This document shows, piece by piece, positions 1 to 64,000 of a stretch of 64,000 bases of DNA (the first letter of the stretch is position 1; every line of letters begins with the position of its first letter). The stretch covers positions 1-64,000 of the forward strand of contig JAQVDP010000001.1 in the NCBI GenBank assembly GCA_028698335.1. The letters are read 5' to 3'. Source of the DNA: Nevskiales bacterium. GTDB taxonomy: Bacteria; Pseudomonadota; Gammaproteobacteria; Nevskiales; Nevskiaceae. The notes beneath the pieces were generated by a model, which saw only the letters and a program-made list of their open reading frames with translations, made no database searches and was not told where the DNA came from. The translations under genes and the position numbers were made by a program.

Positions 1-66
1 AGGAAACCGACCTTGAGCGTAGTGCTATCTCGCTCGTGCGGCTCTGGCCCTGGGCCAACCCGCGAT

Positions 67-94
67 AAAGGCCTCGCGGAGGTCAGCGCCTTTT
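67..94 (-). terminator. Putative terminator downstream of glmU
   Basis: Six-base arms (AAAGGC and GCCTTT) enclose a smaller CCTC/GAGG stem. Read on the minus strand the hairpin ends in CCTTTAT, about 26 bases past the glmU stop codon. The short U-run makes it a moderate candidate for the end of the glmU transcript. The rest of bases 1-119 holds no gene I can support. Confidence 0.45.
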
Positions 95-119
95 CGGGCT
101 CCTGCGAAAGTCATACTGT

Positions 120-1520
120 CTAGGGCTTGGGACGCTTGGCCTTGGTCGGCCGCTGCCAGTTCGGATAGTGCTTCTGCTCGCGCGCGCGGCACAGCGTGAG
201 GCCACCGTCGGGCACGTCCTTGGTGATCGTCGACCCGGCGGCAACGGTCGCGTCGCGACCGACCCGGACCGGCGCCACCAACTGCGTGTCCGAGCCGATG
301 AATGCGCCGTCGTCGATGACGGTGCGGTGCTTGTTGGCGCCGTCGTAGTTGCAGAAGATCGTGCCGGCACCGATGTTGACGCCGGCACCGACCTCGCCGT
401 CGCCGAGGTAGGCCAGATGGTTGGCCTTGCTGCCGGTGCCGACGGTGACATTCTTGACCTCGACGAAATTGCCGACGTGCACGTCGTCGCCGAGCGCTGC
501 GCCCGGGCGCAGGCGTGCGAACGGGCCGATCCGGGCGCCGGCACCGGCACTGCAGTGCTCCAGCACGGAGTGGGCCTCGACCACGGTGCCGGGGCCGAGC
601 GTGACGTCGCGCAGCACGCAGTGCGGACCGATCCGCACATCGTCGTCCAGGGTTACGTCGCCCTCGAACACGCAGCCAACGTCGATCATCACATCACGGC
701 CGTGATTGAGCGCGCCACGCAGCTCGAAGCGCGCCGGATCGGCGAACTGCACGCCGGCGCGCATCAGCGCATCGGCCTGCCGGCGCTGGAACAGGCGTTC
801 GGCATGGGCCAGCTGCAGACGATCGTTGACCCCCTCGACTTCGCTGGCGTCGGCGGCCTGGACCGCCTCGACCCGCACTCCGTCCGCCACCGCCAGGGCG
901 ACGGCGTCGGTCAGGTAGTACTCGCCCTTGGCGTTGTCATTGCCGATCTTCGACAGCCACGCCCGTAACCGACCGGCCGGCGCGGCGATGAAGCCGGTGT
1001 TGATCTCGCGCAGCGCCTGCTGTTCCGGCGTCGCATCGCGCTGCTCGACGATGCCGATTACGGCCCCGGTGTCGTCGCGCAGGATGCGGCCGTAGCCGGC
1101 CGGATCCTCCAGCGTCGTAGTCAGAACCGCGAGGCCGGTCCGCCCCGCGTCGACCAGCGGCGTCAGCGTCGACGCGCGCACCAGCGGCACGTCGCCGTAC
1201 ATCACGATCACGGTCGCGTCGTCGGGGATCGCAGGCATCGCCTGCTGCACGGCATGCGCGGTGCCGAGCTGCTCGGCCTGATGCGCCCAATGCAGGGACA
1301 GCGCCTGCGGCGCCTCGGCCTCGGCCCAGGCACGCACCGCGTTGCCGCCGTGACCGTAGACCACGTGCACCGTCGCCGCCCCCAGCTTTTGGGCGGCCGT
1401 CAGCACATGCGCCAGCATCGGGCGGCCACCCACGCCGTGCAGCACCTTCGGGCGCGCACTCTTCATGCGCGTGCCTTGGCCGGCGGCGAGTACGATGCAA
1501 TGCAGGGGTGTCGGGGTCAT
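120..1520 (-). CDS. glmU: Bifunctional UDP-GlcNAc pyrophosphorylase / glucosamine-1-phosphate acetyltransferase GlmU
   Basis: This cytosolic enzyme makes UDP-N-acetylglucosamine for peptidoglycan and LPS by acetylating glucosamine-1-phosphate and then transferring UMP. The N-terminus carries the nucleotidyltransferase signature LAAGQGTRMKS followed by PKVL, and YGDVPLV binds the nucleotide and metal. The C-terminal half is a run of hexapeptide repeats forming a left-handed beta-helix. The length of 466 residues is close to the usual 456. I chose the ATG at 1518-1520 because it directly precedes MTPTPLHCIVLAAGQG and has GGAAG upstream; an upstream in-frame extension looks non-coding. The gene follows the atp operon, the common gammaproteobacterial order, but a strong terminator separates the two. 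Confidence 0.97.
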   Translation of the reverse strand: MTPTPLHCIVLAAGQGTRMKSARPKVLHGVGGRPMLAHVLTAAQKLGAATVHVVYGHGGNAVRAWAEAEAPQALSLHWAHQAEQLGTAHAVQQAMPAIPDDATVIVMYGDVPLVRASTLTPLVDAGRTGLAVLTTTLEDPAGYGRILRDDTGAVIGIVEQRDATPEQQALREINTGFIAAPAGRLRAWLSKIGNDNAKGEYYLTDAVALAVADGVRVEAVQAADASEVEGVNDRLQLAHAERLFQRRQADALMRAGVQFADPARFELRGALNHGRDVMIDVGCVFEGDVTLDDDVRIGPHCVLRDVTLGPGTVVEAHSVLEHCSAGAGARIGPFARLRPGAALGDDVHVGNFVEVKNVTVGTGSKANHLAYLGDGEVGAGVNIGAGTIFCNYDGANKHRTVIDDGAFIGSDTQLVAPVRVGRDATVAAGSTITKDVPDGGLTLCRAREQKHYPNWQRPTKAKRPKP

Positions 1521-1632
1521 GGCACTTCCGGATGGCGAAGGCGCGTTCGAACGGACGGCGGCGGGTTTGCCGCCTGCGCCAGCATAGCACCGGCGCGGCG
1601 TGGCACCGGACGGCGTGCCGGCGCCCGAAAAC

Positions 1633-1664
1633 GAAGAAGCCGCGCATGAAAGCGCGGCTTCTTC
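1633..1664 (-). terminator. Strong rho-independent terminator after atpC
   Basis: A perfect 13-bp stem (GAAGAAGCCGCGC pairing with its complement) has a 6-base loop. On the minus strand it is followed by GTTTTCG. It lies 16 bases past the atpC stop and should end the ATP synthase transcript before glmU. Confidence 0.92.
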
Positions 1665-1679
1665 CAAACAACAGCGGGA

Positions 1680-2093
1680 TCAGCGCTTCTTCAGGTTCTG
1701 GACGAACTGCAGACGCGCCGCCGCCTCGATCAGCTCGGACTGGGCCCGGGCCAGATCGATGTCGGACTTGGCACCGGCCAGCTTTTCCTCGGCCGACTGC
1801 TTGGCCGCCAGCGCCGCAGCCTCGTCGGCATCCTTGGCGCGCAGGGCCGTGTCGGCCAGCACCGTCACCAGGTACGGCTGGATCTCGAGGATGCCGCCGC
1901 CGACGAAGAACTCCAGTTCGTCGCCTTCCGGCGACTTCACCCGGACCGTGCCGGGCTTCAGGCGCGTCAGCAACGGTGCGTGGCGCGGCGCGATGCCGAC
2001 CTCGCCCATCTCCGCAGGCGCGAACACCATCTGGGCTTCCCCGGAATGGATGTGGCCTTCTGCGGAAACGATGTCTACGTGAATATTTGCCAT
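1680..2093 (-). CDS. atpC: F1Fo ATP synthase subunit epsilon
   Basis: Epsilon is the F1 central-stalk subunit that couples rotation to catalysis and can inhibit ATP hydrolysis. The 137 residues show the N-terminal beta-sandwich (MANIHVDIVSAEG, then GEVGIAPRHAPLLT) and a C-terminal helical hairpin rich in Ala and Glu that ends in QNLKKR. It is the last gene of the atp operon, 27 bases after atpD and just before a strong terminator. Length and order match the family. Confidence 0.97.
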   Translation of the reverse strand: MANIHVDIVSAEGHIHSGEAQMVFAPAEMGEVGIAPRHAPLLTRLKPGTVRVKSPEGDELEFFVGGGILEIQPYLVTVLADTALRAKDADEAAALAAKQSAEEKLAGAKSDIDLARAQSELIEAAARLQFVQNLKKR

Positions 2094-2120
2094 CTGGTCC
2101 TCGCTCGCGGGCGCAGGCGA

Positions 2121-3530
<1,410 letters not shown>

Positions 3531-3612
3531 CTAGTAAATCCGGTTTGCGCATTTCGCTTCGGTCGGTTCGTTCCGGCTGCCCGCCGCGAACCCGTCCTGA
3601 ACGTGCGCGTCT

Positions 3613-4476
3613 CTATCCGACCGCGGCCGCGCCGCCCACGATTTCCGCCAGTTCCTTGGTGATGTTGGCCTGACGCGCCTTGTTGTAGGCGAGTTCAAGC
3701 TGGCCGATGATCTTGCCCGCGTTGTCGCTGGCGGACTTCATCGCGACCATCCGCGCCGACTGCTCGCAGGCCACATTCTCGATCACCGACTGATACACCT
3801 GCGACTCGACGTAGCGCATCAGCACCGCATCGAGCAGCTCCGTCGACGCCGGCTCGTAGAGGTAGTCCCAGTGCTCCAGCAGGCCTTCGCTCTTGACCGG
3901 CTCCAGCGGCAGCAGCTGCATCGCCGTCGGCTTCTGCGTCATGGTGTTGACGAACTGGTTCGACACGACATACACGCGGTCGACCTTGCCGTCGCGGTAC
4001 GCATCGGTCAGGACCTTGATCACCCCGAGCAGCTGCTCGAGATGCGGGCGGTCACCCAGCTGCGATGCCGTCGCGACGACGTTGCCGCCGAGCCGCTTGA
4101 AGTACGAGATCGCCTTGTTGCCGACCAGGACGAAGTCCAGCTCGACGTTCTTCTCGCGCCAATGCTTGACCTCGCGCACCGTGGTCCGGAACGCGTTGAT
4201 GTTCAGACCGCCGCAAAGGCCGCGGTCCGAAGACACGATCAGGTACGCAACGCGCTTGACGTCGCGCTCGACCGTGAACGGGTGCTTGTACTCAAGATTG
4301 GCATTTGCCAGATGACCCAGCGTGCGGCGGATCTTCTCTGCGTAGGGGCGAGCCGCCGCCATGCGATCCTGCGCCTTGCGCATTTTCGACATGGCGACCT
4401 TTTCCATCGCCCGCGTGATCTTCTGCGTGTTCTTGACGCTTTTGATCTTGGTGCGAATTTCCTTGGCGCCGGCCAC
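3613..4476 (-). CDS. atpG: F1Fo ATP synthase subunit gamma
   Basis: Gamma is the rotor shaft of F1, linking the c-ring to the alpha3beta3 head. The N-terminal helix [20 protein letters not shown] and the C-terminal helix with [19 protein letters not shown] are the two halves of the coiled-coil shaft and match the family closely. There are 287 residues. The start codon is GTG (4474-4476) with GAGG upstream; no in-frame ATG gives the conserved N-terminus. It sits between atpA and atpD. Confidence 0.97.
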
Positions 4477-4508
4477 GTGTTTGCCTCGCTAGATGGTATG
4501 TGGGCCGA

Positions 4509-6047
<1,539 letters not shown>

Positions 6048-6087
6048 ACGAACCGTTCCCTAAAGGTTGAGCCAGGGAGGCAGGGGG

Positions 6088-6624
6088 TTAACGCAAAAGT
6101 GCGGTCTTGAGGTGTTCCAGCTCGCCGAGGACCGTACCGTCGATGATGACGTCGCCGGCACGGATCAGCGCTCCGCCGATCAGATCCGGATCGGTTTTCC
6201 ACTCGATCCCGACCTCGCGCTGCAGACGCTTGCGCACCGCAGCGGCGAGCTGCTCCTGCTGCGCCGAATCGACTTCGACCGCCGAGGTGATCTCGACGTC
6301 GACGCGCGACTCGGCTTCTGCACGAAGCTGCTCGTACTGCTCGGCGATGGCGGGCAACGCGGCCAGCCGGCCGTTCTCGACCAGCAGGCGGACCAGAGCC
6401 ACGGCCTCGGCCGACAGCTTGTCCGCCAGCGCCTGGGCCAGCGCGCCGGCCAGCTCGGACTTGGTCAACGCCGGATGCCCGATCAGGCTTGCCACCGTCG
6501 GCTCGGCGACGAGCTGTGCCAGCGCGGTCAACGCCTCGCCCCACTTGGGGAACGCGTTTTCCTCGCGGGCCAGTCCGAAGACGGCTTTGGCGTAGGGCCG
6601 GGCCAGAGTGCTGTAATCCGCCAT
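6088..6624 (-). CDS. atpH: F1Fo ATP synthase subunit delta
   Basis: Delta joins the peripheral stalk to the top of F1. The N-terminus YSTLARPYAKAVFGLA and the C-terminal stretch DLIGGALIRAGDVIIDGTV followed by LEHLKTALLR are the family hallmarks. There are 178 residues, the usual length. The gap to atpF is 12 bases, so translation is probably coupled. Confidence 0.97.
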   Translation of the reverse strand: MADYSTLARPYAKAVFGLAREENAFPKWGEALTALAQLVAEPTVASLIGHPALTKSELAGALAQALADKLSAEAVALVRLLVENGRLAALPAIAEQYEQLRAEAESRVDVEITSAVEVDSAQQEQLAAAVRKRLQREVGIEWKTDPDLIGGALIRAGDVIIDGTVLGELEHLKTALLR

Positions 6625-6636
6625 GTGCGCTTGCCT

Positions 6637-7110
6637 TTAGACGCGGGCCGCGAGCTCGTTGAGCACGTCGGCGTGGGCCTTGGTGTCGATCTCGCGCTTG
6701 AGGATCTTCGCCGCGCCGATCACCGCCAGCTCGCCGACCTGCTTGCGCAGCTCTTCGCGGGCGTGGGCGATTTCGCGCTCGACTTCCTCATGCGCCTTGG
6801 CAACGATGCGCTCACCCTCTTCCTGGGCATGGGTCTTGGCCTGCTCGACCATCTGCGCCGCCTGCTTGTTGGCGGCAGCGAGGATCTCCTGCGCCTGCGT
6901 CCGCGCTGCCTTGAGCTCTTCTTCGCTCTTGGCCGAAGCGTCCTGCAGCGCGCGGGCACCCCTGTCGGCAGCGGCGAGACCGTCGGCGATCTTCTGCCGG
7001 CGTTCTTCCATCGCCTTGGTGATCGGCGGCCACACGAACTTCATCGTGAACCAGACGAAGATCCCGAAGACGATCATCTGGCCGACGATGGATGGAATGC
7101 TTGCCTGCAT
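6637..7110 (-). CDS. atpF: F1Fo ATP synthase subunit b
   Basis: Subunit b forms the membrane-anchored peripheral stalk. One N-terminal membrane segment (about residues 7-25, [20 protein letters not shown]) precedes the conserved WPPI turn. A long charged helix rich in Ala, Glu, Lys and Arg makes up the rest of the 157 residues and should form the right-handed coiled-coil dimer. Position between atpE and atpH is standard. Confidence 0.97.
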
Positions 7111-7161
7111 TGGCTAAGCTCCAGGTTGAGTGAAACGAAGTCTTTGCGAGTCGCGAGTGCC

Positions 7162-8615
<1,454 letters not shown>

Positions 8616-8653
8616 GAAGAACCTGGCGATGGTGCGACGCACCAATCCCAAAA

Positions 8654-8683
8654 AGTATAGCAGTTAATTTTTTGGGGGATCAA
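8654..8683 (-). promoter_or_regulatory. Sigma70-type promoter of the atp operon
   Basis: On the minus strand TTGATC (8678-8683) and TATACT (8654-8659) are separated by 18 bases. The match is four of six and five of six to consensus. Transcription would start near 8647, about 30 bases before the atpI ATG. The AT-rich spacer stands out in this GC-rich region. The site separates the atp genes from parB upstream. Confidence 0.72.
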
Positions 8684-8721
8684 CCTCAGGCGCGCCGATT
8701 CGACGAAAGTCGCAGCCCGGC

Positions 8722-9573
8722 TCAGGCCGGGCCGAGGCGCGCCAGCAGACGCTCGAGTTCCTCGGGATTGCTGAAACTGACCGTGATGCGGCCGCGGCCG
8801 TTTTCGGACTGCTGCAGGCGGACCGGCAGGCCGATGCGCTGGCTGAGCTGCGACTCCAGCGCGCGCGGCCGTTCCGGTCGCGCCTTGGCCGGCGCCGCCT
8901 CGGCGTGCACCAGCGCTTCGGTCTGCCGCACAGACAGCTGGCGCTCCACCACCATCTTGGCCAGCGCCGACTGGCGCTCGCCGCTGGCGCCGAGCAGCAC
9001 CTTGGCATGTCCCAGGCTCAGGTGCCCGTTGCGCACCAGGGTCTGCACGTCGTCATTGAGTTCGGTCAGCCGCAACAGATTGCTGACGTGAGCCCGCGAG
9101 CGGCCGATCGCCTCGGCGGTCTTCTCGTGGGTCAGGCCGCACTCCTCGATCAGCTTGTGCAGCGCCTCAGCCTCTTCCAGCGGATTCAGGTCGGCGCGCT
9201 GGATGTTCTCGACCAGCGCCACCGCCATCGCGCCGCGCTCGTCGAGGGTCTTGATCACGACCGGCACGGTCTTCAGCCCGGCCTGCTGGGCGGCGCGCCA
9301 GCGGCGCTCGCCGGCGACGATCTCGTAGCGGTCGGCACCGGAAGGCCGCACCACGATCGGCTGGACCACGCCCTGCGCGCGGATCGATTCGGCCAGCGCC
9401 TCCAGCGCCGCGGCATCGAAATGGCGGCGCGGCTGATGCTTGCCGGCATGGAGCCGGGCGACCGGCAGCTCGCGCAGCCCGGATTCCTGCTCCGACTCGT
9501 CGCCCCCGGCCGACACGCTGCTCAGCAGCGAGTCGAGCCCGCGTCCCAGACCTCTTTTCTTCGCACTACTCAT
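8722..9573 (-). CDS. parB: Chromosome-partitioning protein ParB
   Basis: ParB binds parS sites near the origin and spreads by CTP-dependent clamping; ParA pulls the complex. The N-terminal [11 protein letters not shown] is the ParA-interaction peptide, [12 protein letters not shown] is the CTP-binding motif, and the [19 protein letters not shown] segment is the helix-turn-helix. The C-terminus is the dimer domain. I started at ATG 9571-9573 ([12 protein letters not shown]), giving 283 residues; the upstream in-frame extension is Gly/Arg-rich and not conserved in type. It follows parA by 85 bases. I did not spot a full parS palindrome. Confidence 0.95.
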
Positions 9574-9658
9574 GCTGCGGCCCCGTGAGCCCGTCCCTGT
9601 TCCGATTGCAGATCCCCACCCCGCGGGCAAGGCCCTCGCCGGTCGCGCACGCGGCCGC

Positions 9659-10447
9659 TCACGCCTGCAGCCTCATCTGCCCGCCGTCGTGACGGCGCAG
9701 CAGTTCGCCGGCCAGGGCGAGGTAGGCCTTGGCCCCGGACGACGCGGGGTCGTAGAGCATGGCCGGAAGGCCATGGCTCGGCGCTTCGGCGAGGCGCACG
9801 TTGCGTGGCACCAGGGTGCGGTAGACCTTGTCGCCGAAGTGCTGCACCAGCTGGTTGGAGACGTCGTTGGCGAGGTTGTTGCGCGGGTCGAACATCGTGC
9901 GCAGCAGCCCCTCGACCTCCAGGCGCGGGTTGATGACCTTGCGGATCTTCTGCACCGTGTCCATCAGCGCCGACAGCCCTTCGAGCGCGTAGTACTCGCA
10001 CTGCATCGGGATCAGCACGCCGTCGGCCGCGACCAGTGCATTGACGGTCAGCTTCGACAGCGCCGGCGGGCAGTCGAGCACGACGTAGTCATAGTCTTCG
10101 GCCACTTCGGCCAGGGCGGTCTTCAGCGCGAAGTCGCCGACGGCGATGTCGCGCAGCTTGATCTCGGCCTCGGTCATGTCGGCGTTGGCCGGCAGCAGCG
10201 ACATGTTCAGCTCGGGCAGGTCGACGATCACCTTCTGGATCGGCGCCTCCTCGAGCAGGACGTCACGCGCGGTCAGGCTCAATGCGGACTTGTCGACGCC
10301 GACGCCCATCGTCGCATTGCCCTGGGCATCGAGGTCGACCAGCAGCACACGCCGCTTGGTCGCCGCCAGCGATGCGGACAGGTTGATTGACGTGGTCGTC
10401 TTGCCCACACCCCCCTTCTGGTTGGCGACGGCGATTACGTAGCTCAT
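9659..10447 (-). CDS. parA: Chromosome-partitioning ATPase ParA (Soj family)
   Basis: This Walker-type ATPase drives origin segregation with ParB. The deviant Walker A motif KGGVGKTT is at residues 11-18, Walker B is in VLDCPPALS, and the YALEGLSALMDTVQKI stretch is typical of the family. At 262 residues it is a chromosomal Soj-type protein without the N-terminal DNA-binding extension seen in plasmid ParA proteins. It follows rsmG by 19 bases, so rsmG-parA-parB is probably one transcript. Confidence 0.96.
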   Translation of the reverse strand: MSYVIAVANQKGGVGKTTTSINLSASLAATKRRVLLVDLDAQGNATMGVGVDKSALSLTARDVLLEEAPIQKVIVDLPELNMSLLPANADMTEAEIKLRDIAVGDFALKTALAEVAEDYDYVVLDCPPALSKLTVNALVAADGVLIPMQCEYYALEGLSALMDTVQKIRKVINPRLEVEGLLRTMFDPRNNLANDVSNQLVQHFGDKVYRTLVPRNVRLAEAPSHGLPAMLYDPASSGAKAYLALAGELLRRHDGGQMRLQA

Positions 10448-10466
10448 GGTCCTGGTCGGTTATGCT

Positions 10467-11105
10467 TCAAAGCGGCGCCGCGATCACAACGTGACGCTCC
10501 TCATCGAGGCCGGGCACCTGCAAGCGCCGAGTCTCCCTGATCTCCGCACGATCGCGGATCGACGCGATTTCGTCCTTATCTAGTTTGCCCTTCATGGCGA
10601 CCCATTGGCCACCCGGCGCCAGCAGATGCCGGGTCAGATGCACGAAATCGGCCAGCGATGCGAAGGCCCGGCTGACGATCCGGTCGTAGCCCTGCCCGGG
10701 CTGGAACGCCTCGACCCGCGCCTCCGCGACCTCGACGTTGGCCAGCCCCAGCACGCGCACGACATGACGCATGAATCGCGCCTTCTTGCCGTTACTGTCG
10801 AGCACCGTCACCTGCAGTTCCGGCTCGGCGATCGCCAGCACCAGCCCGGGCAGGCCGGCCCCGGCGCCAACATCGAGAACCCGCCCGCTGACGAAGGGCA
10901 GCACCACCAGCGAGTCCAGCAGATGCCGCACCACCATGGCGCGCGGATCGCGGATCGCGGTCAGGTTGTAGGCGCCGTTCCATTTTTCGAGCTCGCCGAG
11001 ATAGGCGAGCATCTGCTGCCGACGCTCCGGCGCGCAGCTCATGCCCAGCTGCTCCAGGCCGGCTTCCAGAATCCCAGCGGGCGTCGGGCGCGGATCGGCG
11101 ACCAT
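10467..11105 (-). CDS. rsmG: 16S rRNA (guanine-527-N7) methyltransferase RsmG
   Basis: RsmG methylates G527 of 16S rRNA, a site whose loss gives low-level streptomycin resistance. The SAM-binding motif VLDVGAGAGLPGLVLAI is central, followed by VTVLDSNGKKARFMRHV and the RIVSRAFASLADF catalytic region. There are 212 residues. In most relatives mnmG lies just upstream; here an esterase gene does, so the operon is cut short. Confidence 0.96.
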   Translation of the reverse strand: MVADPRPTPAGILEAGLEQLGMSCAPERRQQMLAYLGELEKWNGAYNLTAIRDPRAMVVRHLLDSLVVLPFVSGRVLDVGAGAGLPGLVLAIAEPELQVTVLDSNGKKARFMRHVVRVLGLANVEVAEARVEAFQPGQGYDRIVSRAFASLADFVHLTRHLLAPGGQWVAMKGKLDKDEIASIRDRAEIRETRRLQVPGLDEERHVVIAAPL

Positions 11106-11198
11106 CAGCGTGCCCCGGTCACGGCCCGGGCCGGAACCCGCTGCCGGGGCAGCGCTGGGGGACTGACGGATTCACGCATCGGGACGGGCTCTGGAGAC

Positions 11199-11222
11199 GG
11201 CCGCGCAGTATACCGCGCGGCC
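11199..11222 (-). promoter_or_regulatory. Perfect 8-bp inverted repeat enclosing TATACT upstream of rsmG
   Basis: GGCCGCGC and its exact complement flank an 8-base centre that reads TATACT on the minus strand (11207-11212). It lies 13 bases after the esterase stop and about 94 bases before rsmG. It could be a -10 element inside an operator for rsmG-parAB, or a terminator-like hairpin for the esterase; there is no U-run and no convincing -35 box. The assignment is open. Confidence 0.4.
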
Positions 11223-11234
11223 CCACCCGCCCCT

Positions 11235-12398
11235 TCAGCGGCGGGGATGCGCCTTCAGAAACTCGAACATGTCGGCGGTGTTCGTATAGGGCCAGCGCAG
11301 ATGGTTGGCCAACCCCAGGCTGTATCCCGGCAGGTTCTGGATATACCCGCTCGGGTCGTCGATGCCGCCGTAGTACGCCAGCGGGTCGGTACCGCACAGA
11401 TCCAGGCAGGCCTCCGCCGGTTGCAGCAGGCTGTTGATGATGCGGTCGTCGATCAGCGTCGCCCCGCCCGCGGCCAGCGTGTCGCGCAGGTACAGGCCGT
11501 TGGGACACAGGCCGGCGATGTCGCAGTCGTTGTGGATGTGCAGGATCGGCACGTCGGGATTGAACAGCTGCAGCTGGCTGTCGTCGACCGGCGCACGGCT
11601 CACCGGCTGCTGCGTGCAGGGATCGTTGAACGCGGCGAACGGATCGGGCGCCGAATACACCGCCGCCGCCGCGACCTCCGGACGGTTCAGCGCATACAAC
11701 ATGGCCATGGCCGATCCGTTCGACCAGCCCATCACGTAGATCCGCTGCGGATCGACCTTGCCTTCGGCGACGATCGCGTCGACGAAGTGGTCGATGCTCG
11801 CGGCCTCGACGTTGGCCGGCCACGACTCGCCGTTGACCCTGCGCGCCTGACCGTCCGGCAGCATCTGCCGGTACCAGTTGTCCCAGCCGGGCGAGGCGTT
11901 GTCGTCCGGGAACGGGTAGTAGCGGTCGGTGACGCGCCCGTAGGGCGACAGCAGGATGAAGCCGGGGCGCTCGGGATCGCCGGTCAGGTCGGCCGTGTCG
12001 ATCTCCGAACGCAGGAAGTTGGCGTCCAGCGACAGGTCGGTGCCGACCAGCGAGGGATGCAGGTAGATCACCAGCGGCAGCTTGTGGTCGGTCGCCGCGG
12101 CCGCGGGCTCGAATACGCAGGCGTCGCGCACCGTGCCCTCGCCGTCGCTCCACTGGTCCAGGCGGCGGCCGCCGGGGACGCAGCTCGGCGCGAACACCGT
12201 ATCCAGCGGCGCCAGCACGGTCCGCGGCGGCGCGCCGAACGGCGTGCAGCCCTCGCGCAGGACCGGAATCTCGCCGGCCAGCGACTGCACGTCGATGGTC
12301 CCAGCGCTCCTGGAATCGCCGCCACCGCAGCCGGCGACGATCGACGCGGTCAGCGCCGTGGTGAACCGCAGCGTCCGCTTCGCATGTGTGAGTCTCAT
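11235..12398 (-). CDS. Lipoprotein esterase of the PHB-depolymerase-like alpha/beta hydrolase group
   Basis: The 387-residue protein starts MRLTHAKRTLRFTTALTASI and has a lipobox VAGC, so it should be a periplasmic or outer-membrane lipoprotein. The nucleophile elbow is GWSNGSAM, with DPQRIYVMG before it, which is the pattern of polyhydroxybutyrate depolymerase/feruloyl-esterase-like hydrolases. The oxyanion region appears as LVIYLHPSLVG. Several Cys pairs (for example NDCDIAGLC) suggest disulphides. The start at 12396-12398 has an excellent GGAGGAGG site. The substrate is unknown; an extracellular ester or polyester is a reasonable guess. Confidence 0.75.
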   Translation of the reverse strand: MRLTHAKRTLRFTTALTASIVAGCGGGDSRSAGTIDVQSLAGEIPVLREGCTPFGAPPRTVLAPLDTVFAPSCVPGGRRLDQWSDGEGTVRDACVFEPAAAATDHKLPLVIYLHPSLVGTDLSLDANFLRSEIDTADLTGDPERPGFILLSPYGRVTDRYYPFPDDNASPGWDNWYRQMLPDGQARRVNGESWPANVEAASIDHFVDAIVAEGKVDPQRIYVMGWSNGSAMAMLYALNRPEVAAAAVYSAPDPFAAFNDPCTQQPVSRAPVDDSQLQLFNPDVPILHIHNDCDIAGLCPNGLYLRDTLAAGGATLIDDRIINSLLQPAEACLDLCGTDPLAYYGGIDDPSGYIQNLPGYSLGLANHLRWPYTNTADMFEFLKAHPRR

Positions 12399-12491
12399 CG
12401 GCGCCCTCCTCCCGTGGACTTCTGGACCCGCAGCATAGCGCCGCCCACCGGCGCGGCAAACACCCCGCCCCGCCCCTGCGCGACCAGGCAC

Positions 12492-12531
12492 TTAGCAAAG
12501 ATTTAGCGAAGCGCTAGCGATGTTTTAGCAA
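12492..12531. repeat. Four direct repeats YTAGCRA with exact 11-bp period
   Basis: The heptamers TTAGCAA, TTAGCGA, CTAGCGA and TTAGCAA begin at 12492, 12503, 12514 and 12525, each exactly 11 bases after the last. The invariant core is TAGC. They sit between the divergent esterase and cytochrome c genes, 65 bases before the cytochrome ATG. Tandem heptamers with an 11-bp period are how OmpR/PhoB-type response regulators bind in a head-to-tail row, so this is a likely multi-site activator target. The regulator is not identified. Confidence 0.7.
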
Positions 12532-12595
12532 CGACGCCGACGACGGCGCCCTATCGTGCGGCCATTCCACAAGAACACCCTCCGGAGGCTTCACG

Positions 12596-13129
12596 ATGTT
12601 CACCCACCCGACCAATCGCCGCACCCGCAACCCCGTCCTGAGCCTGCTGCTGGCCGCCGTGACCGCTGCCGCCCTGTCCGCCCCCGCGGCGGCGTCGACG
12701 CATGACGACGCCGTCGCCCGCGGGCGCTATCTCGTCGGCATCAGCGGCTGCAACGACTGCCACACCCCCGGCTACGCCGAACAGGCCGGCGCCGTGCCGG
12801 AATCCGACCGCCTCACCGGCAGCAGCGTCGGCTTCCAGGGCCCCTGGGGAACGAGCTACCCGACCAACCTGCGCCTGAGCACGGCCGCGTCCACCCCGGA
12901 CGCCTGGCTGCAGCACGCACGCAGCCCGATGCGCCCGCCGATGCCGTGGTTCGCGCTGCGCGACATGAGCGACGACGATCTGCTCGCGATCTACGCCTAT
13001 ATCCGCAGCCTCGGCACGCAGGGCGCGCCGGCACCGGCCGCCGCCGCGCCCGGCCAGGCGGTGACCACGCCCTACATCGAGTTCATGCCGAAGAACCTGC
13101 CGCAGAAGCAGGCGATGGCCACGCACTGA
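12596..13129 (+). CDS. Periplasmic c-type cytochrome, monohaem
   Basis: A 34-residue signal peptide (hydrophobic LSLLLAAVTAAAL, cleavage after AAAS) precedes a single haem-binding motif CNDCH near residue 52. The axial Met is probably in RPPMPWFALRDM; the DDDLLAIYAYIRSLG helix is the usual C-terminal cytochrome c helix. There are 177 residues with a Pro/Ala tail. The ribosome site CTCCGGAGG lies 9 bases upstream. No oxidase or dehydrogenase partner is adjacent, so the redox partner is unknown. The upstream 11-bp repeats suggest tight regulation. Confidence 0.88.
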   Translation: MFTHPTNRRTRNPVLSLLLAAVTAAALSAPAAASTHDDAVARGRYLVGISGCNDCHTPGYAEQAGAVPESDRLTGSSVGFQGPWGTSYPTNLRLSTAASTPDAWLQHARSPMRPPMPWFALRDMSDDDLLAIYAYIRSLGTQGAPAPAAAAPGQAVTTPYIEFMPKNLPQKQAMATH

Positions 13130-13148
13130 CGCAACCCCCGGCGGGCTT

Positions 13149-13183
13149 CCCGGACCCTGTCGGCGTCGGCGTCAGGGTCCGGG
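13149..13183. terminator. Hairpin between convergent cytochrome c and lysR genes
   Basis: An 11-bp perfect stem (CCCGGACCCTG and complement) encloses a 13-base loop and overlaps the last codons of the LysR gene. It probably serves as a two-way transcription barrier. There is no clear U-run on either strand. Confidence 0.5.
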
Positions 13184-14101
13184 GCGCTCGCCGTTCACGG
13201 CATCGGCCACGGCCTCGATCAGCTGTTCGCGCAGCCAGCGGTTGGCCGGCTCGTTGTCGACGCTGGCGTGCCAGTACAGATAGGCGTCCAGCGACGGCAG
13301 CTCCATCGGGAACGGCAGTACCTGATTGCCGAACTGCTGATTGGCCAGCCGCGCATAGCGCTCCGGCATCGTCAGGATCAGGTCCGACTGACTGACGACG
13401 CGGCAGGCCGCGAAGTAGTGCTGGCAGCGCAGGCGCACGCGGCGCTTGAGCCCCTGCCGCAGCAGTTCCACGTCCTCCAGCGCCGGCCCGCGCCGCCGCG
13501 AACTCACCAGCACGTGATGCTGGCGCATGTACGCCGCCAGGCTCAGCCCGCCGCGGGTCGCCGGATGACGCTTGCGCGCGACGACGACGAGGCGGTCGGT
13601 CGAGACCAGCCGGTGGCGGACCTCGTCGGACACCGGCAGCAGCACGTCGAGCGCGGCGTCCACGGTCCCGGCGGCCAGCTCCGACTCCAGCGTGCGCCGG
13701 TCCGCGCGGATCGCGCTGACGTCGACCGACGGCGCCTGCGTGGCGACGCGCGACAGCAGCGGCGGCAGCACGGTCGCCTCGAGCACGTCGCGAACCGCGA
13801 CGGTGAAATGCCGCGGGTGCGTCGCCGGCTCGAAGCGCTGCACCTCGTTGAGCGTGACTTCCAGGTTGTGCAGCGTGCGCCGGATCGGCTGCATCAGGCT
13901 GCGCGCCAGCGGCGTCGGCACCATGCGCCGCCCCTCGCGCACGAACAGCGGATCGCCGAACAGCTCGCGCAGGCGGCCCAGCGCATGGCTGATCGCCGGC
14001 TGCGTCAGGTGCAGCTTCTCGCCAGCCTTGGTGATCCCGCCCTCGGTGAAGATCGCGTCCAGCACCACCAGCAGGTTCAGATCGATGCGGTTCAGATGCA
14101 T
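13172..14101 (-). CDS. LysR-family transcriptional regulator
   Basis: The N-terminal winged helix-turn-helix covers about residues 5-65 (LNLLVVLDAIFTEGGITKAG, then LTQPAISHALGRLRELFGD). The rest is a periplasmic-binding-protein-like effector domain; the N-terminus resembles the NodD/PcpR/LinR side of the family. There are 309 residues. It is divergent from the SDR-led acyl-CoA operon with 115 bases between, the classic arrangement for a LysR activator and its target. The effector is unknown, likely a pathway acid or acyl-CoA. Confidence 0.92.
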   Translation of the reverse strand: MHLNRIDLNLLVVLDAIFTEGGITKAGEKLHLTQPAISHALGRLRELFGDPLFVREGRRMVPTPLARSLMQPIRRTLHNLEVTLNEVQRFEPATHPRHFTVAVRDVLEATVLPPLLSRVATQAPSVDVSAIRADRRTLESELAAGTVDAALDVLLPVSDEVRHRLVSTDRLVVVARKRHPATRGGLSLAAYMRQHHVLVSSRRRGPALEDVELLRQGLKRRVRLRCQHYFAACRVVSQSDLILTMPERYARLANQQFGNQVLPFPMELPSLDAYLYWHASVDNEPANRWLREQLIEAVADAVNGERPGP

Positions 14102-14124
14102 GATCTGAATATCAGCGGATTCAT

Positions 14125-14142
14125 ATTATTCATTGGAATAAT
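14125..14142. promoter_or_regulatory. LysR-box candidate in the divergent promoter
   Basis: ATTATTC-ATTG-GAATAAT is a perfect 7-bp dyad with a 4-base centre and contains a T-N11-A core (T14126, A14138). It stands in an AT-rich patch between the LysR gene and the SDR gene. A second short dyad, CTGA-ATA-TCAG, lies at 14105-14115 next to the LysR start codon. The pair fits LysR recognition and activation sites. Confidence 0.65.
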
Positions 14143-14216
14143 CCTATTGCCGCGCCTAGGCTGCCGCAAGCTCGCGCCGCAACGCGCGTCCTCCCCCGCA
14201 CCTACCGGAGCCCGCC

Positions 14217-15014
14217 GTGAATTCTGCTGCCCCCCAAGCGATGTTCGATCTCAGCGGTAAAGTTGCCCTGGTCACCGGCGCCAGCCGCGGCATCGGCGAA
14301 GCCATCGCCCGCACGCTGGCGGCGGCCGGCGCCCACGTCGTCGTCTCCAGCCGCAAGATCGACGGCTGCGAACGCGTCGCCGAGGCGATCCGCGCCGATG
14401 GCGGCAAGGCCGAGGCCTTCGCCTGTCATATCGGCGAGATGGAACAGATCGAGCGCGTGTTCGCGCACATCGACTCGACCCACGGCCGCCTCGACATCCT
14501 GGTCAACAACGCGGCGACCAATCCGTACTTCGGCCCGATCGCCGACACCGACCTCGGCGCCTTCCAGAAGACGCTGGACGTCAACATCCGCGGCTACTTC
14601 TACATGACCGCGGCCGGCTGCAAGCTGATGCAGAAGAATGCCCCGGACGCCGTCGGCGGCCGCGGCGCCATCGTCAATCTGGCCTCGGTCAACGGCGTGA
14701 TCCCGGGGCCGTACCAGGGCATCTACTCGATCACCAAGGCCGCGGTGATCTCGATGACGCAGGCCTACGCCAAGGAATGGGCGCCGCAGGGCGTCCGCGT
14801 CAACGCGCTGCTGCCCGGCATCACCGACACCAAGTTCGCCTCGGCGCTGGTCCACAACCCGGAAATGCAGCAGCTGATGATGCCGCACGTGCCGATGCAG
14901 CGCGTCGCCGCGCCGTCGGAGATGGCCGGCGCCGTGCTGTATCTGGTCGCGCCGGCGTCGAGCTACACCACCGGGGCCTGCCTCAACGTCGACGGCGGCT
15001 ACCTGACCGCCTGA
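14217..15014 (+). CDS. Short-chain dehydrogenase/reductase (SDR)
   Basis: This is a classical SDR of 265 residues. The NAD(P)-binding motif GASRGIGEAIA is near residue 20, NNAAT follows the fourth strand, and the catalytic Ser-Tyr-Lys set is visible in NLASVNG and YSITKAA. The start is GTG at 14217 with GGAG upstream; an ATG at 14241 would remove eight residues before the conserved fold. It opens a five-gene operon and may oxidise a hydroxyacyl-CoA or alcohol in the pathway. Specific substrate not readable. Confidence 0.9.
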   Translation: MNSAAPQAMFDLSGKVALVTGASRGIGEAIARTLAAAGAHVVVSSRKIDGCERVAEAIRADGGKAEAFACHIGEMEQIERVFAHIDSTHGRLDILVNNAATNPYFGPIADTDLGAFQKTLDVNIRGYFYMTAAGCKLMQKNAPDAVGGRGAIVNLASVNGVIPGPYQGIYSITKAAVISMTQAYAKEWAPQGVRVNALLPGITDTKFASALVHNPEMQQLMMPHVPMQRVAAPSEMAGAVLYLVAPASSYTTGACLNVDGGYLTA

Positions 15015-15051
15015 TCGCAGCCCCGCTCCCAACCGACTACAGGCGCATCCC

Positions 15052-16035
15052 ATGAAAGCTCTGCTGTGCAAGACCTTCGGCCCGCCGGAAGATCTGGTCG
15101 TCGGGGAACACCCCGACCCGGTTCCGGGGGACAACGAGGCAGTGGTCCGCGTGCACGCCGCCGGCGTCAATTTCCCGGACACGCTGATCATCCAGAACAA
15201 GTACCAGTTCAAGCCGGAACTGCCGTTCTCGCCCGGCGGCGAGTGCGCCGGCGTGATCGAAGCCGTCGGCGCCAGGGTCAAGCACGTGAAGCCGGGCGAC
15301 AAGGTCATCGCCTTCACCGGCTGGGGCGCCTTCGCCGAGAAGGTCGCCGCGGACGCGCGGGCGCTGATCCCGATGCCCGACGGGCTCGACTTCGTCACCG
15401 CCGCGTCGTTCGTGATGACCTACGCGACCTCGTACCACGCGCTCAAGGACCGCGCCGCGCTGCAGGCCGGCGAGACGCTGGTCGTGCTCGGCGCCTCCGG
15501 CGGCGTCGGACTGGCCGCGATCGAGATCGGCAAGGCGCTCGGCGCCAGGGTCATCGCCGCGGCATCGTCGCCGGAGAAGCTCGAGGTCTGCCGCCAGCAC
15601 GGCGCCGACGAGACCATCAACTACAGCAGCGAGGACCTCAAGACACGGATCAAGGAACTCACCGGCGGCAAGGGCGCCGACGTGGTCTACGACCCGGTCG
15701 GCGGCGACTACAGCGAAGCGGCGCTGCGCAGCATGGCCTGGCGCGGACGCTTCCTGGTGATCGGCTTCGCCAACGGCGAGATCCCGAAGATCCCCCTGAA
15801 CCTGGCGCTGCTCAAGGGCTGCGCGATCGTCGGCGTGTTCTGGGGCGACTACGCCAAGCGCGAGCCGATGAACAACCTCACCGACCTGCGCACGCTGCTC
15901 GGCTGGCTCAACGACGGCACGCTCAAACCGCATGTCGCCGGCACCTATTCGCTGCAACAGGCGCCTTCCGCGATCCGCCTGCTGATGGACCGCAAGGTCT
16001 CCGGCAAGGTCGTGATCACCCCCCAGGACGCATGA
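15052..16035 (+). CDS. NADPH:quinone oxidoreductase-type MDR enzyme
   Basis: The 327 residues form a zinc-free medium-chain reductase. The N-terminal catalytic domain has VRVHAAGVNFPDTLI, and the Rossmann domain has GASGGVGLAAIEIGKALGA. No zinc-binding Cys cluster is present. The family reduces quinones or enoyl/enone groups with NADPH. It is gene two of the operon, 37 bases after the SDR and 10 before the phosphotransferase. Confidence 0.9.
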   Translation: MKALLCKTFGPPEDLVVGEHPDPVPGDNEAVVRVHAAGVNFPDTLIIQNKYQFKPELPFSPGGECAGVIEAVGARVKHVKPGDKVIAFTGWGAFAEKVAADARALIPMPDGLDFVTAASFVMTYATSYHALKDRAALQAGETLVVLGASGGVGLAAIEIGKALGARVIAAASSPEKLEVCRQHGADETINYSSEDLKTRIKELTGGKGADVVYDPVGGDYSEAALRSMAWRGRFLVIGFANGEIPKIPLNLALLKGCAIVGVFWGDYAKREPMNNLTDLRTLLGWLNDGTLKPHVAGTYSLQQAPSAIRLLMDRKVSGKVVITPQDA

Positions 16036-16045
16036 GACCCCGACG

Positions 16046-17113
16046 ATGAGCGAGCAGACCCCGCAAGCCGATTCCGCGAACACCCGCCACGCCTTCGACG
16101 TCGCCGCGCTGCAGCGCTACATGGCCGAGCACGTCGAGGGGTTCTCGGGTGAGCTGAGCATCAGCCAGTTCGACGGCGGCCAGTCCAACCCGACCTACAG
16201 GCTCAACGCCGGCGGCCGTTCCTACGTGCTGCGGCGCAAGCCGCCCGGCAAGCTGCTGGCGTCGGCGCACGCGGTGGACCGCGAGTACCGCGTGATCACC
16301 GCGCTGGCGGGCACCGACGTTCCGGTCGCGAAGACCTACTGCCTGTGCGAGGACGATGCGGTCATCGGCACCGCGTTCTACATCATGGAGTACGTCGAAG
16401 GCCGCATCCTCTGGGATCCGGCGCTGCCGGGCTACGCGCCGGAAGTGCGCACCGCGATGTTCGACGAGATGAACCGCGTCATCGCCGCGCTGCACCAGGT
16501 CGACTACGCCGCGATCGGCCTGTCCGACTACGGCAAGCCGGGCAACTACTTCGCGCGCCAGATCGGGCGCTGGTCCAAGCAGTACCGCGCCTCCGAGACC
16601 GAGCGCATCGACGCGATGGAACGCCTGATCACCTGGCTGCCGGAACACATCCCGCCCGGCGACGAAACCAGCATCGTCCACGGCGACTACCGCCTCGACA
16701 ACATGATCTTCCACCCGACCGAACCGCGCGTGCTCGCGGTGCTGGACTGGGAGCTGTCGACGCTCGGCCACCCGCTGGCGGACTTCGCCTATCACTGCAT
16801 GACCTGGCACATCCCGGCCGGCGTGTTCCGGGGCCTCGGTGGCGCCGACCTCGACGCCCTCGGCATCCCCGACGAGTCCGAATACGTGCGGCGCTACTGC
16901 GAACGCACCGGACGCGGTCCGATCGACCCGGACCACTGGGACTTCTACATGGCCTACAACCTGTTCCGGCTCGCCGCGATCCTGCAGGGGATCATGGGCC
17001 GGGTGAAGGACGGCACCGCCGCCAGCAGCAAGGCCGTGCAGATGGGCAAGGCGGCGCGGCCGCTGGCCGATCTGGCCTGGACGCAGGTCGAAAAAATCCT
17101 CGCGCGCCGCTGA
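16046..17113 (+). CDS. Aminoglycoside-phosphotransferase-fold kinase linked to acyl-CoA dehydrogenase
   Basis: The 355-residue protein has the APH/choline-kinase fold: [12 protein letters not shown] in the nucleotide loop, catalytic [12 protein letters not shown] (about residues 211-222) and the metal-binding [17 protein letters not shown]. This subgroup is regularly next to acyl-CoA dehydrogenases; in animals the equivalent domain of ACAD10/11 phosphorylates 4-hydroxyacyl-CoAs. By that analogy it may phosphorylate a hydroxyacyl substrate for the dehydrogenase encoded next. It is not an antibiotic-resistance gene on this evidence. Confidence 0.85.
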
Positions 17114-17151
17114 CGCGACGCCCCCCCCCGACGCATACCGGAGTCGACACC

Positions 17152-18411
<1,260 letters not shown>

Positions 18412-18421
18412 GGAGCGAACG

Positions 18422-19426
18422 ATGACCGCAGCCGTCAACCGCCAGTTCCGTCTCGCCCGCCGCCCCGTCGGCATGGTCGGCCGCGAGGATTTCGAGTTCG
18501 TCGAAAACCCCGTCCCCACGCCGGGCGACGGCGAGTTCCTGGTGCGCCTGCACTACATCTCCCTGGACCCGGCGATGCGCGGCTGGATGAACGAGGGCAA
18601 GTCGTACATCGCGCCGGTCGGCATCGGCGAGGTCATGCGCGCCGGCGCGGTCGGCGAAGTCGTCGCCTCGAATCACCCCGGCTTCGCCGTCGGCGAACAC
18701 GTCGTCGGCACCTTCGGCGTCCAGGACTACGCCATCTCCAACGGCAAGGGCGTCAGCAAGGCCGATCCGGCGCTGGCACCGCTGCCGGTGTATCTCGGCA
18801 CCCTCGGCATGCCCGGCATGACCGCCTACTTCGGCCTGCTGGAAGTCGGCAAGCCGCAGGCCGGCGACACCGTCGTCGTCTCCGGCGCGGCCGGCGCCGT
18901 CGGCCAGATCGTCGGCCAGATCGCCAAGCTCAAGGGCTGCCGCGTGGTCGGCATTGCCGGCGGTACGGACAAATGCCGCTACGTCGTCGACGAACTCGGC
19001 TTCGACGCCTGCATCGACTACAAGCACGACGACCTGCGCAAGGCGCTCAAACAGCACTGCCCGCAGGGCGTCAACGTCTACTTCGACAACGTCGGCGGCG
19101 ACATCCTCGACACCGTGCTGACCCAGCTGGCGATGGGCGCACGCATCGTCATCTGCGGTGCGATCTCCCAGTACAACAACACCACGCCGGTCAAAGGCCC
19201 GAGCAACTACCTGTCGCTGCTGGTCAACCGCGCCAGCATGCAGGGCATGGTCGTGTTCGACTGGGCCGACCGCTACGGCGAAGCCGTGCGCGAGATGGGC
19301 GCATGGCTGGCCTCGGGCCAACTGAAAACCCGCGAGGACATCGCCGAAGGGCTGGAGCACTTCCCGGAGACGCTGCAGCGCCTGTTCAAGGGTGAGAACA
19401 CCGGCAAGCTGGTGCTCAAGGTCTAG
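18422..19426 (+). CDS. NADP-dependent MDR oxidoreductase (CurA / leukotriene B4 12-hydroxydehydrogenase type)
   Basis: There are 334 residues. The double-bond-reductase subgroup is indicated by LHYISLDPAMRGWM near residue 42, VVSGAAGAVGQIVGQIAKLKG for cofactor binding and YFDNVGGDILDTVL. Such enzymes reduce alkenal or alkenone carbon-carbon double bonds with NADPH. The start has GAGGAG 8 bases upstream and lies 10 bases after the dehydrogenase stop. It is the last gene of the operon, followed by a small hairpin. Confidence 0.92.
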   Translation: MTAAVNRQFRLARRPVGMVGREDFEFVENPVPTPGDGEFLVRLHYISLDPAMRGWMNEGKSYIAPVGIGEVMRAGAVGEVVASNHPGFAVGEHVVGTFGVQDYAISNGKGVSKADPALAPLPVYLGTLGMPGMTAYFGLLEVGKPQAGDTVVVSGAAGAVGQIVGQIAKLKGCRVVGIAGGTDKCRYVVDELGFDACIDYKHDDLRKALKQHCPQGVNVYFDNVGGDILDTVLTQLAMGARIVICGAISQYNNTTPVKGPSNYLSLLVNRASMQGMVVFDWADRYGEAVREMGAWLASGQLKTREDIAEGLEHFPETLQRLFKGENTGKLVLKV

Positions 19427-19436
19427 GCAACTCACA

Positions 19437-19456
19437 CGCCGGCAATCCAGCCGGCG
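19437..19456 (+). terminator. Small hairpin after the acyl-CoA operon
   Basis: CGCCGGC and GCCGGCG form a perfect 7-bp stem with a 6-base loop, followed by CATTTC. It lies 10 bases past the last operon gene. The U-run is poor, so it is a moderate terminator candidate. Confidence 0.5.
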
Positions 19457-19688
19457 CATTTCGCAGTTACAGCATCAGGCCTGGATTCTCACGAGTCTCG
19501 GCCTGATTGCGTTGGGCTGACTCTATATCTGCTCCTACACTTGGCTCGGATCGGATTGCGACTCGCATGGCGCTGCGTATCGCGATACTTCGCAGAGGCG
19601 CCGGTTCGGGCAATGAAAACGGGCAATCAACCCGCGCAGCCACGCCAATCAGCCTGCCTCCCAACTGGCTCGCCGTCTCGATACGAAC
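19457..19688. other. Non-coding stretch at the left edge of the accessory island
   Basis: This stretch has lower GC than its left neighbour and only short overlapping frames on both strands (up to about 80 codons), none with a convincing ribosome site or a family I recognise. It may be a decayed remnant or 3' flank of the island. No terminal inverted repeats, tRNA end or integrase trace were seen. Confidence 0.4.
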
Positions 19689-20909
19689 TCAGCGCGTTGT
19701 CTCATCCGACATCCGCGGCGCAGAACCCGTCCTCACCAACCGCGCCGCCTTTGGCTCATACACATAGCCGGTTATTGTCCCATCCTTGATGCGCTCAACG
19801 GCTTCGTCAACGACGAACAAGGGAACGAGGAACCATTCCTGCGGCTGCACGGGATGACCAAAACGGTCGTTAATAGTGATGTTCAGACGCGCCGATGCAA
19901 ACAGCCTGTGAAACAAGTTTTCCATCCGCGTGCGATTGATGCCCGCCAGTTTGTACGTTGCGACCACCTCGACTTTCGCCAGAAGATATGTGGCGTCGTG
20001 CTCTGCATCTGCGATGCGGGTCTCTACCTTGCTGCCGGTGACCCCGATCTTGTGAATCAAGTCCCGGTGCTGCGCGACGTAGGGATGATCCGACAAGGAG
20101 CGCAGGACGTAGATCGTGCCACTTTCAACATCATCAGCCTCAAGCTCGCCGCCAAAGGAAAGTTGACCGCTTTCGGGAGAGGTCAGCCGCCGCGCGGCGG
20201 GATCGTTGTAGAACGCTCGCTGGAGCGAGCGCAGCAGCAGATTGCTTTCGGTGCCGTTGGAGAAGATGAGGCGCAGGCGGCGGTCCACTTCCCCGGCTGT
20301 GGTTTTCAACGGCTCGCCGACCTCGGCGACGTAGAGAGTAAGGCCATCGAGAACGAAAAAGTCCCCGACTTCAATCGCACGGCGGCCCGCTTCGATGGGC
20401 TGGGACTGGCGCATACCAGTTTTGACTTCCGCTTGCACGCGCTCGAACAAGGGCCGGAAGGTCTCGAAGTCCTCGCAGGGCTTGCGATCCGCGATCTCCT
20501 CGGCGGCGCGCTTTTCGGCGCTGGTACGGACATGGCGCAAGACCGTGATGTCGTCCGCGCCGGCAACATCCGCCAGTTCGGCAGCCAGGTCGTCGATGTC
20601 GATAGTTTCGTCCGCCGAAGCGGCAACGGTCGGTGCCCCAGCAAGCAAGCCCTGATGGTCTAGCGGCTCAAGCAAGACGCGGCAATCCGGGAGCGCGCGT
20701 AGACGGTCGAGCCGCACGGCATATAGGCGCTCGAATATGTCGCGGTCTTCACCATGCTGCGGCGCACGCCCGTGCTGCTCTGTGAAGCGTTGGATTTCCT
20801 CGAAGCCAGCAATGACACGCTCCTCGCTGGCTGGGCGGCCATTTTTCTTCTCAGCCGGAGCGAACTCGGCCAGCTCTGCCGCCAGGTCGTCAAGATCGGA
20901 GTTACTCAT
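19689..20909 (-). CDS. GIY-YIG nuclease-domain protein (T5orf172 / MUG113 type), island gene 3
   Basis: The 406-residue protein has a C-terminal GIY-YIG-like fold: GTIYVLRS (264-271), HKIGVT (286-291), Arg298 in the helix and Glu330 in RMENLFHRLF, matching the Tyr, Gly, Arg and metal-binding Glu positions. The N-terminus holds two copies of a short acidic motif, DDLAAELA (7-14 and 107-114), and a helical GRAP segment (48-51). The start ATG overlaps the helicase stop in ATGAGTAA (8 bases), so upstream in-frame methionines are rejected. It is presumed to be the DNA-cutting part of the three-gene system; no experiment supports that here. Confidence 0.85.
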   Translation of the reverse strand: MSNSDLDDLAAELAEFAPAEKKNGRPASEERVIAGFEEIQRFTEQHGRAPQHGEDRDIFERLYAVRLDRLRALPDCRVLLEPLDHQGLLAGAPTVAASADETIDIDDLAAELADVAGADDITVLRHVRTSAEKRAAEEIADRKPCEDFETFRPLFERVQAEVKTGMRQSQPIEAGRRAIEVGDFFVLDGLTLYVAEVGEPLKTTAGEVDRRLRLIFSNGTESNLLLRSLQRAFYNDPAARRLTSPESGQLSFGGELEADDVESGTIYVLRSLSDHPYVAQHRDLIHKIGVTGSKVETRIADAEHDATYLLAKVEVVATYKLAGINRTRMENLFHRLFASARLNITINDRFGHPVQPQEWFLVPLFVVDEAVERIKDGTITGYVYEPKAARLVRTGSAPRMSDETTR

Positions 20910-22956
20910 AGCGTCCCTCCGCCCTGAAACGCATGAAGGCGGCCGCGCCTTCGGCAAGGTGCTTTTCCCAGGCGTCCTGCGAGGTAACCGATGGAGCCCT
21001 ACCACGCTCGCGCTTGAACTCAACCGCGCGCTTGGCGATCACTTTGGCATCCTCAGGCGTGATCGAGGTGCGCTTGGCCGAGATGGTCGCCGCGACCTGC
21101 TTCAAGCTGTCCTCGCTCATGGTCTTGGCGAGGATGGCGTAGGCTTCGCCAAAGGGGTTGATGCGGTCGATCAGGTCGATGTCCAACTCGCGCACGTCCA
21201 TCGCAAAGCGGCGCACGCCGTCGATCAGGGCGGTGTTGGGCGACCCATCGCTCTCGCCTTCGGTGACAAGCCGCTTGGCCTGCTGCGTGAGGTTGAGGGC
21301 GGCGATGGCGTGCTGGCGCACGGCCTCCTGATCTTCGGCGTCAAGCTCGGGATACTTGTCCTTGATGATCTTGCCCATGCGAACTTGCGTCAGCTCCTCG
21401 GGCACCAGCTCCTCATCGAACAGGCCACGCTCGATGGTGGGCTTGTCCTGCACGAAGGCCGCGATGACTTCGTTCAGGTCTTCCTGACAGATTCGCGCCC
21501 CCTCCTTGCTCTTGGGCTCGGCGAGGCCCTTGATCTCGATTTGGTACGCCCCTGTCTGCTCATTGACACCGACATTGCAGCGGTCCGCGTCGTAGCCACC
21601 TTCCCCGTAGTCAAAGCCCGGCGTCGGGCCGCTGTCGGGGTTCTTGGGCTTGAACTCAAAGCGCGGAGCAAGAACCTGCTCCATCAGCAGGCTCGCCGCG
21701 ATGGCCTTCAACGTATCGTTGACGGCCTCGGTGACAGCTTCCTCGGCCGCATCCGGCTCGGCGATCAGGTTGGTGAACCTCGCGCGGGTCTTGCCGGGCG
21801 CGTCGCGGGTAGCTCGGCCGATGATCTGCACGATCTCGGTCAGGCTGGCGCGGTAGCCCACGGTCAGCGCATGTTCGCACCAAATCCAATCGAAGCCTTC
21901 CTTCGCCATGCCCAGCGCGATGATGATGTCCACATGGTCGCGGTTGTTCTTCTGCGCCGGGTCTTTGAGCGCGGCGGACACGCGATCGCGCTTGGCGGCA
22001 TCGTCATCGACGAGATCGGCGATCCGCAGCACGCGGCCATCGGGGCGCTTGACACGTTGGAAGCCGGTCGCAGGGTCGATGCCTTGCCATTCACCCAGCG
22101 CCTCGATGATGTGCTCCACTTCCCGCATCTTGTCCTTCGTGCTCTCGCGCGAATTGACATTCGGGATGTGAATGATGGTCTTCTCGGCGGGATCGAGGAC
22201 ATTGAGGATGTCATCGACGTAAGGCCCGCTGTAGAAGAAGTAGCCGATGTCGAGTTGCTTGAGGTACTCGTAGCCGTTGAGCTGCTCGTAGTAGGTGTAG
22301 GTGACGGTATCGAACTTCGACTCATCCTGCGGTGCGAGCACAGCCTCGGCGTCGCCACGGAAGTAGGAACCGGTCATGGCAACGATGTGCGTCTTGCCCC
22401 GCGCGAAGAACTGCCCGAGGTGCAAGCCGAGCTTGTTGTCCGGGTTGGCCGAAACGTGGTGGAACTCATCGACCGCGATCAGTCGGTCGTCGAACGCCTC
22501 CACGCCGTAGGCATCGACTGCGAAGCGGAAGGTCGCGTGGGTGCAGACCAGCACCTTGTCGTCGCCTTCGAGGAATGCGCCCATCGACTTGACCTTGCCG
22601 CCATTGTCGTTGCCCGGCGCGTTGCACAGGTTCCACTTGGGTTCGACCTGCCAGTCGGACCAGAAGCCGTACTTCGACAGCGGTTCGTCGTTGAAGCTGG
22701 CACCGATCGACTTCTCCGGTACAACGATGATGACCTGCTTCAAGCCCTGGTTCTTGAGCTTGTCGAGTGCCACGAACATCAGCGCACGGCTCTTGCCCGA
22801 TGCGGGCGGCGACTTGATAAGCAGGTATTGCTCGCCCCGCTTCTCGTAGGCCCGCTCCTGCATGGGCCGCATCCCAAGCGCATTGGCTTTGGTCGACGCA
22901 CCGTTGCGGGCGTAGGTGACGGAAACGGACGGTACGGACTTGATCTTGTCGCTCAT
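20902..22956 (-). CDS. Superfamily 2 DEAD/DEAH-type helicase, island gene 2
   Basis: The 684 residues show a complete SF2 set: Walker A SPPASGKS (49-56), Walker B with DEFH (163-166) rather than DEAD or DEAH, motif III MTGS (194-197), GMAKEGFDW (349-357) and motif VI QIIGRATRD (377-385). The first 200 residues resemble the ATPase half of restriction-type translocases. The C-terminal third has no domain I know, ending with a helical segment containing RGRAPS that resembles part of the GIY-YIG partner. Its ATG overlaps the methyltransferase stop as ATGA. Role: ATP-driven translocation or unwinding coupled to the methylase and nuclease (inference). Confidence 0.88.
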   Translation of the reverse strand: MSDKIKSVPSVSVTYARNGASTKANALGMRPMQERAYEKRGEQYLLIKSPPASGKSRALMFVALDKLKNQGLKQVIIVVPEKSIGASFNDEPLSKYGFWSDWQVEPKWNLCNAPGNDNGGKVKSMGAFLEGDDKVLVCTHATFRFAVDAYGVEAFDDRLIAVDEFHHVSANPDNKLGLHLGQFFARGKTHIVAMTGSYFRGDAEAVLAPQDESKFDTVTYTYYEQLNGYEYLKQLDIGYFFYSGPYVDDILNVLDPAEKTIIHIPNVNSRESTKDKMREVEHIIEALGEWQGIDPATGFQRVKRPDGRVLRIADLVDDDAAKRDRVSAALKDPAQKNNRDHVDIIIALGMAKEGFDWIWCEHALTVGYRASLTEIVQIIGRATRDAPGKTRARFTNLIAEPDAAEEAVTEAVNDTLKAIAASLLMEQVLAPRFEFKPKNPDSGPTPGFDYGEGGYDADRCNVGVNEQTGAYQIEIKGLAEPKSKEGARICQEDLNEVIAAFVQDKPTIERGLFDEELVPEELTQVRMGKIIKDKYPELDAEDQEAVRQHAIAALNLTQQAKRLVTEGESDGSPNTALIDGVRRFAMDVRELDIDLIDRINPFGEAYAILAKTMSEDSLKQVAATISAKRTSITPEDAKVIAKRAVEFKRERGRAPSVTSQDAWEKHLAEGAAAFMRFRAEGRYE

Positions 22957-25733
22957 GCGTTGGCTCCCGCCTTGCGCTTCTTGCCCTTGGCCGGTGCAGC
23001 CGAAGCGGTCATCTTGGTATAAAGGTCAAACAGCTTTTCCAGCCGCTCGGTGTCGTTCTTGAAGCGCCGACCGATGTAGATGCGCTCCAGCACTTCGTCG
23101 TTGCGCTCATGCGCCGCCCGCAGGTCAGCGGGCATGTTCTCGGGGTCGTACAGGTCCGCGATGGTCGCGGGGAAGTGATGTTCTCGCGCCAGCAGGATGT
23201 CCTCGGCACAGCGTGTCAGGTCTGCCTTGTTCTTGTCGGTCAGTGCCGGGATTGGAAAGGCGTTCCAACCCATAGTGTTCGAGTACCGCAATCGCGTCTC
23301 TAGTTGCCCACAAACAGTCTTGACCCAAACCATGTGCAACCGTGACGCAATGAGGGCAATGTTCCAGAGGGCGGCGTCGTACAGGGCAAAGGCATTGTCC
23401 GAGATGATCGAGTGTGAAGATAGAAGTCCAACTGGAAGGTAAGGGCGCGACTCCGATGTGACCTTTGGAACGACAATTGAGTAGTCATTGCCTCGGCCCT
23501 GAATCTGGCGAAAGCGATGTGGTCGCTCGGCGTACGCCCGCGTTGATTCGGCATCGCTCGCTGCGCGCATTGCACGTACAGCTTGCAAGCGCCTTTGAAC
23601 AAAGGAAGATGATTCGACCCTCTCAACGTCTGAATCTTCAATCCAAAGACACCTTCTCACAATACCCTTGACGAACTCCTGCGAACCGACAAAGTCGAAG
23701 ATCAAATCAGACAAGAAGGGCTCACGGGCTACTGCCTCATTTGCCTCTTGCATCGACAAGAGAAGATTTCCGCCGTCGGACGGCTTGTTACCCCACACCA
23801 TTGCGGCCGTGTCTTGAGGAGGGCGTGAGATCGCCTCAACAATGACATTCGGACCAGGCACAAGATAAGCGTTGATATGCTCTGCGTCCTTGGCGATGAC
23901 AGCGCCCCCGTCACCAACAGTGAAAAGACGACGGATTTTTTCGGCGCGGTTGGAGATACCGACGATGACGACGGTCACTCCTGCGTTGTGACTGGCGAGG
24001 TTCGCCCACTTGAAGCTCGTATGGGCAAAAGCAATCTCGTGCCCCGATTGGAATATCAACGGCCAAAGAATGGGCACCTGCTCGCCTTGGCAAATGGAAT
24101 TCGTCGCCACGAACGCCGCGACGGCGTTGGTTTGCATGCCGTAGTCCGCAGCCTTGATGAACCAGCCCGCAACGTAATCGAGTGACTTCCAGCTTCGCGT
24201 GCGACTTCGGAATAGCGCTTCCAAGTCGGACTTCTGCTCCGGTGTTTGCCAAGTGAAGCCCAAGTACGGCGGGTTGCCGCAGATGTACGTCTCGCCACCT
24301 TCGTTCTCAAAAGCTATCTCAGCTTGGTCAAGCGGCGAGCCGAACAAGTCATCGGCCTGCACCTTCACGCCGGTTCCGGTCGGCGGGCAAATGCTCAACC
24401 AGTCGAGCCGCAGCGCGTTTCCGCAGGTGATCCAGTTCTCGTTGCGCAGAGGCAGAAACTCAGCCAGCGCCAGTTTCTGGCCCCGATACAACACGTCGCA
24501 CTGATACTCGGCAATGACCAGCGCAAGGCGGGCGATCTCTGCCGGGAAATCGCGTAGCTCGATCCCGCGAAAATTGGTGACCGGGATTTCTGATGCGCGA
24601 TCCGGCTCGCCGCGCCGCCGATTGATCTCGGCCTCGATGGCGCGCATTTCCTTATAGGCGATGACCAGGAAGTTGCCCGAACCGCAGGCCGGATCGAAGA
24701 CTCTGATCCTCGCCATGCGCTTGCGCAGGTTCAGCAACATACGGGCGTTATCACCCGCTTCATCCAGCTTCTCCCGCAGGTCGTCGAGAAACAGCGGGTT
24801 CAGCACCTTCAGGATGTTGGGGACACTGGTGTAGTGCATCCCCAGCTCGCCGCGCTCCTCGTCCTCGGCGACGGCCTGGATCATTGAGCCGAAGATATCC
24901 GGGTTGATCTTTGTCCAGTCCAACCCGCCGACGTGCAGCAGGTAAGAGCGGGCGATCTTGCTGAATCGTGGCACTTCGTCACTGCCAGAGAACAACTGGC
25001 CGTTGACGTAGGGGAAATCGGCTGCCCAGCGCGGAATCCCAGCGGCGGCACGTTCCTCACGCTTGGTATTCATGGCGCGAAACAGCGTCGCGATGACTTC
25101 GTGGGTGTTCGTCGAGTCCTTCGCGCTCATCTGCGCGACGGTGTCGGTGAAGGCACCGACGAAGATGTCGGTGTCCTCCGCGAAAAAACAGAAGATCAAG
25201 CGCGCCATGAACTTGTTCATGTCGTGGCGACGCTCCGCCGTGCCCCATTCGGGGTTGTCCTTCAGCAGTTCGACGTACAGGCGATTGAGGCGGCTGGTCG
25301 CCCGGATGTCGAAAGCGTTCTCGCTGATCTGGCGGACGGTGCTGATGCCCGCCAGCGGCAGGAAGAAGCCGAAGTGGTCGGGAAAGTCCTTGAAGGCGCA
25401 GGCAACGGTCTCGCCGCTGGTCAGGTCTTCGGCCTCGAAGTCCGTGCCGTCCGTAGCAAGGATGAACTTCGCCTTGGCCTTGGCCGTCGCCGGGCTGGCC
25501 TTGAGAGCGGCCAGCGTCTGCGTCACCCGCCCAGCGTCGCAGGTCAGAATGTGGATGTTGCTGGTCTGGAGAACACCGCCGAGGTCGGACTTGTTCGACG
25601 CCCCCGCGCGCAGGCGTTTGATGGTCGTCGCCTTGTTGCCAAAGGCCTCAAGAAAGGCATAGGGGAACTCTGCACGGTCGAACGGTTGCTCCGCGAGGTC
25701 GGTGATGGCTTGTTCGATTTCTACGGCGTTCAA
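22953..25733 (-). CDS. MmeI-type class I DNA adenine methyltransferase, island gene 1
   Basis: The 926 residues contain the SAM motif DPACGSGN (347-354), preceded by the GMHYTSVPNILKVLNPLFLD segment typical of MmeI-like enzymes, and the catalytic GNPPY (486-490) of N6-adenine methylases. The C-terminal recognition region ends in ASRLHMVWVKTVCGQLETR followed by NAFPIP, again MmeI-like. The N-terminus (RAEFPYAFLEAFGNK onward) has no clear PD-(D/E)xK nuclease motif, unlike type IIL enzymes that cut by themselves. The start codon is TTG (25731-25733), directly after an in-frame TAG, with AGAGGGGCG upstream. The recognition part is visibly richer in AT than the flanks. Confidence 0.9.
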   Translation of the reverse strand: MNAVEIEQAITDLAEQPFDRAEFPYAFLEAFGNKATTIKRLRAGASNKSDLGGVLQTSNIHILTCDAGRVTQTLAALKASPATAKAKAKFILATDGTDFEAEDLTSGETVACAFKDFPDHFGFFLPLAGISTVRQISENAFDIRATSRLNRLYVELLKDNPEWGTAERRHDMNKFMARLIFCFFAEDTDIFVGAFTDTVAQMSAKDSTNTHEVIATLFRAMNTKREERAAAGIPRWAADFPYVNGQLFSGSDEVPRFSKIARSYLLHVGGLDWTKINPDIFGSMIQAVAEDEERGELGMHYTSVPNILKVLNPLFLDDLREKLDEAGDNARMLLNLRKRMARIRVFDPACGSGNFLVIAYKEMRAIEAEINRRRGEPDRASEIPVTNFRGIELRDFPAEIARLALVIAEYQCDVLYRGQKLALAEFLPLRNENWITCGNALRLDWLSICPPTGTGVKVQADDLFGSPLDQAEIAFENEGGETYICGNPPYLGFTWQTPEQKSDLEALFRSRTRSWKSLDYVAGWFIKAADYGMQTNAVAAFVATNSICQGEQVPILWPLIFQSGHEIAFAHTSFKWANLASHNAGVTVVIVGISNRAEKIRRLFTVGDGGAVIAKDAEHINAYLVPGPNVIVEAISRPPQDTAAMVWGNKPSDGGNLLLSMQEANEAVAREPFLSDLIFDFVGSQEFVKGIVRRCLWIEDSDVERVESSSFVQRRLQAVRAMRAASDAESTRAYAERPHRFRQIQGRGNDYSIVVPKVTSESRPYLPVGLLSSHSIISDNAFALYDAALWNIALIASRLHMVWVKTVCGQLETRLRYSNTMGWNAFPIPALTDKNKADLTRCAEDILLAREHHFPATIADLYDPENMPADLRAAHERNDEVLERIYIGRRFKNDTERLEKLFDLYTKMTASAAPAKGKKRKAGANA

Positions 25734-25849
25734 CTATTCGCCCCTCTGGCGCTCAGGGTCCTTCGGCCTGTGCTCTCGGCACTGTCGCTTCCAGTCAACG
25801 ACGATCCAGGCGTCGGTCCCACCTTTCCATTCGTTGCGTTCTCGTGCAT
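25730..25849 (-). CDS. Possible 39-codon leader ORF overlapping the methyltransferase start
   Basis: An ATG at 25847-25849 opens a 39-codon frame whose TGA overlaps the TTG start of the methyltransferase as TTGA, mimicking the ATGA coupling inside the island. The peptide is rich in Ser, Gly, Thr and Arg and matches nothing I know. No good ribosome site precedes it, and the ATG lies only 7 bases downstream of the candidate -10 box, so it may simply be chance. Confidence 0.2.
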   Translation of the reverse strand: MHENATNGKVGPTPGSSLTGSDSAESTGRRTLSARGANS

Positions 25850-26109
25850 GCGCGAATGATACCTGCGTCGCGTAACGGCGGACGGGCCTTTACTGCGTTA
25901 CGTCTGATAGTCAACGGCCGCTTTCTTACAAAGAAATCAAGGGCGTGAAGGGTCGATTCGGGCTGGCTGTAGCCGTTCACGGTGGCGACGATCACCCCCC
26001 ATCCGATACCGAAGACTGCCACCCCTGAGCGCGACGCGCGTGCGTACAATCCGGACATAAACAACGGACACACCTGCGGGTGCGTCACGTCATAAGAGGA
26101 GAGAGGCGC
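25734..26109. promoter_or_regulatory. Divergent intergenic region between the island and the MFS gene
   Basis: For the island, a minus-strand TATCAT box lies at 25856-25861. A 7-bp inverted repeat, CGTAACG at 25871-25877 and CGTTACG at 25896-25902, straddles its -35 position (18 bases between arms), which suggests an operator. For the MFS gene, a plus-strand TACAAT box lies at 26045-26050, with no good -35 match, followed by the small hairpin CACC-TGC-GGGTG. No gene other than the doubtful leader ORF is supported. Confidence 0.45.
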
Positions 26110-27438
26110 ATGCTGCAGAACAGCCGGACACCAGCGTCGCTGGCGTACCCGTGGTTCGTGGTCGTGATCCTGATGATCACCTACGTCATTTCGTTCGTGG
26201 ATCGGCAGATTCTCAATCTGCTGGTCGGCCCGATCCGCCGTGACCTCGGCATCAGCGACACGCAGATGAGTCTGCTGATGGGCTTTTCGTTCGCGCTGTT
26301 CTACACGATCCTCGGCATTCCGCTGGCCCGCATCGCCGACAGCAAGAGCCGCCGCGGCCTGATCGTCGCGGGCATCCTGGTCTGGAGCGCGATGACGGCG
26401 ATGTGCGGCATCGCGCGGCACTACTGGCAGTTGCTGATGTTCCGCATCGGCGTGGGCGTCGGCGAAGCCGCGCTGTCGCCGGCCGCGTATTCGATGATCG
26501 CGGACTACTTCCCGCCGGAGCGCCGGTCGAGCGCGATGAGCGTGTATTCGATGGGCATCTTCCTGGGCTCGGGCATCGCCTTCCTGCTCGGCGGGCTGGT
26601 CATCCAGTACGCGGCGGCGCAGGGCGCCGTGAGCCTGCCGCTGATCGGCGACGTGTATCCGTGGCAGCTGGTGTTCCTGATTCTCGGCGCGACCGGCATC
26701 GTCTTCAGCCTGGCCTTCGTGTTCGTGCGCGAGCCGGCACGCCACGGCACGGTCGCGGGCCAGCACAGCCTGCCGCTGTCGGAGGTCGCCAGCTATCTGT
26801 GGTCCAACCGTCGCGCCGTGCTCAATCACAACATCGGCTTCGCGCTGCTGGCGATGTGCTCCTACGGCACCACCGCGTGGATACCGACTTACTTCGTGCG
26901 CACGCATGGCTGGACGGCACCGCAGATCGGCATCGTCTTCGGCCTGATCGTGATGGTGTTCGCCTCCGCCGGCATCATCCTCGGCGGCCGTCTGGCGGAC
27001 CGCTGGATCCGCCAGGGCAAGACCGACGCCGCGCTGCGCGTCGGCGTGCTCGCCGCCATCGTGTCGATCTGCGGTGGCGCGCTCTACCTGATCGCGCCCA
27101 CCGGCACGCTGGCCGCCATTGCCCTGGTGCCGCCGGTGTTCGCGCTGGCGATGCCCTTCGGCGCGGCGCCCGCGGCGCTGCAGGAGATCGTCCCCAACCG
27201 CATGCGCGGGCAGACCACGGCGGTCTACCTGTTCATGACCAACATGATCGGGCTCGGGCTGGGCCCGACCGCGATTGCGCTGTGCACCGACTACCTGTTC
27301 GCGGACGACTACGCGCTGCGCTGGTCGATGCTGATCGTCAGCAGCCTGGCGAGCCTGGCCTCGGTGCTGTTCCTGACCGCCGGCATGAAGCCCTACAGCC
27401 GTATGCTGGAGCGCCTGCGCGCGGCGCCCGCCGTCTGA
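26110..27438 (+). CDS. Major facilitator superfamily transporter, spinster-like
   Basis: The 442 residues hold about twelve hydrophobic helices. The first helix carries YVISFVDRQILNLLVGPIR, and GVGEAALSPAAYSMIADYFP is the loop 4-5 signature of the spinster/hexuronate-type MFS group. I used the ATG at 26110 (MLQNSRTPAS), which has the strong site GAGGAGAGAGG; a GTG 30 bases upstream is less likely. Substrate unknown: relatives move organic anions or lipid-like molecules. It begins just past the island and belongs by base composition to the host backbone. Confidence 0.88.
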   Translation: MLQNSRTPASLAYPWFVVVILMITYVISFVDRQILNLLVGPIRRDLGISDTQMSLLMGFSFALFYTILGIPLARIADSKSRRGLIVAGILVWSAMTAMCGIARHYWQLLMFRIGVGVGEAALSPAAYSMIADYFPPERRSSAMSVYSMGIFLGSGIAFLLGGLVIQYAAAQGAVSLPLIGDVYPWQLVFLILGATGIVFSLAFVFVREPARHGTVAGQHSLPLSEVASYLWSNRRAVLNHNIGFALLAMCSYGTTAWIPTYFVRTHGWTAPQIGIVFGLIVMVFASAGIILGGRLADRWIRQGKTDAALRVGVLAAIVSICGGALYLIAPTGTLAAIALVPPVFALAMPFGAAPAALQEIVPNRMRGQTTAVYLFMTNMIGLGLGPTAIALCTDYLFADDYALRWSMLIVSSLASLASVLFLTAGMKPYSRMLERLRAAPAV

Positions 27439-27465
27439 CGGCGCGATCAGACACCTCCGTCAGAC
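27433..27465 (+). terminator. Weak hairpin at the end of the MFS gene
   Basis: GTCTGACGG and CCGTCAGAC form a 9-bp stem with a 15-base loop and overlap the MFS stop codon. No U-run follows, so function as a terminator is uncertain. Confidence 0.35.
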
Positions 27466-27550
27466 AGGGCGGACTTGGGTAGCTTCCCGCTTTCGAGCCG
27501 GGGACAGTCTGTGTAGCCTGCTGCTCCCATCGATTGCATCCGGAGCCGCC

Positions 27551-29233
27551 ATGCGCCCTCTCCTCGTCGCCGCACTCGCCACGTCCATGCTGGCGCTGAG
27601 CGCCTGCAACTCCCGCGACAAGGCCGACGCAGAGCAGACGGCCCAGCCGCCCACAACGGAAGCGACCCCGGCAGCGACGCCGAACTACGCGCAGCAGCAT
27701 GCGGGCGACTACGCCACCGTGCAGCTCACCGCCAAGCTCGACGGCCTCAGCGACAATCAGCGCAGGATGCTGCCGCTGCTGATCCAGGCGGCGCAGACGA
27801 TGGACGAGATCTTCTGGCTGCAGGGCTGGGGCGAGCGCGACGCGCTGCTGGGCACGATCAAGGACCCGGCGCTGCGCGAACTGGCCGACATCAACTACGG
27901 CCCCTGGGACCGGCTCAACGAGGACCATCCGTTCATCGAAGGCGTCGGCCCGCGCCCGCCGGCGGCGCAGCTGTATCCGCAGGACATGAGCAAGGCCGAG
28001 TTCGAGGCCGCCGATCTGGCGGACAAGACCGGGCTGTACACGCTGCTGCGCCGTGACGCCGACGGCAAGCTGATCACCGTGCCCTACCACGAAGCCTACG
28101 CCGCGCCGCTCAAGCGCGCGGCCGGGCTGCTGACGCAGGCCGCGGCGCTGGCCGACGACGCCGGCTTCAAGCGCTATCTGGAACTGCGCGCCGACGCGCT
28201 GCTGACGGACGACTACCGCCCCAGCGACATGGCGTGGATGGACATGAAGAGCAATCGCCTGGACCTGGTGATCGGCCCGATCGAAACCTACGAGGACCAG
28301 CTCTACGGCTACAAGGCCGCCTACGAAGCCTATGTGCTGGTCAAGGACGTGGCCTGGAGCGAACGCCTCGCCCGCTTCGCGCAGTACCTGCCGGAGCTGC
28401 AGCGCGGCCTGCCGGTGCCGGACGCCTACAAGCAGGAGACGCCGGGCAGCGACGCCGATCTGAATGCCTACGAGGCGGTCTACTACGCGGGTGACGCCAA
28501 CGTCGGCGCCAAGACCATCGCCATCAATCTTCCGAACGATGAGGTCGTGCAGCTCGAAAAGGGCTCGCGCCGGCTGCAGCTTGAGAACGTGATGCAGGCC
28601 AAGTTCGACCGCATCCTGATGCCGATCGCGCGCGAACTGATTGCCGACGACCAGCTCAAGCATCTGAGCTTCGACGCCTTCTTCCAGAACACGATGTTCC
28701 ACGAAGTCGCGCATGGTCTGGGCATCAAGAACACGATCAACGATCGCGGCACCGTGCGCGAGGCACTGAAGGAATACGCGTCCAGCTTCGAGGAAGGCAA
28801 GGCCGACATTCTCGGCCTGTACATGGTGACCCGGCTCGCCGAGAAGGGCGAACTCGATGCCGACAAGCTGATGGACAACTACGTCACCTTCCTCGCCGGC
28901 ATCTTCCGCTCGGTGCGCTTCGGCGCCAGCGACGCCCACGGCAAGGCCAACATGCTGCGCTTCAACTTCTTCCGCGAGCACGGCGCCTTCGAGCGCGATG
29001 CCGAAACCGGCCGCTACCGCGTGAACTTCGAAAAGATGCAGCAGGCGATGACGGACCTGTCCGCCAGGCTGCTGACGATCCAGGGCGACGGCGACTTCGA
29101 CGCCGCCAAACAGATGACCGACACGCTCGGGATCGTGGACGACTCGCTGGCCGGCGATCTGCAGCGTTTGAGCCAGGCGAGGATTCCGGTGGACATCCGC
29201 TTCGAGCAGGGCATCGCCACGCTCGGGCTCTAG
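27551..29233 (+). CDS. Lipoprotein zinc peptidase of the dipeptidyl-peptidase III (M49)-like group
   Basis: The 560-residue product begins with a lipoprotein signal (MLALSAC, lipidated Cys19). The zinc motif HEVAH is at 384-388 and EEGKAD at 414-419 supplies the third ligand. Classical M49 enzymes have HExxGH with six residues; this one has the shorter HExxH but keeps the EExxAD motif, as in a bacterial branch of the family. It probably trims short peptides in the periplasm. It is the first of four peptidase genes within 20 kb. Confidence 0.78.
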   Translation: MRPLLVAALATSMLALSACNSRDKADAEQTAQPPTTEATPAATPNYAQQHAGDYATVQLTAKLDGLSDNQRRMLPLLIQAAQTMDEIFWLQGWGERDALLGTIKDPALRELADINYGPWDRLNEDHPFIEGVGPRPPAAQLYPQDMSKAEFEAADLADKTGLYTLLRRDADGKLITVPYHEAYAAPLKRAAGLLTQAAALADDAGFKRYLELRADALLTDDYRPSDMAWMDMKSNRLDLVIGPIETYEDQLYGYKAAYEAYVLVKDVAWSERLARFAQYLPELQRGLPVPDAYKQETPGSDADLNAYEAVYYAGDANVGAKTIAINLPNDEVVQLEKGSRRLQLENVMQAKFDRILMPIARELIADDQLKHLSFDAFFQNTMFHEVAHGLGIKNTINDRGTVREALKEYASSFEEGKADILGLYMVTRLAEKGELDADKLMDNYVTFLAGIFRSVRFGASDAHGKANMLRFNFFREHGAFERDAETGRYRVNFEKMQQAMTDLSARLLTIQGDGDFDAAKQMTDTLGIVDDSLAGDLQRLSQARIPVDIRFEQGIATLGL

Positions 29234-29277
29234 GACTCTGGTCACGGCCCCGCCGCGGGATCGGACCGGCCGCGCGG

Positions 29278-29847
29278 TCAGGGGGCCGGCGGCGACTCGA
29301 CCAGCCCGTTGACGTAGACGTAGCGTCCCGTCGCCGGATCGCGGACGTAGCTGAGGACCTCGGCGCGGTTGCGCCCCTGCCCCGGCGGCTTGAGCGAGAC
29401 GTGCACCCAGCCGGAATAGGGGCCGGCCTCGGCCGAGTAGCACTCGAGGATCAGCTGGTCGAAGCGCAGGTGCTCGGCGATCCAGCGCGCCAGGCGCAGA
29501 TTGGTCGCGCTGTGGACCTCGATGTCGCAGGCCTGGCCCAGGGTGTGCTGGCTGTGGCTGATCCAGGATGCCGGCTTGTTCTTCAGCGCGCGCTCCAGCG
29601 CCTGCGAGCGGTACACGCTGTTCGGCGAGTAGCGCCCGAACTTCTCGCGCACCGGCTGCATGACCTCGCGGCACAGGTGGACCGCGCTGCGCAGCTCATC
29701 CGCCGTCGCGAAGCGGTTGTCGATGCCGCGCCGCGCCGCCAGATCCGAAGTGTTCAGCTCCCAGCGCTGGAAGTTGCCGCTGATCCAGTCCTGCGGATCG
29801 CCATGCTCGGGAATCCGCTGCCACGCCATCTCACGCAGGTCCGCCAT
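29278..29847 (-). CDS. Peptidase M15-like zinc protein (D-Ala-D-Ala carboxypeptidase fold)
   Basis: The 189-residue protein has the M15A-type metal site: HTLGQACDIEV gives His and Asp, and SGWVHVSL gives the second His. The YRSQALERAL stretch before them is also typical. There is no signal peptide with the start I chose (ATG 29845-29847, preceded by AAGGGGGA); longer in-frame starts read into Arg-rich, non-coding-like sequence. Phage endolysins share this fold, but no phage genes are near. It may act on peptidoglycan peptides or be a cytosolic relative. Confidence 0.75.
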   Translation of the reverse strand: MADLREMAWQRIPEHGDPQDWISGNFQRWELNTSDLAARRGIDNRFATADELRSAVHLCREVMQPVREKFGRYSPNSVYRSQALERALKNKPASWISHSQHTLGQACDIEVHSATNLRLARWIAEHLRFDQLILECYSAEAGPYSGWVHVSLKPPGQGRNRAEVLSYVRDPATGRYVYVNGLVESPPAP

Positions 29848-30184
29848 CCCATCCCCCTTGTCGTTTTTCCCCTTCCGCCAGCGATGGTGCAGCAAGCCCG
29901 CCGGCCCGTCGAGCATCCGCCGGGCCCGCACCGGCCTGGGGATTACCCCGGTACCCGCCCGGGTTCCCAGCGTGTAGGCTCGGGAGCGCAGCCGACTGCC
30001 GGAACGCCGAGCGCGCGATCGTGATCCCGCGCCGCGGGGCCGGCTTCGGCACCGTCGCGGCCCGCCGCGACACCCCCTTCGAACGATCCATGACTGCAGC
30101 CACGCGATGACCGATCCGAAACCGACTCCGCCCGCCGAACGCGCGCAGACGGCGGCCACGCATGGCGCCTTACAGGAAGACCCC
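29848..30184. other. Divergent intergenic region between M15 and M3 peptidase genes
   Basis: The stretch is GC-rich and holds open frames only as extensions of the two flanking genes. I see no RNA gene, repeat or clear sigma70 boxes. It should contain the two divergent promoters. Confidence 0.4.
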
Positions 30185-32326
30185 ATGCACCCCTCCCTCA
30201 AGATGGCCGTCGCCGGCAGCGTCCTGCTCAGCGCCTGCGCCCAGCTCCCGAGCCAGACCGGCGCCGGTGACAATCCGTTCTTCGCGGCCAGCACGCTGCC
30301 TTATCAGCTGCCGCCGTTCGACCGGATCCAGGATGCGCACTACGCCCCGGCCTTCGAGGCCGGCATGGCCGAACAGCTGCGCGAGATCGATGCGATCGCC
30401 GGCAACCCGGAGGCGCCGAGCTTCGACAACACCATCGTCGCGATCGAGCGTTCGGGCCGCCTGCTGGAGCGCGTCGCGCTGGTGTTCTTCAACCTGTCGT
30501 CCTCGCACACCAACCCGCAGATCCAGGCGCTGGAGGTCGAGCTGGCGCCGAAGCTGTCCGCGCATTCCGACAGCATCCACCTGAATCCGGCGCTGTACGC
30601 CCGCATCCGCAAGCTCTACGACAGCCGCGACGCGCTCGGCCTGGACGCCGAATCGCTGCGCCTGCTGGAGCGCTACCACCGCGACTTCGTCCGCGCCGGC
30701 GCCCAGCTCGGCGAGGACGACAAGACCCGGCTGCGCGCGATCAACGAGAAGCTGTCGTCGCTGACCACGCAGTTCGAACAGAACCTGCTGAAGGAGACCA
30801 ACGCCAAGGCGGTGATCGTCGAGGACGCCGCCGAACTGGCCGGGCTTTCCGAAGACGATGTCGCCGCCGCGGCCGCCGCGGCCAAGGCGCGCGGGCTCGA
30901 CGGCAAGTACGTCCTGCCGCTGCAGAACACCACCGGCCAGCCGCCGCTGACCAATCTGCAGAACCGTGCGCTGCGCGAGCGCATCTTCAAGACCTCGATC
31001 GGCCGCGGCAACAGCGGCGGCGAGTTCGACAACCGTGAGAGCGTCTCCGAGATCGCGCGGCTGCGCGCCGAGCGCGCGCGCCTGCTCGGCTACCCGACCC
31101 ACGCCGCCTACCGCCTGGAGACGCAGACCGCGAAGACCCCGGAAGCGGCGGTGGCGATGCTCGAGAAGCTGGCGCCGGCCGCGGTCGCCAACGCGCGCCA
31201 GGAAGCCGCCGACATGCAGGCGCTGATCGACCAGGAGAAGGGCGGATTCAAGCTGCAGCCCTGGGACTGGGCGTATTACGCCGAGAAGGTGCGCAAGGCG
31301 CGCTATGAGTTTGACGAGTCGCAGATGCGCCCGTACCTCGAACTCGACCATGTGCTGCAGGACGGCGTGTTCTACGCCGCCGGCCGCCTCTACGGCCTGA
31401 GCTTCAAGGAGCGCCACGACCTGCCGGTCTACCACCCGGACGTGCGGGTGTTCGAGGTGTTCAACGCCGACGGCTCGACGCTGGGCCTGTTCCTGACCGA
31501 CTTCTATGCCCGCGACAGCAAGCGCGGCGGCGCCTGGATGAACGAGTTCGTGCCGCAGTCGGGGCTGTTCGGCACGCAGGCGGTGGTCGTCAACAACCTC
31601 AACATTCCGAAGCCGCCCGAAGGCGAACCGACGCTGCTGACCTTCGACGAGGTCACGACGATGTTCCACGAGTTCGGCCACGCGCTGCACGGCCTGTTCT
31701 CGAACGTGAAGTATCCGACCTTCGCCGGCACCAACGTGCCGCGTGACTTCGTCGAGTATCCGTCCCAGGTCAACGAGATGTGGGCGACCTGGCCGGAGGT
31801 GCTGCAGCACTACGCGCGCCACTACCAGACCGGCGAGCCGATGCCGCAGGAGCTGGTCGACAAGGTGCTGGCGACGCAGAAGTTCAATCAGGGCTTCGCG
31901 ACCACCGAATACCTGTCCGCCGCCCTGCTCGACATGGCCTGGCACCGCATCGCGCCGGACCAGGCGCCGGCCGCCGCCAAGGTCATGGACTTCGAGGCCG
32001 CCGCGCTGAAGAAGGCCGGTGTCGACTTCGCGCCGGTGCCGCCGCGCTACCGCAGCACCTACTTCGCGCACGTGTTCGCCGGCGGCTACTCGGCCGGCTA
32101 CTACGCCTACATCTGGAGCGAGGTGCTCGACGCCGACACCGTCGAGTGGTTCAAGCAGCACGGCGGTCTGGAGCGCGCCAACGGCGACTGGTTCCGCGCC
32201 AAGCTGCTGTCGCGCGGCGAGAGCGTGGAGCCGATGGAGCTGTTCCGCGACTTCCGCGGCGCCGAACCGTCGATCGAGCCGCTGCTGGAGCGGCGCGGGC
32301 TGTCACTGCAGTCCGGCAAGGACTGA
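30185..32326 (+). CDS. Lipoprotein M3-family oligopeptidase / peptidyl-dipeptidase
   Basis: The 713-residue protein carries a lipobox LLSAC after MHPSLKMAVAGSV, so unlike cytosolic Dcp and OpdA it is exported and lipidated. The zinc motif HEFGH is at about 495-499 inside TMFHEFGHALHGLF, with the third Glu in FVEYPSQVNEMW. The C-terminal YAYIWSEVLDADT segment is standard for M3. I used ATG 30185, preceded by AGGAAG; 26 upstream in-frame residues would hide the signal peptide. It likely cuts oligopeptides in the periplasm. Confidence 0.93.
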   Translation: MHPSLKMAVAGSVLLSACAQLPSQTGAGDNPFFAASTLPYQLPPFDRIQDAHYAPAFEAGMAEQLREIDAIAGNPEAPSFDNTIVAIERSGRLLERVALVFFNLSSSHTNPQIQALEVELAPKLSAHSDSIHLNPALYARIRKLYDSRDALGLDAESLRLLERYHRDFVRAGAQLGEDDKTRLRAINEKLSSLTTQFEQNLLKETNAKAVIVEDAAELAGLSEDDVAAAAAAAKARGLDGKYVLPLQNTTGQPPLTNLQNRALRERIFKTSIGRGNSGGEFDNRESVSEIARLRAERARLLGYPTHAAYRLETQTAKTPEAAVAMLEKLAPAAVANARQEAADMQALIDQEKGGFKLQPWDWAYYAEKVRKARYEFDESQMRPYLELDHVLQDGVFYAAGRLYGLSFKERHDLPVYHPDVRVFEVFNADGSTLGLFLTDFYARDSKRGGAWMNEFVPQSGLFGTQAVVVNNLNIPKPPEGEPTLLTFDEVTTMFHEFGHALHGLFSNVKYPTFAGTNVPRDFVEYPSQVNEMWATWPEVLQHYARHYQTGEPMPQELVDKVLATQKFNQGFATTEYLSAALLDMAWHRIAPDQAPAAAKVMDFEAAALKKAGVDFAPVPPRYRSTYFAHVFAGGYSAGYYAYIWSEVLDADTVEWFKQHGGLERANGDWFRAKLLSRGESVEPMELFRDFRGAEPSIEPLLERRGLSLQSGKD

Positions 32327-32340
32327 TCCGGCAGGACCGG

Positions 32341-32371
32341 GCCCGACCGGCGCAAGCGTCGCCGGTCGGGC
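32341..32371. terminator. Bidirectional hairpin between convergent genes
   Basis: A perfect 12-bp stem (GCCCGACCGGCG and complement) with a 7-base loop lies between the M3 peptidase stop and the PpnN stop. It has no U-run but its position suits shared termination. Confidence 0.6.
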
Positions 32372-32378
32372 TGGCGGG

Positions 32379-33749
32379 CTAACGCACGACCCGATAGCAG
32401 GGCTGATAGTCGCGCCCGGACAGTTTCATCCGCCGCTGCGCGACGAACGCGGCGAGCAGTTCGTCGACATGGTGCAGCAGCGCCGGCTCGCCGCGGATCT
32501 CGAACGGCCCGTGCGCCTCGACCGCGCGGATGCCCTCGTCCTTGACGTTGCCGGCGACGATGCCGGAAAACGCGCGCCGCAGATCGGCCGCGCGCAGATG
32601 CGGCGGCTGGCCGCCGCCCAGATCCAGCGCGGCCATGTTGGCGTGGGTCGGCACGAACGGATGCTGGAAGACCGGATCGATCTTCAGCGTCCAGTTGAAG
32701 TAGAACGCGTCGTCGCGGGCGTCGCGGAACGCACGGACCCGCTCGATGCCGGCCTGCATCTCGCGGGCGACGCCGGCGGCATCGCCGATGATGATCCGGT
32801 AGCGCTGCCGGGCGGCGTCGCCGAGCGTGGTCTGGATGAAGGCGTCGATCTGCCCGAAGTAGTCGGCGGCCGATTCCGGGCCGGTGAAGATCAGCGGAAA
32901 CGGCACGTCGGCGTTGTCCGGATGCAGCAGGACGCCGAGCAGGTAGAGGATCTCCTCCATCGTCCCCACGCCGCCGGGCAGCACGACGATGCCGTGCGCG
33001 GTGCGGACGAAGGCTTCGAGCCGCTTCTCGATGTCCGGCATGATCACCAGCTCGTTGACGATCGGGTTGGGCGCCTCGGCGGCGATGATGCCCGGCTCGG
33101 TGATGCCCAGATACTGGCCGTCGACGATGCGCTGCTTGGCGTGCCCGACCGCGGCGCCCTTCATCGGCCCCTTCATCGCGCCCGGACCGCAGCCGGTGCC
33201 AACGTCGAGCCCGCGCAGACCCAGTTCGTATCCGACGCGCTTGCCGTAGTCGTACTCGTGCCGCGGGATCGAATGCCCGCCCCAGCACACGACCAGACGC
33301 GGGTCCTGCGTCGGCCGCAGCACGCCGGCGTTGCGCAGGATATGGAACACCGCGTCGGTGATGCCGGAACTGCTCGCCAGATCGAAGCGTGGACTGTCGA
33401 TGATCTCGCCGCCGGCATAGAGCAGATCGCGCAGTACCGCGAACAGGTGTTCACGGATGCCGCGGATGATGTGGCCGTCGACGAAGGCTTCCGCCGGCGC
33501 CGCGCGCAGGTCGAGCTTGATGCCGCGCTCCTCCTGCACGAGGCGGATGTCGAAATCCGGATAGCGCTGCAACAGCTCGCGGCCGTCGTCCAGCGAACTC
33601 CCGCAACTGAGCACCGCGAGGGAACAGCTGCGGAACAGGTGATAGAGCCCGCCCTGGCTGGCGTCGAGTAGCTTGGCGACCTCGGCGCGCGACAGGACCG
33701 ACAGGCTGCCCTTGGGCGAGATCAGTGCATCGACAACGGGATAGCTCAT
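32379..33749 (-). CDS. ppnN: Pyrimidine/purine nucleotide 5'-monophosphate nucleosidase PpnN (LOG family)
   Basis: PpnN splits nucleoside monophosphates into base and ribose-5-phosphate and, in E. coli, is controlled by (p)ppGpp. The 456 residues match its length. The central LOG domain shows GTGCGPGAMKGPMKGA and VVLPGGVGTMEEILYLLG; the flanking N- and C-terminal domains are present too. I chose ATG 33747-33749 (MSYPVVDALISPKGSL), the conserved N-terminus. Confidence 0.92.
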   Translation of the reverse strand: MSYPVVDALISPKGSLSVLSRAEVAKLLDASQGGLYHLFRSCSLAVLSCGSSLDDGRELLQRYPDFDIRLVQEERGIKLDLRAAPAEAFVDGHIIRGIREHLFAVLRDLLYAGGEIIDSPRFDLASSSGITDAVFHILRNAGVLRPTQDPRLVVCWGGHSIPRHEYDYGKRVGYELGLRGLDVGTGCGPGAMKGPMKGAAVGHAKQRIVDGQYLGITEPGIIAAEAPNPIVNELVIMPDIEKRLEAFVRTAHGIVVLPGGVGTMEEILYLLGVLLHPDNADVPFPLIFTGPESAADYFGQIDAFIQTTLGDAARQRYRIIIGDAAGVAREMQAGIERVRAFRDARDDAFYFNWTLKIDPVFQHPFVPTHANMAALDLGGGQPPHLRAADLRRAFSGIVAGNVKDEGIRAVEAHGPFEIRGEPALLHHVDELLAAFVAQRRMKLSGRDYQPCYRVVR

Positions 33750-33838
33750 GGAATTCGCAGGGCCTCGCAGACGGATGGGTCGCACAGTCTAGTCGCTGGG
33801 CGGTGACAGCGACGTGCCCGCGCTGGCGCAAGCGTCAT

Positions 33839-33863
33839 CCCACGCTGCCGACGGCAGCGTGGG
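33839..33863 (-). terminator. Hairpin after the Yip1-family gene
   Basis: CCCACGCTGCC and GGCAGCGTGGG form a perfect 11-bp stem with a 3-base loop, 8 bases past the Yip1-family stop on the minus strand. The stem is very stable but no U-run follows on that strand; GTTTC follows on the plus strand. Confidence 0.55.
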
Positions 33864-33870
33864 GTTTCGC

Positions 33871-35130
33871 TCAGCCGGTCTTGCCAGGAGCGTCCTTGAG
33901 CGCCTCAAGGCCCTTCAGATCCAGCGCCTTGGCGGCCTTTCGCAGCACGTCCATGTCGACGCCGCTGCCCTCCAGCTTCACCGCGAAACGCTCCCCGACC
34001 ATGACGCTGTAGGTGCCGGTCTGCGTCGGTTCGTCCCAGACCTCGCGGATCGAGCGGTCGCCATCGTGGTAGACGCGCTCGTAGCCGCGCTCGGTCTGGC
34101 TGTCGACCTCCTGCACGACCCAGCCGGCCAGGGCCGCGAATGCCCGCGCGCCGCCGGTGTCGGTGATCTCGAGGGCGATCGACTGTTGCGCGTCGTCGTC
34201 CGCGTAGCGGGCCTCCGCCTCGGCGACCTGCACGCCGACGATGGTGCTGCGCTTGACCGAATAGCTGCGCCGCGACAGCTCGCCGAGCGCCTCCGGCACG
34301 AAGGGCTTGAGCTGCTCAGGACTCAGGGGTTCGATCGCCTCGTCGCCGCCCAGCAGCGCGCCCATCATCTGTCCCAGCGCTTCCTGCTGGGCCTCCTGAT
34401 CGCCGGCCTCGTGCGCCGCTTCCATGCGCTTGCCGGCCTCCTCGACCTTCTTTGACCAGGCCTCGATTTTGTCGCTGTCGATCGAAACGGTTTTTCCACC
34501 AGCCTTGATCTCGACGCTGTCGTGGTGGCCGCCGGCCATCATCCGCGACATGCCGGTCACCGAGCCGACGATCGCCGAAAACACCAGCGACAGCACCAGC
34601 GCCGCGACCACCGTGACGGCGGTGTACGGCAGGGCGCGCTCCTGCGGCGCCTGCATCGTCAGCGGCAGGCCCAGGTACAGCAGGTAGATGGCGTAGATCC
34701 CGCCGGCCAGCGCCAGCAGCGACCCGATCCACGGCACCACCACCAGCGTGCCACCGAGCCAGCTCGCGGTCGACGCGTAGGCGGTCGCCTTCAAGGCCTG
34801 GGTCATGTCCTTCTGCCCACCGAAGGTCGGTGCCAGCGCGTTGACCAGCATCGCCAGCAGATAGACCACGCCGAGATGGACGCCGTACTGCAGCACCATG
34901 CTGGCAAGCCCGGCGCCGAAACCGACCCGGATCGTACCCAGCATCGGCACGCCGATGCCGAACACGCTGGTCTTGAGGAAGCCGGCAATCGCGGGCAGCG
35001 CCGCCAGCCACAGGATGTAGTTGCGGTAGAGCCCCGCCACGCTGTCGGCTTCGGCCACAACGGCCGGCCATTCGGTCTTCGGCGTCAGCACGATGTTGCG
35101 AGCCCGTCCGATCAATCGATCCCGATCCAT
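33871..35130 (-). CDS. Yip1-family integral membrane protein
   Basis: Of the 419 residues, the first 200 form about five membrane helices with the opening RLIGRARNIVLTPKTEW typical of bacterial Yip1-domain proteins. The second half is a soluble, charged region with a predicted helix (IEAWSKKVEEAGKRMEAAHE) and then a mixed alpha/beta part starting near SRRSYSVKRSTIVG. That tail is not part of the usual short Yip1 protein. Function is unknown; a role in envelope or membrane homeostasis is only a guess. Confidence 0.75.
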   Translation of the reverse strand: MDRDRLIGRARNIVLTPKTEWPAVVAEADSVAGLYRNYILWLAALPAIAGFLKTSVFGIGVPMLGTIRVGFGAGLASMVLQYGVHLGVVYLLAMLVNALAPTFGGQKDMTQALKATAYASTASWLGGTLVVVPWIGSLLALAGGIYAIYLLYLGLPLTMQAPQERALPYTAVTVVAALVLSLVFSAIVGSVTGMSRMMAGGHHDSVEIKAGGKTVSIDSDKIEAWSKKVEEAGKRMEAAHEAGDQEAQQEALGQMMGALLGGDEAIEPLSPEQLKPFVPEALGELSRRSYSVKRSTIVGVQVAEAEARYADDDAQQSIALEITDTGGARAFAALAGWVVQEVDSQTERGYERVYHDGDRSIREVWDEPTQTGTYSVMVGERFAVKLEGSGVDMDVLRKAAKALDLKGLEALKDAPGKTG

Positions 35131-35256
35131 ATCCGCCTCCCTGTGCGATGCGCGGCGCGGCGGCGCCGCGTCGGTGCAGCTTAGGCCGCGGCGGCGGCGG
35201 ACTCAATGGACACGGGATGACAGGCGCGCAGGCAAAACGCCGGCCGTCGGCAGCTT

Positions 35257-35766
35257 CTAGCGCTGCGCGGGCGACTCCGGCAGCGCCTCGGGCAGGTAGG
35301 GCACGCGGACGTCCTGGAGGCCGGCCCGCATCGCCGCCTGCGCCGCCGGCGGCAGCCGCTCCAGATCGCTGCGCCGATACGGACGCTGGGAACACAGGCG
35401 ATCGTAATCGCGCCAGCTCGCATTGAGCGCCGCGATCTCGGCGCGCGTCGCCTCGACGCGTCGATTGAATGCCCGCATCTCGGTATCGAGCTGCTCGCGC
35501 GCCTGTCGCCGTTCGAGTCCTTCGCGCAGATCGTCACCGCCGGCACTGGCGTACAGGCCGTCCCGCCGCCGCATCAGCGCATTCCGCTCGGCGTCGAGGT
35601 GGGCGCCGGCCTGCAGCAGGCGCGGCGACTCCTCACGCAGGCGCTGGACGTGACCGGCGCAGGTCGCCAGTTCATCGGCACTCAGCGCGTCCGCACCCAC
35701 CGCCGGCCCCGCGCCGATCAGCAGCGCCATCGCGCCCAGCCACCCCTTCCGCATCCTGCCTTCCAT
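35257..35766 (-). CDS. Small exported protein with coiled coil, unknown function
   Basis: The 169 residues start with a signal peptide (MEGRMRKGWLGAMALLIGAG, cleavage near VGA). After it comes a Cys (CAGHVQRLREE) and a long helix rich in Arg, Glu and Ala (AERNALMRRRDG to DTEMRAFNRRVEATRAEIAA), probably a coiled coil; a second Cys lies in YDRLCSQRPYRR, so a disulphide is possible. ATG 35764-35766 has GGAAGGA upstream; an ATG four codons later is also feasible. I do not recognise a family. Confidence 0.65.
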   Translation of the reverse strand: MEGRMRKGWLGAMALLIGAGPAVGADALSADELATCAGHVQRLREESPRLLQAGAHLDAERNALMRRRDGLYASAGGDDLREGLERRQAREQLDTEMRAFNRRVEATRAEIAALNASWRDYDRLCSQRPYRRSDLERLPPAAQAAMRAGLQDVRVPYLPEALPESPAQR

Positions 35767-35836
35767 GAGATTCCTTCCGTCAGCGCTTGCGCCCCAGTGT
35801 AAGGCAGTGGCGCCGCACGAACCCGCCGCCCCCCAA

Positions 35837-35865
35837 AGAAAAGGCCGGGCTGTGGAGGCCCGGCC
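35837..35865 (-). terminator. Strong terminator after fadE
   Basis: GGCCGGGC and GCCCGGCC form a perfect 8-bp stem with a 7-base loop. On the minus strand it is followed by TTTTCTTT. It lies about 29 bases past the fadE stop and ends the tetR-fadE unit. Confidence 0.92.
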
Positions 35866-35893
35866 AATAACCGCTTGAAGACGCTTGTGAGAA

Positions 35894-38383
35894 TCAGGCC
35901 ACGCGCGCGCGCGCCGCGGACATCTCGATGACCTCCGCGCGGTCGGCATCGAAGTCACCGGCGATGTAGGCCTTGCTGAAGTCGTCGGTCAGGATCACGT
36001 CGTAGCGGACGCGGTCGTAGGCCGCGGCCTGCTCGGCCTCCTCGGCGCTCAACAGGTCGCGGGCACGGGCATCGGCCAGCTTGTCGGCGACGCTGTCGCC
36101 GGACAGTTCGCCCCTGGCGGCGAGGCGATAGAACTTCTGGTATGCCGTTTCGGTCTCGCGCGAAACGTCCCAGGCGTGCTCCATGCGCCCGATCGGATCG
36201 TGCTTGCCGCCGTTCTTGAACACCAGCCAGGACAGCCGCTCGCGCACGTCGGTCGGTTCGAGCAGCAGGTCGGCCACCTCGGCGTTGACGCGGTCGCTGA
36301 CCGGGCGGGCGTCGTTCCCGAGCGGGAACACCACCGTCCGCATCAGCACCCGCGCCCAGGTCACCGGGAAGTTGCGCAGGAAGCCGTCGAAGGCATGGGC
36401 GATCTCGTACATGCAGTTGTCGAGCGCCCAGCGCGCGTGGGCCAGTTCGGCTTCGCTCTTCGAGCCTTCCAGGTAGAACTTGGCGACGCTCGACGCGATG
36501 TAGAGCTGGCTGAGCACGTCGCCGAGACGCGCCGACAGGCGCTCCATGAACTTCAGCTTGCCGCCGAGCACGCCCATGGTGAGGTCGGAACAGAACGCCA
36601 GCGCCGCGGAGTAACGCTCCATCCGGCGGAAGTATCCGGCCAGCTCGCCGCTCACCGGCGAACGCGCGAGGCGGGCACCGGTCAGCCCCAGCGTCAGCGC
36701 GCGCACCGCGCGGTTGATCGAAAAGCCGATATGGCCGAACAGCAGCCTGTCGAAGGCCTTCAGATCGTCGGCGCGCGCCGCTTCCATCTCCGGGAACACG
36801 TATTCGTGGCAGCGGATCGCACCCTGGCCGAAGATCATCAGGTTGCGGGTCAGGATGTTGGCGCCCTCGACCGTGATCGCCACCGGCGTGGCCTTGTAGG
36901 CGGTCGCCATGAAATTGCGCGGGCCCTGCTGGATCGCCTTGCCGGCCATCACGTCCATGCCGTCGGAGATGATCTTCCGCATCATCTCGGTCATGTGGTA
37001 CTTGGCGATCGCCGTGACCACCGACGGCGCGCAATGGTCGACCGCCGAGGCGGTCATCACGCGCATCGCCTCGAGCGTGTAGCCGAGGCCGGCGATGCGG
37101 CCGGTGGCTTCCTGAACGCCCTCGAACTTGCCGATCGAAACCTTGAACTGGCGCCGCATGCGGCCGTAGACGCCGGTCATGCGGTAGCCGACCTGCCCCG
37201 CCGCGGTCGCCAGCGCCGGCAGCGAGATGCCACGGCCCGCCGACAGGCATTCGACCAGCATGCGCCAGCCCTTGCCGGCCATCGTCGGGCCGCCGATGAT
37301 CCAGTCGATCGGCACGAACACGTCCTTGCCGTGAATCGTGCCGTTCATGAACGCCGCGCCCGGATAGTGACGGCGGCCGATCTCGACGCCGGGGTGATCC
37401 GCGGGGATCAGCGCGCAGGTGATGCCGAGTTCGCCGTTGGGCGCGCCGCGCGAGATCTCGCCGAGCAGGCCGTCCGGATCGCGCAGCTTGAACGCCAGAC
37501 CGACGACCGTCGCCACCGGCGCCAGCGTGATGTAGCGCTTGGAGAAATTCAGGTGGATGCCCAGCACCTTGCGGCCGTCATGCTCGCCGTAGCCGACCAC
37601 GCCGAGATCCGGCATCGCGGTGGCGTCGGAGCCGACCTCGGGTCCGGTCAGGCCGAAGCACGGAATCTCCCGCCCCGACACCAGCCCCGGCAGCCACTGC
37701 TGCTTCTGCTCGTCGGTGCCGTAGTGCATCAGCAGCTCGCCCGGCCCCAGCGAGTTCGGCACCATCACCGTCACCGCCATCGCGATCGACTTGGTGGCGA
37801 GCTTGGTCACCACCGCCGACTGCGCGTTCGCCGAGAAGCCGAGGCCGCCGTACTCCTTCTTGATCAGCATCGCCAGGAACCGGTGTTCCTTGATGTACGC
37901 CCAGACCTCCGGCGGCAGGTCCTTCTGCTCGTATTCGATCTGCCAGTCGTCGCACATCTTGCAGAGTTCCTCGCACTCGTTGTCGAGGAAGGACTGCTCC
38001 TCCGGCGTCAGCTCGGTGTACTTGAACGCGAGCAGCTGCTGCCAGTCGGGCCGGCCGCGGAACATCTGCGCCTCCCACCAGGTGTCTCCGGCCTCCAGCG
38101 CCTCGCGCTCGGTCGACGACATCTCGGGCAGCACGCGCTTGAACGCGCCGAAGATCGGCCGCGTGACGATCGCGCGCCGCAGCGGGCGCAGGTTCAGCAG
38201 GACACCGGCGGCCACATACACCGCGCCGAGCACGGCGAAGACCGTGGTGCCGATGGCGCCGCTCAGTCCCAGGCCAAGCAGCAGCGCGCCCACGGCCACG
38301 GTCCAGACCAGCAATGGCGCCCCGACGAAGGCCAGGCCCCAGGCTGCGAGCAATACAAACAGAATCAATATCGAGGTGAACAT
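35894..38383 (-). CDS. fadE: Acyl-CoA dehydrogenase FadE, membrane-anchored long form
   Basis: FadE catalyses the first step of fatty acid beta-oxidation, making trans-2-enoyl-CoA. The 829 residues carry an N-terminal pair of hydrophobic segments (MFTSILILFVLLAAWGLAF onward), the dehydrogenase core (GLTGPEVGSDATAMP, IHLNFSKRYITLAP) and the C-terminal extension specific to FadE. ATG 38381-38383 is preferred to a GTG three codons upstream because GGAG is better spaced. It follows the TetR gene by 30 bases and is probably derepressed when that regulator binds an acyl-CoA. Confidence 0.94.
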   Translation of the reverse strand: MFTSILILFVLLAAWGLAFVGAPLLVWTVAVGALLLGLGLSGAIGTTVFAVLGAVYVAAGVLLNLRPLRRAIVTRPIFGAFKRVLPEMSSTEREALEAGDTWWEAQMFRGRPDWQQLLAFKYTELTPEEQSFLDNECEELCKMCDDWQIEYEQKDLPPEVWAYIKEHRFLAMLIKKEYGGLGFSANAQSAVVTKLATKSIAMAVTVMVPNSLGPGELLMHYGTDEQKQQWLPGLVSGREIPCFGLTGPEVGSDATAMPDLGVVGYGEHDGRKVLGIHLNFSKRYITLAPVATVVGLAFKLRDPDGLLGEISRGAPNGELGITCALIPADHPGVEIGRRHYPGAAFMNGTIHGKDVFVPIDWIIGGPTMAGKGWRMLVECLSAGRGISLPALATAAGQVGYRMTGVYGRMRRQFKVSIGKFEGVQEATGRIAGLGYTLEAMRVMTASAVDHCAPSVVTAIAKYHMTEMMRKIISDGMDVMAGKAIQQGPRNFMATAYKATPVAITVEGANILTRNLMIFGQGAIRCHEYVFPEMEAARADDLKAFDRLLFGHIGFSINRAVRALTLGLTGARLARSPVSGELAGYFRRMERYSAALAFCSDLTMGVLGGKLKFMERLSARLGDVLSQLYIASSVAKFYLEGSKSEAELAHARWALDNCMYEIAHAFDGFLRNFPVTWARVLMRTVVFPLGNDARPVSDRVNAEVADLLLEPTDVRERLSWLVFKNGGKHDPIGRMEHAWDVSRETETAYQKFYRLAARGELSGDSVADKLADARARDLLSAEEAEQAAAYDRVRYDVILTDDFSKAYIAGDFDADRAEVIEMSAARARVA

Positions 38384-38413
38384 CGCAAACACTCCGGAAG
38401 AAGGGAAACTCGA

Positions 38414-39061
38414 CTACACGCGTCCGTTGCGCGGCACCGATGCCGCACGCGGACGCTCTTCCGCACCCATCTCCGCCGCCTCCCGCGGGATGAGCGTCTT
38501 GATCATCAGCTTCAGGTAATCGTTGAACGGCTGCCCGGTCGGCATCAGGTCCGGCGTATCGCGCCGGATCTGCAGGTTGCCCATGAAGGTCGCGTAGGCG
38601 AAGCGCGCCCAGTGCCGCGCGCGCGCCGGATCGAACCCGAGCGCTTCGTAGCACTCGACCAGATAGTTCAGGCGCCGCTCCGATACGCGGCGCACGAACT
38701 CCTGCACCATCGGGTGATCCTCCGCCGCGGCGATCGCCAGATACAGGCGTCCCGAACGGTAGCCGGCGTTGGCCTCCTTGAAGACCTTGACGATGCGGTC
38801 GTACGGATCGGGCTCGTCGCCGACGCGCGCCATGACCTCCTCGGTCTCGCGCCGTTCCCAGCGCTCCAGCGCGGCGCGCACCAGCGCTTCACGGTTCTGG
38901 AAATGCCAGTAGAAGCTGCCCTTGGTGACGCCGAGACGGCGCGCCAGCGGCTCGACCGCCACCGCCTCCAGGCCGCCGGCCGCCATCGCGTCCAGGGCCG
39001 CCTGCGCCCAGTCTTCGACGGTCAGGCTCTGCTTGCTGTCTGTGGATGCGGCTTTCGCCAT
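38414..39061 (-). CDS. TetR-family regulator controlling fadE
   Basis: The 215-residue protein has the N-terminal TetR helix-turn-helix (PLARRLGVTKGSFYWHFQNR, about residues 38-57) and a helical ligand domain. ATG 39059-39061 (MAKAASTDSK) is taken; a 12-residue longer start would lie within the nearest operator. It precedes fadE in the same unit, as other TetR-type fatty acid regulators do, and two matching dyads lie upstream, so autoregulation is likely. The ligand is presumably a fatty acyl-CoA. Confidence 0.9.
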   Translation of the reverse strand: MAKAASTDSKQSLTVEDWAQAALDAMAAGGLEAVAVEPLARRLGVTKGSFYWHFQNREALVRAALERWERRETEEVMARVGDEPDPYDRIVKVFKEANAGYRSGRLYLAIAAAEDHPMVQEFVRRVSERRLNYLVECYEALGFDPARARHWARFAYATFMGNLQIRRDTPDLMPTGQPFNDYLKLMIKTLIPREAAEMGAEERPRAASVPRNGRV

Positions 39062-39072
39062 GCCTGCAACAC

Positions 39073-39121
39073 CATACGGTAGCGTACTGATGGACAAATC
39101 TTATCCATACGCATCCGTATG
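39073..39121 (-). promoter_or_regulatory. Twin operator sites upstream of tetR-fadE
   Basis: Two 16-bp dyads share the plan CATACG-N4-CGTA. The first, at 39073-39088, is imperfect (right arm CGTACT); the second, at 39106-39121, is a perfect repeat (right arm CGTATG). Their left arms are 33 bases apart, three helical turns. The first lies 12 bases upstream of the TetR start codon. This is the layout expected for an autorepressing TetR dimer pair. Confidence 0.7.
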
Positions 39122-39182
39122 TCGCAAGCGCGCAATGACGCGGCGCGCTGTCGCCAGAGTCAATCGCCGCGGAACCTTCCGC

Positions 39183-40955
39183 CTAGGTCAGCAGCCGGTC
39201 GCCGGCCTGCTGCAATGCCTCGACGGCGTGGTTGTAGCCGCGTTCGACGACCTCGTCGAGGCGCTTCCAGTCGAACATGCCGACACCCTGCACCGGCATG
39301 CGCAGGTAGAGATCGGCCAGCTCGGCGCGCCGCTGCGTGCCGCTTTCGCTGGTCAGCGTCGCGGTGCGGAAGATGATCGAGAACAGCCGCGGCCGGTCGT
39401 CGTCGCCCTTGAGCTTGAACAGCGCCTCCGGATCGGGCCCCTCGACCCCCGGCGCCGCAAGGCCGCCCTCGGTGCTGACGTCGGACGCGATGATCAGGCC
39501 GCGCTCCTGCGCCTGCATCACGTCGGTCGGCAGATTGTTCATGACGCCGCCGTCGGCGAGCAGGTCGCCCTTGTAGACCACCGGTGGCGCCACACCGGGA
39601 ACGGCCATGCTGGTCGCGACCCACATGTGCAGCGGTCCGCGGTCGTGAACGACGTGGCGCCCGCGCGTCAGGTTGGTCGAGACGCAGAAGAACGAACGGC
39701 GCAGCTCCTCGATGCGGCGCTCGTCGAAGATCTCGTGCAGCCGCCGCACGAAACGCCGGCCGCGAATCAGGGCGACCGTCGGAAACAGGTAGTCGTTGAG
39801 GTAGTTGTGATTGACGAAGGTTTCCAGGGCGATGTGGCGCATCTCGTTGTGGTCGTAACCGCAGGCGACCAGGGCCGCGAAGAACGCCCCCATGCTCGAG
39901 CCTCCGGTCGCGTCGACCGGAATCCCGTGCTCGTGCAGCGCCCGCAACAAGCCAATGTGCGCGAAGCCCCGGGAGCCGCCGCCGCCCAGGACCAGACCGA
40001 TACCGCGCCCGGTGAGCTGGCGCGCGAGGCTGGCGAAATCATGCCCGGAACCGCGCCGCACGTAGTAATGGCGCTGCCCGGCGACCAGCTCCAGCCATTG
40101 CAGCACGGGTCCGGCGCCGGCGGTCTCGGGCCGGATCACGACCAGATCGACCGGCGCCCATGCGCCGCTGCGCCTGAGCTCGTCGATCATCGCGCTGACC
40201 AGCGCCGGCGAGCGGGCGTCGACGACCATCAGGATGCGATCCGCCTGGCGCATGCAACGTCGCGCCCAGGGATCGGGATTGGCGTCCGCCAGGTAGACCA
40301 GGCTTTCGTGATCGGCTTCGGCGCGGTTGAGCATTTCCACGACGCGCGTGTTCTCGACGCCGGCGCCGACCCTGGCCTGGGCGTGGCCCGCGCCCAGTTC
40401 GCGGTCGACGTAGGCGGCGTCGATCAGCAGCGCCTCCGACCAGGCGCCGAGCGCGGCGTGCAGCTCGCGCGCCACCAGTGGCGCGTCCGCATCCGGCGTT
40501 GCCGGAATCACCGCGAAACTGTGTACGCGGCGCTGCTTCTGCAACTGCTGGGTGCGCCGGTCGGTGCGCAGCCGGGCGATGATCATGCGCGACATCACCA
40601 GCAGCGTTTCCGGATGCCGGCCGATGACCGTGAACAGGTACTCGGTCGGGAGCTTGATCAGCACACTGTCGCGAATCGCATGGACCGACGTGGCGCGCGG
40701 CTCGCCGGACAGGGCGCCGATCTCGCCGATCGGCTCGAGGCGTGAGATCGTGCCGGCGACGGTGCCATCGGCGCGAAGCGCGCGCAGACGGCCGGCCGAG
40801 ACGATGTAGATGCTTTCCGGGGCCGAGCCGATCTCGAACAGCACCTGCCCGCTGGCGATCTCGACGCCTTCGGCACGCGCCGCCAGCTCGTCGAGCGCCG
40901 TCGCCGACAGCTCGGCGAACAGCGGGCACTCCGCCAGCGTCGCCCGCACGCTCAT
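39183..40955 (-). CDS. NTE-type patatin phospholipase with cyclic-nucleotide-binding domain
   Basis: The 590 residues hold three parts. Residues 1-130 are a cNMP-binding (CAP-like) domain with GQVLFEIGSAPESIYIVSAG. Residues 140-300 form a Rossmann-like middle region (VVDARSPALVSAMIDEL). From 320 on there is a patatin hydrolase with GGGGSRG (324-330), the nucleophile Ser354 in GSSMG, and the catalytic Asp468 in DGG. Neuropathy-target-esterase relatives deacylate phospholipids or lysophospholipids. It lies 27 bases after maeB. Confidence 0.92.
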   Translation of the reverse strand: MSVRATLAECPLFAELSATALDELAARAEGVEIASGQVLFEIGSAPESIYIVSAGRLRALRADGTVAGTISRLEPIGEIGALSGEPRATSVHAIRDSVLIKLPTEYLFTVIGRHPETLLVMSRMIIARLRTDRRTQQLQKQRRVHSFAVIPATPDADAPLVARELHAALGAWSEALLIDAAYVDRELGAGHAQARVGAGVENTRVVEMLNRAEADHESLVYLADANPDPWARRCMRQADRILMVVDARSPALVSAMIDELRRSGAWAPVDLVVIRPETAGAGPVLQWLELVAGQRHYYVRRGSGHDFASLARQLTGRGIGLVLGGGGSRGFAHIGLLRALHEHGIPVDATGGSSMGAFFAALVACGYDHNEMRHIALETFVNHNYLNDYLFPTVALIRGRRFVRRLHEIFDERRIEELRRSFFCVSTNLTRGRHVVHDRGPLHMWVATSMAVPGVAPPVVYKGDLLADGGVMNNLPTDVMQAQERGLIIASDVSTEGGLAAPGVEGPDPEALFKLKGDDDRPRLFSIIFRTATLTSESGTQRRAELADLYLRMPVQGVGMFDWKRLDEVVERGYNHAVEALQQAGDRLLT

Positions 40956-40982
40956 GCCGGCGCGCGCCCTTCCAGGCGGACC

Positions 40983-43274
40983 TCAGCGTGCGGCATTGGC
41001 CTCGACAACACTCATCGCGGTCATGTTGACGATGCGGCGGACCGTCGCCGACGGCGTCATCACGTTGGCCGGGGCGGCGCAGCCGAGCAGCACCGGACCG
41101 ATCGCGACGTTGTGCCCGGCGGCGGTCTTGAGCAGGTTGTAGGCGATGTTGGCGGCGTCGATGTTCGGACACACCAGCAGGTTGGCCGATCCGACCAGGC
41201 GGCTTTCCGGCAGGATGGCGCGCCGCAGGCTCTCGTCGAGCGCGCAGTCGCCGTGCATCTCGCCGTCCACCATCAGCTCCGGTTCGCGCTGCCGCAGCAA
41301 TGCCAGGACCTCGCGCATCTTGGCTGCGGAAGCCGACTCCGAACTGCCGAAGTTGGAGTGCGACAGCAGCGCGACCTTCGGCTCGATGCCGAAGCGCCTG
41401 ATCTCGGCGGCCGCCATCACCGTGATCTCGGCCAGCGCCGAGGCGCTCGGATCGTGGTTGACGTGCGTATCGACGATGAACACCTGCCGCCCCGGCAGGA
41501 TCAGTGCGTTCATCGCGCCGTAGACGCTGCAGTCGGCGCGCTTGCCGATGACCTGTTCGATGTACTTCAGATGCTGCGCGGTACCGCCGACGGTGCCGCA
41601 GATCATGCCGTCGCCCTCGCCCTTGGCGAGCAGCATCGCCGCGATCAGCGACGGCTGGCGACGCATCTCCAGACGGGCGTCGGCGGCCGTCACCCCGCGA
41701 CGCGCCATCATCCGCTGATAGTCCTCCCAGTATTCGCGATAGCGCGGATCGTCCTCGGTGTTGACCACCGTGTAGTCGACGTGCTCCTTCAGGCGCAGGC
41801 CGAAGCGCTCGACCCGGCTGGCGATGACCGCCGGCCGCCCGACCAGCACCGGCACCGCGATCCGCTCGTCGACGACGATCTGCACCGCCCGCAACACGCG
41901 CTCCTCCTCGCCCTCGGCGAAGATCACGCGCTTCTGCGCCGGGTCGACGCTGCGCGCCAGCGTGATGATCGGCTTCATCATCAGGCCGCTGTGGTGCACG
42001 AACTGCTGCAGGCGTTCGCGGTAGGCGTCGAAGTCCTCGATTGGGCGCTGCGCGACGCCGGAGTCCATCGCCGCCTGGGCCACCGCGGGCGCGATCTTGA
42101 CGATCAGGCGCGGATCGAAGGGCTTCGGAATGAGGTATTCCGGTCCGAACGACAGTTCGTCGATCCCATAGGCGCTCGCGACCACGTCGCTGGTTTCCTG
42201 CCGCGCCAGATCGGCGATCGCGTCGACCGCGGCGATCTCCATCTGGCGGGTGATCGTGGTGCTGCCGACGTCCAGCGCGCCGCGGAACATGAACGGGAAG
42301 CACAGGACGTTGTTGACCTGGTTCGGGTAGTCCGAGCGCCCGGTGGCGATGATCGCGTCGTCGCGGACCTTGCGCACCTCTTCCGGCAGGATCTCCGGCG
42401 TCGGATTCGACAGCGCCAGGATCAGCGGCTGCTTGGCCATCTTCACGACCATCTCCGGCTTGAGCACGCCACCGGTCGACAGGCCGAGGAACACGTCGGC
42501 ATCGGCGATCACGTCGCCGAGCCCCAGGTTCGCGGGCACGTCCTGGGCGTAGCGCGCCTTGCGCGGATCCAGCGTGCCTTCACGGCGGGTGCTGACGGCC
42601 CCGGAGCGGTCGACCAGCCACACGTTCTGCTCCCGCACGCCGAGATCGACCAGCAGGTCGACACAGGCGAGCGCCGCGGCGCCGGCCCCGCTGACCACCA
42701 GCTTGACCTGGTCCATCGGCTTGCCGACCAGCGCGAGGCCGTTGCGGGTCGCGGCGCCGACGATGATCGCGGTGCCGTGCTGGTCGTCATGGAAGACCGG
42801 AATCTTCATCCGCGCCCGCAACTGCTGCTCGACATGGAAGCACTCGGGCGCCTTGATGTCCTCGAGATTGATGCCGCCGAAGGTCGGCTCCAGCGCCGCG
42901 ACGATCTCGATCAGCTTGTCCGGATCCGGCTCGTTGATCTCGATGTCGAAGACGTCGATGCCGGCGAACTTCTTGAACAGCACCGCCTTGCCTTCCATCA
43001 CCGGCTTGGCCGCGAGCGGCCCGATGTTGCCCAGACCGAGCACCGCCGTGCCGTTTGAAATCACCGCAACGAGATTGCCGCGGGCGGTGTAACGGAACAC
43101 GCTGGCCGGGTCCGCCGCGATCTCCTCGCAGGCCGCCGCCACGCCGGGCGAGTACGCCAGGGCCAGATCGTTCTGGTTGACCATCTGCTTGGTCGGCGTG
43201 ATCGAGAGTTTTCCGGGGACCGGAAATTCGTGGTATTCGAGAGCGGCTTGGCGCAGGGTGTCGCGGGTGTTCAT
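40983..43274 (-). CDS. maeB: NADP-dependent malic enzyme with phosphotransacetylase-like domain
   Basis: The enzyme converts malate to pyruvate and CO2 and makes NADPH for biosynthesis. The 763 residues match MaeB: malic N-domain with [30 protein letters not shown] and [12 protein letters not shown]-binding [14 protein letters not shown], and from about residue 430 an inactive phosphotransacetylase-like domain used for acetyl-CoA control. It is the first gene of a probable two-gene unit with the patatin gene. The neighbourhood (fadE, plsB, patatin) suits an NADPH supply for lipid work. Confidence 0.95.
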
Positions 43275-43398
43275 CGGGTTCTTCGGATCTTGGTGTGATG
43301 CATGCAGAACGGCATTCTTGCAGAACTTGCGCCCGCTGCGGAGTCGCGGCGGCGTCCGGACACTGCCGGGAACCGCAAAGCGGTGCGATGATGGAACG

Positions 43399-45213
43399 AT
43401 GCGTACGCTGCTGTTGATCGGCCTGTGGCTGCTCGGTCCGACCGCCTACGGGGCGACGTCGGTGACGCTGGCGATCGGCCACGTCGAAGCCGGACCGGTC
43501 GATGCCGACCACGTCGAGCTGCAGTGGCGCAGCGACGGCCCCCAGCAGTTGCGCGCGGCGCGACTGCGCGTCCCCGGCCTGGACCAGCCGGTCAGGCTCA
43601 CCGCGCGTTGCCCGCAGGCCGCGACGCCCCGGTTGAGCTGCCGCGACGCCAGCCTGGCACTGAGTTCCGAGGCGTTCGGCAGCATCGACACCCGCGTCGA
43701 TGTCGACCTCGCCACGGCGCAGCAGCTGACGCTGCGCCTGCGCGCGCTGGACGCGCGGCTGAGTTACAACCGCGCCGACGGCCGCCTCGCCACCGACGCG
43801 CTGCGGATCACCGGCACCGCGACGTTGCGGCGCAATGGCAATGCCTGGGCGCTGGATGCCGAACTGCGCAGCCCCTCGGGACAGGCCTACGCCGAACCGA
43901 TCTTCATGGACTTCGGCGAACATCCGGCGACCCTGAGTCTGCGCGCGACGAGCCGTGACAGTCGGCGCATCGCGATCGGCGCGCTCGACTGGTCGCAACC
44001 GACGCTGGCGGACGTCCACGTCAGCGGCGACATCGACGCCGCGGCACCGCTGCAGCGGCACGCACTGGATCTGCACATCGTGGGCCACGCTCTGGAACCG
44101 CTGGCGCGGCTGGCGGTGCAGCCGCTGCTCGCCGGCACCCGCCTGCAACAGTTCGAGGCCACCGGAACGGCCCGGATCGACGCCGCATTGGCGGATCGCC
44201 GGCTGCGCCGGGTCGCGACCCGCTTCGACCTCAGCTCGGCCCGGCTGCCGGGGTTCGGGCTGGCCGCCGACGGACTGCACGGCGCACTGACATGGCAGGA
44301 AGACGCCGACGCACCGGCGCCGGATTCGGAGCTGCGCTGGGACGCGTTGCGGGTCGGCCGCATTCCGGTCGGCACGACCCGGATGCGCCTGCGGACGCAG
44401 GGACGCAGTCTGAGCCTGCTGGAACCGGCACGGATTCCGGTCCTCGACGGTGCCATCGACATCGACACGCTGCGGCTGGCGGACATCGGCGACGACGCCA
44501 TGAGCGCCGACTTCGCGGCGCGGATCGAGCCGATCGACCTCGGGCAGCTTGCGCAGGCCCTGGACTGGCCGGCGTTCGGCGGATCGGTTTCGGGCGCGGT
44601 GCCGGGACTGACCCTGCGCGACCGGCGCATCGAACTCGACGGCGTCCTGCGCGCCGACGCCTTCGACGGGCGCATCGAGCTGAGCAGGCTGAGCATCATC
44701 GATCCGTTCGGCGTGCTCCCCCGCGTCCGCACCGACATCACCCTGCGTCGCCTCGATCTGGCGCGCCTGACCGGCGCCTTCGACTTCGGGCGGATCGAGG
44801 GGCGGCTCGACGGCGACGTCACCGGCCTGCGGATGATCGGCTGGGAGCCGGTCGCGATGCACGCGCGCCTGTACTCGACCCCGGATGACCGCTCGCGCCA
44901 CCGGATCTCGCAGCGCGCGATCGACAACATCTCGTCGATCGGCGGCGGCCCGACCGGCCTGCTGTCGAAGGGTTTCATGAGCCTGTTCGAAGACTTCGCC
45001 TACGACCGCATCGGCTGGAGCTGCGTCCTCGAAAACGGCGTGTGCCGGATGAACGGCGTCAAACCCGGCCCCGGAGGCCGCGGCTACGTACTGGTCAAGG
45101 GCAAGGGCCTGCCCCGCATCGATGTCGTCGGCTATTCGACCGAGGTCAACTGGCGCACCTTCATGGCGCAGCTCAGGAGCGTCGGCAACAGCGGGCCGGC
45201 GCAGGTGCGCTGA
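43399..45213 (+). CDS. AsmA-like envelope protein of the YdbH type
   Basis: The 604 residues open with a signal sequence or anchor (MRTLLLIGLWLLGPTAYG) and continue as long beta-rich repeats of hydrophobic and polar strands, with no enzyme motif. The C-terminus (LFEDFAYDRIGWSC, then CRMNGV, GYVLVKGKGLPRIDVVGY) resembles that of YdbH. In E. coli YdbH is an AsmA-like bridge that, with lipoprotein YnbE and modulator YdbL, moves phospholipid between membranes. The next gene encodes the matching partners, which supports the call. At 604 residues it is much shorter than E. coli YdbH (about 880). Confidence 0.65.
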   Translation: MRTLLLIGLWLLGPTAYGATSVTLAIGHVEAGPVDADHVELQWRSDGPQQLRAARLRVPGLDQPVRLTARCPQAATPRLSCRDASLALSSEAFGSIDTRVDVDLATAQQLTLRLRALDARLSYNRADGRLATDALRITGTATLRRNGNAWALDAELRSPSGQAYAEPIFMDFGEHPATLSLRATSRDSRRIAIGALDWSQPTLADVHVSGDIDAAAPLQRHALDLHIVGHALEPLARLAVQPLLAGTRLQQFEATGTARIDAALADRRLRRVATRFDLSSARLPGFGLAADGLHGALTWQEDADAPAPDSELRWDALRVGRIPVGTTRMRLRTQGRSLSLLEPARIPVLDGAIDIDTLRLADIGDDAMSADFAARIEPIDLGQLAQALDWPAFGGSVSGAVPGLTLRDRRIELDGVLRADAFDGRIELSRLSIIDPFGVLPRVRTDITLRRLDLARLTGAFDFGRIEGRLDGDVTGLRMIGWEPVAMHARLYSTPDDRSRHRISQRAIDNISSIGGGPTGLLSKGFMSLFEDFAYDRIGWSCVLENGVCRMNGVKPGPGGRGYVLVKGKGLPRIDVVGYSTEVNWRTFMAQLRSVGNSGPAQVR

Positions 45214-45304
45214 GCGCCGCCGAGCACCCCGCGCATCCGGCGACGGCCAACGACGGGCGGCCTATACTGGTCCAACGATCGACAGTGCAATGGAGTGACT
45301 GCGC

Positions 45305-45946
45305 ATGGACCTCTTCAGACACGGAATGTTCGGACCGCTGCTGACCGGAGCGGCGATTGCCACGACCGCCTGTGTCACGATCAACGTCTACTTCCCCGCC
45401 GCCGCGGCGGAGAAGGCCGCCGACCGCATCATCGAGGATGTCTGGGGCGCCGCCGGCGAAGCACCTGCCCAGCCGGCACCGACCCCGCCGGTCGGCACCC
45501 CGCCGACCCCGACCTCGTCGCTCGACGATGCGGCGCTGCGGGCGGCGATGGCGCTGCTCGACGCGCTGGTGCCGGCGGCGCACGCCGCCGATGCGCCGAA
45601 CATCGACATCTCCTCGCCCGAGATCACGCGGATCAAGACACAGATGGAACGCCGCTTCGCCGAACTGCGGCCACAGCTCGACGCCGGCGTCATCGGCCTG
45701 AGCGCGGACGGCTTCATCGCGGTGCGCGATCCGGCGGCGGTACCGCTGGCGCAGCGCAACACGGTGCGCACCCTGGTCGCCAACGAGAATGCGGACCGCG
45801 CCGCGCTGTATCGCGAGATCGCCACGGCCAACGGCCAGCCACAGTGGGAAGCCCAGATCCGCGAGGTGTTCGCGGGACGCTGGATCGCGAAGGCGGCGTC
45901 GGGCTGGTGGTATCAGGACGCGGCCGGCGGCTGGAAGCGCAAGTAG
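45305..45946 (+). CDS. Fusion lipoprotein: YnbE-like N-terminus and YdbL (DUF1318) domain
   Basis: The 213 residues start with a lipoprotein-like signal and lipobox TTAC, followed at once by VTINVYFPAAAAEKAADRII, the YnbE-like segment. A Pro/Thr linker of about 60 residues follows. Residues 105-213 match YdbL/DUF1318, ending ASGWWYQDAAGGWKRK. In E. coli ynbE and ydbL are separate genes after ydbH. A GGAG site precedes the ATG. It lies 91 bases after the AsmA-like gene. Two partners in one chain is worth noting. Confidence 0.75.
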   Translation: MDLFRHGMFGPLLTGAAIATTACVTINVYFPAAAAEKAADRIIEDVWGAAGEAPAQPAPTPPVGTPPTPTSSLDDAALRAAMALLDALVPAAHAADAPNIDISSPEITRIKTQMERRFAELRPQLDAGVIGLSADGFIAVRDPAAVPLAQRNTVRTLVANENADRAALYREIATANGQPQWEAQIREVFAGRWIAKAASGWWYQDAAGGWKRK

Positions 45947-45975
45947 GCCTTGCACCGGCGTCTTTGACAGGAAAC

Positions 45976-46047
45976 GGGCGACACGCTGATTCGTGTCGCC
46001 CGCCCCCGTCCCCTCAAACGCCCGGCCATCCCCCGAGATGACCGGGC
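45976..46047. terminator. Two hairpins between convergent transcription units
   Basis: The first is a perfect 10-bp stem, GGGCGACACG, 45976-46001, followed on the minus strand by GTTTCC. The second is an imperfect stem with GCCCGG arms, 46020-46047, followed on the minus strand by GTTTGAG. Together they should stop the YdbL-side transcript from the left and the M2 peptidase transcript from the right. Confidence 0.65.
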
Positions 46048-46063
46048 CTGCTGACCCCCCGGC

Positions 46064-48010
46064 CTATGCCTCTGGCTTCCAGCCGCAGCTCAGTCCCTCG
46101 TTCTGCTGAGCGAGGTAGTCGAGCAACGGCGAGAAGTATTCGATCAACGCATGACCGTCCATCTCGCGTGAACCGGTCATCATTTCGAGGGTGTCCTGCC
46201 ACGGCTGGCTGGCACCCTGCGCCAGCATCTTCATCATCCGCTTGCCGGCTTCCTCGTTGCCGTAGATGTCGCATTCGTGCAGCGGGCCGTCGAAGCCGGC
46301 GGCGTCACACAGCGCCTTCTGGAACTGGAACTGCAGGATGAAGGCGAGGAAGTAGCGTGTGTACGGCGTGTTGCCGGGGATGTGGTACTTGGCCCCCGGA
46401 TCGAAGTCCGCCTCGCTGCGCGGCAGCGGCGGCGCGACGCCCTGGTAGGCCTCGCGCAGATCCCACCAGCCCTGGTTGTAGTCCTCCGGGGCGATCTCGC
46501 CGGAGAACACCTTCCAGCGCCACTGATCGACCAGCTTGCCCCACGGCAGGAACACGATCTTGTCGAGGGCGAGCTTCATCTGCGCGTTGGTCACGCCCTT
46601 CGGGTCCGGCTGCTGCTCCGGCACCAGGCCGATCTTGTGCAGATGACCCGGCGTCAGTGACAGCGTCATCGTGTCGCCGATCGCCTCGTGGAAGCCGTCG
46701 TGCGCGCCGGTCTGGAACAGCGGCGGCAGGCCGTTGTACATCAGGTAGTAATAGATGTGCCCCATCTCGTGATGGATGGTGAACAGCTGCTCCTCGGTGG
46801 GTTCGATGCACTCCTTGATGCGCACGTCGCCGCGCATGTTCATGTCCCAGGCGCTGGCGTGGCAGACCACATCGCGGTCGCGCGGCTTGAGCAGCAGGGA
46901 CTTCTCGTAGAACGACTCCGGCAGCGCCGGGAACCCGAGCGAGGTGTAGAAGTCCTCGGAGATCTTGGCCATCTTCACCGCGATCTCGGCGTCGGCCTTG
47001 TGCTCCAGCTCGGCCAGATCCAGCGGCGTCGGCTTGCCCTTGAAGTCGGCGATCAGCGTCTTGTACGCGTCGTTGCGCTGGGCTTCTAGCGCGGCGGTCA
47101 CGTCGAGGCTGCCGACGCCCTTGTAGGGCTCGACCAGCGGGTAGATGTTGCTCCACTGCTGCGCCCACATGTTGCCGAGCAGGTGCGCCGGAATCAGGCC
47201 GTCCTTCGGCACCACATCGTCACCGTAGACTGCGTTGAGCTTGGCGCGCACGTGGCAGTGCAGGGCGTCGTACAGCGGCTTGACCTGCGTCCACAGGCGC
47301 TCGACCTCGGCATCGAACTCGGCCGGCGACATGTCGTAACCGGCGCGCCACATCTCGCCGAGATTGGCGAACCCCTGCTCGCGCGCGCCCTCGTTGGTCA
47401 GCTCGACGAAACGCTCGTAGTCCTTGCGGATCGGCGGCGAGGTCGCGTGCCATCCGGCCCAGGCCTCGGCCCGCGCCTCCGGGGACTGCGTCGGATCGTT
47501 GATGATCCGCTCGATCTCGGGAAGGCTCAGGCAATCGCCCTCGGTACGGCACCACTTGCCGGCGCCGTAGTTGGCCTCCATCTTCGACAGGATCTGCGCC
47601 AGCTCCGCGCGCTTCGCGGCGTCGCTGGGCGCCGGATTGGCGCTGGACAGCTTCAGCAACAGCATGCCGCGCTCGGTCGCCGGAGCGGCGTCGACGCCGT
47701 TGAAGCGCTTGGCTTCCTGCAGCTTGCCGCTGAGGTATTCGAGCCACTGCTCGTTGGCCCGCGACGCCAGCATCTGGGTGTCGTCGGTGATGTAGGTCGC
47801 CTGCGCCCACTGCGCCGAGTTCAGGTAGGGCAGCAGCTGGTACATGTCGTCGTTGACGCCGGCCACGAAGGCATCGGCATCGGCGGCGGTCGCTGCGGCC
47901 GCGACGTCAGCCGGTGCCGGGGCGCCGGCTTCCTGTCCGGATCCGCACGCGGTCAGTCCCAGTGCCGTGACCGCGGCCATCCAGAACGCTGAAGACTTCA
48001 TTTTCGACAT
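46064..48010 (-). CDS. Lipoprotein M2-family peptidyl-dipeptidase (angiotensin-converting-enzyme-like)
   Basis: The 648 residues start with a lipoprotein signal (GLTAC, Cys22). The zinc motif HEMGH lies at 414-418 and Glu442 in HEAIGD is the third ligand. Family members remove C-terminal dipeptides from oligopeptides. Its gene follows a POT peptide transporter by 41 bases, so dipeptides released in the periplasm may be imported by that carrier; this is a plausible functional pair by inference. Confidence 0.93.
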
Positions 48011-48051
48011 CGGATCTGTCTCCTAAATGGGGGCGTGCCGCGAGCGGGCCG

Positions 48052-49542
48052 TCAGGCTTCGTCCGGCGCGCCCTGCAGACGTTTGAGCGGGGCGATCAAC
48101 AGCGCCAGCACCACGCCGAATCCGGCGGTGGTGACGAAGACCGTCATGAACCGGGCCGGCATCTCGGCGACGCTGTCCTCGCCGAAATGACCGGCGATCA
48201 GGCCGCCGATCAGATTGCCGAGCGAGGCGCCCATGAACCAGGTCCCCATCATCTGGCCGACGTAGCGCTTCGGCGCCAGCTTGGTCACCGCGGACAGGCC
48301 GACCGGTGACAGGCACAGCTCGCCGGTGGTGTGCAGCAGGTAGGTGAGGCACAGCCAGGTCGGCAGGACCTGCTCGCCCTGCACCACGTACAGCGACGCG
48401 AAATACAGCACGAGGAAGCCCAGGCCCATCTGGATCAGGCCGAGGCTGAACTTGGCGGGAATCGACGGATCGAGCTGGCGGCGTCCGAGGTTGACCCACA
48501 TTGCCGCGAACAGCGGCGACAGCACGATGATGAACATCGGGTTGACCGACTGCAGCCACGACGCCGGCATCTCCCAGCCGAAGATGACCCGGTCGGTGTA
48601 GCGCTCGGCGAACAGGTTGAAGCTGGACCCGGCCTGCTCGAAGCCGGACCAGAACACCGCGGCGGCGACGAAGAACACCGCGATCATCCCAACCCGCTTG
48701 CGTTCGGCGCCGCTCAGACCGCCGAAGGCGATGACGTAGATGAAGAAGGCGGCGGCCCCGCCGACGATGACGTAGACCCCGGCCGAGGCGATGGCGACCG
48801 CGTCGAGCGTCATCAGTCCGCCGACGGTCGCGACCACCAGCGCGATGATCGCGCCGATGCCGGTCCACACCGCCATCCAGCCGAACCGGCGTTCGCGCGC
48901 GTCCCGCGCCGCATCGTCGCTGCTGGCGATCTGCAGGCCGGCATCGCCGAGATGGGTGCCGGTCATGCGGTACTGGATCAATCCCAGTGCCATGAACACG
49001 CCCGCCGCGCCGAAACCGTAGTGCCAGCCGACCTTCTCGCCGAGGAAGCCGCAGATCAGCTGTCCGAAGAACGAGCCGATGTTGATGCCCATGTAGAACA
49101 GCGAGAACCCGGCATCGCGACGCGCGCCGACGTCACCGTGGTAGAGCTGCCCGACCATCGCGCTGATGTTGGGCTTGAGCAGGCCGGTCCCGAGCACGAT
49201 CAGCAGCATGCCGATGAAGAACGTCGGCTCCAGCGGCAACGCCATCGTGAAATGCCCGGCGGCGATCAGAATGCCGCCGTACCACACGGCCTGGCGCTGG
49301 CCGATCAGGCGGTCGGCGATCCAGCCCCCGGGCAACGCCAGCAGGTACACCCCTGCGGTGTAGATCCCGTAGACGGCGGTGGCGGTGCGATCGTCGAGGC
49401 CGAGGCCGCCGCTTTCCACCGTCGCGACCATCGCCAGCACCAGGATGGCGCGCATCCCGTAGTAGCTGAACCGCTCCCACATCTCGGTGAAAAACAGCGT
49501 GGATAGGCCGCGTGGATGTCCGGCCCAGGTCTGTTCGGTCAT
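48052..49542 (-). CDS. Proton-coupled oligopeptide transporter (POT/PTR2 family)
   Basis: The 496 residues have 12-14 membrane helices. The family signature is present at the start: FFTEMWERFSYYGMRAIL includes the ExxERFxYY proton and peptide motif. The PTR2 stretch near YTAGVYLLALPGGWIADRL also fits. It imports di- and tripeptides with protons across the inner membrane. It is upstream of, and probably co-transcribed with, the M2 peptidase gene. Confidence 0.94.
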   Translation of the reverse strand: MTEQTWAGHPRGLSTLFFTEMWERFSYYGMRAILVLAMVATVESGGLGLDDRTATAVYGIYTAGVYLLALPGGWIADRLIGQRQAVWYGGILIAAGHFTMALPLEPTFFIGMLLIVLGTGLLKPNISAMVGQLYHGDVGARRDAGFSLFYMGINIGSFFGQLICGFLGEKVGWHYGFGAAGVFMALGLIQYRMTGTHLGDAGLQIASSDDAARDARERRFGWMAVWTGIGAIIALVVATVGGLMTLDAVAIASAGVYVIVGGAAAFFIYVIAFGGLSGAERKRVGMIAVFFVAAAVFWSGFEQAGSSFNLFAERYTDRVIFGWEMPASWLQSVNPMFIIVLSPLFAAMWVNLGRRQLDPSIPAKFSLGLIQMGLGFLVLYFASLYVVQGEQVLPTWLCLTYLLHTTGELCLSPVGLSAVTKLAPKRYVGQMMGTWFMGASLGNLIGGLIAGHFGEDSVAEMPARFMTVFVTTAGFGVVLALLIAPLKRLQGAPDEA

Positions 49543-49661
49543 CTAGTTCTGATCTCGTTCGGCCGGGTCCGCTGGCTCATGCTTCGGCGTGCAGGCGGGT
49601 GCGTGCCGTTCGTGCGCAACAGTCCAAGAAGCTCAGACTATGCCGGGCGCGACCGCGGGGG

Positions 49662-50171
49662 TCATCGGGGAAATCCCCCAGCACGCCACCCCAGGACGGC
49701 CAGAACCAGGGCCAGAATCGCCAGCAGCACCCAGACCCGGCGCCGCGTGCGCGGGGCGGAGTCGCGCGGCGGCTCGGTCAGCAGGGTATCGAGGTGGGCA
49801 TCGAGCAGGCGGGCGTTGCGCGCGTTGGACTGGAACGCGAAGTCGGCCAGGTCCCCCAGCACCGGCAACAGCCCCACCAGCATGTCGAACACGATATTGG
49901 CCGCCATCCGCAGCAGCACCGACCGCGGCGCCCGGATGCGCAGACCCTCGAAGAAGAAGTAGGCGCCGAGAAGCAGGCCCGCGACATCGCCGACGACCGG
50001 AATCAGGCCGATCAGGGCGTCGACGCCGAAGCGCCAGCGGGTGCCGGGGATGCCGACGGCGCTGTCGAGAAGCCGCGCCAGCCGCCGGACCCGCTCGCGT
50101 GTCTGCGCCGCCGCGGCCCGCGCGCCGGCATCGGCCTCCGGTCCGGAGGGCCCCTCACTCAAGGCTGCCAT
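49662..50171 (-). CDS. DUF4112 membrane protein
   Basis: The 169 residues contain the DUF4112 pattern: LARLLDSAVGIPGTRWRFG then DALIGLIPVVGDVAGLLLG and a matching LVGLLPVLGDLADFAFQSN, two related membrane hairpins. A C-terminal membrane segment WVLLAILALVLAVLGW follows. Function is unknown in the family. I took ATG 50169-50171 since longer in-frame starts run into the divergent plsB promoter. Confidence 0.85.
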   Translation of the reverse strand: MAALSEGPSGPEADAGARAAAAQTRERVRRLARLLDSAVGIPGTRWRFGVDALIGLIPVVGDVAGLLLGAYFFFEGLRIRAPRSVLLRMAANIVFDMLVGLLPVLGDLADFAFQSNARNARLLDAHLDTLLTEPPRDSAPRTRRRVWVLLAILALVLAVLGWRAGGFPR

Positions 50172-50304
50172 GGGTTCTGCGAAAGGTCTCTGGAGTACAC
50201 TTGCGGCGTCACTCAAGCAAAACAAGATACGGCAATACTGGGAGTCATGCAGCGAAACCGCTTCCTGCTGCGCTGCCCGAGAGCACACGAGGGATTGGAG
50301 CACG

Positions 50305-52806
50305 ATGCGCGCTTGGCTTAACCGGTCTCTGTACGGACTCGTCTGGTGGCTGTTCCGCCCGTTCACCGGGTTTCTGCGCTATCGGACCGCTCCGCATCCG
50401 CTGGTGTCCGGCCTGCAGCTCGACCCCGGTCAGCCGGTGGTCTACGTGCTCGCGAACCGCTCCTGGGTCGATCTGTTCGTACTCGACCAGATCTGCAAGG
50501 AGCTCGACCTGCCGCGCCCCAGTCGCACCGGATCGAACTTCCCGACGCCCGAACGCGCCGGCGTCGTCTACATGCCGGCGCTGCTGGAAACGCGCATGCG
50601 CAACACCGACCTGCTGCGCCTGATCGAGACCGGCGTCGCGACGCAGTCGTTCGAAGCCCAGATCGTGCCGGTGTCGATCTTCTGGGGCCGCGATCCGGGC
50701 AGCGAGACCAGCTGGTTCAAGCTGATCTTCGCCGACAGCGTGCAGGCCGGGCGCATCCGCAAGATCTTCATCATGCTGGCCAACGGCCGCAACATCTTCG
50801 CCAACTTCGGCCTGCCGCTGTCGTTCCGCGAAACGATGGACAAGGGCGGCAACGCGACCTTGGCGATCCGCAAGCTCACCCGCGGCCTGCACTTCCACTT
50901 CCTGCGCGCGCGCACTGCGGCGCTCGGACCGACCCTGCTGCGCCGCAGCGTCGTGATCGACTCGCTGCTCAGCGCCCCGGGCGTGCGCCAGGCGATCGAG
51001 CAGGAGACCGACCGGCCGGCCGACGAGGCGCGCGGCTACGCCCGCAAGTGCGCCGAGGAAATCGCCGCCGGCTATTCGACCGCGGCGATCCGCTTCCTCG
51101 AACGCTTCCTCAGCGTGGTGGTGTTCAAGCGCGTGTTCTCGGGCATCGACGTGCGCGGGCTGGACCGGGTCCGGGAGTGGGCGCAGCAGTACGAGCTGGT
51201 CTACATGCCCTCGCACCGCTCGCACGCCGACTACCTGCTGGTGTCCTACTCGCTGTACCACGCCGGCCTGGTGCCGCCGCACATCGCCGCCGGCGTGAAC
51301 CTGAACTTCTGGCCGGTCGGCGCCCTGCTGCGCCGCTGCGGTGCGTTCTACATGCGCCGCAGCTTCGCCGGCGATCGCATCTACACCGCGGTCTTCCGCG
51401 CCTACGTCGACTCGCTGATCCAGCGCGGCTATTCGATCGAGTTCTTCCCCGAAGGCGGTCGCAGCCGCACCGGCCGGCTGCTCGCGCCGAAGACCGGCCT
51501 GCTGTCGATGGTCGTCGAGGCCGGCCTCAAGCAGCGCACCCGCAAGGTCGCGATCGTTCCGGTCTACATCGGCTACGACCGCTGCTGGGAAGTCGGCTCC
51601 TACTCGAAGGAGCTGCGCGGCGCCAAGAAGACCAAGGAATCCGCCGAGGGCCTGCTCAAGGCCGGCAAGATCCTGCGCAAGTCCTACGGCAAGGCCTACA
51701 TCAATTTCGGCGACCCGCTGATCCTGCAGGACCAGGCCGACCAGCAACTGCCCGGCTGGCGCGAGGCCTTCGGCCCCCACGGCGGCGAGGCGCCGAAGGG
51801 GTTCAAGCAGTTCGTCGCCGACATCGCCCTGGAGAACAGCCGCCGGATCAACCGCGCCGCGGTCGCCAATCCGACCGGACTGGCGGCGGTGGCGTTGCTG
51901 TCGTCCCCCGAACGCGTGGTCGCCTACGACGAGTTCGTCGAGCAGATCGGCCATCTGGTCTGGTTGCTCAAGGGCAACCCCTACGACGAGCACCAGTACA
52001 TTCCCGAAGTGGCGCCCAAGGCCGTCGTCGAGTGGAGTGTCCCGATCGCGCGCCTCGCCCAGGTCCCGCACGCATGGGGCGACCTGTACGGCATCGCCAG
52101 TCGAGACGCCGTCGCACTGACCTACAATCGCAACAATATCCAGCACTTGTTCGCGATTCCGTCGCTGATCGCCAACCTCTACCGGACCCGCCTGCTGCTG
52201 AGCGAGGATGCGATCGTCACCGGCGTGCGGGCGCTCTACCCGTTCCTGCGGCGGGAGTTCTTCCTGCGCTGGGATGCCGACGAAATCGAAGCCGTCACCC
52301 GCAACTGGCTCGGGGTCATGACCCGGCTCGGCCTGCTCGAGCCCGATGGCGAGCGCCTGCGTCGCCCGGACGCGAGCCAGGCCGCGTATTCGACGCTGGC
52401 CATGCTCGGCCGCGTCCTCGGCGAAACGCTGGAGCGTTACTGCATGACCGCGCTGCTGCTGGCCGACGAACGCCTGCAGCCCGGAGAACTGCGGCGCGAC
52501 CGCTTCGAGGACGACTGCCGCCTGCTGGCCGAGCGCATGGCGATCCTCACCGGCCGCGACGCGCCGGAGTTCTTCGACAAGACCCTGTTCCGCAGCTACC
52601 TGAACGTCCTGATCGAAATCGGCCTGGTCACGGAAAGCGGCGAACACGGGCTCGTCGTAGACCAGCGCATCGAGCGCATCGCCGAACGCTCGCAGGAACT
52701 TTTGTCGGACGAAAGCCGTCAGATGCTCCTGCAACTGCTAAGTCGCCGTAAACCGCCTGCCGGCGGTGACGGTGCGGAGGCGTCCCCGGATCCGGCAGCG
52801 ACCTGA
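50305..52806 (+). CDS. plsB: Glycerol-3-phosphate 1-O-acyltransferase PlsB
   Basis: PlsB adds the first acyl chain to glycerol-3-phosphate at the inner membrane, starting phospholipid synthesis. The 833 residues compare with 807 in E. coli. Block I of the acyltransferase is HRSHAD (304-309); block III is seen as FFPEGGRSRTGRLLAPKTG. The N-terminal region and long C-terminal helical part are gammaproteobacterial PlsB type. I chose ATG 50305 (MRAWLNRSLYGLVWW) with GGAG upstream. Confidence 0.95.
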   Translation: MRAWLNRSLYGLVWWLFRPFTGFLRYRTAPHPLVSGLQLDPGQPVVYVLANRSWVDLFVLDQICKELDLPRPSRTGSNFPTPERAGVVYMPALLETRMRNTDLLRLIETGVATQSFEAQIVPVSIFWGRDPGSETSWFKLIFADSVQAGRIRKIFIMLANGRNIFANFGLPLSFRETMDKGGNATLAIRKLTRGLHFHFLRARTAALGPTLLRRSVVIDSLLSAPGVRQAIEQETDRPADEARGYARKCAEEIAAGYSTAAIRFLERFLSVVVFKRVFSGIDVRGLDRVREWAQQYELVYMPSHRSHADYLLVSYSLYHAGLVPPHIAAGVNLNFWPVGALLRRCGAFYMRRSFAGDRIYTAVFRAYVDSLIQRGYSIEFFPEGGRSRTGRLLAPKTGLLSMVVEAGLKQRTRKVAIVPVYIGYDRCWEVGSYSKELRGAKKTKESAEGLLKAGKILRKSYGKAYINFGDPLILQDQADQQLPGWREAFGPHGGEAPKGFKQFVADIALENSRRINRAAVANPTGLAAVALLSSPERVVAYDEFVEQIGHLVWLLKGNPYDEHQYIPEVAPKAVVEWSVPIARLAQVPHAWGDLYGIASRDAVALTYNRNNIQHLFAIPSLIANLYRTRLLLSEDAIVTGVRALYPFLRREFFLRWDADEIEAVTRNWLGVMTRLGLLEPDGERLRRPDASQAAYSTLAMLGRVLGETLERYCMTALLLADERLQPGELRRDRFEDDCRLLAERMAILTGRDAPEFFDKTLFRSYLNVLIEIGLVTESGEHGLVVDQRIERIAERSQELLSDESRQMLLQLLSRRKPPAGGDGAEASPDPAAT

Positions 52807-52837
52807 ACCGCTGTCCGGCAACATTCTGGTGGCACGC

Positions 52838-52871
52838 TATAATTTGGGCGGGGCACGTCGCCCCCTTTTTT
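52838..52871 (+). promoter_or_regulatory. -10 box followed by terminator-like hairpin before the FKBP gene
   Basis: A perfect TATAAT is at 52838-52843 without a good -35 match. Immediately after it GGGGC-ACGTC-GCCCC (52850-52864) is followed by six T (52866-52871). The hairpin may end plsB transcripts, or act as an attenuator for those starting at the TATAAT. The FKBP ATG follows 15 bases later. Confidence 0.5.
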
Positions 52872-52885
52872 GTATCCGGGGAACT

Positions 52886-53641
52886 ATGAACAAGTCTTAT
52901 CGTTTTGTCGCAGCCGCGCTGACGCTGGTCCTGGTGGGAGCCTGCACCAAACAGGCAGAGGGTGACGCCGCCACGGCCAAGGCGCCGCAGACGCTGGAGA
53001 GCGACGCGCAGAAGTTTGGATATGCGATCGGCATCGACCTGGGCAACTCGCTGCAGCCGGTGAAGGACGATGTCGATATCGCCGCGCTCAAGGCCGGCCT
53101 CGACGACGCCTTCGCCGGTGTCGAGTCGAAGATGGACGACGCCGCTCGCGAGGAGATCAAGAACACGGTCGCCAAGAAGATGCAGGAGCGCCAGATGCAG
53201 GAACGCCTGGCCCAGGCCGAGAAGAACAAGGACGACGGCGCCAAGTTCCTGGCCGAGAACGGCAAGCGCGAAGGCGTGAAGACCACCGAGTCGGGCCTGC
53301 AGTACGAGATCCTGAGCGAAGGCGAGGGCCCGAACCCGACCGCCGACGACAGCGTCACCGTGCACTACAAGGGCACCCTGATCAACGGCGAGGAGTTCGA
53401 CAGCTCCTATTCGCGCGGTCAGCCGGTCACCTTCCCGCTCAAGAACGTCATCAAGGGCTGGACCGAAGGCGTCCAGCTGATGAACAAGGGCGCGAAGTTC
53501 AAGTTCTACATCCCGCCCGAGCTGGCCTACGGCGAGCGCGGCGCCGGCGTGAAGATCGGCCCGAACGAGACCCTGGTCTTCGAAGTCGAGCTGATCTCCT
53601 TCGAGCAGCCCAAGGCTGACGACAAGAAGGACAAGAAGTAA
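52886..53641 (+). CDS. FKBP-type peptidyl-prolyl isomerase lipoprotein (FkpA/Mip type)
   Basis: The 251 residues begin with a lipobox VGAC (Cys16). Residues 35-125 form the helical dimer domain (FGYAIGIDLGNSL, then a Gln/Glu/Lys helix). The FKBP fold follows, with VHYKGTLINGEEFDSSYSRG, VIKGWTEGVQLM and FYIPPELAYGERG containing the proline-binding residues. It folds periplasmic or outer-membrane proteins. A Lys/Asp tail ends the protein. GGGGA precedes the ATG. Confidence 0.94.
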   Translation: MNKSYRFVAAALTLVLVGACTKQAEGDAATAKAPQTLESDAQKFGYAIGIDLGNSLQPVKDDVDIAALKAGLDDAFAGVESKMDDAAREEIKNTVAKKMQERQMQERLAQAEKNKDDGAKFLAENGKREGVKTTESGLQYEILSEGEGPNPTADDSVTVHYKGTLINGEEFDSSYSRGQPVTFPLKNVIKGWTEGVQLMNKGAKFKFYIPPELAYGERGAGVKIGPNETLVFEVELISFEQPKADDKKDKK

Positions 53642-53674
53642 GACCCCTCCGCCCGATACGGGCTCAAGGGGATC

Positions 53675-53708
53675 GGACGGCCGGCTTTTCGCCGGCCGTC
53701 CTGTTTTT
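53675..53708 (+). terminator. Strong terminator after the FKBP gene
   Basis: GGACGGCCGGC and GCCGGCCGTCC form a perfect 11-bp stem with loop TTTTC, followed by TGTTTTT. It is 33 bases past the stop codon. Confidence 0.95.
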
Positions 53709-53765
53709 GCGGCCCTGCAAAAGGATCCGGGTGCCGCCTGTGGCGCACCCGTATGCTGGGACGCC

Positions 53766-54863
53766 ATGAAAGCCGCCTGTACCACCGTTGCCATGCTGCT
53801 CGCGCTGTCGCTGTCCGGCTGCGCCGATCGCGGGGCCGGTGCGATGCTGGCCGACTATCGCGCCCGCGTGCAGCGGGCCAGCGGCGCCGAGGTCCGTCCC
53901 CCGGAAGTGGCGCCGGCGCCGACTTACCCGACCCATCGCCTGCGGCGGGTCGACGTCCCCGAAGTCAGGGGCAGCCTGTGGGAACTGCTGTTCGATCTGC
54001 CCGACTGCGGCCTCGGCCATCTGGTCTCGGAACGCAACAGCATCCTCGGGCGCTATTGGCCGGCCACGCAGCGCCTGTCCTATGAACTGCGCTTCGCGAT
54101 CGGACTCCGGCGCTGCCGCGCACAGTTCGCCGACAGCAGCGACCCGGATCTGCGCGCATGGCATGCACGGCTGCTGGAGATCGGTGCCGCCAAGCGCGGC
54201 GTGCTGCCGGCGGTCTGGTGGGCCGTCACCTACGACAGTCCGGAATTCGCCGCGGCGTTCTCGCCGGCGGCTGCGCCTCTGGCCGCGGAGGCCCCGCCCA
54301 GCCATGGCGCGCTGAGCGCGCTCGAGGCGCTGCTCGGCCTCGCGCCGCGCTGGGACGATCCGCGCCCGCTGGACGACGTCCGCCGGCTCGACGGCCACCT
54401 GCAGCAACTCGCGATCTCGGAACGCGGCGGCGCGCTGATCCGGAGCCAGCAGATCCTGATCCGCGAGCTCGATGCCGCGTCGCTGGCGCTCGAACAGGCC
54501 TGGGCGGCCCGGCTGTGCCCGCAAGCCGTGCCGACCCCGCGCGCCCGCATCCTGCACAACGTCTTTCTGAAGTTCTATGCCGCGCAGGTGCAGCCCTACA
54601 TGGCGCTGATCCAGCACGAAGGCACCGCCTGGCTGCAGCTGCACCAGCGCCTGCTGCAGACCCAGGCGGTCACCCCGCCACCGGATTTCCGGGCCTTTGC
54701 CGGGGTCGCGCTGTCGCGCGAAGACGGTTCGCTCTGGGCCCGATGGAATGCGGCGCGCCAGCGCCATGTCCACGCCTGGCAGCAGGTGCTGCAGCAGTGC
54801 TCGCTGATGCCGGGATCCGGGAACCCGCCAGCGGCGCACGGCGGCGCCCCCGCGCGGCCGTGA
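53766..54863 (+). CDS. DUF3080 family lipoprotein
   Basis: The 365 residues start with a lipoprotein signal (LSLSGC, Cys19). The conserved DUF3080 block is LPDCGLGHLVSERNSILGRYW followed by LSYELRFAIG. The rest is helical. Function is not known; the family occurs in gammaproteobacteria as single-copy outer-membrane-type lipoproteins. The gene stands alone between two strong terminators. Confidence 0.85.
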   Translation: MKAACTTVAMLLALSLSGCADRGAGAMLADYRARVQRASGAEVRPPEVAPAPTYPTHRLRRVDVPEVRGSLWELLFDLPDCGLGHLVSERNSILGRYWPATQRLSYELRFAIGLRRCRAQFADSSDPDLRAWHARLLEIGAAKRGVLPAVWWAVTYDSPEFAAAFSPAAAPLAAEAPPSHGALSALEALLGLAPRWDDPRPLDDVRRLDGHLQQLAISERGGALIRSQQILIRELDAASLALEQAWAARLCPQAVPTPRARILHNVFLKFYAAQVQPYMALIQHEGTAWLQLHQRLLQTQAVTPPPDFRAFAGVALSREDGSLWARWNAARQRHVHAWQQVLQQCSLMPGSGNPPAAHGGAPARP

Positions 54864-54867
54864 AAAA

Positions 54868-54893
54868 CCCGCTGCCGGCACGCCGGCAGCGGG
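54868..54893 (-). terminator. Strong terminator after the DUF1329 gene
   Basis: CCCGCTGCCGG pairs over 11 bp with a 4-base loop. On the minus strand it is followed by GTTTTTC, 31 bases past the DUF1329 stop. It also lies 5 bases after the DUF3080 stop on the other strand and may serve both. Confidence 0.9.
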
Positions 54894-54923
54894 TGGATGC
54901 TTTACCGCAAAACGTCGGACCCG

Positions 54924-56276
54924 TTACTTCTTGGCCTGCTTCTGCACATTGCCCGGGTCGAAGTACGAGGACTCGAATACCTGCTCGACCGACTCCGGAT
55001 CCTCGTTGTTCATCGCCTGGACCAGGTAGCGCCCGTTGTGCAGGTCGTAGATCGTCTCCAGGATCGGCGCCAGGAACGGCTTGTCGTACGCCTGAGTGGT
55101 ATGCGCCTCCTGCCAGCGCCACAGTTCACCGCGGCGGTCGTAGATGTCGACCAGCACGATCTGCCAGGAATCCTCGTCGAGATAGAAACGACGCTTGGCG
55201 TACATGTGCGTGGTCGTCGGCTTGACCTCGCCCTCGACGATCCAGACCCGGTGCAACTCGTAGCGCGGCAGATTCTGGTCGATGTGCCCCTTCTGGACGA
55301 TGTCGCGGTACTTGTACTGGTCGCTGTGGATCTTGTACGAGTTGTACGGAACGTACAGCGCCTTCTTGCCGACGATCTTCCAGGTGTAGCGGTCGGTCGC
55401 GCCGTTGAAGGTGTCGGTCTGGTCGTTGGTACGCTGGCCGTCGGCGCCGGTCCCCGGATTGTCGTAGGCAACGTTCGGCGCACGCCGCAGGCGGCGCTGG
55501 CCGGGGTTGTACTGCCAGGCCCGGCGCGGTTCCTTGACCTGATCCATGGTCTCGTGCACCAGCGTGATCGTGCCGGCCAGACGCGGCGGTTCGGTCACGA
55601 TCTGCAGGAAGTACAGGATGATGTTGTCGAGCGACTGCGGGGTGGCGTCCTTCAGGCTGTAGTTGAAGGTCACGTCCTCACGGATCTTGACCAGATTGAA
55701 GTTGCCGGAGGTGGTCACCGCCGCCTGATTGTTCCAGCGCCGCGTCCCCTGGCCGCGATAGCGGACCTTGTGGTTCCAGACCGGCTCCACGCCGCTCTTG
55801 GGAATCGGGAACGGGACGCCGATGACGGCATTGACCAGCGCCTCGCCACCACCGCCGAGTTCGGCATTGAGCGCGTTGTTGTACGTCGCGTCGTAGTAGA
55901 ACTGCGGGAACGCCGCCGTCCGCCGGGTCTGGTACACGTCCATCTTGTACGTTCCCGGGTACTGGGCGAACATCGCCTTCTGCCCCTCGCTGAGCTTGTC
56001 GGCGTATTCGGCGACGTTCTTGCCGGTGATCGTGAACAGCGGCTTGTCGTCCGGGAACGGATCGCAATAGCGGCTGCCCTCGCCCTTGTAGCAGGACGGC
56101 GAAGTGCTCAGGCCACCCTCCCATTCGGGGATGGCGCCGTCGGCACTTCCGGCGCGTTCGCCGCCGACCGGGGTCAGGGTGGTCTTGAGCTTTTCTGCCT
56201 CTTCCGGGCTGACTTTCGCGGTTGCCGGCAACGCCAGCGCGAGCAAAACCAGTCCGATTCCACGGATGTTATTCAT
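54924..56276 (-). CDS. DUF1329 family outer-membrane-associated protein
   Basis: The 450 residues begin with a signal peptide (MNNIRGIGLVLLALALPATA). The body has the DUF1329 traits: AIPEWEGGLS near the N-terminus, YDATYNNALN, RRAPNVAYDNPGTGADG and GELWRWQEAHTTQAYDKP. The fold is related to LolA/LolB-type lipid-binding barrels. In several bacteria such genes accompany RND-type lipid or hydrocarbon exporters and DUF1302 proteins; here no DUF1302 gene is adjacent. GGAGGAG precedes the ATG. Confidence 0.88.
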   Translation of the reverse strand: MNNIRGIGLVLLALALPATAKVSPEEAEKLKTTLTPVGGERAGSADGAIPEWEGGLSTSPSCYKGEGSRYCDPFPDDKPLFTITGKNVAEYADKLSEGQKAMFAQYPGTYKMDVYQTRRTAAFPQFYYDATYNNALNAELGGGGEALVNAVIGVPFPIPKSGVEPVWNHKVRYRGQGTRRWNNQAAVTTSGNFNLVKIREDVTFNYSLKDATPQSLDNIILYFLQIVTEPPRLAGTITLVHETMDQVKEPRRAWQYNPGQRRLRRAPNVAYDNPGTGADGQRTNDQTDTFNGATDRYTWKIVGKKALYVPYNSYKIHSDQYKYRDIVQKGHIDQNLPRYELHRVWIVEGEVKPTTTHMYAKRRFYLDEDSWQIVLVDIYDRRGELWRWQEAHTTQAYDKPFLAPILETIYDLHNGRYLVQAMNNEDPESVEQVFESSYFDPGNVQKQAKK

Positions 56277-56387
56277 CTTCTCGGGTCTCCTCCGAACCTC
56301 TCGGCATCTACGATAGAGCAGTTCGGGGACGCGGCCAACCGTAAATGCATCCCTGCCGCCGTCCGTCGCCGGTCCGGCCGGTTCCGG

Positions 56388-58436
56388 TCAGCCCAGCAGC
56401 ATCGCGAGATTGTCGGCGCGGAAACGCACGAACCAGTCGATCGCCGCGGGATTCATCATCGCATCCCGGCTCGCCACCTGATGCAGCGCGCCGCCCATCA
56501 GCAGGTTGCGGACCGGCACTTCCATCTTCTTGCCCGTCAGCGTGTAGGGGATGTCGTCGACCACGTACATCTGGTCCGGCACGTGCCGCGGGCTGCAATC
56601 CGTCCGCAACTGCAGCGCGATCCGCTCACGCAGCGCACGGTCGAGCACCACGCCGGGCGCGAGCCTGAGGAACATCGGGATGAAGATCCGCCCGCCGGCC
56701 ATCTCGCAGCACACCACCAGGCTGTCGACGACGGCCTCGACGCGCTCGACACTGCGATAGATCTCGGCCGTGCCGATGCAGACGCCATAGCGGTTGAGCA
56801 TTGCATCGGACCGGCCGTAGATGTAACACCCGCCACCGGCGGTCAGCTTCATGTAGTCGCCGTGGTGCCAGACGCCGCCGGGCCGCGGGTAGGTCTGGAA
56901 ATAGGCTTCCCGATAGCGCTGCCCGTCCGGGTCGTCGAGCAGGCGCAGCGGCATCGACGGAAACGGCGCGGTCAGGACCAGTTCGCCGACCTCGTCGACG
57001 CGTTCGCGCCCGTCGTCGTCCCAGACGTGCACGTCCATCCCGAGCGCCCGCACCTGCATCTCGCCGGCGCGCACCGGCTTGGTCGGTGTGGCGGCGATGA
57101 ACGCCGAGACCGCCTCGGTGCCGCCGCTCTGCGAGGTCACCCAGAGATCGCGTTTCACCGCCTGGTAGAACCAGGTGAAGGTTTCCGGCATCGACGGCGC
57201 GCCGGTCAACAGTACCGTCCGCAGCGCATCGAGTTCGAAATGCGCCTGCGGCTGATAGTCCCGGCGTTGCAGGATCTGAACGTAGGCGGGACTGACGCCG
57301 AACACCTCCGCGCGCGTCTGCTCGGCAAGGCGCCACAATACCGCCGGGTCCGGCGCGATCGGACTGCCGTCGTACAACACCGCGGTCCCGCCGTGCAGCA
57401 GTGTCGCGATCAGCACGTTCCACATCATCCAGCCGGTGGTCGAGTGATACAGCGCCCGCGTCCCGGCCTCGATGCCGACATGGAAACCGGTCAGCTTGTA
57501 ATGCTCGAGCAACACCCCGACATGGCTGTGCACCGTCGCCTTCGGCAGGCCGGTCGTGCCGGAGGTGAACAGCACCCACAGCGGATGATCGAAGCCGACG
57601 CGCTCGAACTCGAAGGCCTCGTCGTCCGTATCGGGGTCGCCGAGCAGATCGGTCCAGGACAGCGCCGAGACGACGTCGAACCGTTGTTGCGGTCTGAGGT
57701 AGCTCACCCCGATCAGCCGTTCGACGCAACCCAGACCGTCACAGATCCTGCGGACCTCGTCGCGCCGGTCGAAGTCGCGCCCGCCGAAGCGATAGCCGTC
57801 GACGGCGAACAGGACCTTGGGCCGGACCTGCTGGAGCCGGTCGATGACCGCGTTGGCGCCGAACTCCGGCGACGCTGCCGACCACACCGCGCCGACCGCG
57901 ACGCTGGCCATCATCGCGATAGCGGTTTCGGGGATGTTCGGCAGGTACGCGGCGACGTGATCGCCGGGGCGGACGCCAAGCCGGCGCAACTGCGCCGCCA
58001 GACGGCGCACCTGGCGCCCGAGCTCGCGCCAGCTCGTGGCCGCCAGCGGCCGCAGCTCGGACGCATGCAGCAGGGCCGGCGCGTCGGGCGCGACCCGTTC
58101 GTGTCGCAGCAGATGCTCGGCGTAGTTGACCTGCGATCCCTCGAACCAGCGCGCACCGGGCATCACCCGCCGGTCGAGCACCTGCCGGTAGGGCGTCGTC
58201 GAGCGGATGCCGTAGTAGTCCCAGACGGCGCTCCAGAATGCCTCCAGATCGCTGACCGACCACTGCCACAGCGCGTCGTAGTCGGCCAGATCCAGGCCAC
58301 GGTGGGCGTTGACCCAGCGCCGGAACCGCTCGACCGGCGCGTCCTCGATCCGGGCCGCATCCGGCGTCCACAGCAGCGTGCCTTCCAGCACCGACGGCGG
58401 TGCCGGCATGAACGACTGCTGGGGCGCGACCGACAT
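56388..58436 (-). CDS. Acetoacetyl-CoA synthetase paralogue 1
   Basis: The 682-residue ANL-superfamily ligase activates acetoacetate, or a similar short beta-keto or branched acid, with ATP and CoA. AMP-binding core: LFTSGTTGLPKATVHSH; adenylate contact TTGWMMWN; catalytic Lys in PYTLTGKKMEVPVRNLL. The length and the LEAFWSAVWDYYGI start match AacS. It is the last gene of the minus-strand cluster, 10 bases after the saccharopine-dehydrogenase-like gene. A second, clearly different paralogue is four genes upstream. Confidence 0.9.
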   Translation of the reverse strand: MSVAPQQSFMPAPPSVLEGTLLWTPDAARIEDAPVERFRRWVNAHRGLDLADYDALWQWSVSDLEAFWSAVWDYYGIRSTTPYRQVLDRRVMPGARWFEGSQVNYAEHLLRHERVAPDAPALLHASELRPLAATSWRELGRQVRRLAAQLRRLGVRPGDHVAAYLPNIPETAIAMMASVAVGAVWSAASPEFGANAVIDRLQQVRPKVLFAVDGYRFGGRDFDRRDEVRRICDGLGCVERLIGVSYLRPQQRFDVVSALSWTDLLGDPDTDDEAFEFERVGFDHPLWVLFTSGTTGLPKATVHSHVGVLLEHYKLTGFHVGIEAGTRALYHSTTGWMMWNVLIATLLHGGTAVLYDGSPIAPDPAVLWRLAEQTRAEVFGVSPAYVQILQRRDYQPQAHFELDALRTVLLTGAPSMPETFTWFYQAVKRDLWVTSQSGGTEAVSAFIAATPTKPVRAGEMQVRALGMDVHVWDDDGRERVDEVGELVLTAPFPSMPLRLLDDPDGQRYREAYFQTYPRPGGVWHHGDYMKLTAGGGCYIYGRSDAMLNRYGVCIGTAEIYRSVERVEAVVDSLVVCCEMAGGRIFIPMFLRLAPGVVLDRALRERIALQLRTDCSPRHVPDQMYVVDDIPYTLTGKKMEVPVRNLLMGGALHQVASRDAMMNPAAIDWFVRFRADNLAMLLG

Positions 58437-58446
58437 GGTGCCCGGT

Positions 58447-59577
58447 TCAGGCCACGCGCAGGCCGTTGACCGTCAGCTCCGGCGCGCTGACCAGCCCGAA
58501 GGACTGCAGCACGCCGAGCAGGCGGCGATGACCGAAGGCCTGGCATCCGGACGCGAAGCCGACGCGCTGCGGCGGCGCCTGCAGCAGGTGATACGCGGCG
58601 TAGGCCTGCAGCAGACCGGTCTGCTTGTAGTTGCAGTTGCCGTGGATCACGCAGTGCGCACGCCCGAGGGGCCCGCTCGCGTGCACCGAATCGACCGAGG
58701 TGTTGATGCGGGGGTTCTCGCGCGGCGGCATCCCGGACTGCAGGCTCGCGGCCATCTCCGAGAGCTGCTTGTCCTGCTCGGCCTTCGGCAGCGGTTTGAT
58801 CTTTTCCTCGACGACGCCGGTGATCTGCACCACGCCTTCCATCACGCTGCGCTCGAACACCCCGCCCATGACCTTGCAGTTGGCGACGCGCGGATCGTTC
58901 TTGAACCACACCGGGTGCGCGGTTCCGCCCCAGGGCAGCGCCATCGCGGTCTGATGCTGGCCCGGCACCATCACCTCGGCCTTGGCGTACGGATCCCACT
59001 TCACGTACTGGTTCTGTTCCAGATAGAAGAACTCGGCGGTCAGGATGCTGAAGATGGTCTGTGTCGACGCATAGGTCGGGAACCCCTTCCACAGCACCAG
59101 GATGTCGAGGGTGTCGAGGCCCGGCGTCTCCAGGCACAGATTCGCCGCGATCTCGCCGGTGGTGTACATCTGCGCGATGCCCGGCGCGAGCAGCAGGCCA
59201 CGCTCGGCAAAGGCCGCCCCCCAGGTCGACTCGGCGTGCATCATCCAGTTCTGCTCGCCGTTGGTATCGCTGTAGTGCGCGCCGGCGGCCAGGCAGGCCT
59301 CGACCGCCTCGCTGCCGTACTTCATGAACGGTCCGACCATGTTGCACATGACCCGGCTGCCTTTCATCAGCTGCGTCAGCGCCTCGGTGTTGTGCTCGAC
59401 TTCGGCGATGTCGTAGTCCGCCGTCTCGATGCCGGGCACCTTGGCGAGCACTTCGGCGATGCGCTTGCCGTCGCGTCCGGCCGCGGTGAACGGCACGTTG
59501 TGCTCGCGCAGATACTCGGCCACCAGCCGTCCGGTGTACCCGGTCACGCCGTAGATCACGACGGGCTTGCTGCTCAT
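58447..59577 (-). CDS. Saccharopine-dehydrogenase-like NAD(P)-binding reductase
   Basis: The 376 residues begin with the Rossmann motif VVIYGVTGYTGRLVAEYLRE. The middle has RVMCNMVGPFMKYGSEAVEA, as in the enzymes listed as trans-acting enoyl reductases or saccharopine dehydrogenase-like. Substrate not known. Its place between two acyl-CoA ligases and an SDR suggests a reduction or oxidation step in the same pathway. Confidence 0.75.
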   Translation of the reverse strand: MSSKPVVIYGVTGYTGRLVAEYLREHNVPFTAAGRDGKRIAEVLAKVPGIETADYDIAEVEHNTEALTQLMKGSRVMCNMVGPFMKYGSEAVEACLAAGAHYSDTNGEQNWMMHAESTWGAAFAERGLLLAPGIAQMYTTGEIAANLCLETPGLDTLDILVLWKGFPTYASTQTIFSILTAEFFYLEQNQYVKWDPYAKAEVMVPGQHQTAMALPWGGTAHPVWFKNDPRVANCKVMGGVFERSVMEGVVQITGVVEEKIKPLPKAEQDKQLSEMAASLQSGMPPRENPRINTSVDSVHASGPLGRAHCVIHGNCNYKQTGLLQAYAAYHLLQAPPQRVGFASGCQAFGHRRLLGVLQSFGLVSAPELTVNGLRVA

Positions 59578-59619
59578 GTCTGTCTCCTCATGAATGTGAT
59601 GCGGGCGTGGCCCGGGGGC

Positions 59620-60390
59620 TCAGGCGGTCATGCCGCCGTCGACGACCAGATCCGACCCGGTCATGTAGCTCGATTCGTCCGACGCCAGGAACAGCACCGC
59701 GGCGGCGATCTCCTCGGGGCGCGCGAAGCGGCCCATCGGAATCCGCGCCAGGGTGCGCTCGACGAAGGTCTGGGCATCCTCTGGCGTCAGCGCCGCCAGG
59801 GCACCTGCGACCAGCTGGGTTTCGGCGAAACCCGGGCACAGACTGTTGATGCGGATGCGGTACCCGGCGCGCGCGCAGTGAATCGCCGCCGACTTGCTGA
59901 AGATGCGGACACCGCCCTTGCTGGCGTTGTACGCGGGAATCAGGGCCTCGCCGATCAGCCCCTCGATCGACGCGACGTTGATGATCGATCCGCCACGCGT
60001 CTTCATCCGCCCGATCGCCGCCTGCGTGCCGAGATAGACGCCGTCGAGGTTGACCGCGAGCGTCCGCTTCCAGTGCGCGAAGTCGGCGGCCTCGACGTCG
60101 GCGAGGGCGGCGATGCCGGCATTGTTGAGCAGCACGTCGACGCCGCCCCACTTGCGCTCGACCGCGTCGAACACCTCGGCCCAGCCGTCTTCGACGGTCA
60201 CGTCCTGGCGCGTGAATGCGACCGGCTTTCCGCCCGCGCGCAGCCGCTCCAGGGCCTCGGCACCGGCGGCTTCGTCCAGATCCGTGATCATCACCCGCGC
60301 ACCCTCGGCCAGCAGGGCTTCGGCCGCCGCCAGTCCCAGCCCGCGCGCGCCGCCGCTGATGACGCAGACCTTGTTGTCGACTCGTTTCAT
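59620..60390 (-). CDS. Short-chain dehydrogenase/reductase
   Basis: This classical SDR has 256 residues: SGGARGLGLAAAEALL for cofactor binding, NNAGIA, the active-site Tyr/Lys in YNASKGGV and a C-terminal GSDLVVDGGMTA. Asp39 in MITDLDEAAG suggests NAD preference. It lies 21 bases after the second AacS gene and 42 bases before the saccharopine-dehydrogenase-like gene. Confidence 0.92.
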   Translation of the reverse strand: MKRVDNKVCVISGGARGLGLAAAEALLAEGARVMITDLDEAAGAEALERLRAGGKPVAFTRQDVTVEDGWAEVFDAVERKWGGVDVLLNNAGIAALADVEAADFAHWKRTLAVNLDGVYLGTQAAIGRMKTRGGSIINVASIEGLIGEALIPAYNASKGGVRIFSKSAAIHCARAGYRIRINSLCPGFAETQLVAGALAALTPEDAQTFVERTLARIPMGRFARPEEIAAAVLFLASDESSYMTGSDLVVDGGMTA

Positions 60391-60411
60391 CGCATCATCT
60401 CCAGGTGACCG

Positions 60412-62481
60412 TCATGCGGAACGCCAGCTGTAGTCCTTCGACTCCTGGGCGAAGCGCAGGAAATAATCGATCGCGACGGGGTTCATCATCGCGTCCCGGC
60501 TCGCCGCCTTTTCGAGCGGCCAGCCCATCAGCAGCTTGCGCACCGGGACTTCCATCTTCTTGCCGGTGAGCGTGTAGGGGATCTGGTCGACCGCGTAGAT
60601 CCGGTCCGGCACGTGCCGGGGACTGCAGTCCTCGCGCAGCTTGCGGTTGATCGCGGCGACCATCGCGTCGTCGAGCGTGTAGCCGTCCTTGAGCTTGACG
60701 AACAGCGGCATGAAGTAGTTGCCACCCGGCAGTTCGCAGCAGACGATCAGGCTGTCGGCGACGCCGTCGACCTGTTCGACCGCGCGGTAGATCTCCGCGG
60801 TGCCGATGCGCACGCCGTAGCGATTGAGCGTCGAATCCGAGCGCCCGTAGATGTAGCAGCCCCCGCGCGAGTTGATCTTGATGAAGTCGCCGTGGCGCCA
60901 GACCCGCCCGCCCTGCGGATGCTCGAACGCCTCGAAGTAGGCCTCGCGGTAGCGGCGATTGCCGGCGTCGTTCCAGAAACGGATCGGCATCGACGGAAAC
61001 GGGCTGGTCACGACCAGCTCCCCGACCTCGTCCATCACCTCACGGCCGTCGTCGTTCCAGGCGTGCACGTCCATGCCCAGCAGGCGGGTCTGGATCTCGC
61101 CGGCGTAGACCGGCAACGTCGGCGCCGCGCCGACGAATCCGCTGCACAGCTCGGTCCCGCCGGACTGCGAGGTCACCCACAGGTCCGCTTTGACGCAGCG
61201 GTAGAACCACGCGAAGGTCTCCGGCGTCGACGGCGCGCCGCTGACGACGACCGACTGCAGGCGCGACAGGTCGTGCTGTTCGCCCGGACGCAGACCGGCC
61301 TTCTCCATCATCTGCACGAAGGTCGGGCTGGCGCCGAAACTGGTCGCGCCGGTGTCGGCGGCAAGCTTCCACAGGAAATCGGGGTCCGGATACGCCGGAT
61401 TGCCGTCGTACAGCACCGCGCTGGAACCGGTCAGCAGCGCCGCGAGCAGGATGTTCCACATCATCCAACCGGTAGTGCTGTAGAAGAACATCGTCGAACC
61501 CGGCTTCAGGTCCAGGTGGAAGTGCATCAGCTTCAGGTGCTCGAGCAGCACGCCCTGATGGTCGTGCACGATCGCCTTCGGCAAGCCGGTGGTCCCGGAC
61601 GAGAACACCACCCACAGCGGATGGTCCGGCGGCACCCGCTCGAACGCGAAGGTCTGTTCGGGGACGTCGGGATGGTCCAGCAGTTGCTGCCAGGTCCGCA
61701 GTCCCGGCAGCGCCGGCGGCGCCTGATCCGGCTGCAGGTAGGGCAGCCAGACGATGTGTTCCAGGGTCGGCAGGGCGTCGACGATCCGCCCCACCTCGGC
61801 CTCGCGCGCGAAGTCCTTGCCGGCGAAGCGATAGCCGTCGGCCGCGAACAGCAGCTTCGGTTCGATCTGCGAGAAGCGGTCGATCACGGTCTTGACGCCG
61901 AACTCCGGCGCCGCCGACGACCACACCGCGCCGATCGCCGTGGTCGCCATCATCGCGATCGCGGTCTCCGGCACGTTGGGCATGTACGACACCACGCGGT
62001 CGCCCGGACCGACGCCGAGCGCGCGCAGCTGCGTCGCCACGATCCGCACCTGCCGGCCCAGCTCGGCCCAGCTCATGCGTTGCAGCGGTCGCAGTTCCGA
62101 CAGGTGATGGAACACCGTCGCGTCGGGCTGGCGCGCCTCGAAGCGCAGCAGATGTTCCGCATAGTTGACCCGGGAGCCCTCGAACCAGCGGCAGCCCGGC
62201 ATCTCGCGGGTATCCAGCACCCGCGTGTACGGCGTATCGGACTGCACGCCGAAGTAGTCCCAGATCGAACCCCAGAACGCCTCGGTCTCGGTGACGGACC
62301 AGCGCCACAGGCTGTCGTAGTCGGGCGCATCGAAGCGCCCCTGCGCGCGCAGCCAGTCGGTGTAGTGCGCGAGGTTCGAAGCCCTGGCGAACTCCGGCCG
62401 CGGCGTCCACAGCAGCTCGCCTTCGCGGACGGGGTGATGCTGCGCCGCGGCAGCGGCCTCAGCGGACGGCGTAGACGTCAT
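60412..62481 (-). CDS. Acetoacetyl-CoA synthetase paralogue 2
   Basis: The 689 residues follow the AacS pattern: VVFSSGTTGLPKAIVHDHQG, FFYSTTGWMMWNILLAALL and PYTLTGKKMEVPVRKLLMG. Extensive similarity to the 682-residue paralogue is obvious by eye (shared ASRDAMMNP end block), yet many positions differ, so this is an old duplication. Its ATG (62479-62481) lies inside the end of the DUF3237 gene, overlapping by 23 bases. Confidence 0.9.
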   Translation of the reverse strand: MTSTPSAEAAAAAQHHPVREGELLWTPRPEFARASNLAHYTDWLRAQGRFDAPDYDSLWRWSVTETEAFWGSIWDYFGVQSDTPYTRVLDTREMPGCRWFEGSRVNYAEHLLRFEARQPDATVFHHLSELRPLQRMSWAELGRQVRIVATQLRALGVGPGDRVVSYMPNVPETAIAMMATTAIGAVWSSAAPEFGVKTVIDRFSQIEPKLLFAADGYRFAGKDFAREAEVGRIVDALPTLEHIVWLPYLQPDQAPPALPGLRTWQQLLDHPDVPEQTFAFERVPPDHPLWVVFSSGTTGLPKAIVHDHQGVLLEHLKLMHFHLDLKPGSTMFFYSTTGWMMWNILLAALLTGSSAVLYDGNPAYPDPDFLWKLAADTGATSFGASPTFVQMMEKAGLRPGEQHDLSRLQSVVVSGAPSTPETFAWFYRCVKADLWVTSQSGGTELCSGFVGAAPTLPVYAGEIQTRLLGMDVHAWNDDGREVMDEVGELVVTSPFPSMPIRFWNDAGNRRYREAYFEAFEHPQGGRVWRHGDFIKINSRGGCYIYGRSDSTLNRYGVRIGTAEIYRAVEQVDGVADSLIVCCELPGGNYFMPLFVKLKDGYTLDDAMVAAINRKLREDCSPRHVPDRIYAVDQIPYTLTGKKMEVPVRKLLMGWPLEKAASRDAMMNPVAIDYFLRFAQESKDYSWRSA

Positions 62482-62920
62482 ATCGCACCTCGAATGTTTC
62501 CAGATTCGCCTCGCCGACGCCGATCAGCTGCAAGCGGTTCATCCACAGATAGTCGGGATGCGCGGTGCGCACCCGTGGTGCCGTGCGCAGCGTCAGGCGC
62601 GGTGGCAGCGTGCCGGCCAGCAGCGCGGCGTGGCCGTCCGGCCCCAGATCGCCGACGCCCTGATAGGTGATCTCGATCAGGGCGCCGTCGTCGGTCTCGA
62701 TCGTCGCGCGCACATCGAGAATGCCGACGCCGTCCTCGCGCACGGTCATCCAGTCGCCACCGACCGGACGCAGGCGCCCACGCAGCTTCGGCCCCTCGAC
62801 CTCGCCTCCGGTGACGTAGAAATTCACCCGCACGCCGCCGGGAACGGCACCGATCATCTCGGGCGGCGCCTCCAGCCGGGCGCTGTACGAGCACAGATGC
62901 TCCAGTGTGTAGTCAAACAC
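62459..62920 (-). CDS. DUF3237 family protein
   Basis: The 153 residues show the DUF3237 layout: YTLEHLCSYSARLEAPPEMI, the core GGEVEGPKLRGRLRPVGGDW, then YQGVGDLGPDG. The family forms a beta-barrel, function unknown, often in catabolic clusters. The start is GTG (62918-62920), preceded by the near-perfect site GAGGAGGTGAACG. The gene end overlaps the AacS paralogue 2 start by 23 bases. Confidence 0.88.
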   Translation of the reverse strand: MFDYTLEHLCSYSARLEAPPEMIGAVPGGVRVNFYVTGGEVEGPKLRGRLRPVGGDWMTVREDGVGILDVRATIETDDGALIEITYQGVGDLGPDGHAALLAGTLPPRLTLRTAPRVRTAHPDYLWMNRLQLIGVGEANLETFEVRYDVYAVR

Positions 62921-62940
62921 CGTTCACCTCCTCTGGGCGT

Positions 62941-62974
62941 CGGAGCCGGCGCGAGCACCGCGCCGCAGGCTCCG
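62941..62974 (-). terminator. Stable hairpin between unknown gene and DUF3237 gene
   Basis: CGGAGCC/GGCTCCG and inner GGCGCG/CGCGCC arms, with a 3-base bulge, form a 13-bp stem. It lies 15 bases after the stop of the 279-residue protein. With no U-run it may be an mRNA-stability element or a partial terminator. Confidence 0.4.
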
Positions 62975-62988
62975 GACGCAGCGGTGGG

Positions 62989-63828
62989 CTATGCCGGGCG
63001 CAACTGCGCCAGGCGCTCAAGTACGGTTTCGGGCGCGGCGGCCGGATCGATCCGCGAGAAGCTCAGGCCCGCGTCGAGTGCCTCCGCCGGCGCCGCGCCG
63101 GTCCAGTAGTCCGGCGCAATCAGGCGCCCGGCCCGCGCGCCCGGCAGCGCCTGGGGCGCGATCACGAAACCCAGGCCGGCGGTGCCGCCGGGATAACGTC
63201 CGCCCGGCGCATACAGGCCGACCTCCCAGCGGTAATGCGTCGCGATGTTCAGCACCGGCTGATACAGCTCGACGTCCGCAAGCGTGTCCGGCTCGCGGTC
63301 CGCCGTCTCCTGCAGCAACAGGACATCGATCCCGGATTCGCCGAACTGGCGCATGAAGTCGGCCAGCAGCACCGCCGCGGAGTCGATCTCGTCCTCGCCG
63401 ACCTCAGCCTCGGCATCGGCGCCATGCGCCTGCGCGTAGGCGTCGGCGACCCAGGCACGCGGCGACGGGCAGGCCAGCGCCAGCGGCAGGTCGGCGAAGC
63501 TGCCGCGCAGCCCGGTCACCAGCTCGGTCAGATGCGCGCGCAGGCCCGGATCGGCCAGCAGGGTCTTGAGCGGAAACATCGTCCGGGACTTCGATGCCAT
63601 CGCGTCCCGCAACTGCGGATGGGCGGCGAGCCAGGCGCCGCAGACCGCGCCGACCGGCAGCATCAACACGTCCGACCGCAGCAGCGACTGCGCCTGGCGC
63701 TGCCACGCGAGATAGCCGCCGACATCGAGCCACGGCACCTCGCCGTCCGCCAGCAGGCGTCCGGCATAGTCGACGTAGTCGAGCCACAGGACGGCGCGTT
63801 GCGCCGACAGCTGTTCGAGACTTTTCAT
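62989..63828 (-). CDS. Unrecognised 279-residue cytosolic protein
   Basis: I do not recognise a family. It has no signal peptide. Alternating hydrophobic segments (RAVLWLDYVDYAGRLL, VLMLPVGAVCGAWL, DVLLLQETAD, AGLGFVIAPQALPG) look like an alpha/beta or TIM-barrel fold. It lies 9 bases after an SDR gene and before DUF3237, within the catabolic cluster, so a pathway enzyme is likely. A distant relation to uroporphyrinogen-decarboxylase-like methyltransferases is possible but unproven. Confidence 0.6.
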   Translation of the reverse strand: MKSLEQLSAQRAVLWLDYVDYAGRLLADGEVPWLDVGGYLAWQRQAQSLLRSDVLMLPVGAVCGAWLAAHPQLRDAMASKSRTMFPLKTLLADPGLRAHLTELVTGLRGSFADLPLALACPSPRAWVADAYAQAHGADAEAEVGEDEIDSAAVLLADFMRQFGESGIDVLLLQETADREPDTLADVELYQPVLNIATHYRWEVGLYAPGGRYPGGTAGLGFVIAPQALPGARAGRLIAPDYWTGAAPAEALDAGLSFSRIDPAAAPETVLERLAQLRPA

Positions 63829-63837
63829 CGGACGCCC

Positions 63838-64000
63838 TCAGGCCGCGGTGTAGCCGCCGTCGACGACCAGCTCGCTGCCGGTCACCCAGCGCGCCGCGTC
63901 CGACGCCAGATACATCACCGCGCAGGCGACGTCCTCGGGCCGGCCGAATCCGAGCGGATGCGCCGCCTCGAAGGCGACCTTGGCGGTTGCCGCATCCGGC
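63838..64000 (-). CDS. Short-chain dehydrogenase, C-terminal part (runs off window)
   Basis: The last 53 codons of an SDR are present, reading out of the window edge at 64000. The visible part contains [20 protein letters not shown] and ends [14 protein letters not shown], the usual SDR C-terminus. The stop TGA is at 63838-63840. The gene is partial because the window ends, not because it is broken. It is 9 bases upstream of the unknown gene. Confidence 0.93.

Follow-up and report, generated by a model that had tools for sequence, protein, structure and literature searches.

Does a three-gene operon in a Nevskiales bacterium encode a little-described defense system, or a member of a class already in the literature? 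The genes lie on the minus strand of the 64,000-nucleotide stretch of DNA that we analyzed, hereafter the window. Gene 1 (22953..25733; 926 aa, TTG start) encodes a DnmA/YeeA-like MmeI-family adenine methyltransferase with a target-recognition domain (TRD), gene 2 (20902..22956; 684 aa, ATG start) a YeeB-like SF2 helicase/translocase, and gene 3 (19689..20909; 406 aa) a YeeC-like protein with a C-terminal T5orf172 GIY-YIG nuclease. The gene 3 frame opens as an ORF spanning 19689-21023, within which an internal ATG at 20909 gives the 406-aa product. As a first interpretation made from the DNA letters (hereafter the sequence-only reading) had stated, the genes overlap, by four bases at ATGA (22953-22956) and by eight at ATGAGTAA (20902-20909); the ORF list and printed junctions show all three intact and free of internal stops. 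From the frame overlaps, we infer that they form a single translation unit.

The trio sits on an insert of lower G+C than its surroundings, with G+C at third codon positions of 0.71–0.84 versus 0.91–0.94 in four measured neighbor genes. The segment that carries it (19508..25990) is absent from a close relative, L224, that matches both flanks (15052-19507 at 85% identity, 25991-29212 at 93% identity) and holds 5.2 kb of different DNA in its place. The two edges (19451-19700 compared with 25701-26000) share no exact 10-base direct repeat.

The class is common and its gene order is fixed. Helicase matches occur in 24 of 398 genomes of a phylum sample, and one scan of species genomes yielded at least 558 confirmed relatives. 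At each of 27 helicase-bearing loci the GIY-YIG gene came next downstream, and the methyltransferase gene also lay upstream at 25, the remaining two loci beginning at contig starts. A second set contained all three genes at 94 of 107 further loci, which were picked via the helicase and cannot show whether the helicase is ever missing. Gene order and strand were identical at every locus with all three genes in both sets. Because the trio is conserved across genomes, a chance association of the three genes is excluded; the co-occurrence check set by the sequence-only reading was passed strongly. We rejected the idea of a phage-borne trio, since 50,697 phage records held just three helicase matches, all weak or partial. 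Relatives were present on 27 IMG/VR contigs, which may be true viruses or host DNA.

Gene 1 contains five MmeI domains by Pfam (MmeI_N 128 bits, hel 88, Mtase 397, TRD 265, C 68.5) and aligns to MmeI 5hr4 with an E-value of 3.7e-147. Its methyltransferase domain (residues 323-604; 23922..24767) carries NPPY at residues 487-490 (24264-24275), which bears out its identification as an MmeI-type adenine methylase. The sequence-only reading had also found the PD-(D/E)xK motif missing. This is right for the catalytic D-E-K residues, which are lost, but not for the N-terminal nuclease domain itself (MmeI_N, PF20464; residues 1-159; 25257..25733), which is degenerate and still present. Loss of the triad rules out a lone Type IIL enzyme: gene 1 shares with MmeI the five-domain layout, adenine methyltransferase and TRD, but lacks the nuclease triad and has two added partner genes. 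The same division holds across the family, where the endonuclease triad was intact in 9 of 9 solo MmeI-type enzymes versus 0 of 100 trio enzymes; a single split separated the two groups in a 31-row tree (support 100/100).

Gene 2 gave DEAD and ResIII Pfam matches, both just over the cut-off, and has complete SF2 motifs (Walker A at 50-57, DEFH at 163-166, motif VI at 377-385), as expected for the SF2 helicase with DEFH that had been called. No nuclease domain was matched in it. A PDB sequence search with gene 2 returned nothing usable, and a fold search with its model returned many SF2 matches, EcoR124I HsdR and LlaBIII among them; the modeled fold does not settle the subfamily or single out a restriction-type motor. 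Gene 3 was likewise correctly called as a T5orf172-type GIY-YIG protein (MUG113 50 bits, T5orf172 46 bits), and its nuclease domain (residues 264-374; 19788..20120) has a complete active site (G264, Y267, K287, G289, R298, E330, H334, E358). Neither a PDB sequence search with gene 3 (nothing usable) nor Foldseek with its GIY model (no PDB match at E 0.001 or better) added to this. Helicase residues 615-684 and GIY protein residues 22-92 have a GRxP-like stretch in common (hhalign E 5e-5, probability 39%), too weak for use.

This combination of proteins has been published. The S4 Fig C legend of Blow et al. 2016 (PMC4752239) describes OspHL35III as an MmeI-like methyltransferase/TRD in which the endonuclease motif is missing, with the translocase and the GIY-YIG endonuclease encoded separately; that paper calls such systems 'Type IIG-like' and counts "several hundred members in REBASE". 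The dnmA-yeeB-yeeC cluster of Bacillus subtilis has the same layout (PMC7261158, PMC9973331), has been labeled a 'Type I-like RM system' (PMC7261158), and its conserved gene order is in print (PMC9973331). In the window, an MmeI-type methyltransferase with a TRD and no N-terminal endonuclease motif is followed downstream first by a separate predicted translocase and second by a separate predicted GIY-YIG endonuclease. Compared by published description rather than by alignment, the window trio has the same three components as OspHL35III, with no difference, and the same protein kinds in the same order as DnmA-YeeB-YeeC. With all three genes intact, it belongs to a class known from the literature and is not an undescribed system, and the claim of novelty made by the sequence-only reading falls.

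PADLOC, which had been proposed as a check, recognized the trio only in part. It assigned gene 1 as a Type IIG enzyme (REase_MTase_IIG, 957 bits), gave weak PbeA matches for gene 2 and no match for gene 3. Since it names gene 1 only, the tool under-calls a class already in the literature. Against the DrmMI model gene 1 scored 92 bits, compared with 957 for REase_MTase_IIG, and its matches to PglX models were weak. A PF20473 control found its match in B. subtilis.

Gene content also upholds the earlier judgment that type I, BREX and DISARM do not fit. Pfam found no HsdS, PglZ, DUF1998 or PLD gene in the trio and 13 other window ORFs, all lying beyond the leftmost 16 kb. The trio resembles Type I R-M in having an exchangeable TRD and a recognition/modification core under whose direction a motor and a nuclease lacking specificity would act. 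Unlike in Type I R-M, the TRD is part of the methyltransferase, the motor is a different protein from the nuclease, and the nuclease is GIY-YIG; with neither HsdS nor HsdR in the operon, Type I is ruled out. DISARM is ruled out by the absence of DrmA, DrmB (DUF1998) and DrmC (PLD) among the scanned genes. AchA6III-type systems (PMC4752239) also have an MmeI-like methyltransferase without a nuclease motif, but are described with a single fused PLD-nuclease/translocase gene where the window has separate translocase and GIY-YIG genes. BREX itself is ruled out, as the 13 other ORFs held no PglZ, BrxC or BrxL-type gene by Pfam and gene 1 is only weakly PglX-like. A mechanism of the kind proposed for BREX, in which methylation guides exclusion and DNA is not cut, would share the logic of a site-reading methyltransferase, with which the weak PglX matches agree. 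Given those absent genes and a complete, conserved GIY-YIG active site, we consider it very unlikely.

Which component would choose the target? An exchangeable specificity region of gene 1 (about residues 481-840; 23214..24293) contains the TRD (627-831). Between the window trio and one from Cupriavidus (L124), identity is 0.96 for the helicase, 0.88 for the GIY protein, and 0.97 and 0.99 for the methyltransferase ends (MT_N and MT_C), but 0.38 for the TRD, and the MmeI position-6 determinants are E-R in the window copy and K-D in Cupriavidus. Over all pairs of 100 trios, helicase distance correlated with MT_N at 0.96 and GIY_N at 0.92 but with the TRD at 0.40, with pair counts inflated by near-copies and shared ancestry. 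Judged from these comparisons, the target-recognition region behaves like a swappable cassette, set among a helicase, a nuclease and methyltransferase ends that vary little, and this suggests that the targeted DNA sequence is set by the methyltransferase alone. A cassette-like TRD beside little-changing partners favors a Type I-like machine.

The GIY-YIG protein could instead be a conventional site-specific Type II endonuclease that reads the same sequence itself, with the helicase as an accessory. Such GIY-YIG restriction enzymes do exist beside methyltransferases (PMC1564403), and the TRD and GIY_C remain slightly correlated (partial correlation 0.13, p 0.010, 199 permutations), so the nuclease may contribute weakly to specificity. 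Yet differing TRDs adjoin GIY proteins still 0.83–0.96 identical, and in the converse case, two identical copies (L115/L116) against L147, TRDs 0.88 identical sit beside helicases at 0.68 and GIY proteins at just 0.55. Moreover, in the methyltransferase-family set every full-length triad-less enzyme was accompanied by helicase and GIY genes, and loss of DnmA is reported to cause no growth defect in B. subtilis (PMC7261158). We therefore regard this reading as very unlikely.

We think it likely that the window trio, which is intact, was acquired horizontally and belongs to the OspHL35III / DnmA-YeeB-YeeC restriction-modification class. In this reading, site recognition falls to the methyltransferase, which would direct both a translocase and a GIY-YIG nuclease that is itself blind to the site. 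The methyltransferase would recognize a single asymmetric six-base sequence and place m6A on just one of its strands. At an unmarked site it would act as the recognition subunit and recruit or activate the YeeB-like translocase, which would move DNA using ATP; the YeeC-like nuclease would then cut, with no site specificity of its own. The sequence-only reading had proposed much the same order of marking, translocation and cutting, which fits the comparisons made here and comes close to both labels in print; as to activity, restriction by the window copy is what we infer. Applied to gene 1, the published MmeI code predicts the mark 5'-ACG(G or R)(m6A)C-3'; confidence is highest for the C at position 6 and lowest for positions 1 and 2. 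DnmA of B. subtilis makes m6A in GACGAG with the A at position 5 (PMC7261158, PMC9973331), the same position as predicted here. As a point against this reading, 25 of 100 trios have R-D at residues 806/808, a combination that the part of the MmeI code consulted here does not cover.

The B. subtilis cluster raises the question of whether such trios are relics, in which the methyltransferase alone works, as an epigenetic orphan, beside helicase and GIY-YIG remnants. There, transformation was not restricted, three phages were not protected against, deletions had no phage or DNA-uptake phenotype, and the authors proposed a relic (PMC7261158, PMC9973331). However, B. subtilis YeeB and YeeC are reported to have several stretches missing (PMC9973331), whereas the window copy is complete at each checked site. 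All 100 full trios retain the active-site residues examined in the helicase and in the GIY-YIG protein, apart from GIY H334, which is retained in 99, and gene order is conserved as well. In V. crassostreae, deletion of dnmA or yeeB reportedly raised sensitivity to some phages (PMC9973331). A relic is thus unlikely for the window copy.

We tentatively propose, as a possibility we would not favor, a modular restriction machine: that the dead MmeI nuclease domain has been kept as a dock for the motor-nuclease pair, leaving the TRD swappable without re-matching the nuclease, and that the methyltransferase-helicase junction is a second slot for extra genes. In 45 of 100 trios at least 200 bp lie between these two frames, often with extra ORFs; candidate slot genes there include RhuM, YhcG and PD-(D/E)xK nucleases, Schlafen/AlbA and unnamed families. 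In the window there is no such gap or extra ORF, and the slot of this copy would be empty.

In the published accounts consulted, DnmA methylation has been shown but not, biochemically, a restriction step, and the best-studied member is apparently inactive. Now that a motif has been predicted for an intact copy, and near-identical motors and nucleases are seen to occur naturally beside differing TRDs, steering of the cut by the methyltransferase is directly testable.

The window operon is a real, intact, horizontally acquired member of an already described restriction-modification class. It comprises three minus-strand genes: an MmeI-type methyltransferase (gene 1, 22953-25733) with Pfam domains MmeI_N, MmeI_hel, MmeI_Mtase, MmeI_TRD and MmeI_C; a YeeB-like SF2 helicase (gene 2, 20902-22956) with weak DEAD and ResIII matches; and a YeeC-like GIY-YIG protein (gene 3, 19689-20909) matching T5orf172 and MUG113. 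The overlaps claimed between them, ATGA and ATGAGTAA, were confirmed in the ORF listing and junction sequence, and none of the three has an internal stop. G+C of the trio is 0.59–0.62 overall and 0.71–0.84 at third positions; four measured neighbours are higher, with 0.91–0.94 at third positions. In a same-genus relative the flanks match at 85% and 93% and enclose 5.2 kb of other DNA, with GTP cyclohydrolase, ferritin-like and HTH-like genes, all matches slightly below cut-off. Our Pfam scan of the surroundings covered the adjoining genes and ten further ORFs, all beyond the left 16 kb. The neighbours encode an oxidoreductase of the ADH type, an MFS transporter and an M49 peptidase; the ten ORFs comprise peptidases, metabolic, transport and lipase-type genes and DUF3080, with three unmatched. 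For a 1190-aa open frame at 54897-58469 (plus strand), Pfam gave no match at E 1e-5; it could encode a large protein of an unnamed kind or, the DNA being high in G+C, have arisen by chance.

The sequence-only reading had taken this trio for a candidate little-described defence system. That novelty fails: on the accessible parts of three papers (PMC4752239, PMC7261158, PMC9973331), the class is in print, and the architecture is of a kind known from Blow et al. 2016 (PMC4752239). Across the literature searched, a single paper uses the names OspHL35III and AchA6III. The available portions of the B. subtilis papers (PMC7261158, PMC9973331) describe a conserved dnmA-yeeB-yeeC gene order, methylation of GACGAG by DnmA, and neither restriction nor phage protection by that operon. 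They also cite MmeI homologues lacking the motif beside yeeB and yeeC (Morgan et al. 2009) and a defence-island context (Makarova et al. 2011); deletions of dnmA and yeeB homologues in Vibrio crassostreae increased sensitivity to some phages (Piel et al., via the same portion of PMC9973331). PADLOC assigned gene 1 to Type IIG enzymes at 957 bits, covering positions 6-910 of the 912-position profile; gene 2 matched PbeA weakly and gene 3 matched nothing.

Co-occurrence of the three genes elsewhere was borne out in two sets of loci. A search of 398 genomes for the PF20473 methyltransferase family returned 55 matches, spread over 46 of them; 34 regions, excluding 21 weaker matches (91–123 bits), were combined with two helicase-only contigs, three plasmids and the window into a first set of 37 loci. 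The helicase is present in 27, the GIY gene lies next downstream in all 27, and the methyltransferase lies upstream in 25, the other two loci starting at a contig start. Nine loci carry a solo methyltransferase and one a methyltransferase fragment alone. For three solos (L066, L069 and L070) the contig ends 110, 1,032 and 262 bases downstream, too near for partners to show, and a helicase search of their three genomes found no match. The genome of one solo, G150, also has a trio elsewhere (L067, L068); at L068:7584-10297 (plus strand) the methyltransferase is in two ORFs and the helicase and GIY genes are open. In the second set, 107 loci all selected by helicase (80 genome, 27 viral), 94 contain all three genes, 11 lack one gene where contig room is too small, and in two viral loci (L119, L121) the helicase is truncated and the GIY gene missing despite room. 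Gene order and strand are identical in every complete locus (25/25 and 94/94).

Matches to the helicase, gene 2, occur in 24 of 398 sampled phylum genomes, in 9 of 58 family genomes (one a short piece), in 264 of 72,556 plasmid records (154 spanning at least 80% of the query) and in 27 IMG/VR contigs. Of the 591 stretches listed by a profile scan of species genomes, at least 558 were confirmed as relatives, and the best 80 were used. Judged by record title, Bacillota isolates are among the relatives listed, as are single metagenome-assembled bins of Acidobacteria, Bacteroidetes, Spartobacteria and a cyanobacterium, any of which may be misbinned. One genome has a second, partial helicase match (G400:C41:11603-11869; residues 6-94, 91% identity) about 2 kb from its full copy.

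Trio enzymes have lost the nuclease residues that solo enzymes keep. The MmeI catalytic triad, given as D70, E80 and K82 in the available text of PMC4833311, is intact on a common alignment in 9/9 solo enzymes versus 0/100 trio enzymes; the seven trio enzymes that still match an alignment-free triad pattern presumably do so by chance. These 100 trios, near-copies such as L115/L116 and L142/L160 included, are the loci passing length filters out of the 144 in the two sets, with 44 dropped, among them the nine solos. In a tree of the 31 first-set methyltransferases of at least 700 aa, 22 from trios and 9 solo (four shorter or split ones excluded), a single branch with 100/100 support parts the two groups. 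The partners are conserved: GIY residues G264, Y267, K287, G289, R298, E330 and E358 occur in 100/100 trios and H334 in 99/100, and the helicase is invariant in all 100 at each Walker A, DExH and motif VI residue checked.

AlphaFold models were made of the helicase (mean pLDDT 74.8, pTM 0.53) and the GIY protein (77.6, 0.40). Foldseek matched the helicase model to SF2 proteins, among them EcoR124I HsdR and Type ISP LlaBIII. The GIY protein model runs from a helical N-terminal part through a beta-rich middle to the GIY-YIG domain and has no Foldseek hit at E 0.001 or better.

MmeI determinants from the accessible part of PMC4833311, transferred by alignment with MmeI, suggest that gene 1 would recognise A, C, G, G or R, A (methylated), C; the determinant residues are A728, R742, Q743, W647, K650, K757, D779, N780, R816, E812 and R814. 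Position 6 is predicted from an E-R pair, which in that portion of the MmeI code specifies C:G exclusively, position 3 from K-D, and position 4 from a residue larger than alanine. Position 2 follows from a lysine whose partner tyrosine is replaced by W; an R at the 737 position, which indicates G, makes position 1 ambiguous. Of the two position-5 residues, leucine is retained (L811) and V758 replaces the threonine. Among the 100 trios, 41 have E-R as the 806/808 pair, 31 K-D, 25 R-D and 3 other combinations; for R-D, we found no rule in the available text of that code.

Helicase and GIY frames overlap or lie at most 13 bases apart in 100/100 trios, whereas the methyltransferase-to-helicase gap is at least 200 bp in 45/100, often with extra ORFs (among others L078, L080, L082, L084, L087, L088, L115, L127, L128, L136, L145, L163 and L203). 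Many of these ORFs start at the methyltransferase stop, and part of those listed may not be genes. Pfam names four of ten representatives (RhuM; PDDEXK_4; Schlafen/AlbA_2 with a RecG-like C-terminus; YhcG/DUF1016 nuclease), leaves five unmatched and gives one a weak DUF6771 match below cut-off; PADLOC returned one weak DrmC match across six. The window trio has no extra ORF in this slot. The literature searched held no description of the slot, though one may exist. L080 and L087 carry about 7 kb of inserted junction ORFs, several of them common to both, among which we take some, by eye, to be toxin-antitoxin-like genes; L080 presumably also has a partial reverse-transcriptase-like ORF, again judged by eye.

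Self-marking by methylation, helicase translocation and GIY-YIG cutting of unmarked DNA, the proposed mechanism, is plausible and is supported further by the trio comparisons. A nuclease with its own site recognition would need a matching change whenever the target recognition region (TRD) changes. Between the window and a Cupriavidus operon (L124), identity is 0.96 for the helicase, 0.88 for the GIY protein and 0.97 and 0.99 for the methyltransferase ends versus 0.38 for the TRD; in 30-residue steps against L124, L125, L131 and L086, it drops from about residue 450–480 and recovers at about 840–870 in all four comparisons. Over all pairs of the 100 trios, correlation with helicase distance is 0.96 for the methyltransferase N-terminal part, 0.92 and 0.88 for the GIY N- and C-terminal parts, and 0.40 for the TRD. 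With helicase distance removed, TRD correlates with the GIY N-terminal part at 0.02 (p 0.275) and with the C-terminal part at 0.13 (p 0.010, 199 permutations), the latter counting against a strict reading in which the nuclease has no share in specificity. Some close pairs keep the TRD at 0.97 or above (L113/L118, L185/L189, L081/L097). Conversely, 31 of 4,950 pairs combine TRD identity of at least 0.70 with helicase identity below 0.86, for example L115/L116 versus L147 (TRD 0.88, helicase 0.68, GIY 0.55). The TRD is thus decoupled from helicase and GIY protein in both directions, which argues that the specificity region is exchanged as a cassette and that, as in Type I systems, motor and nuclease serve many specificities.
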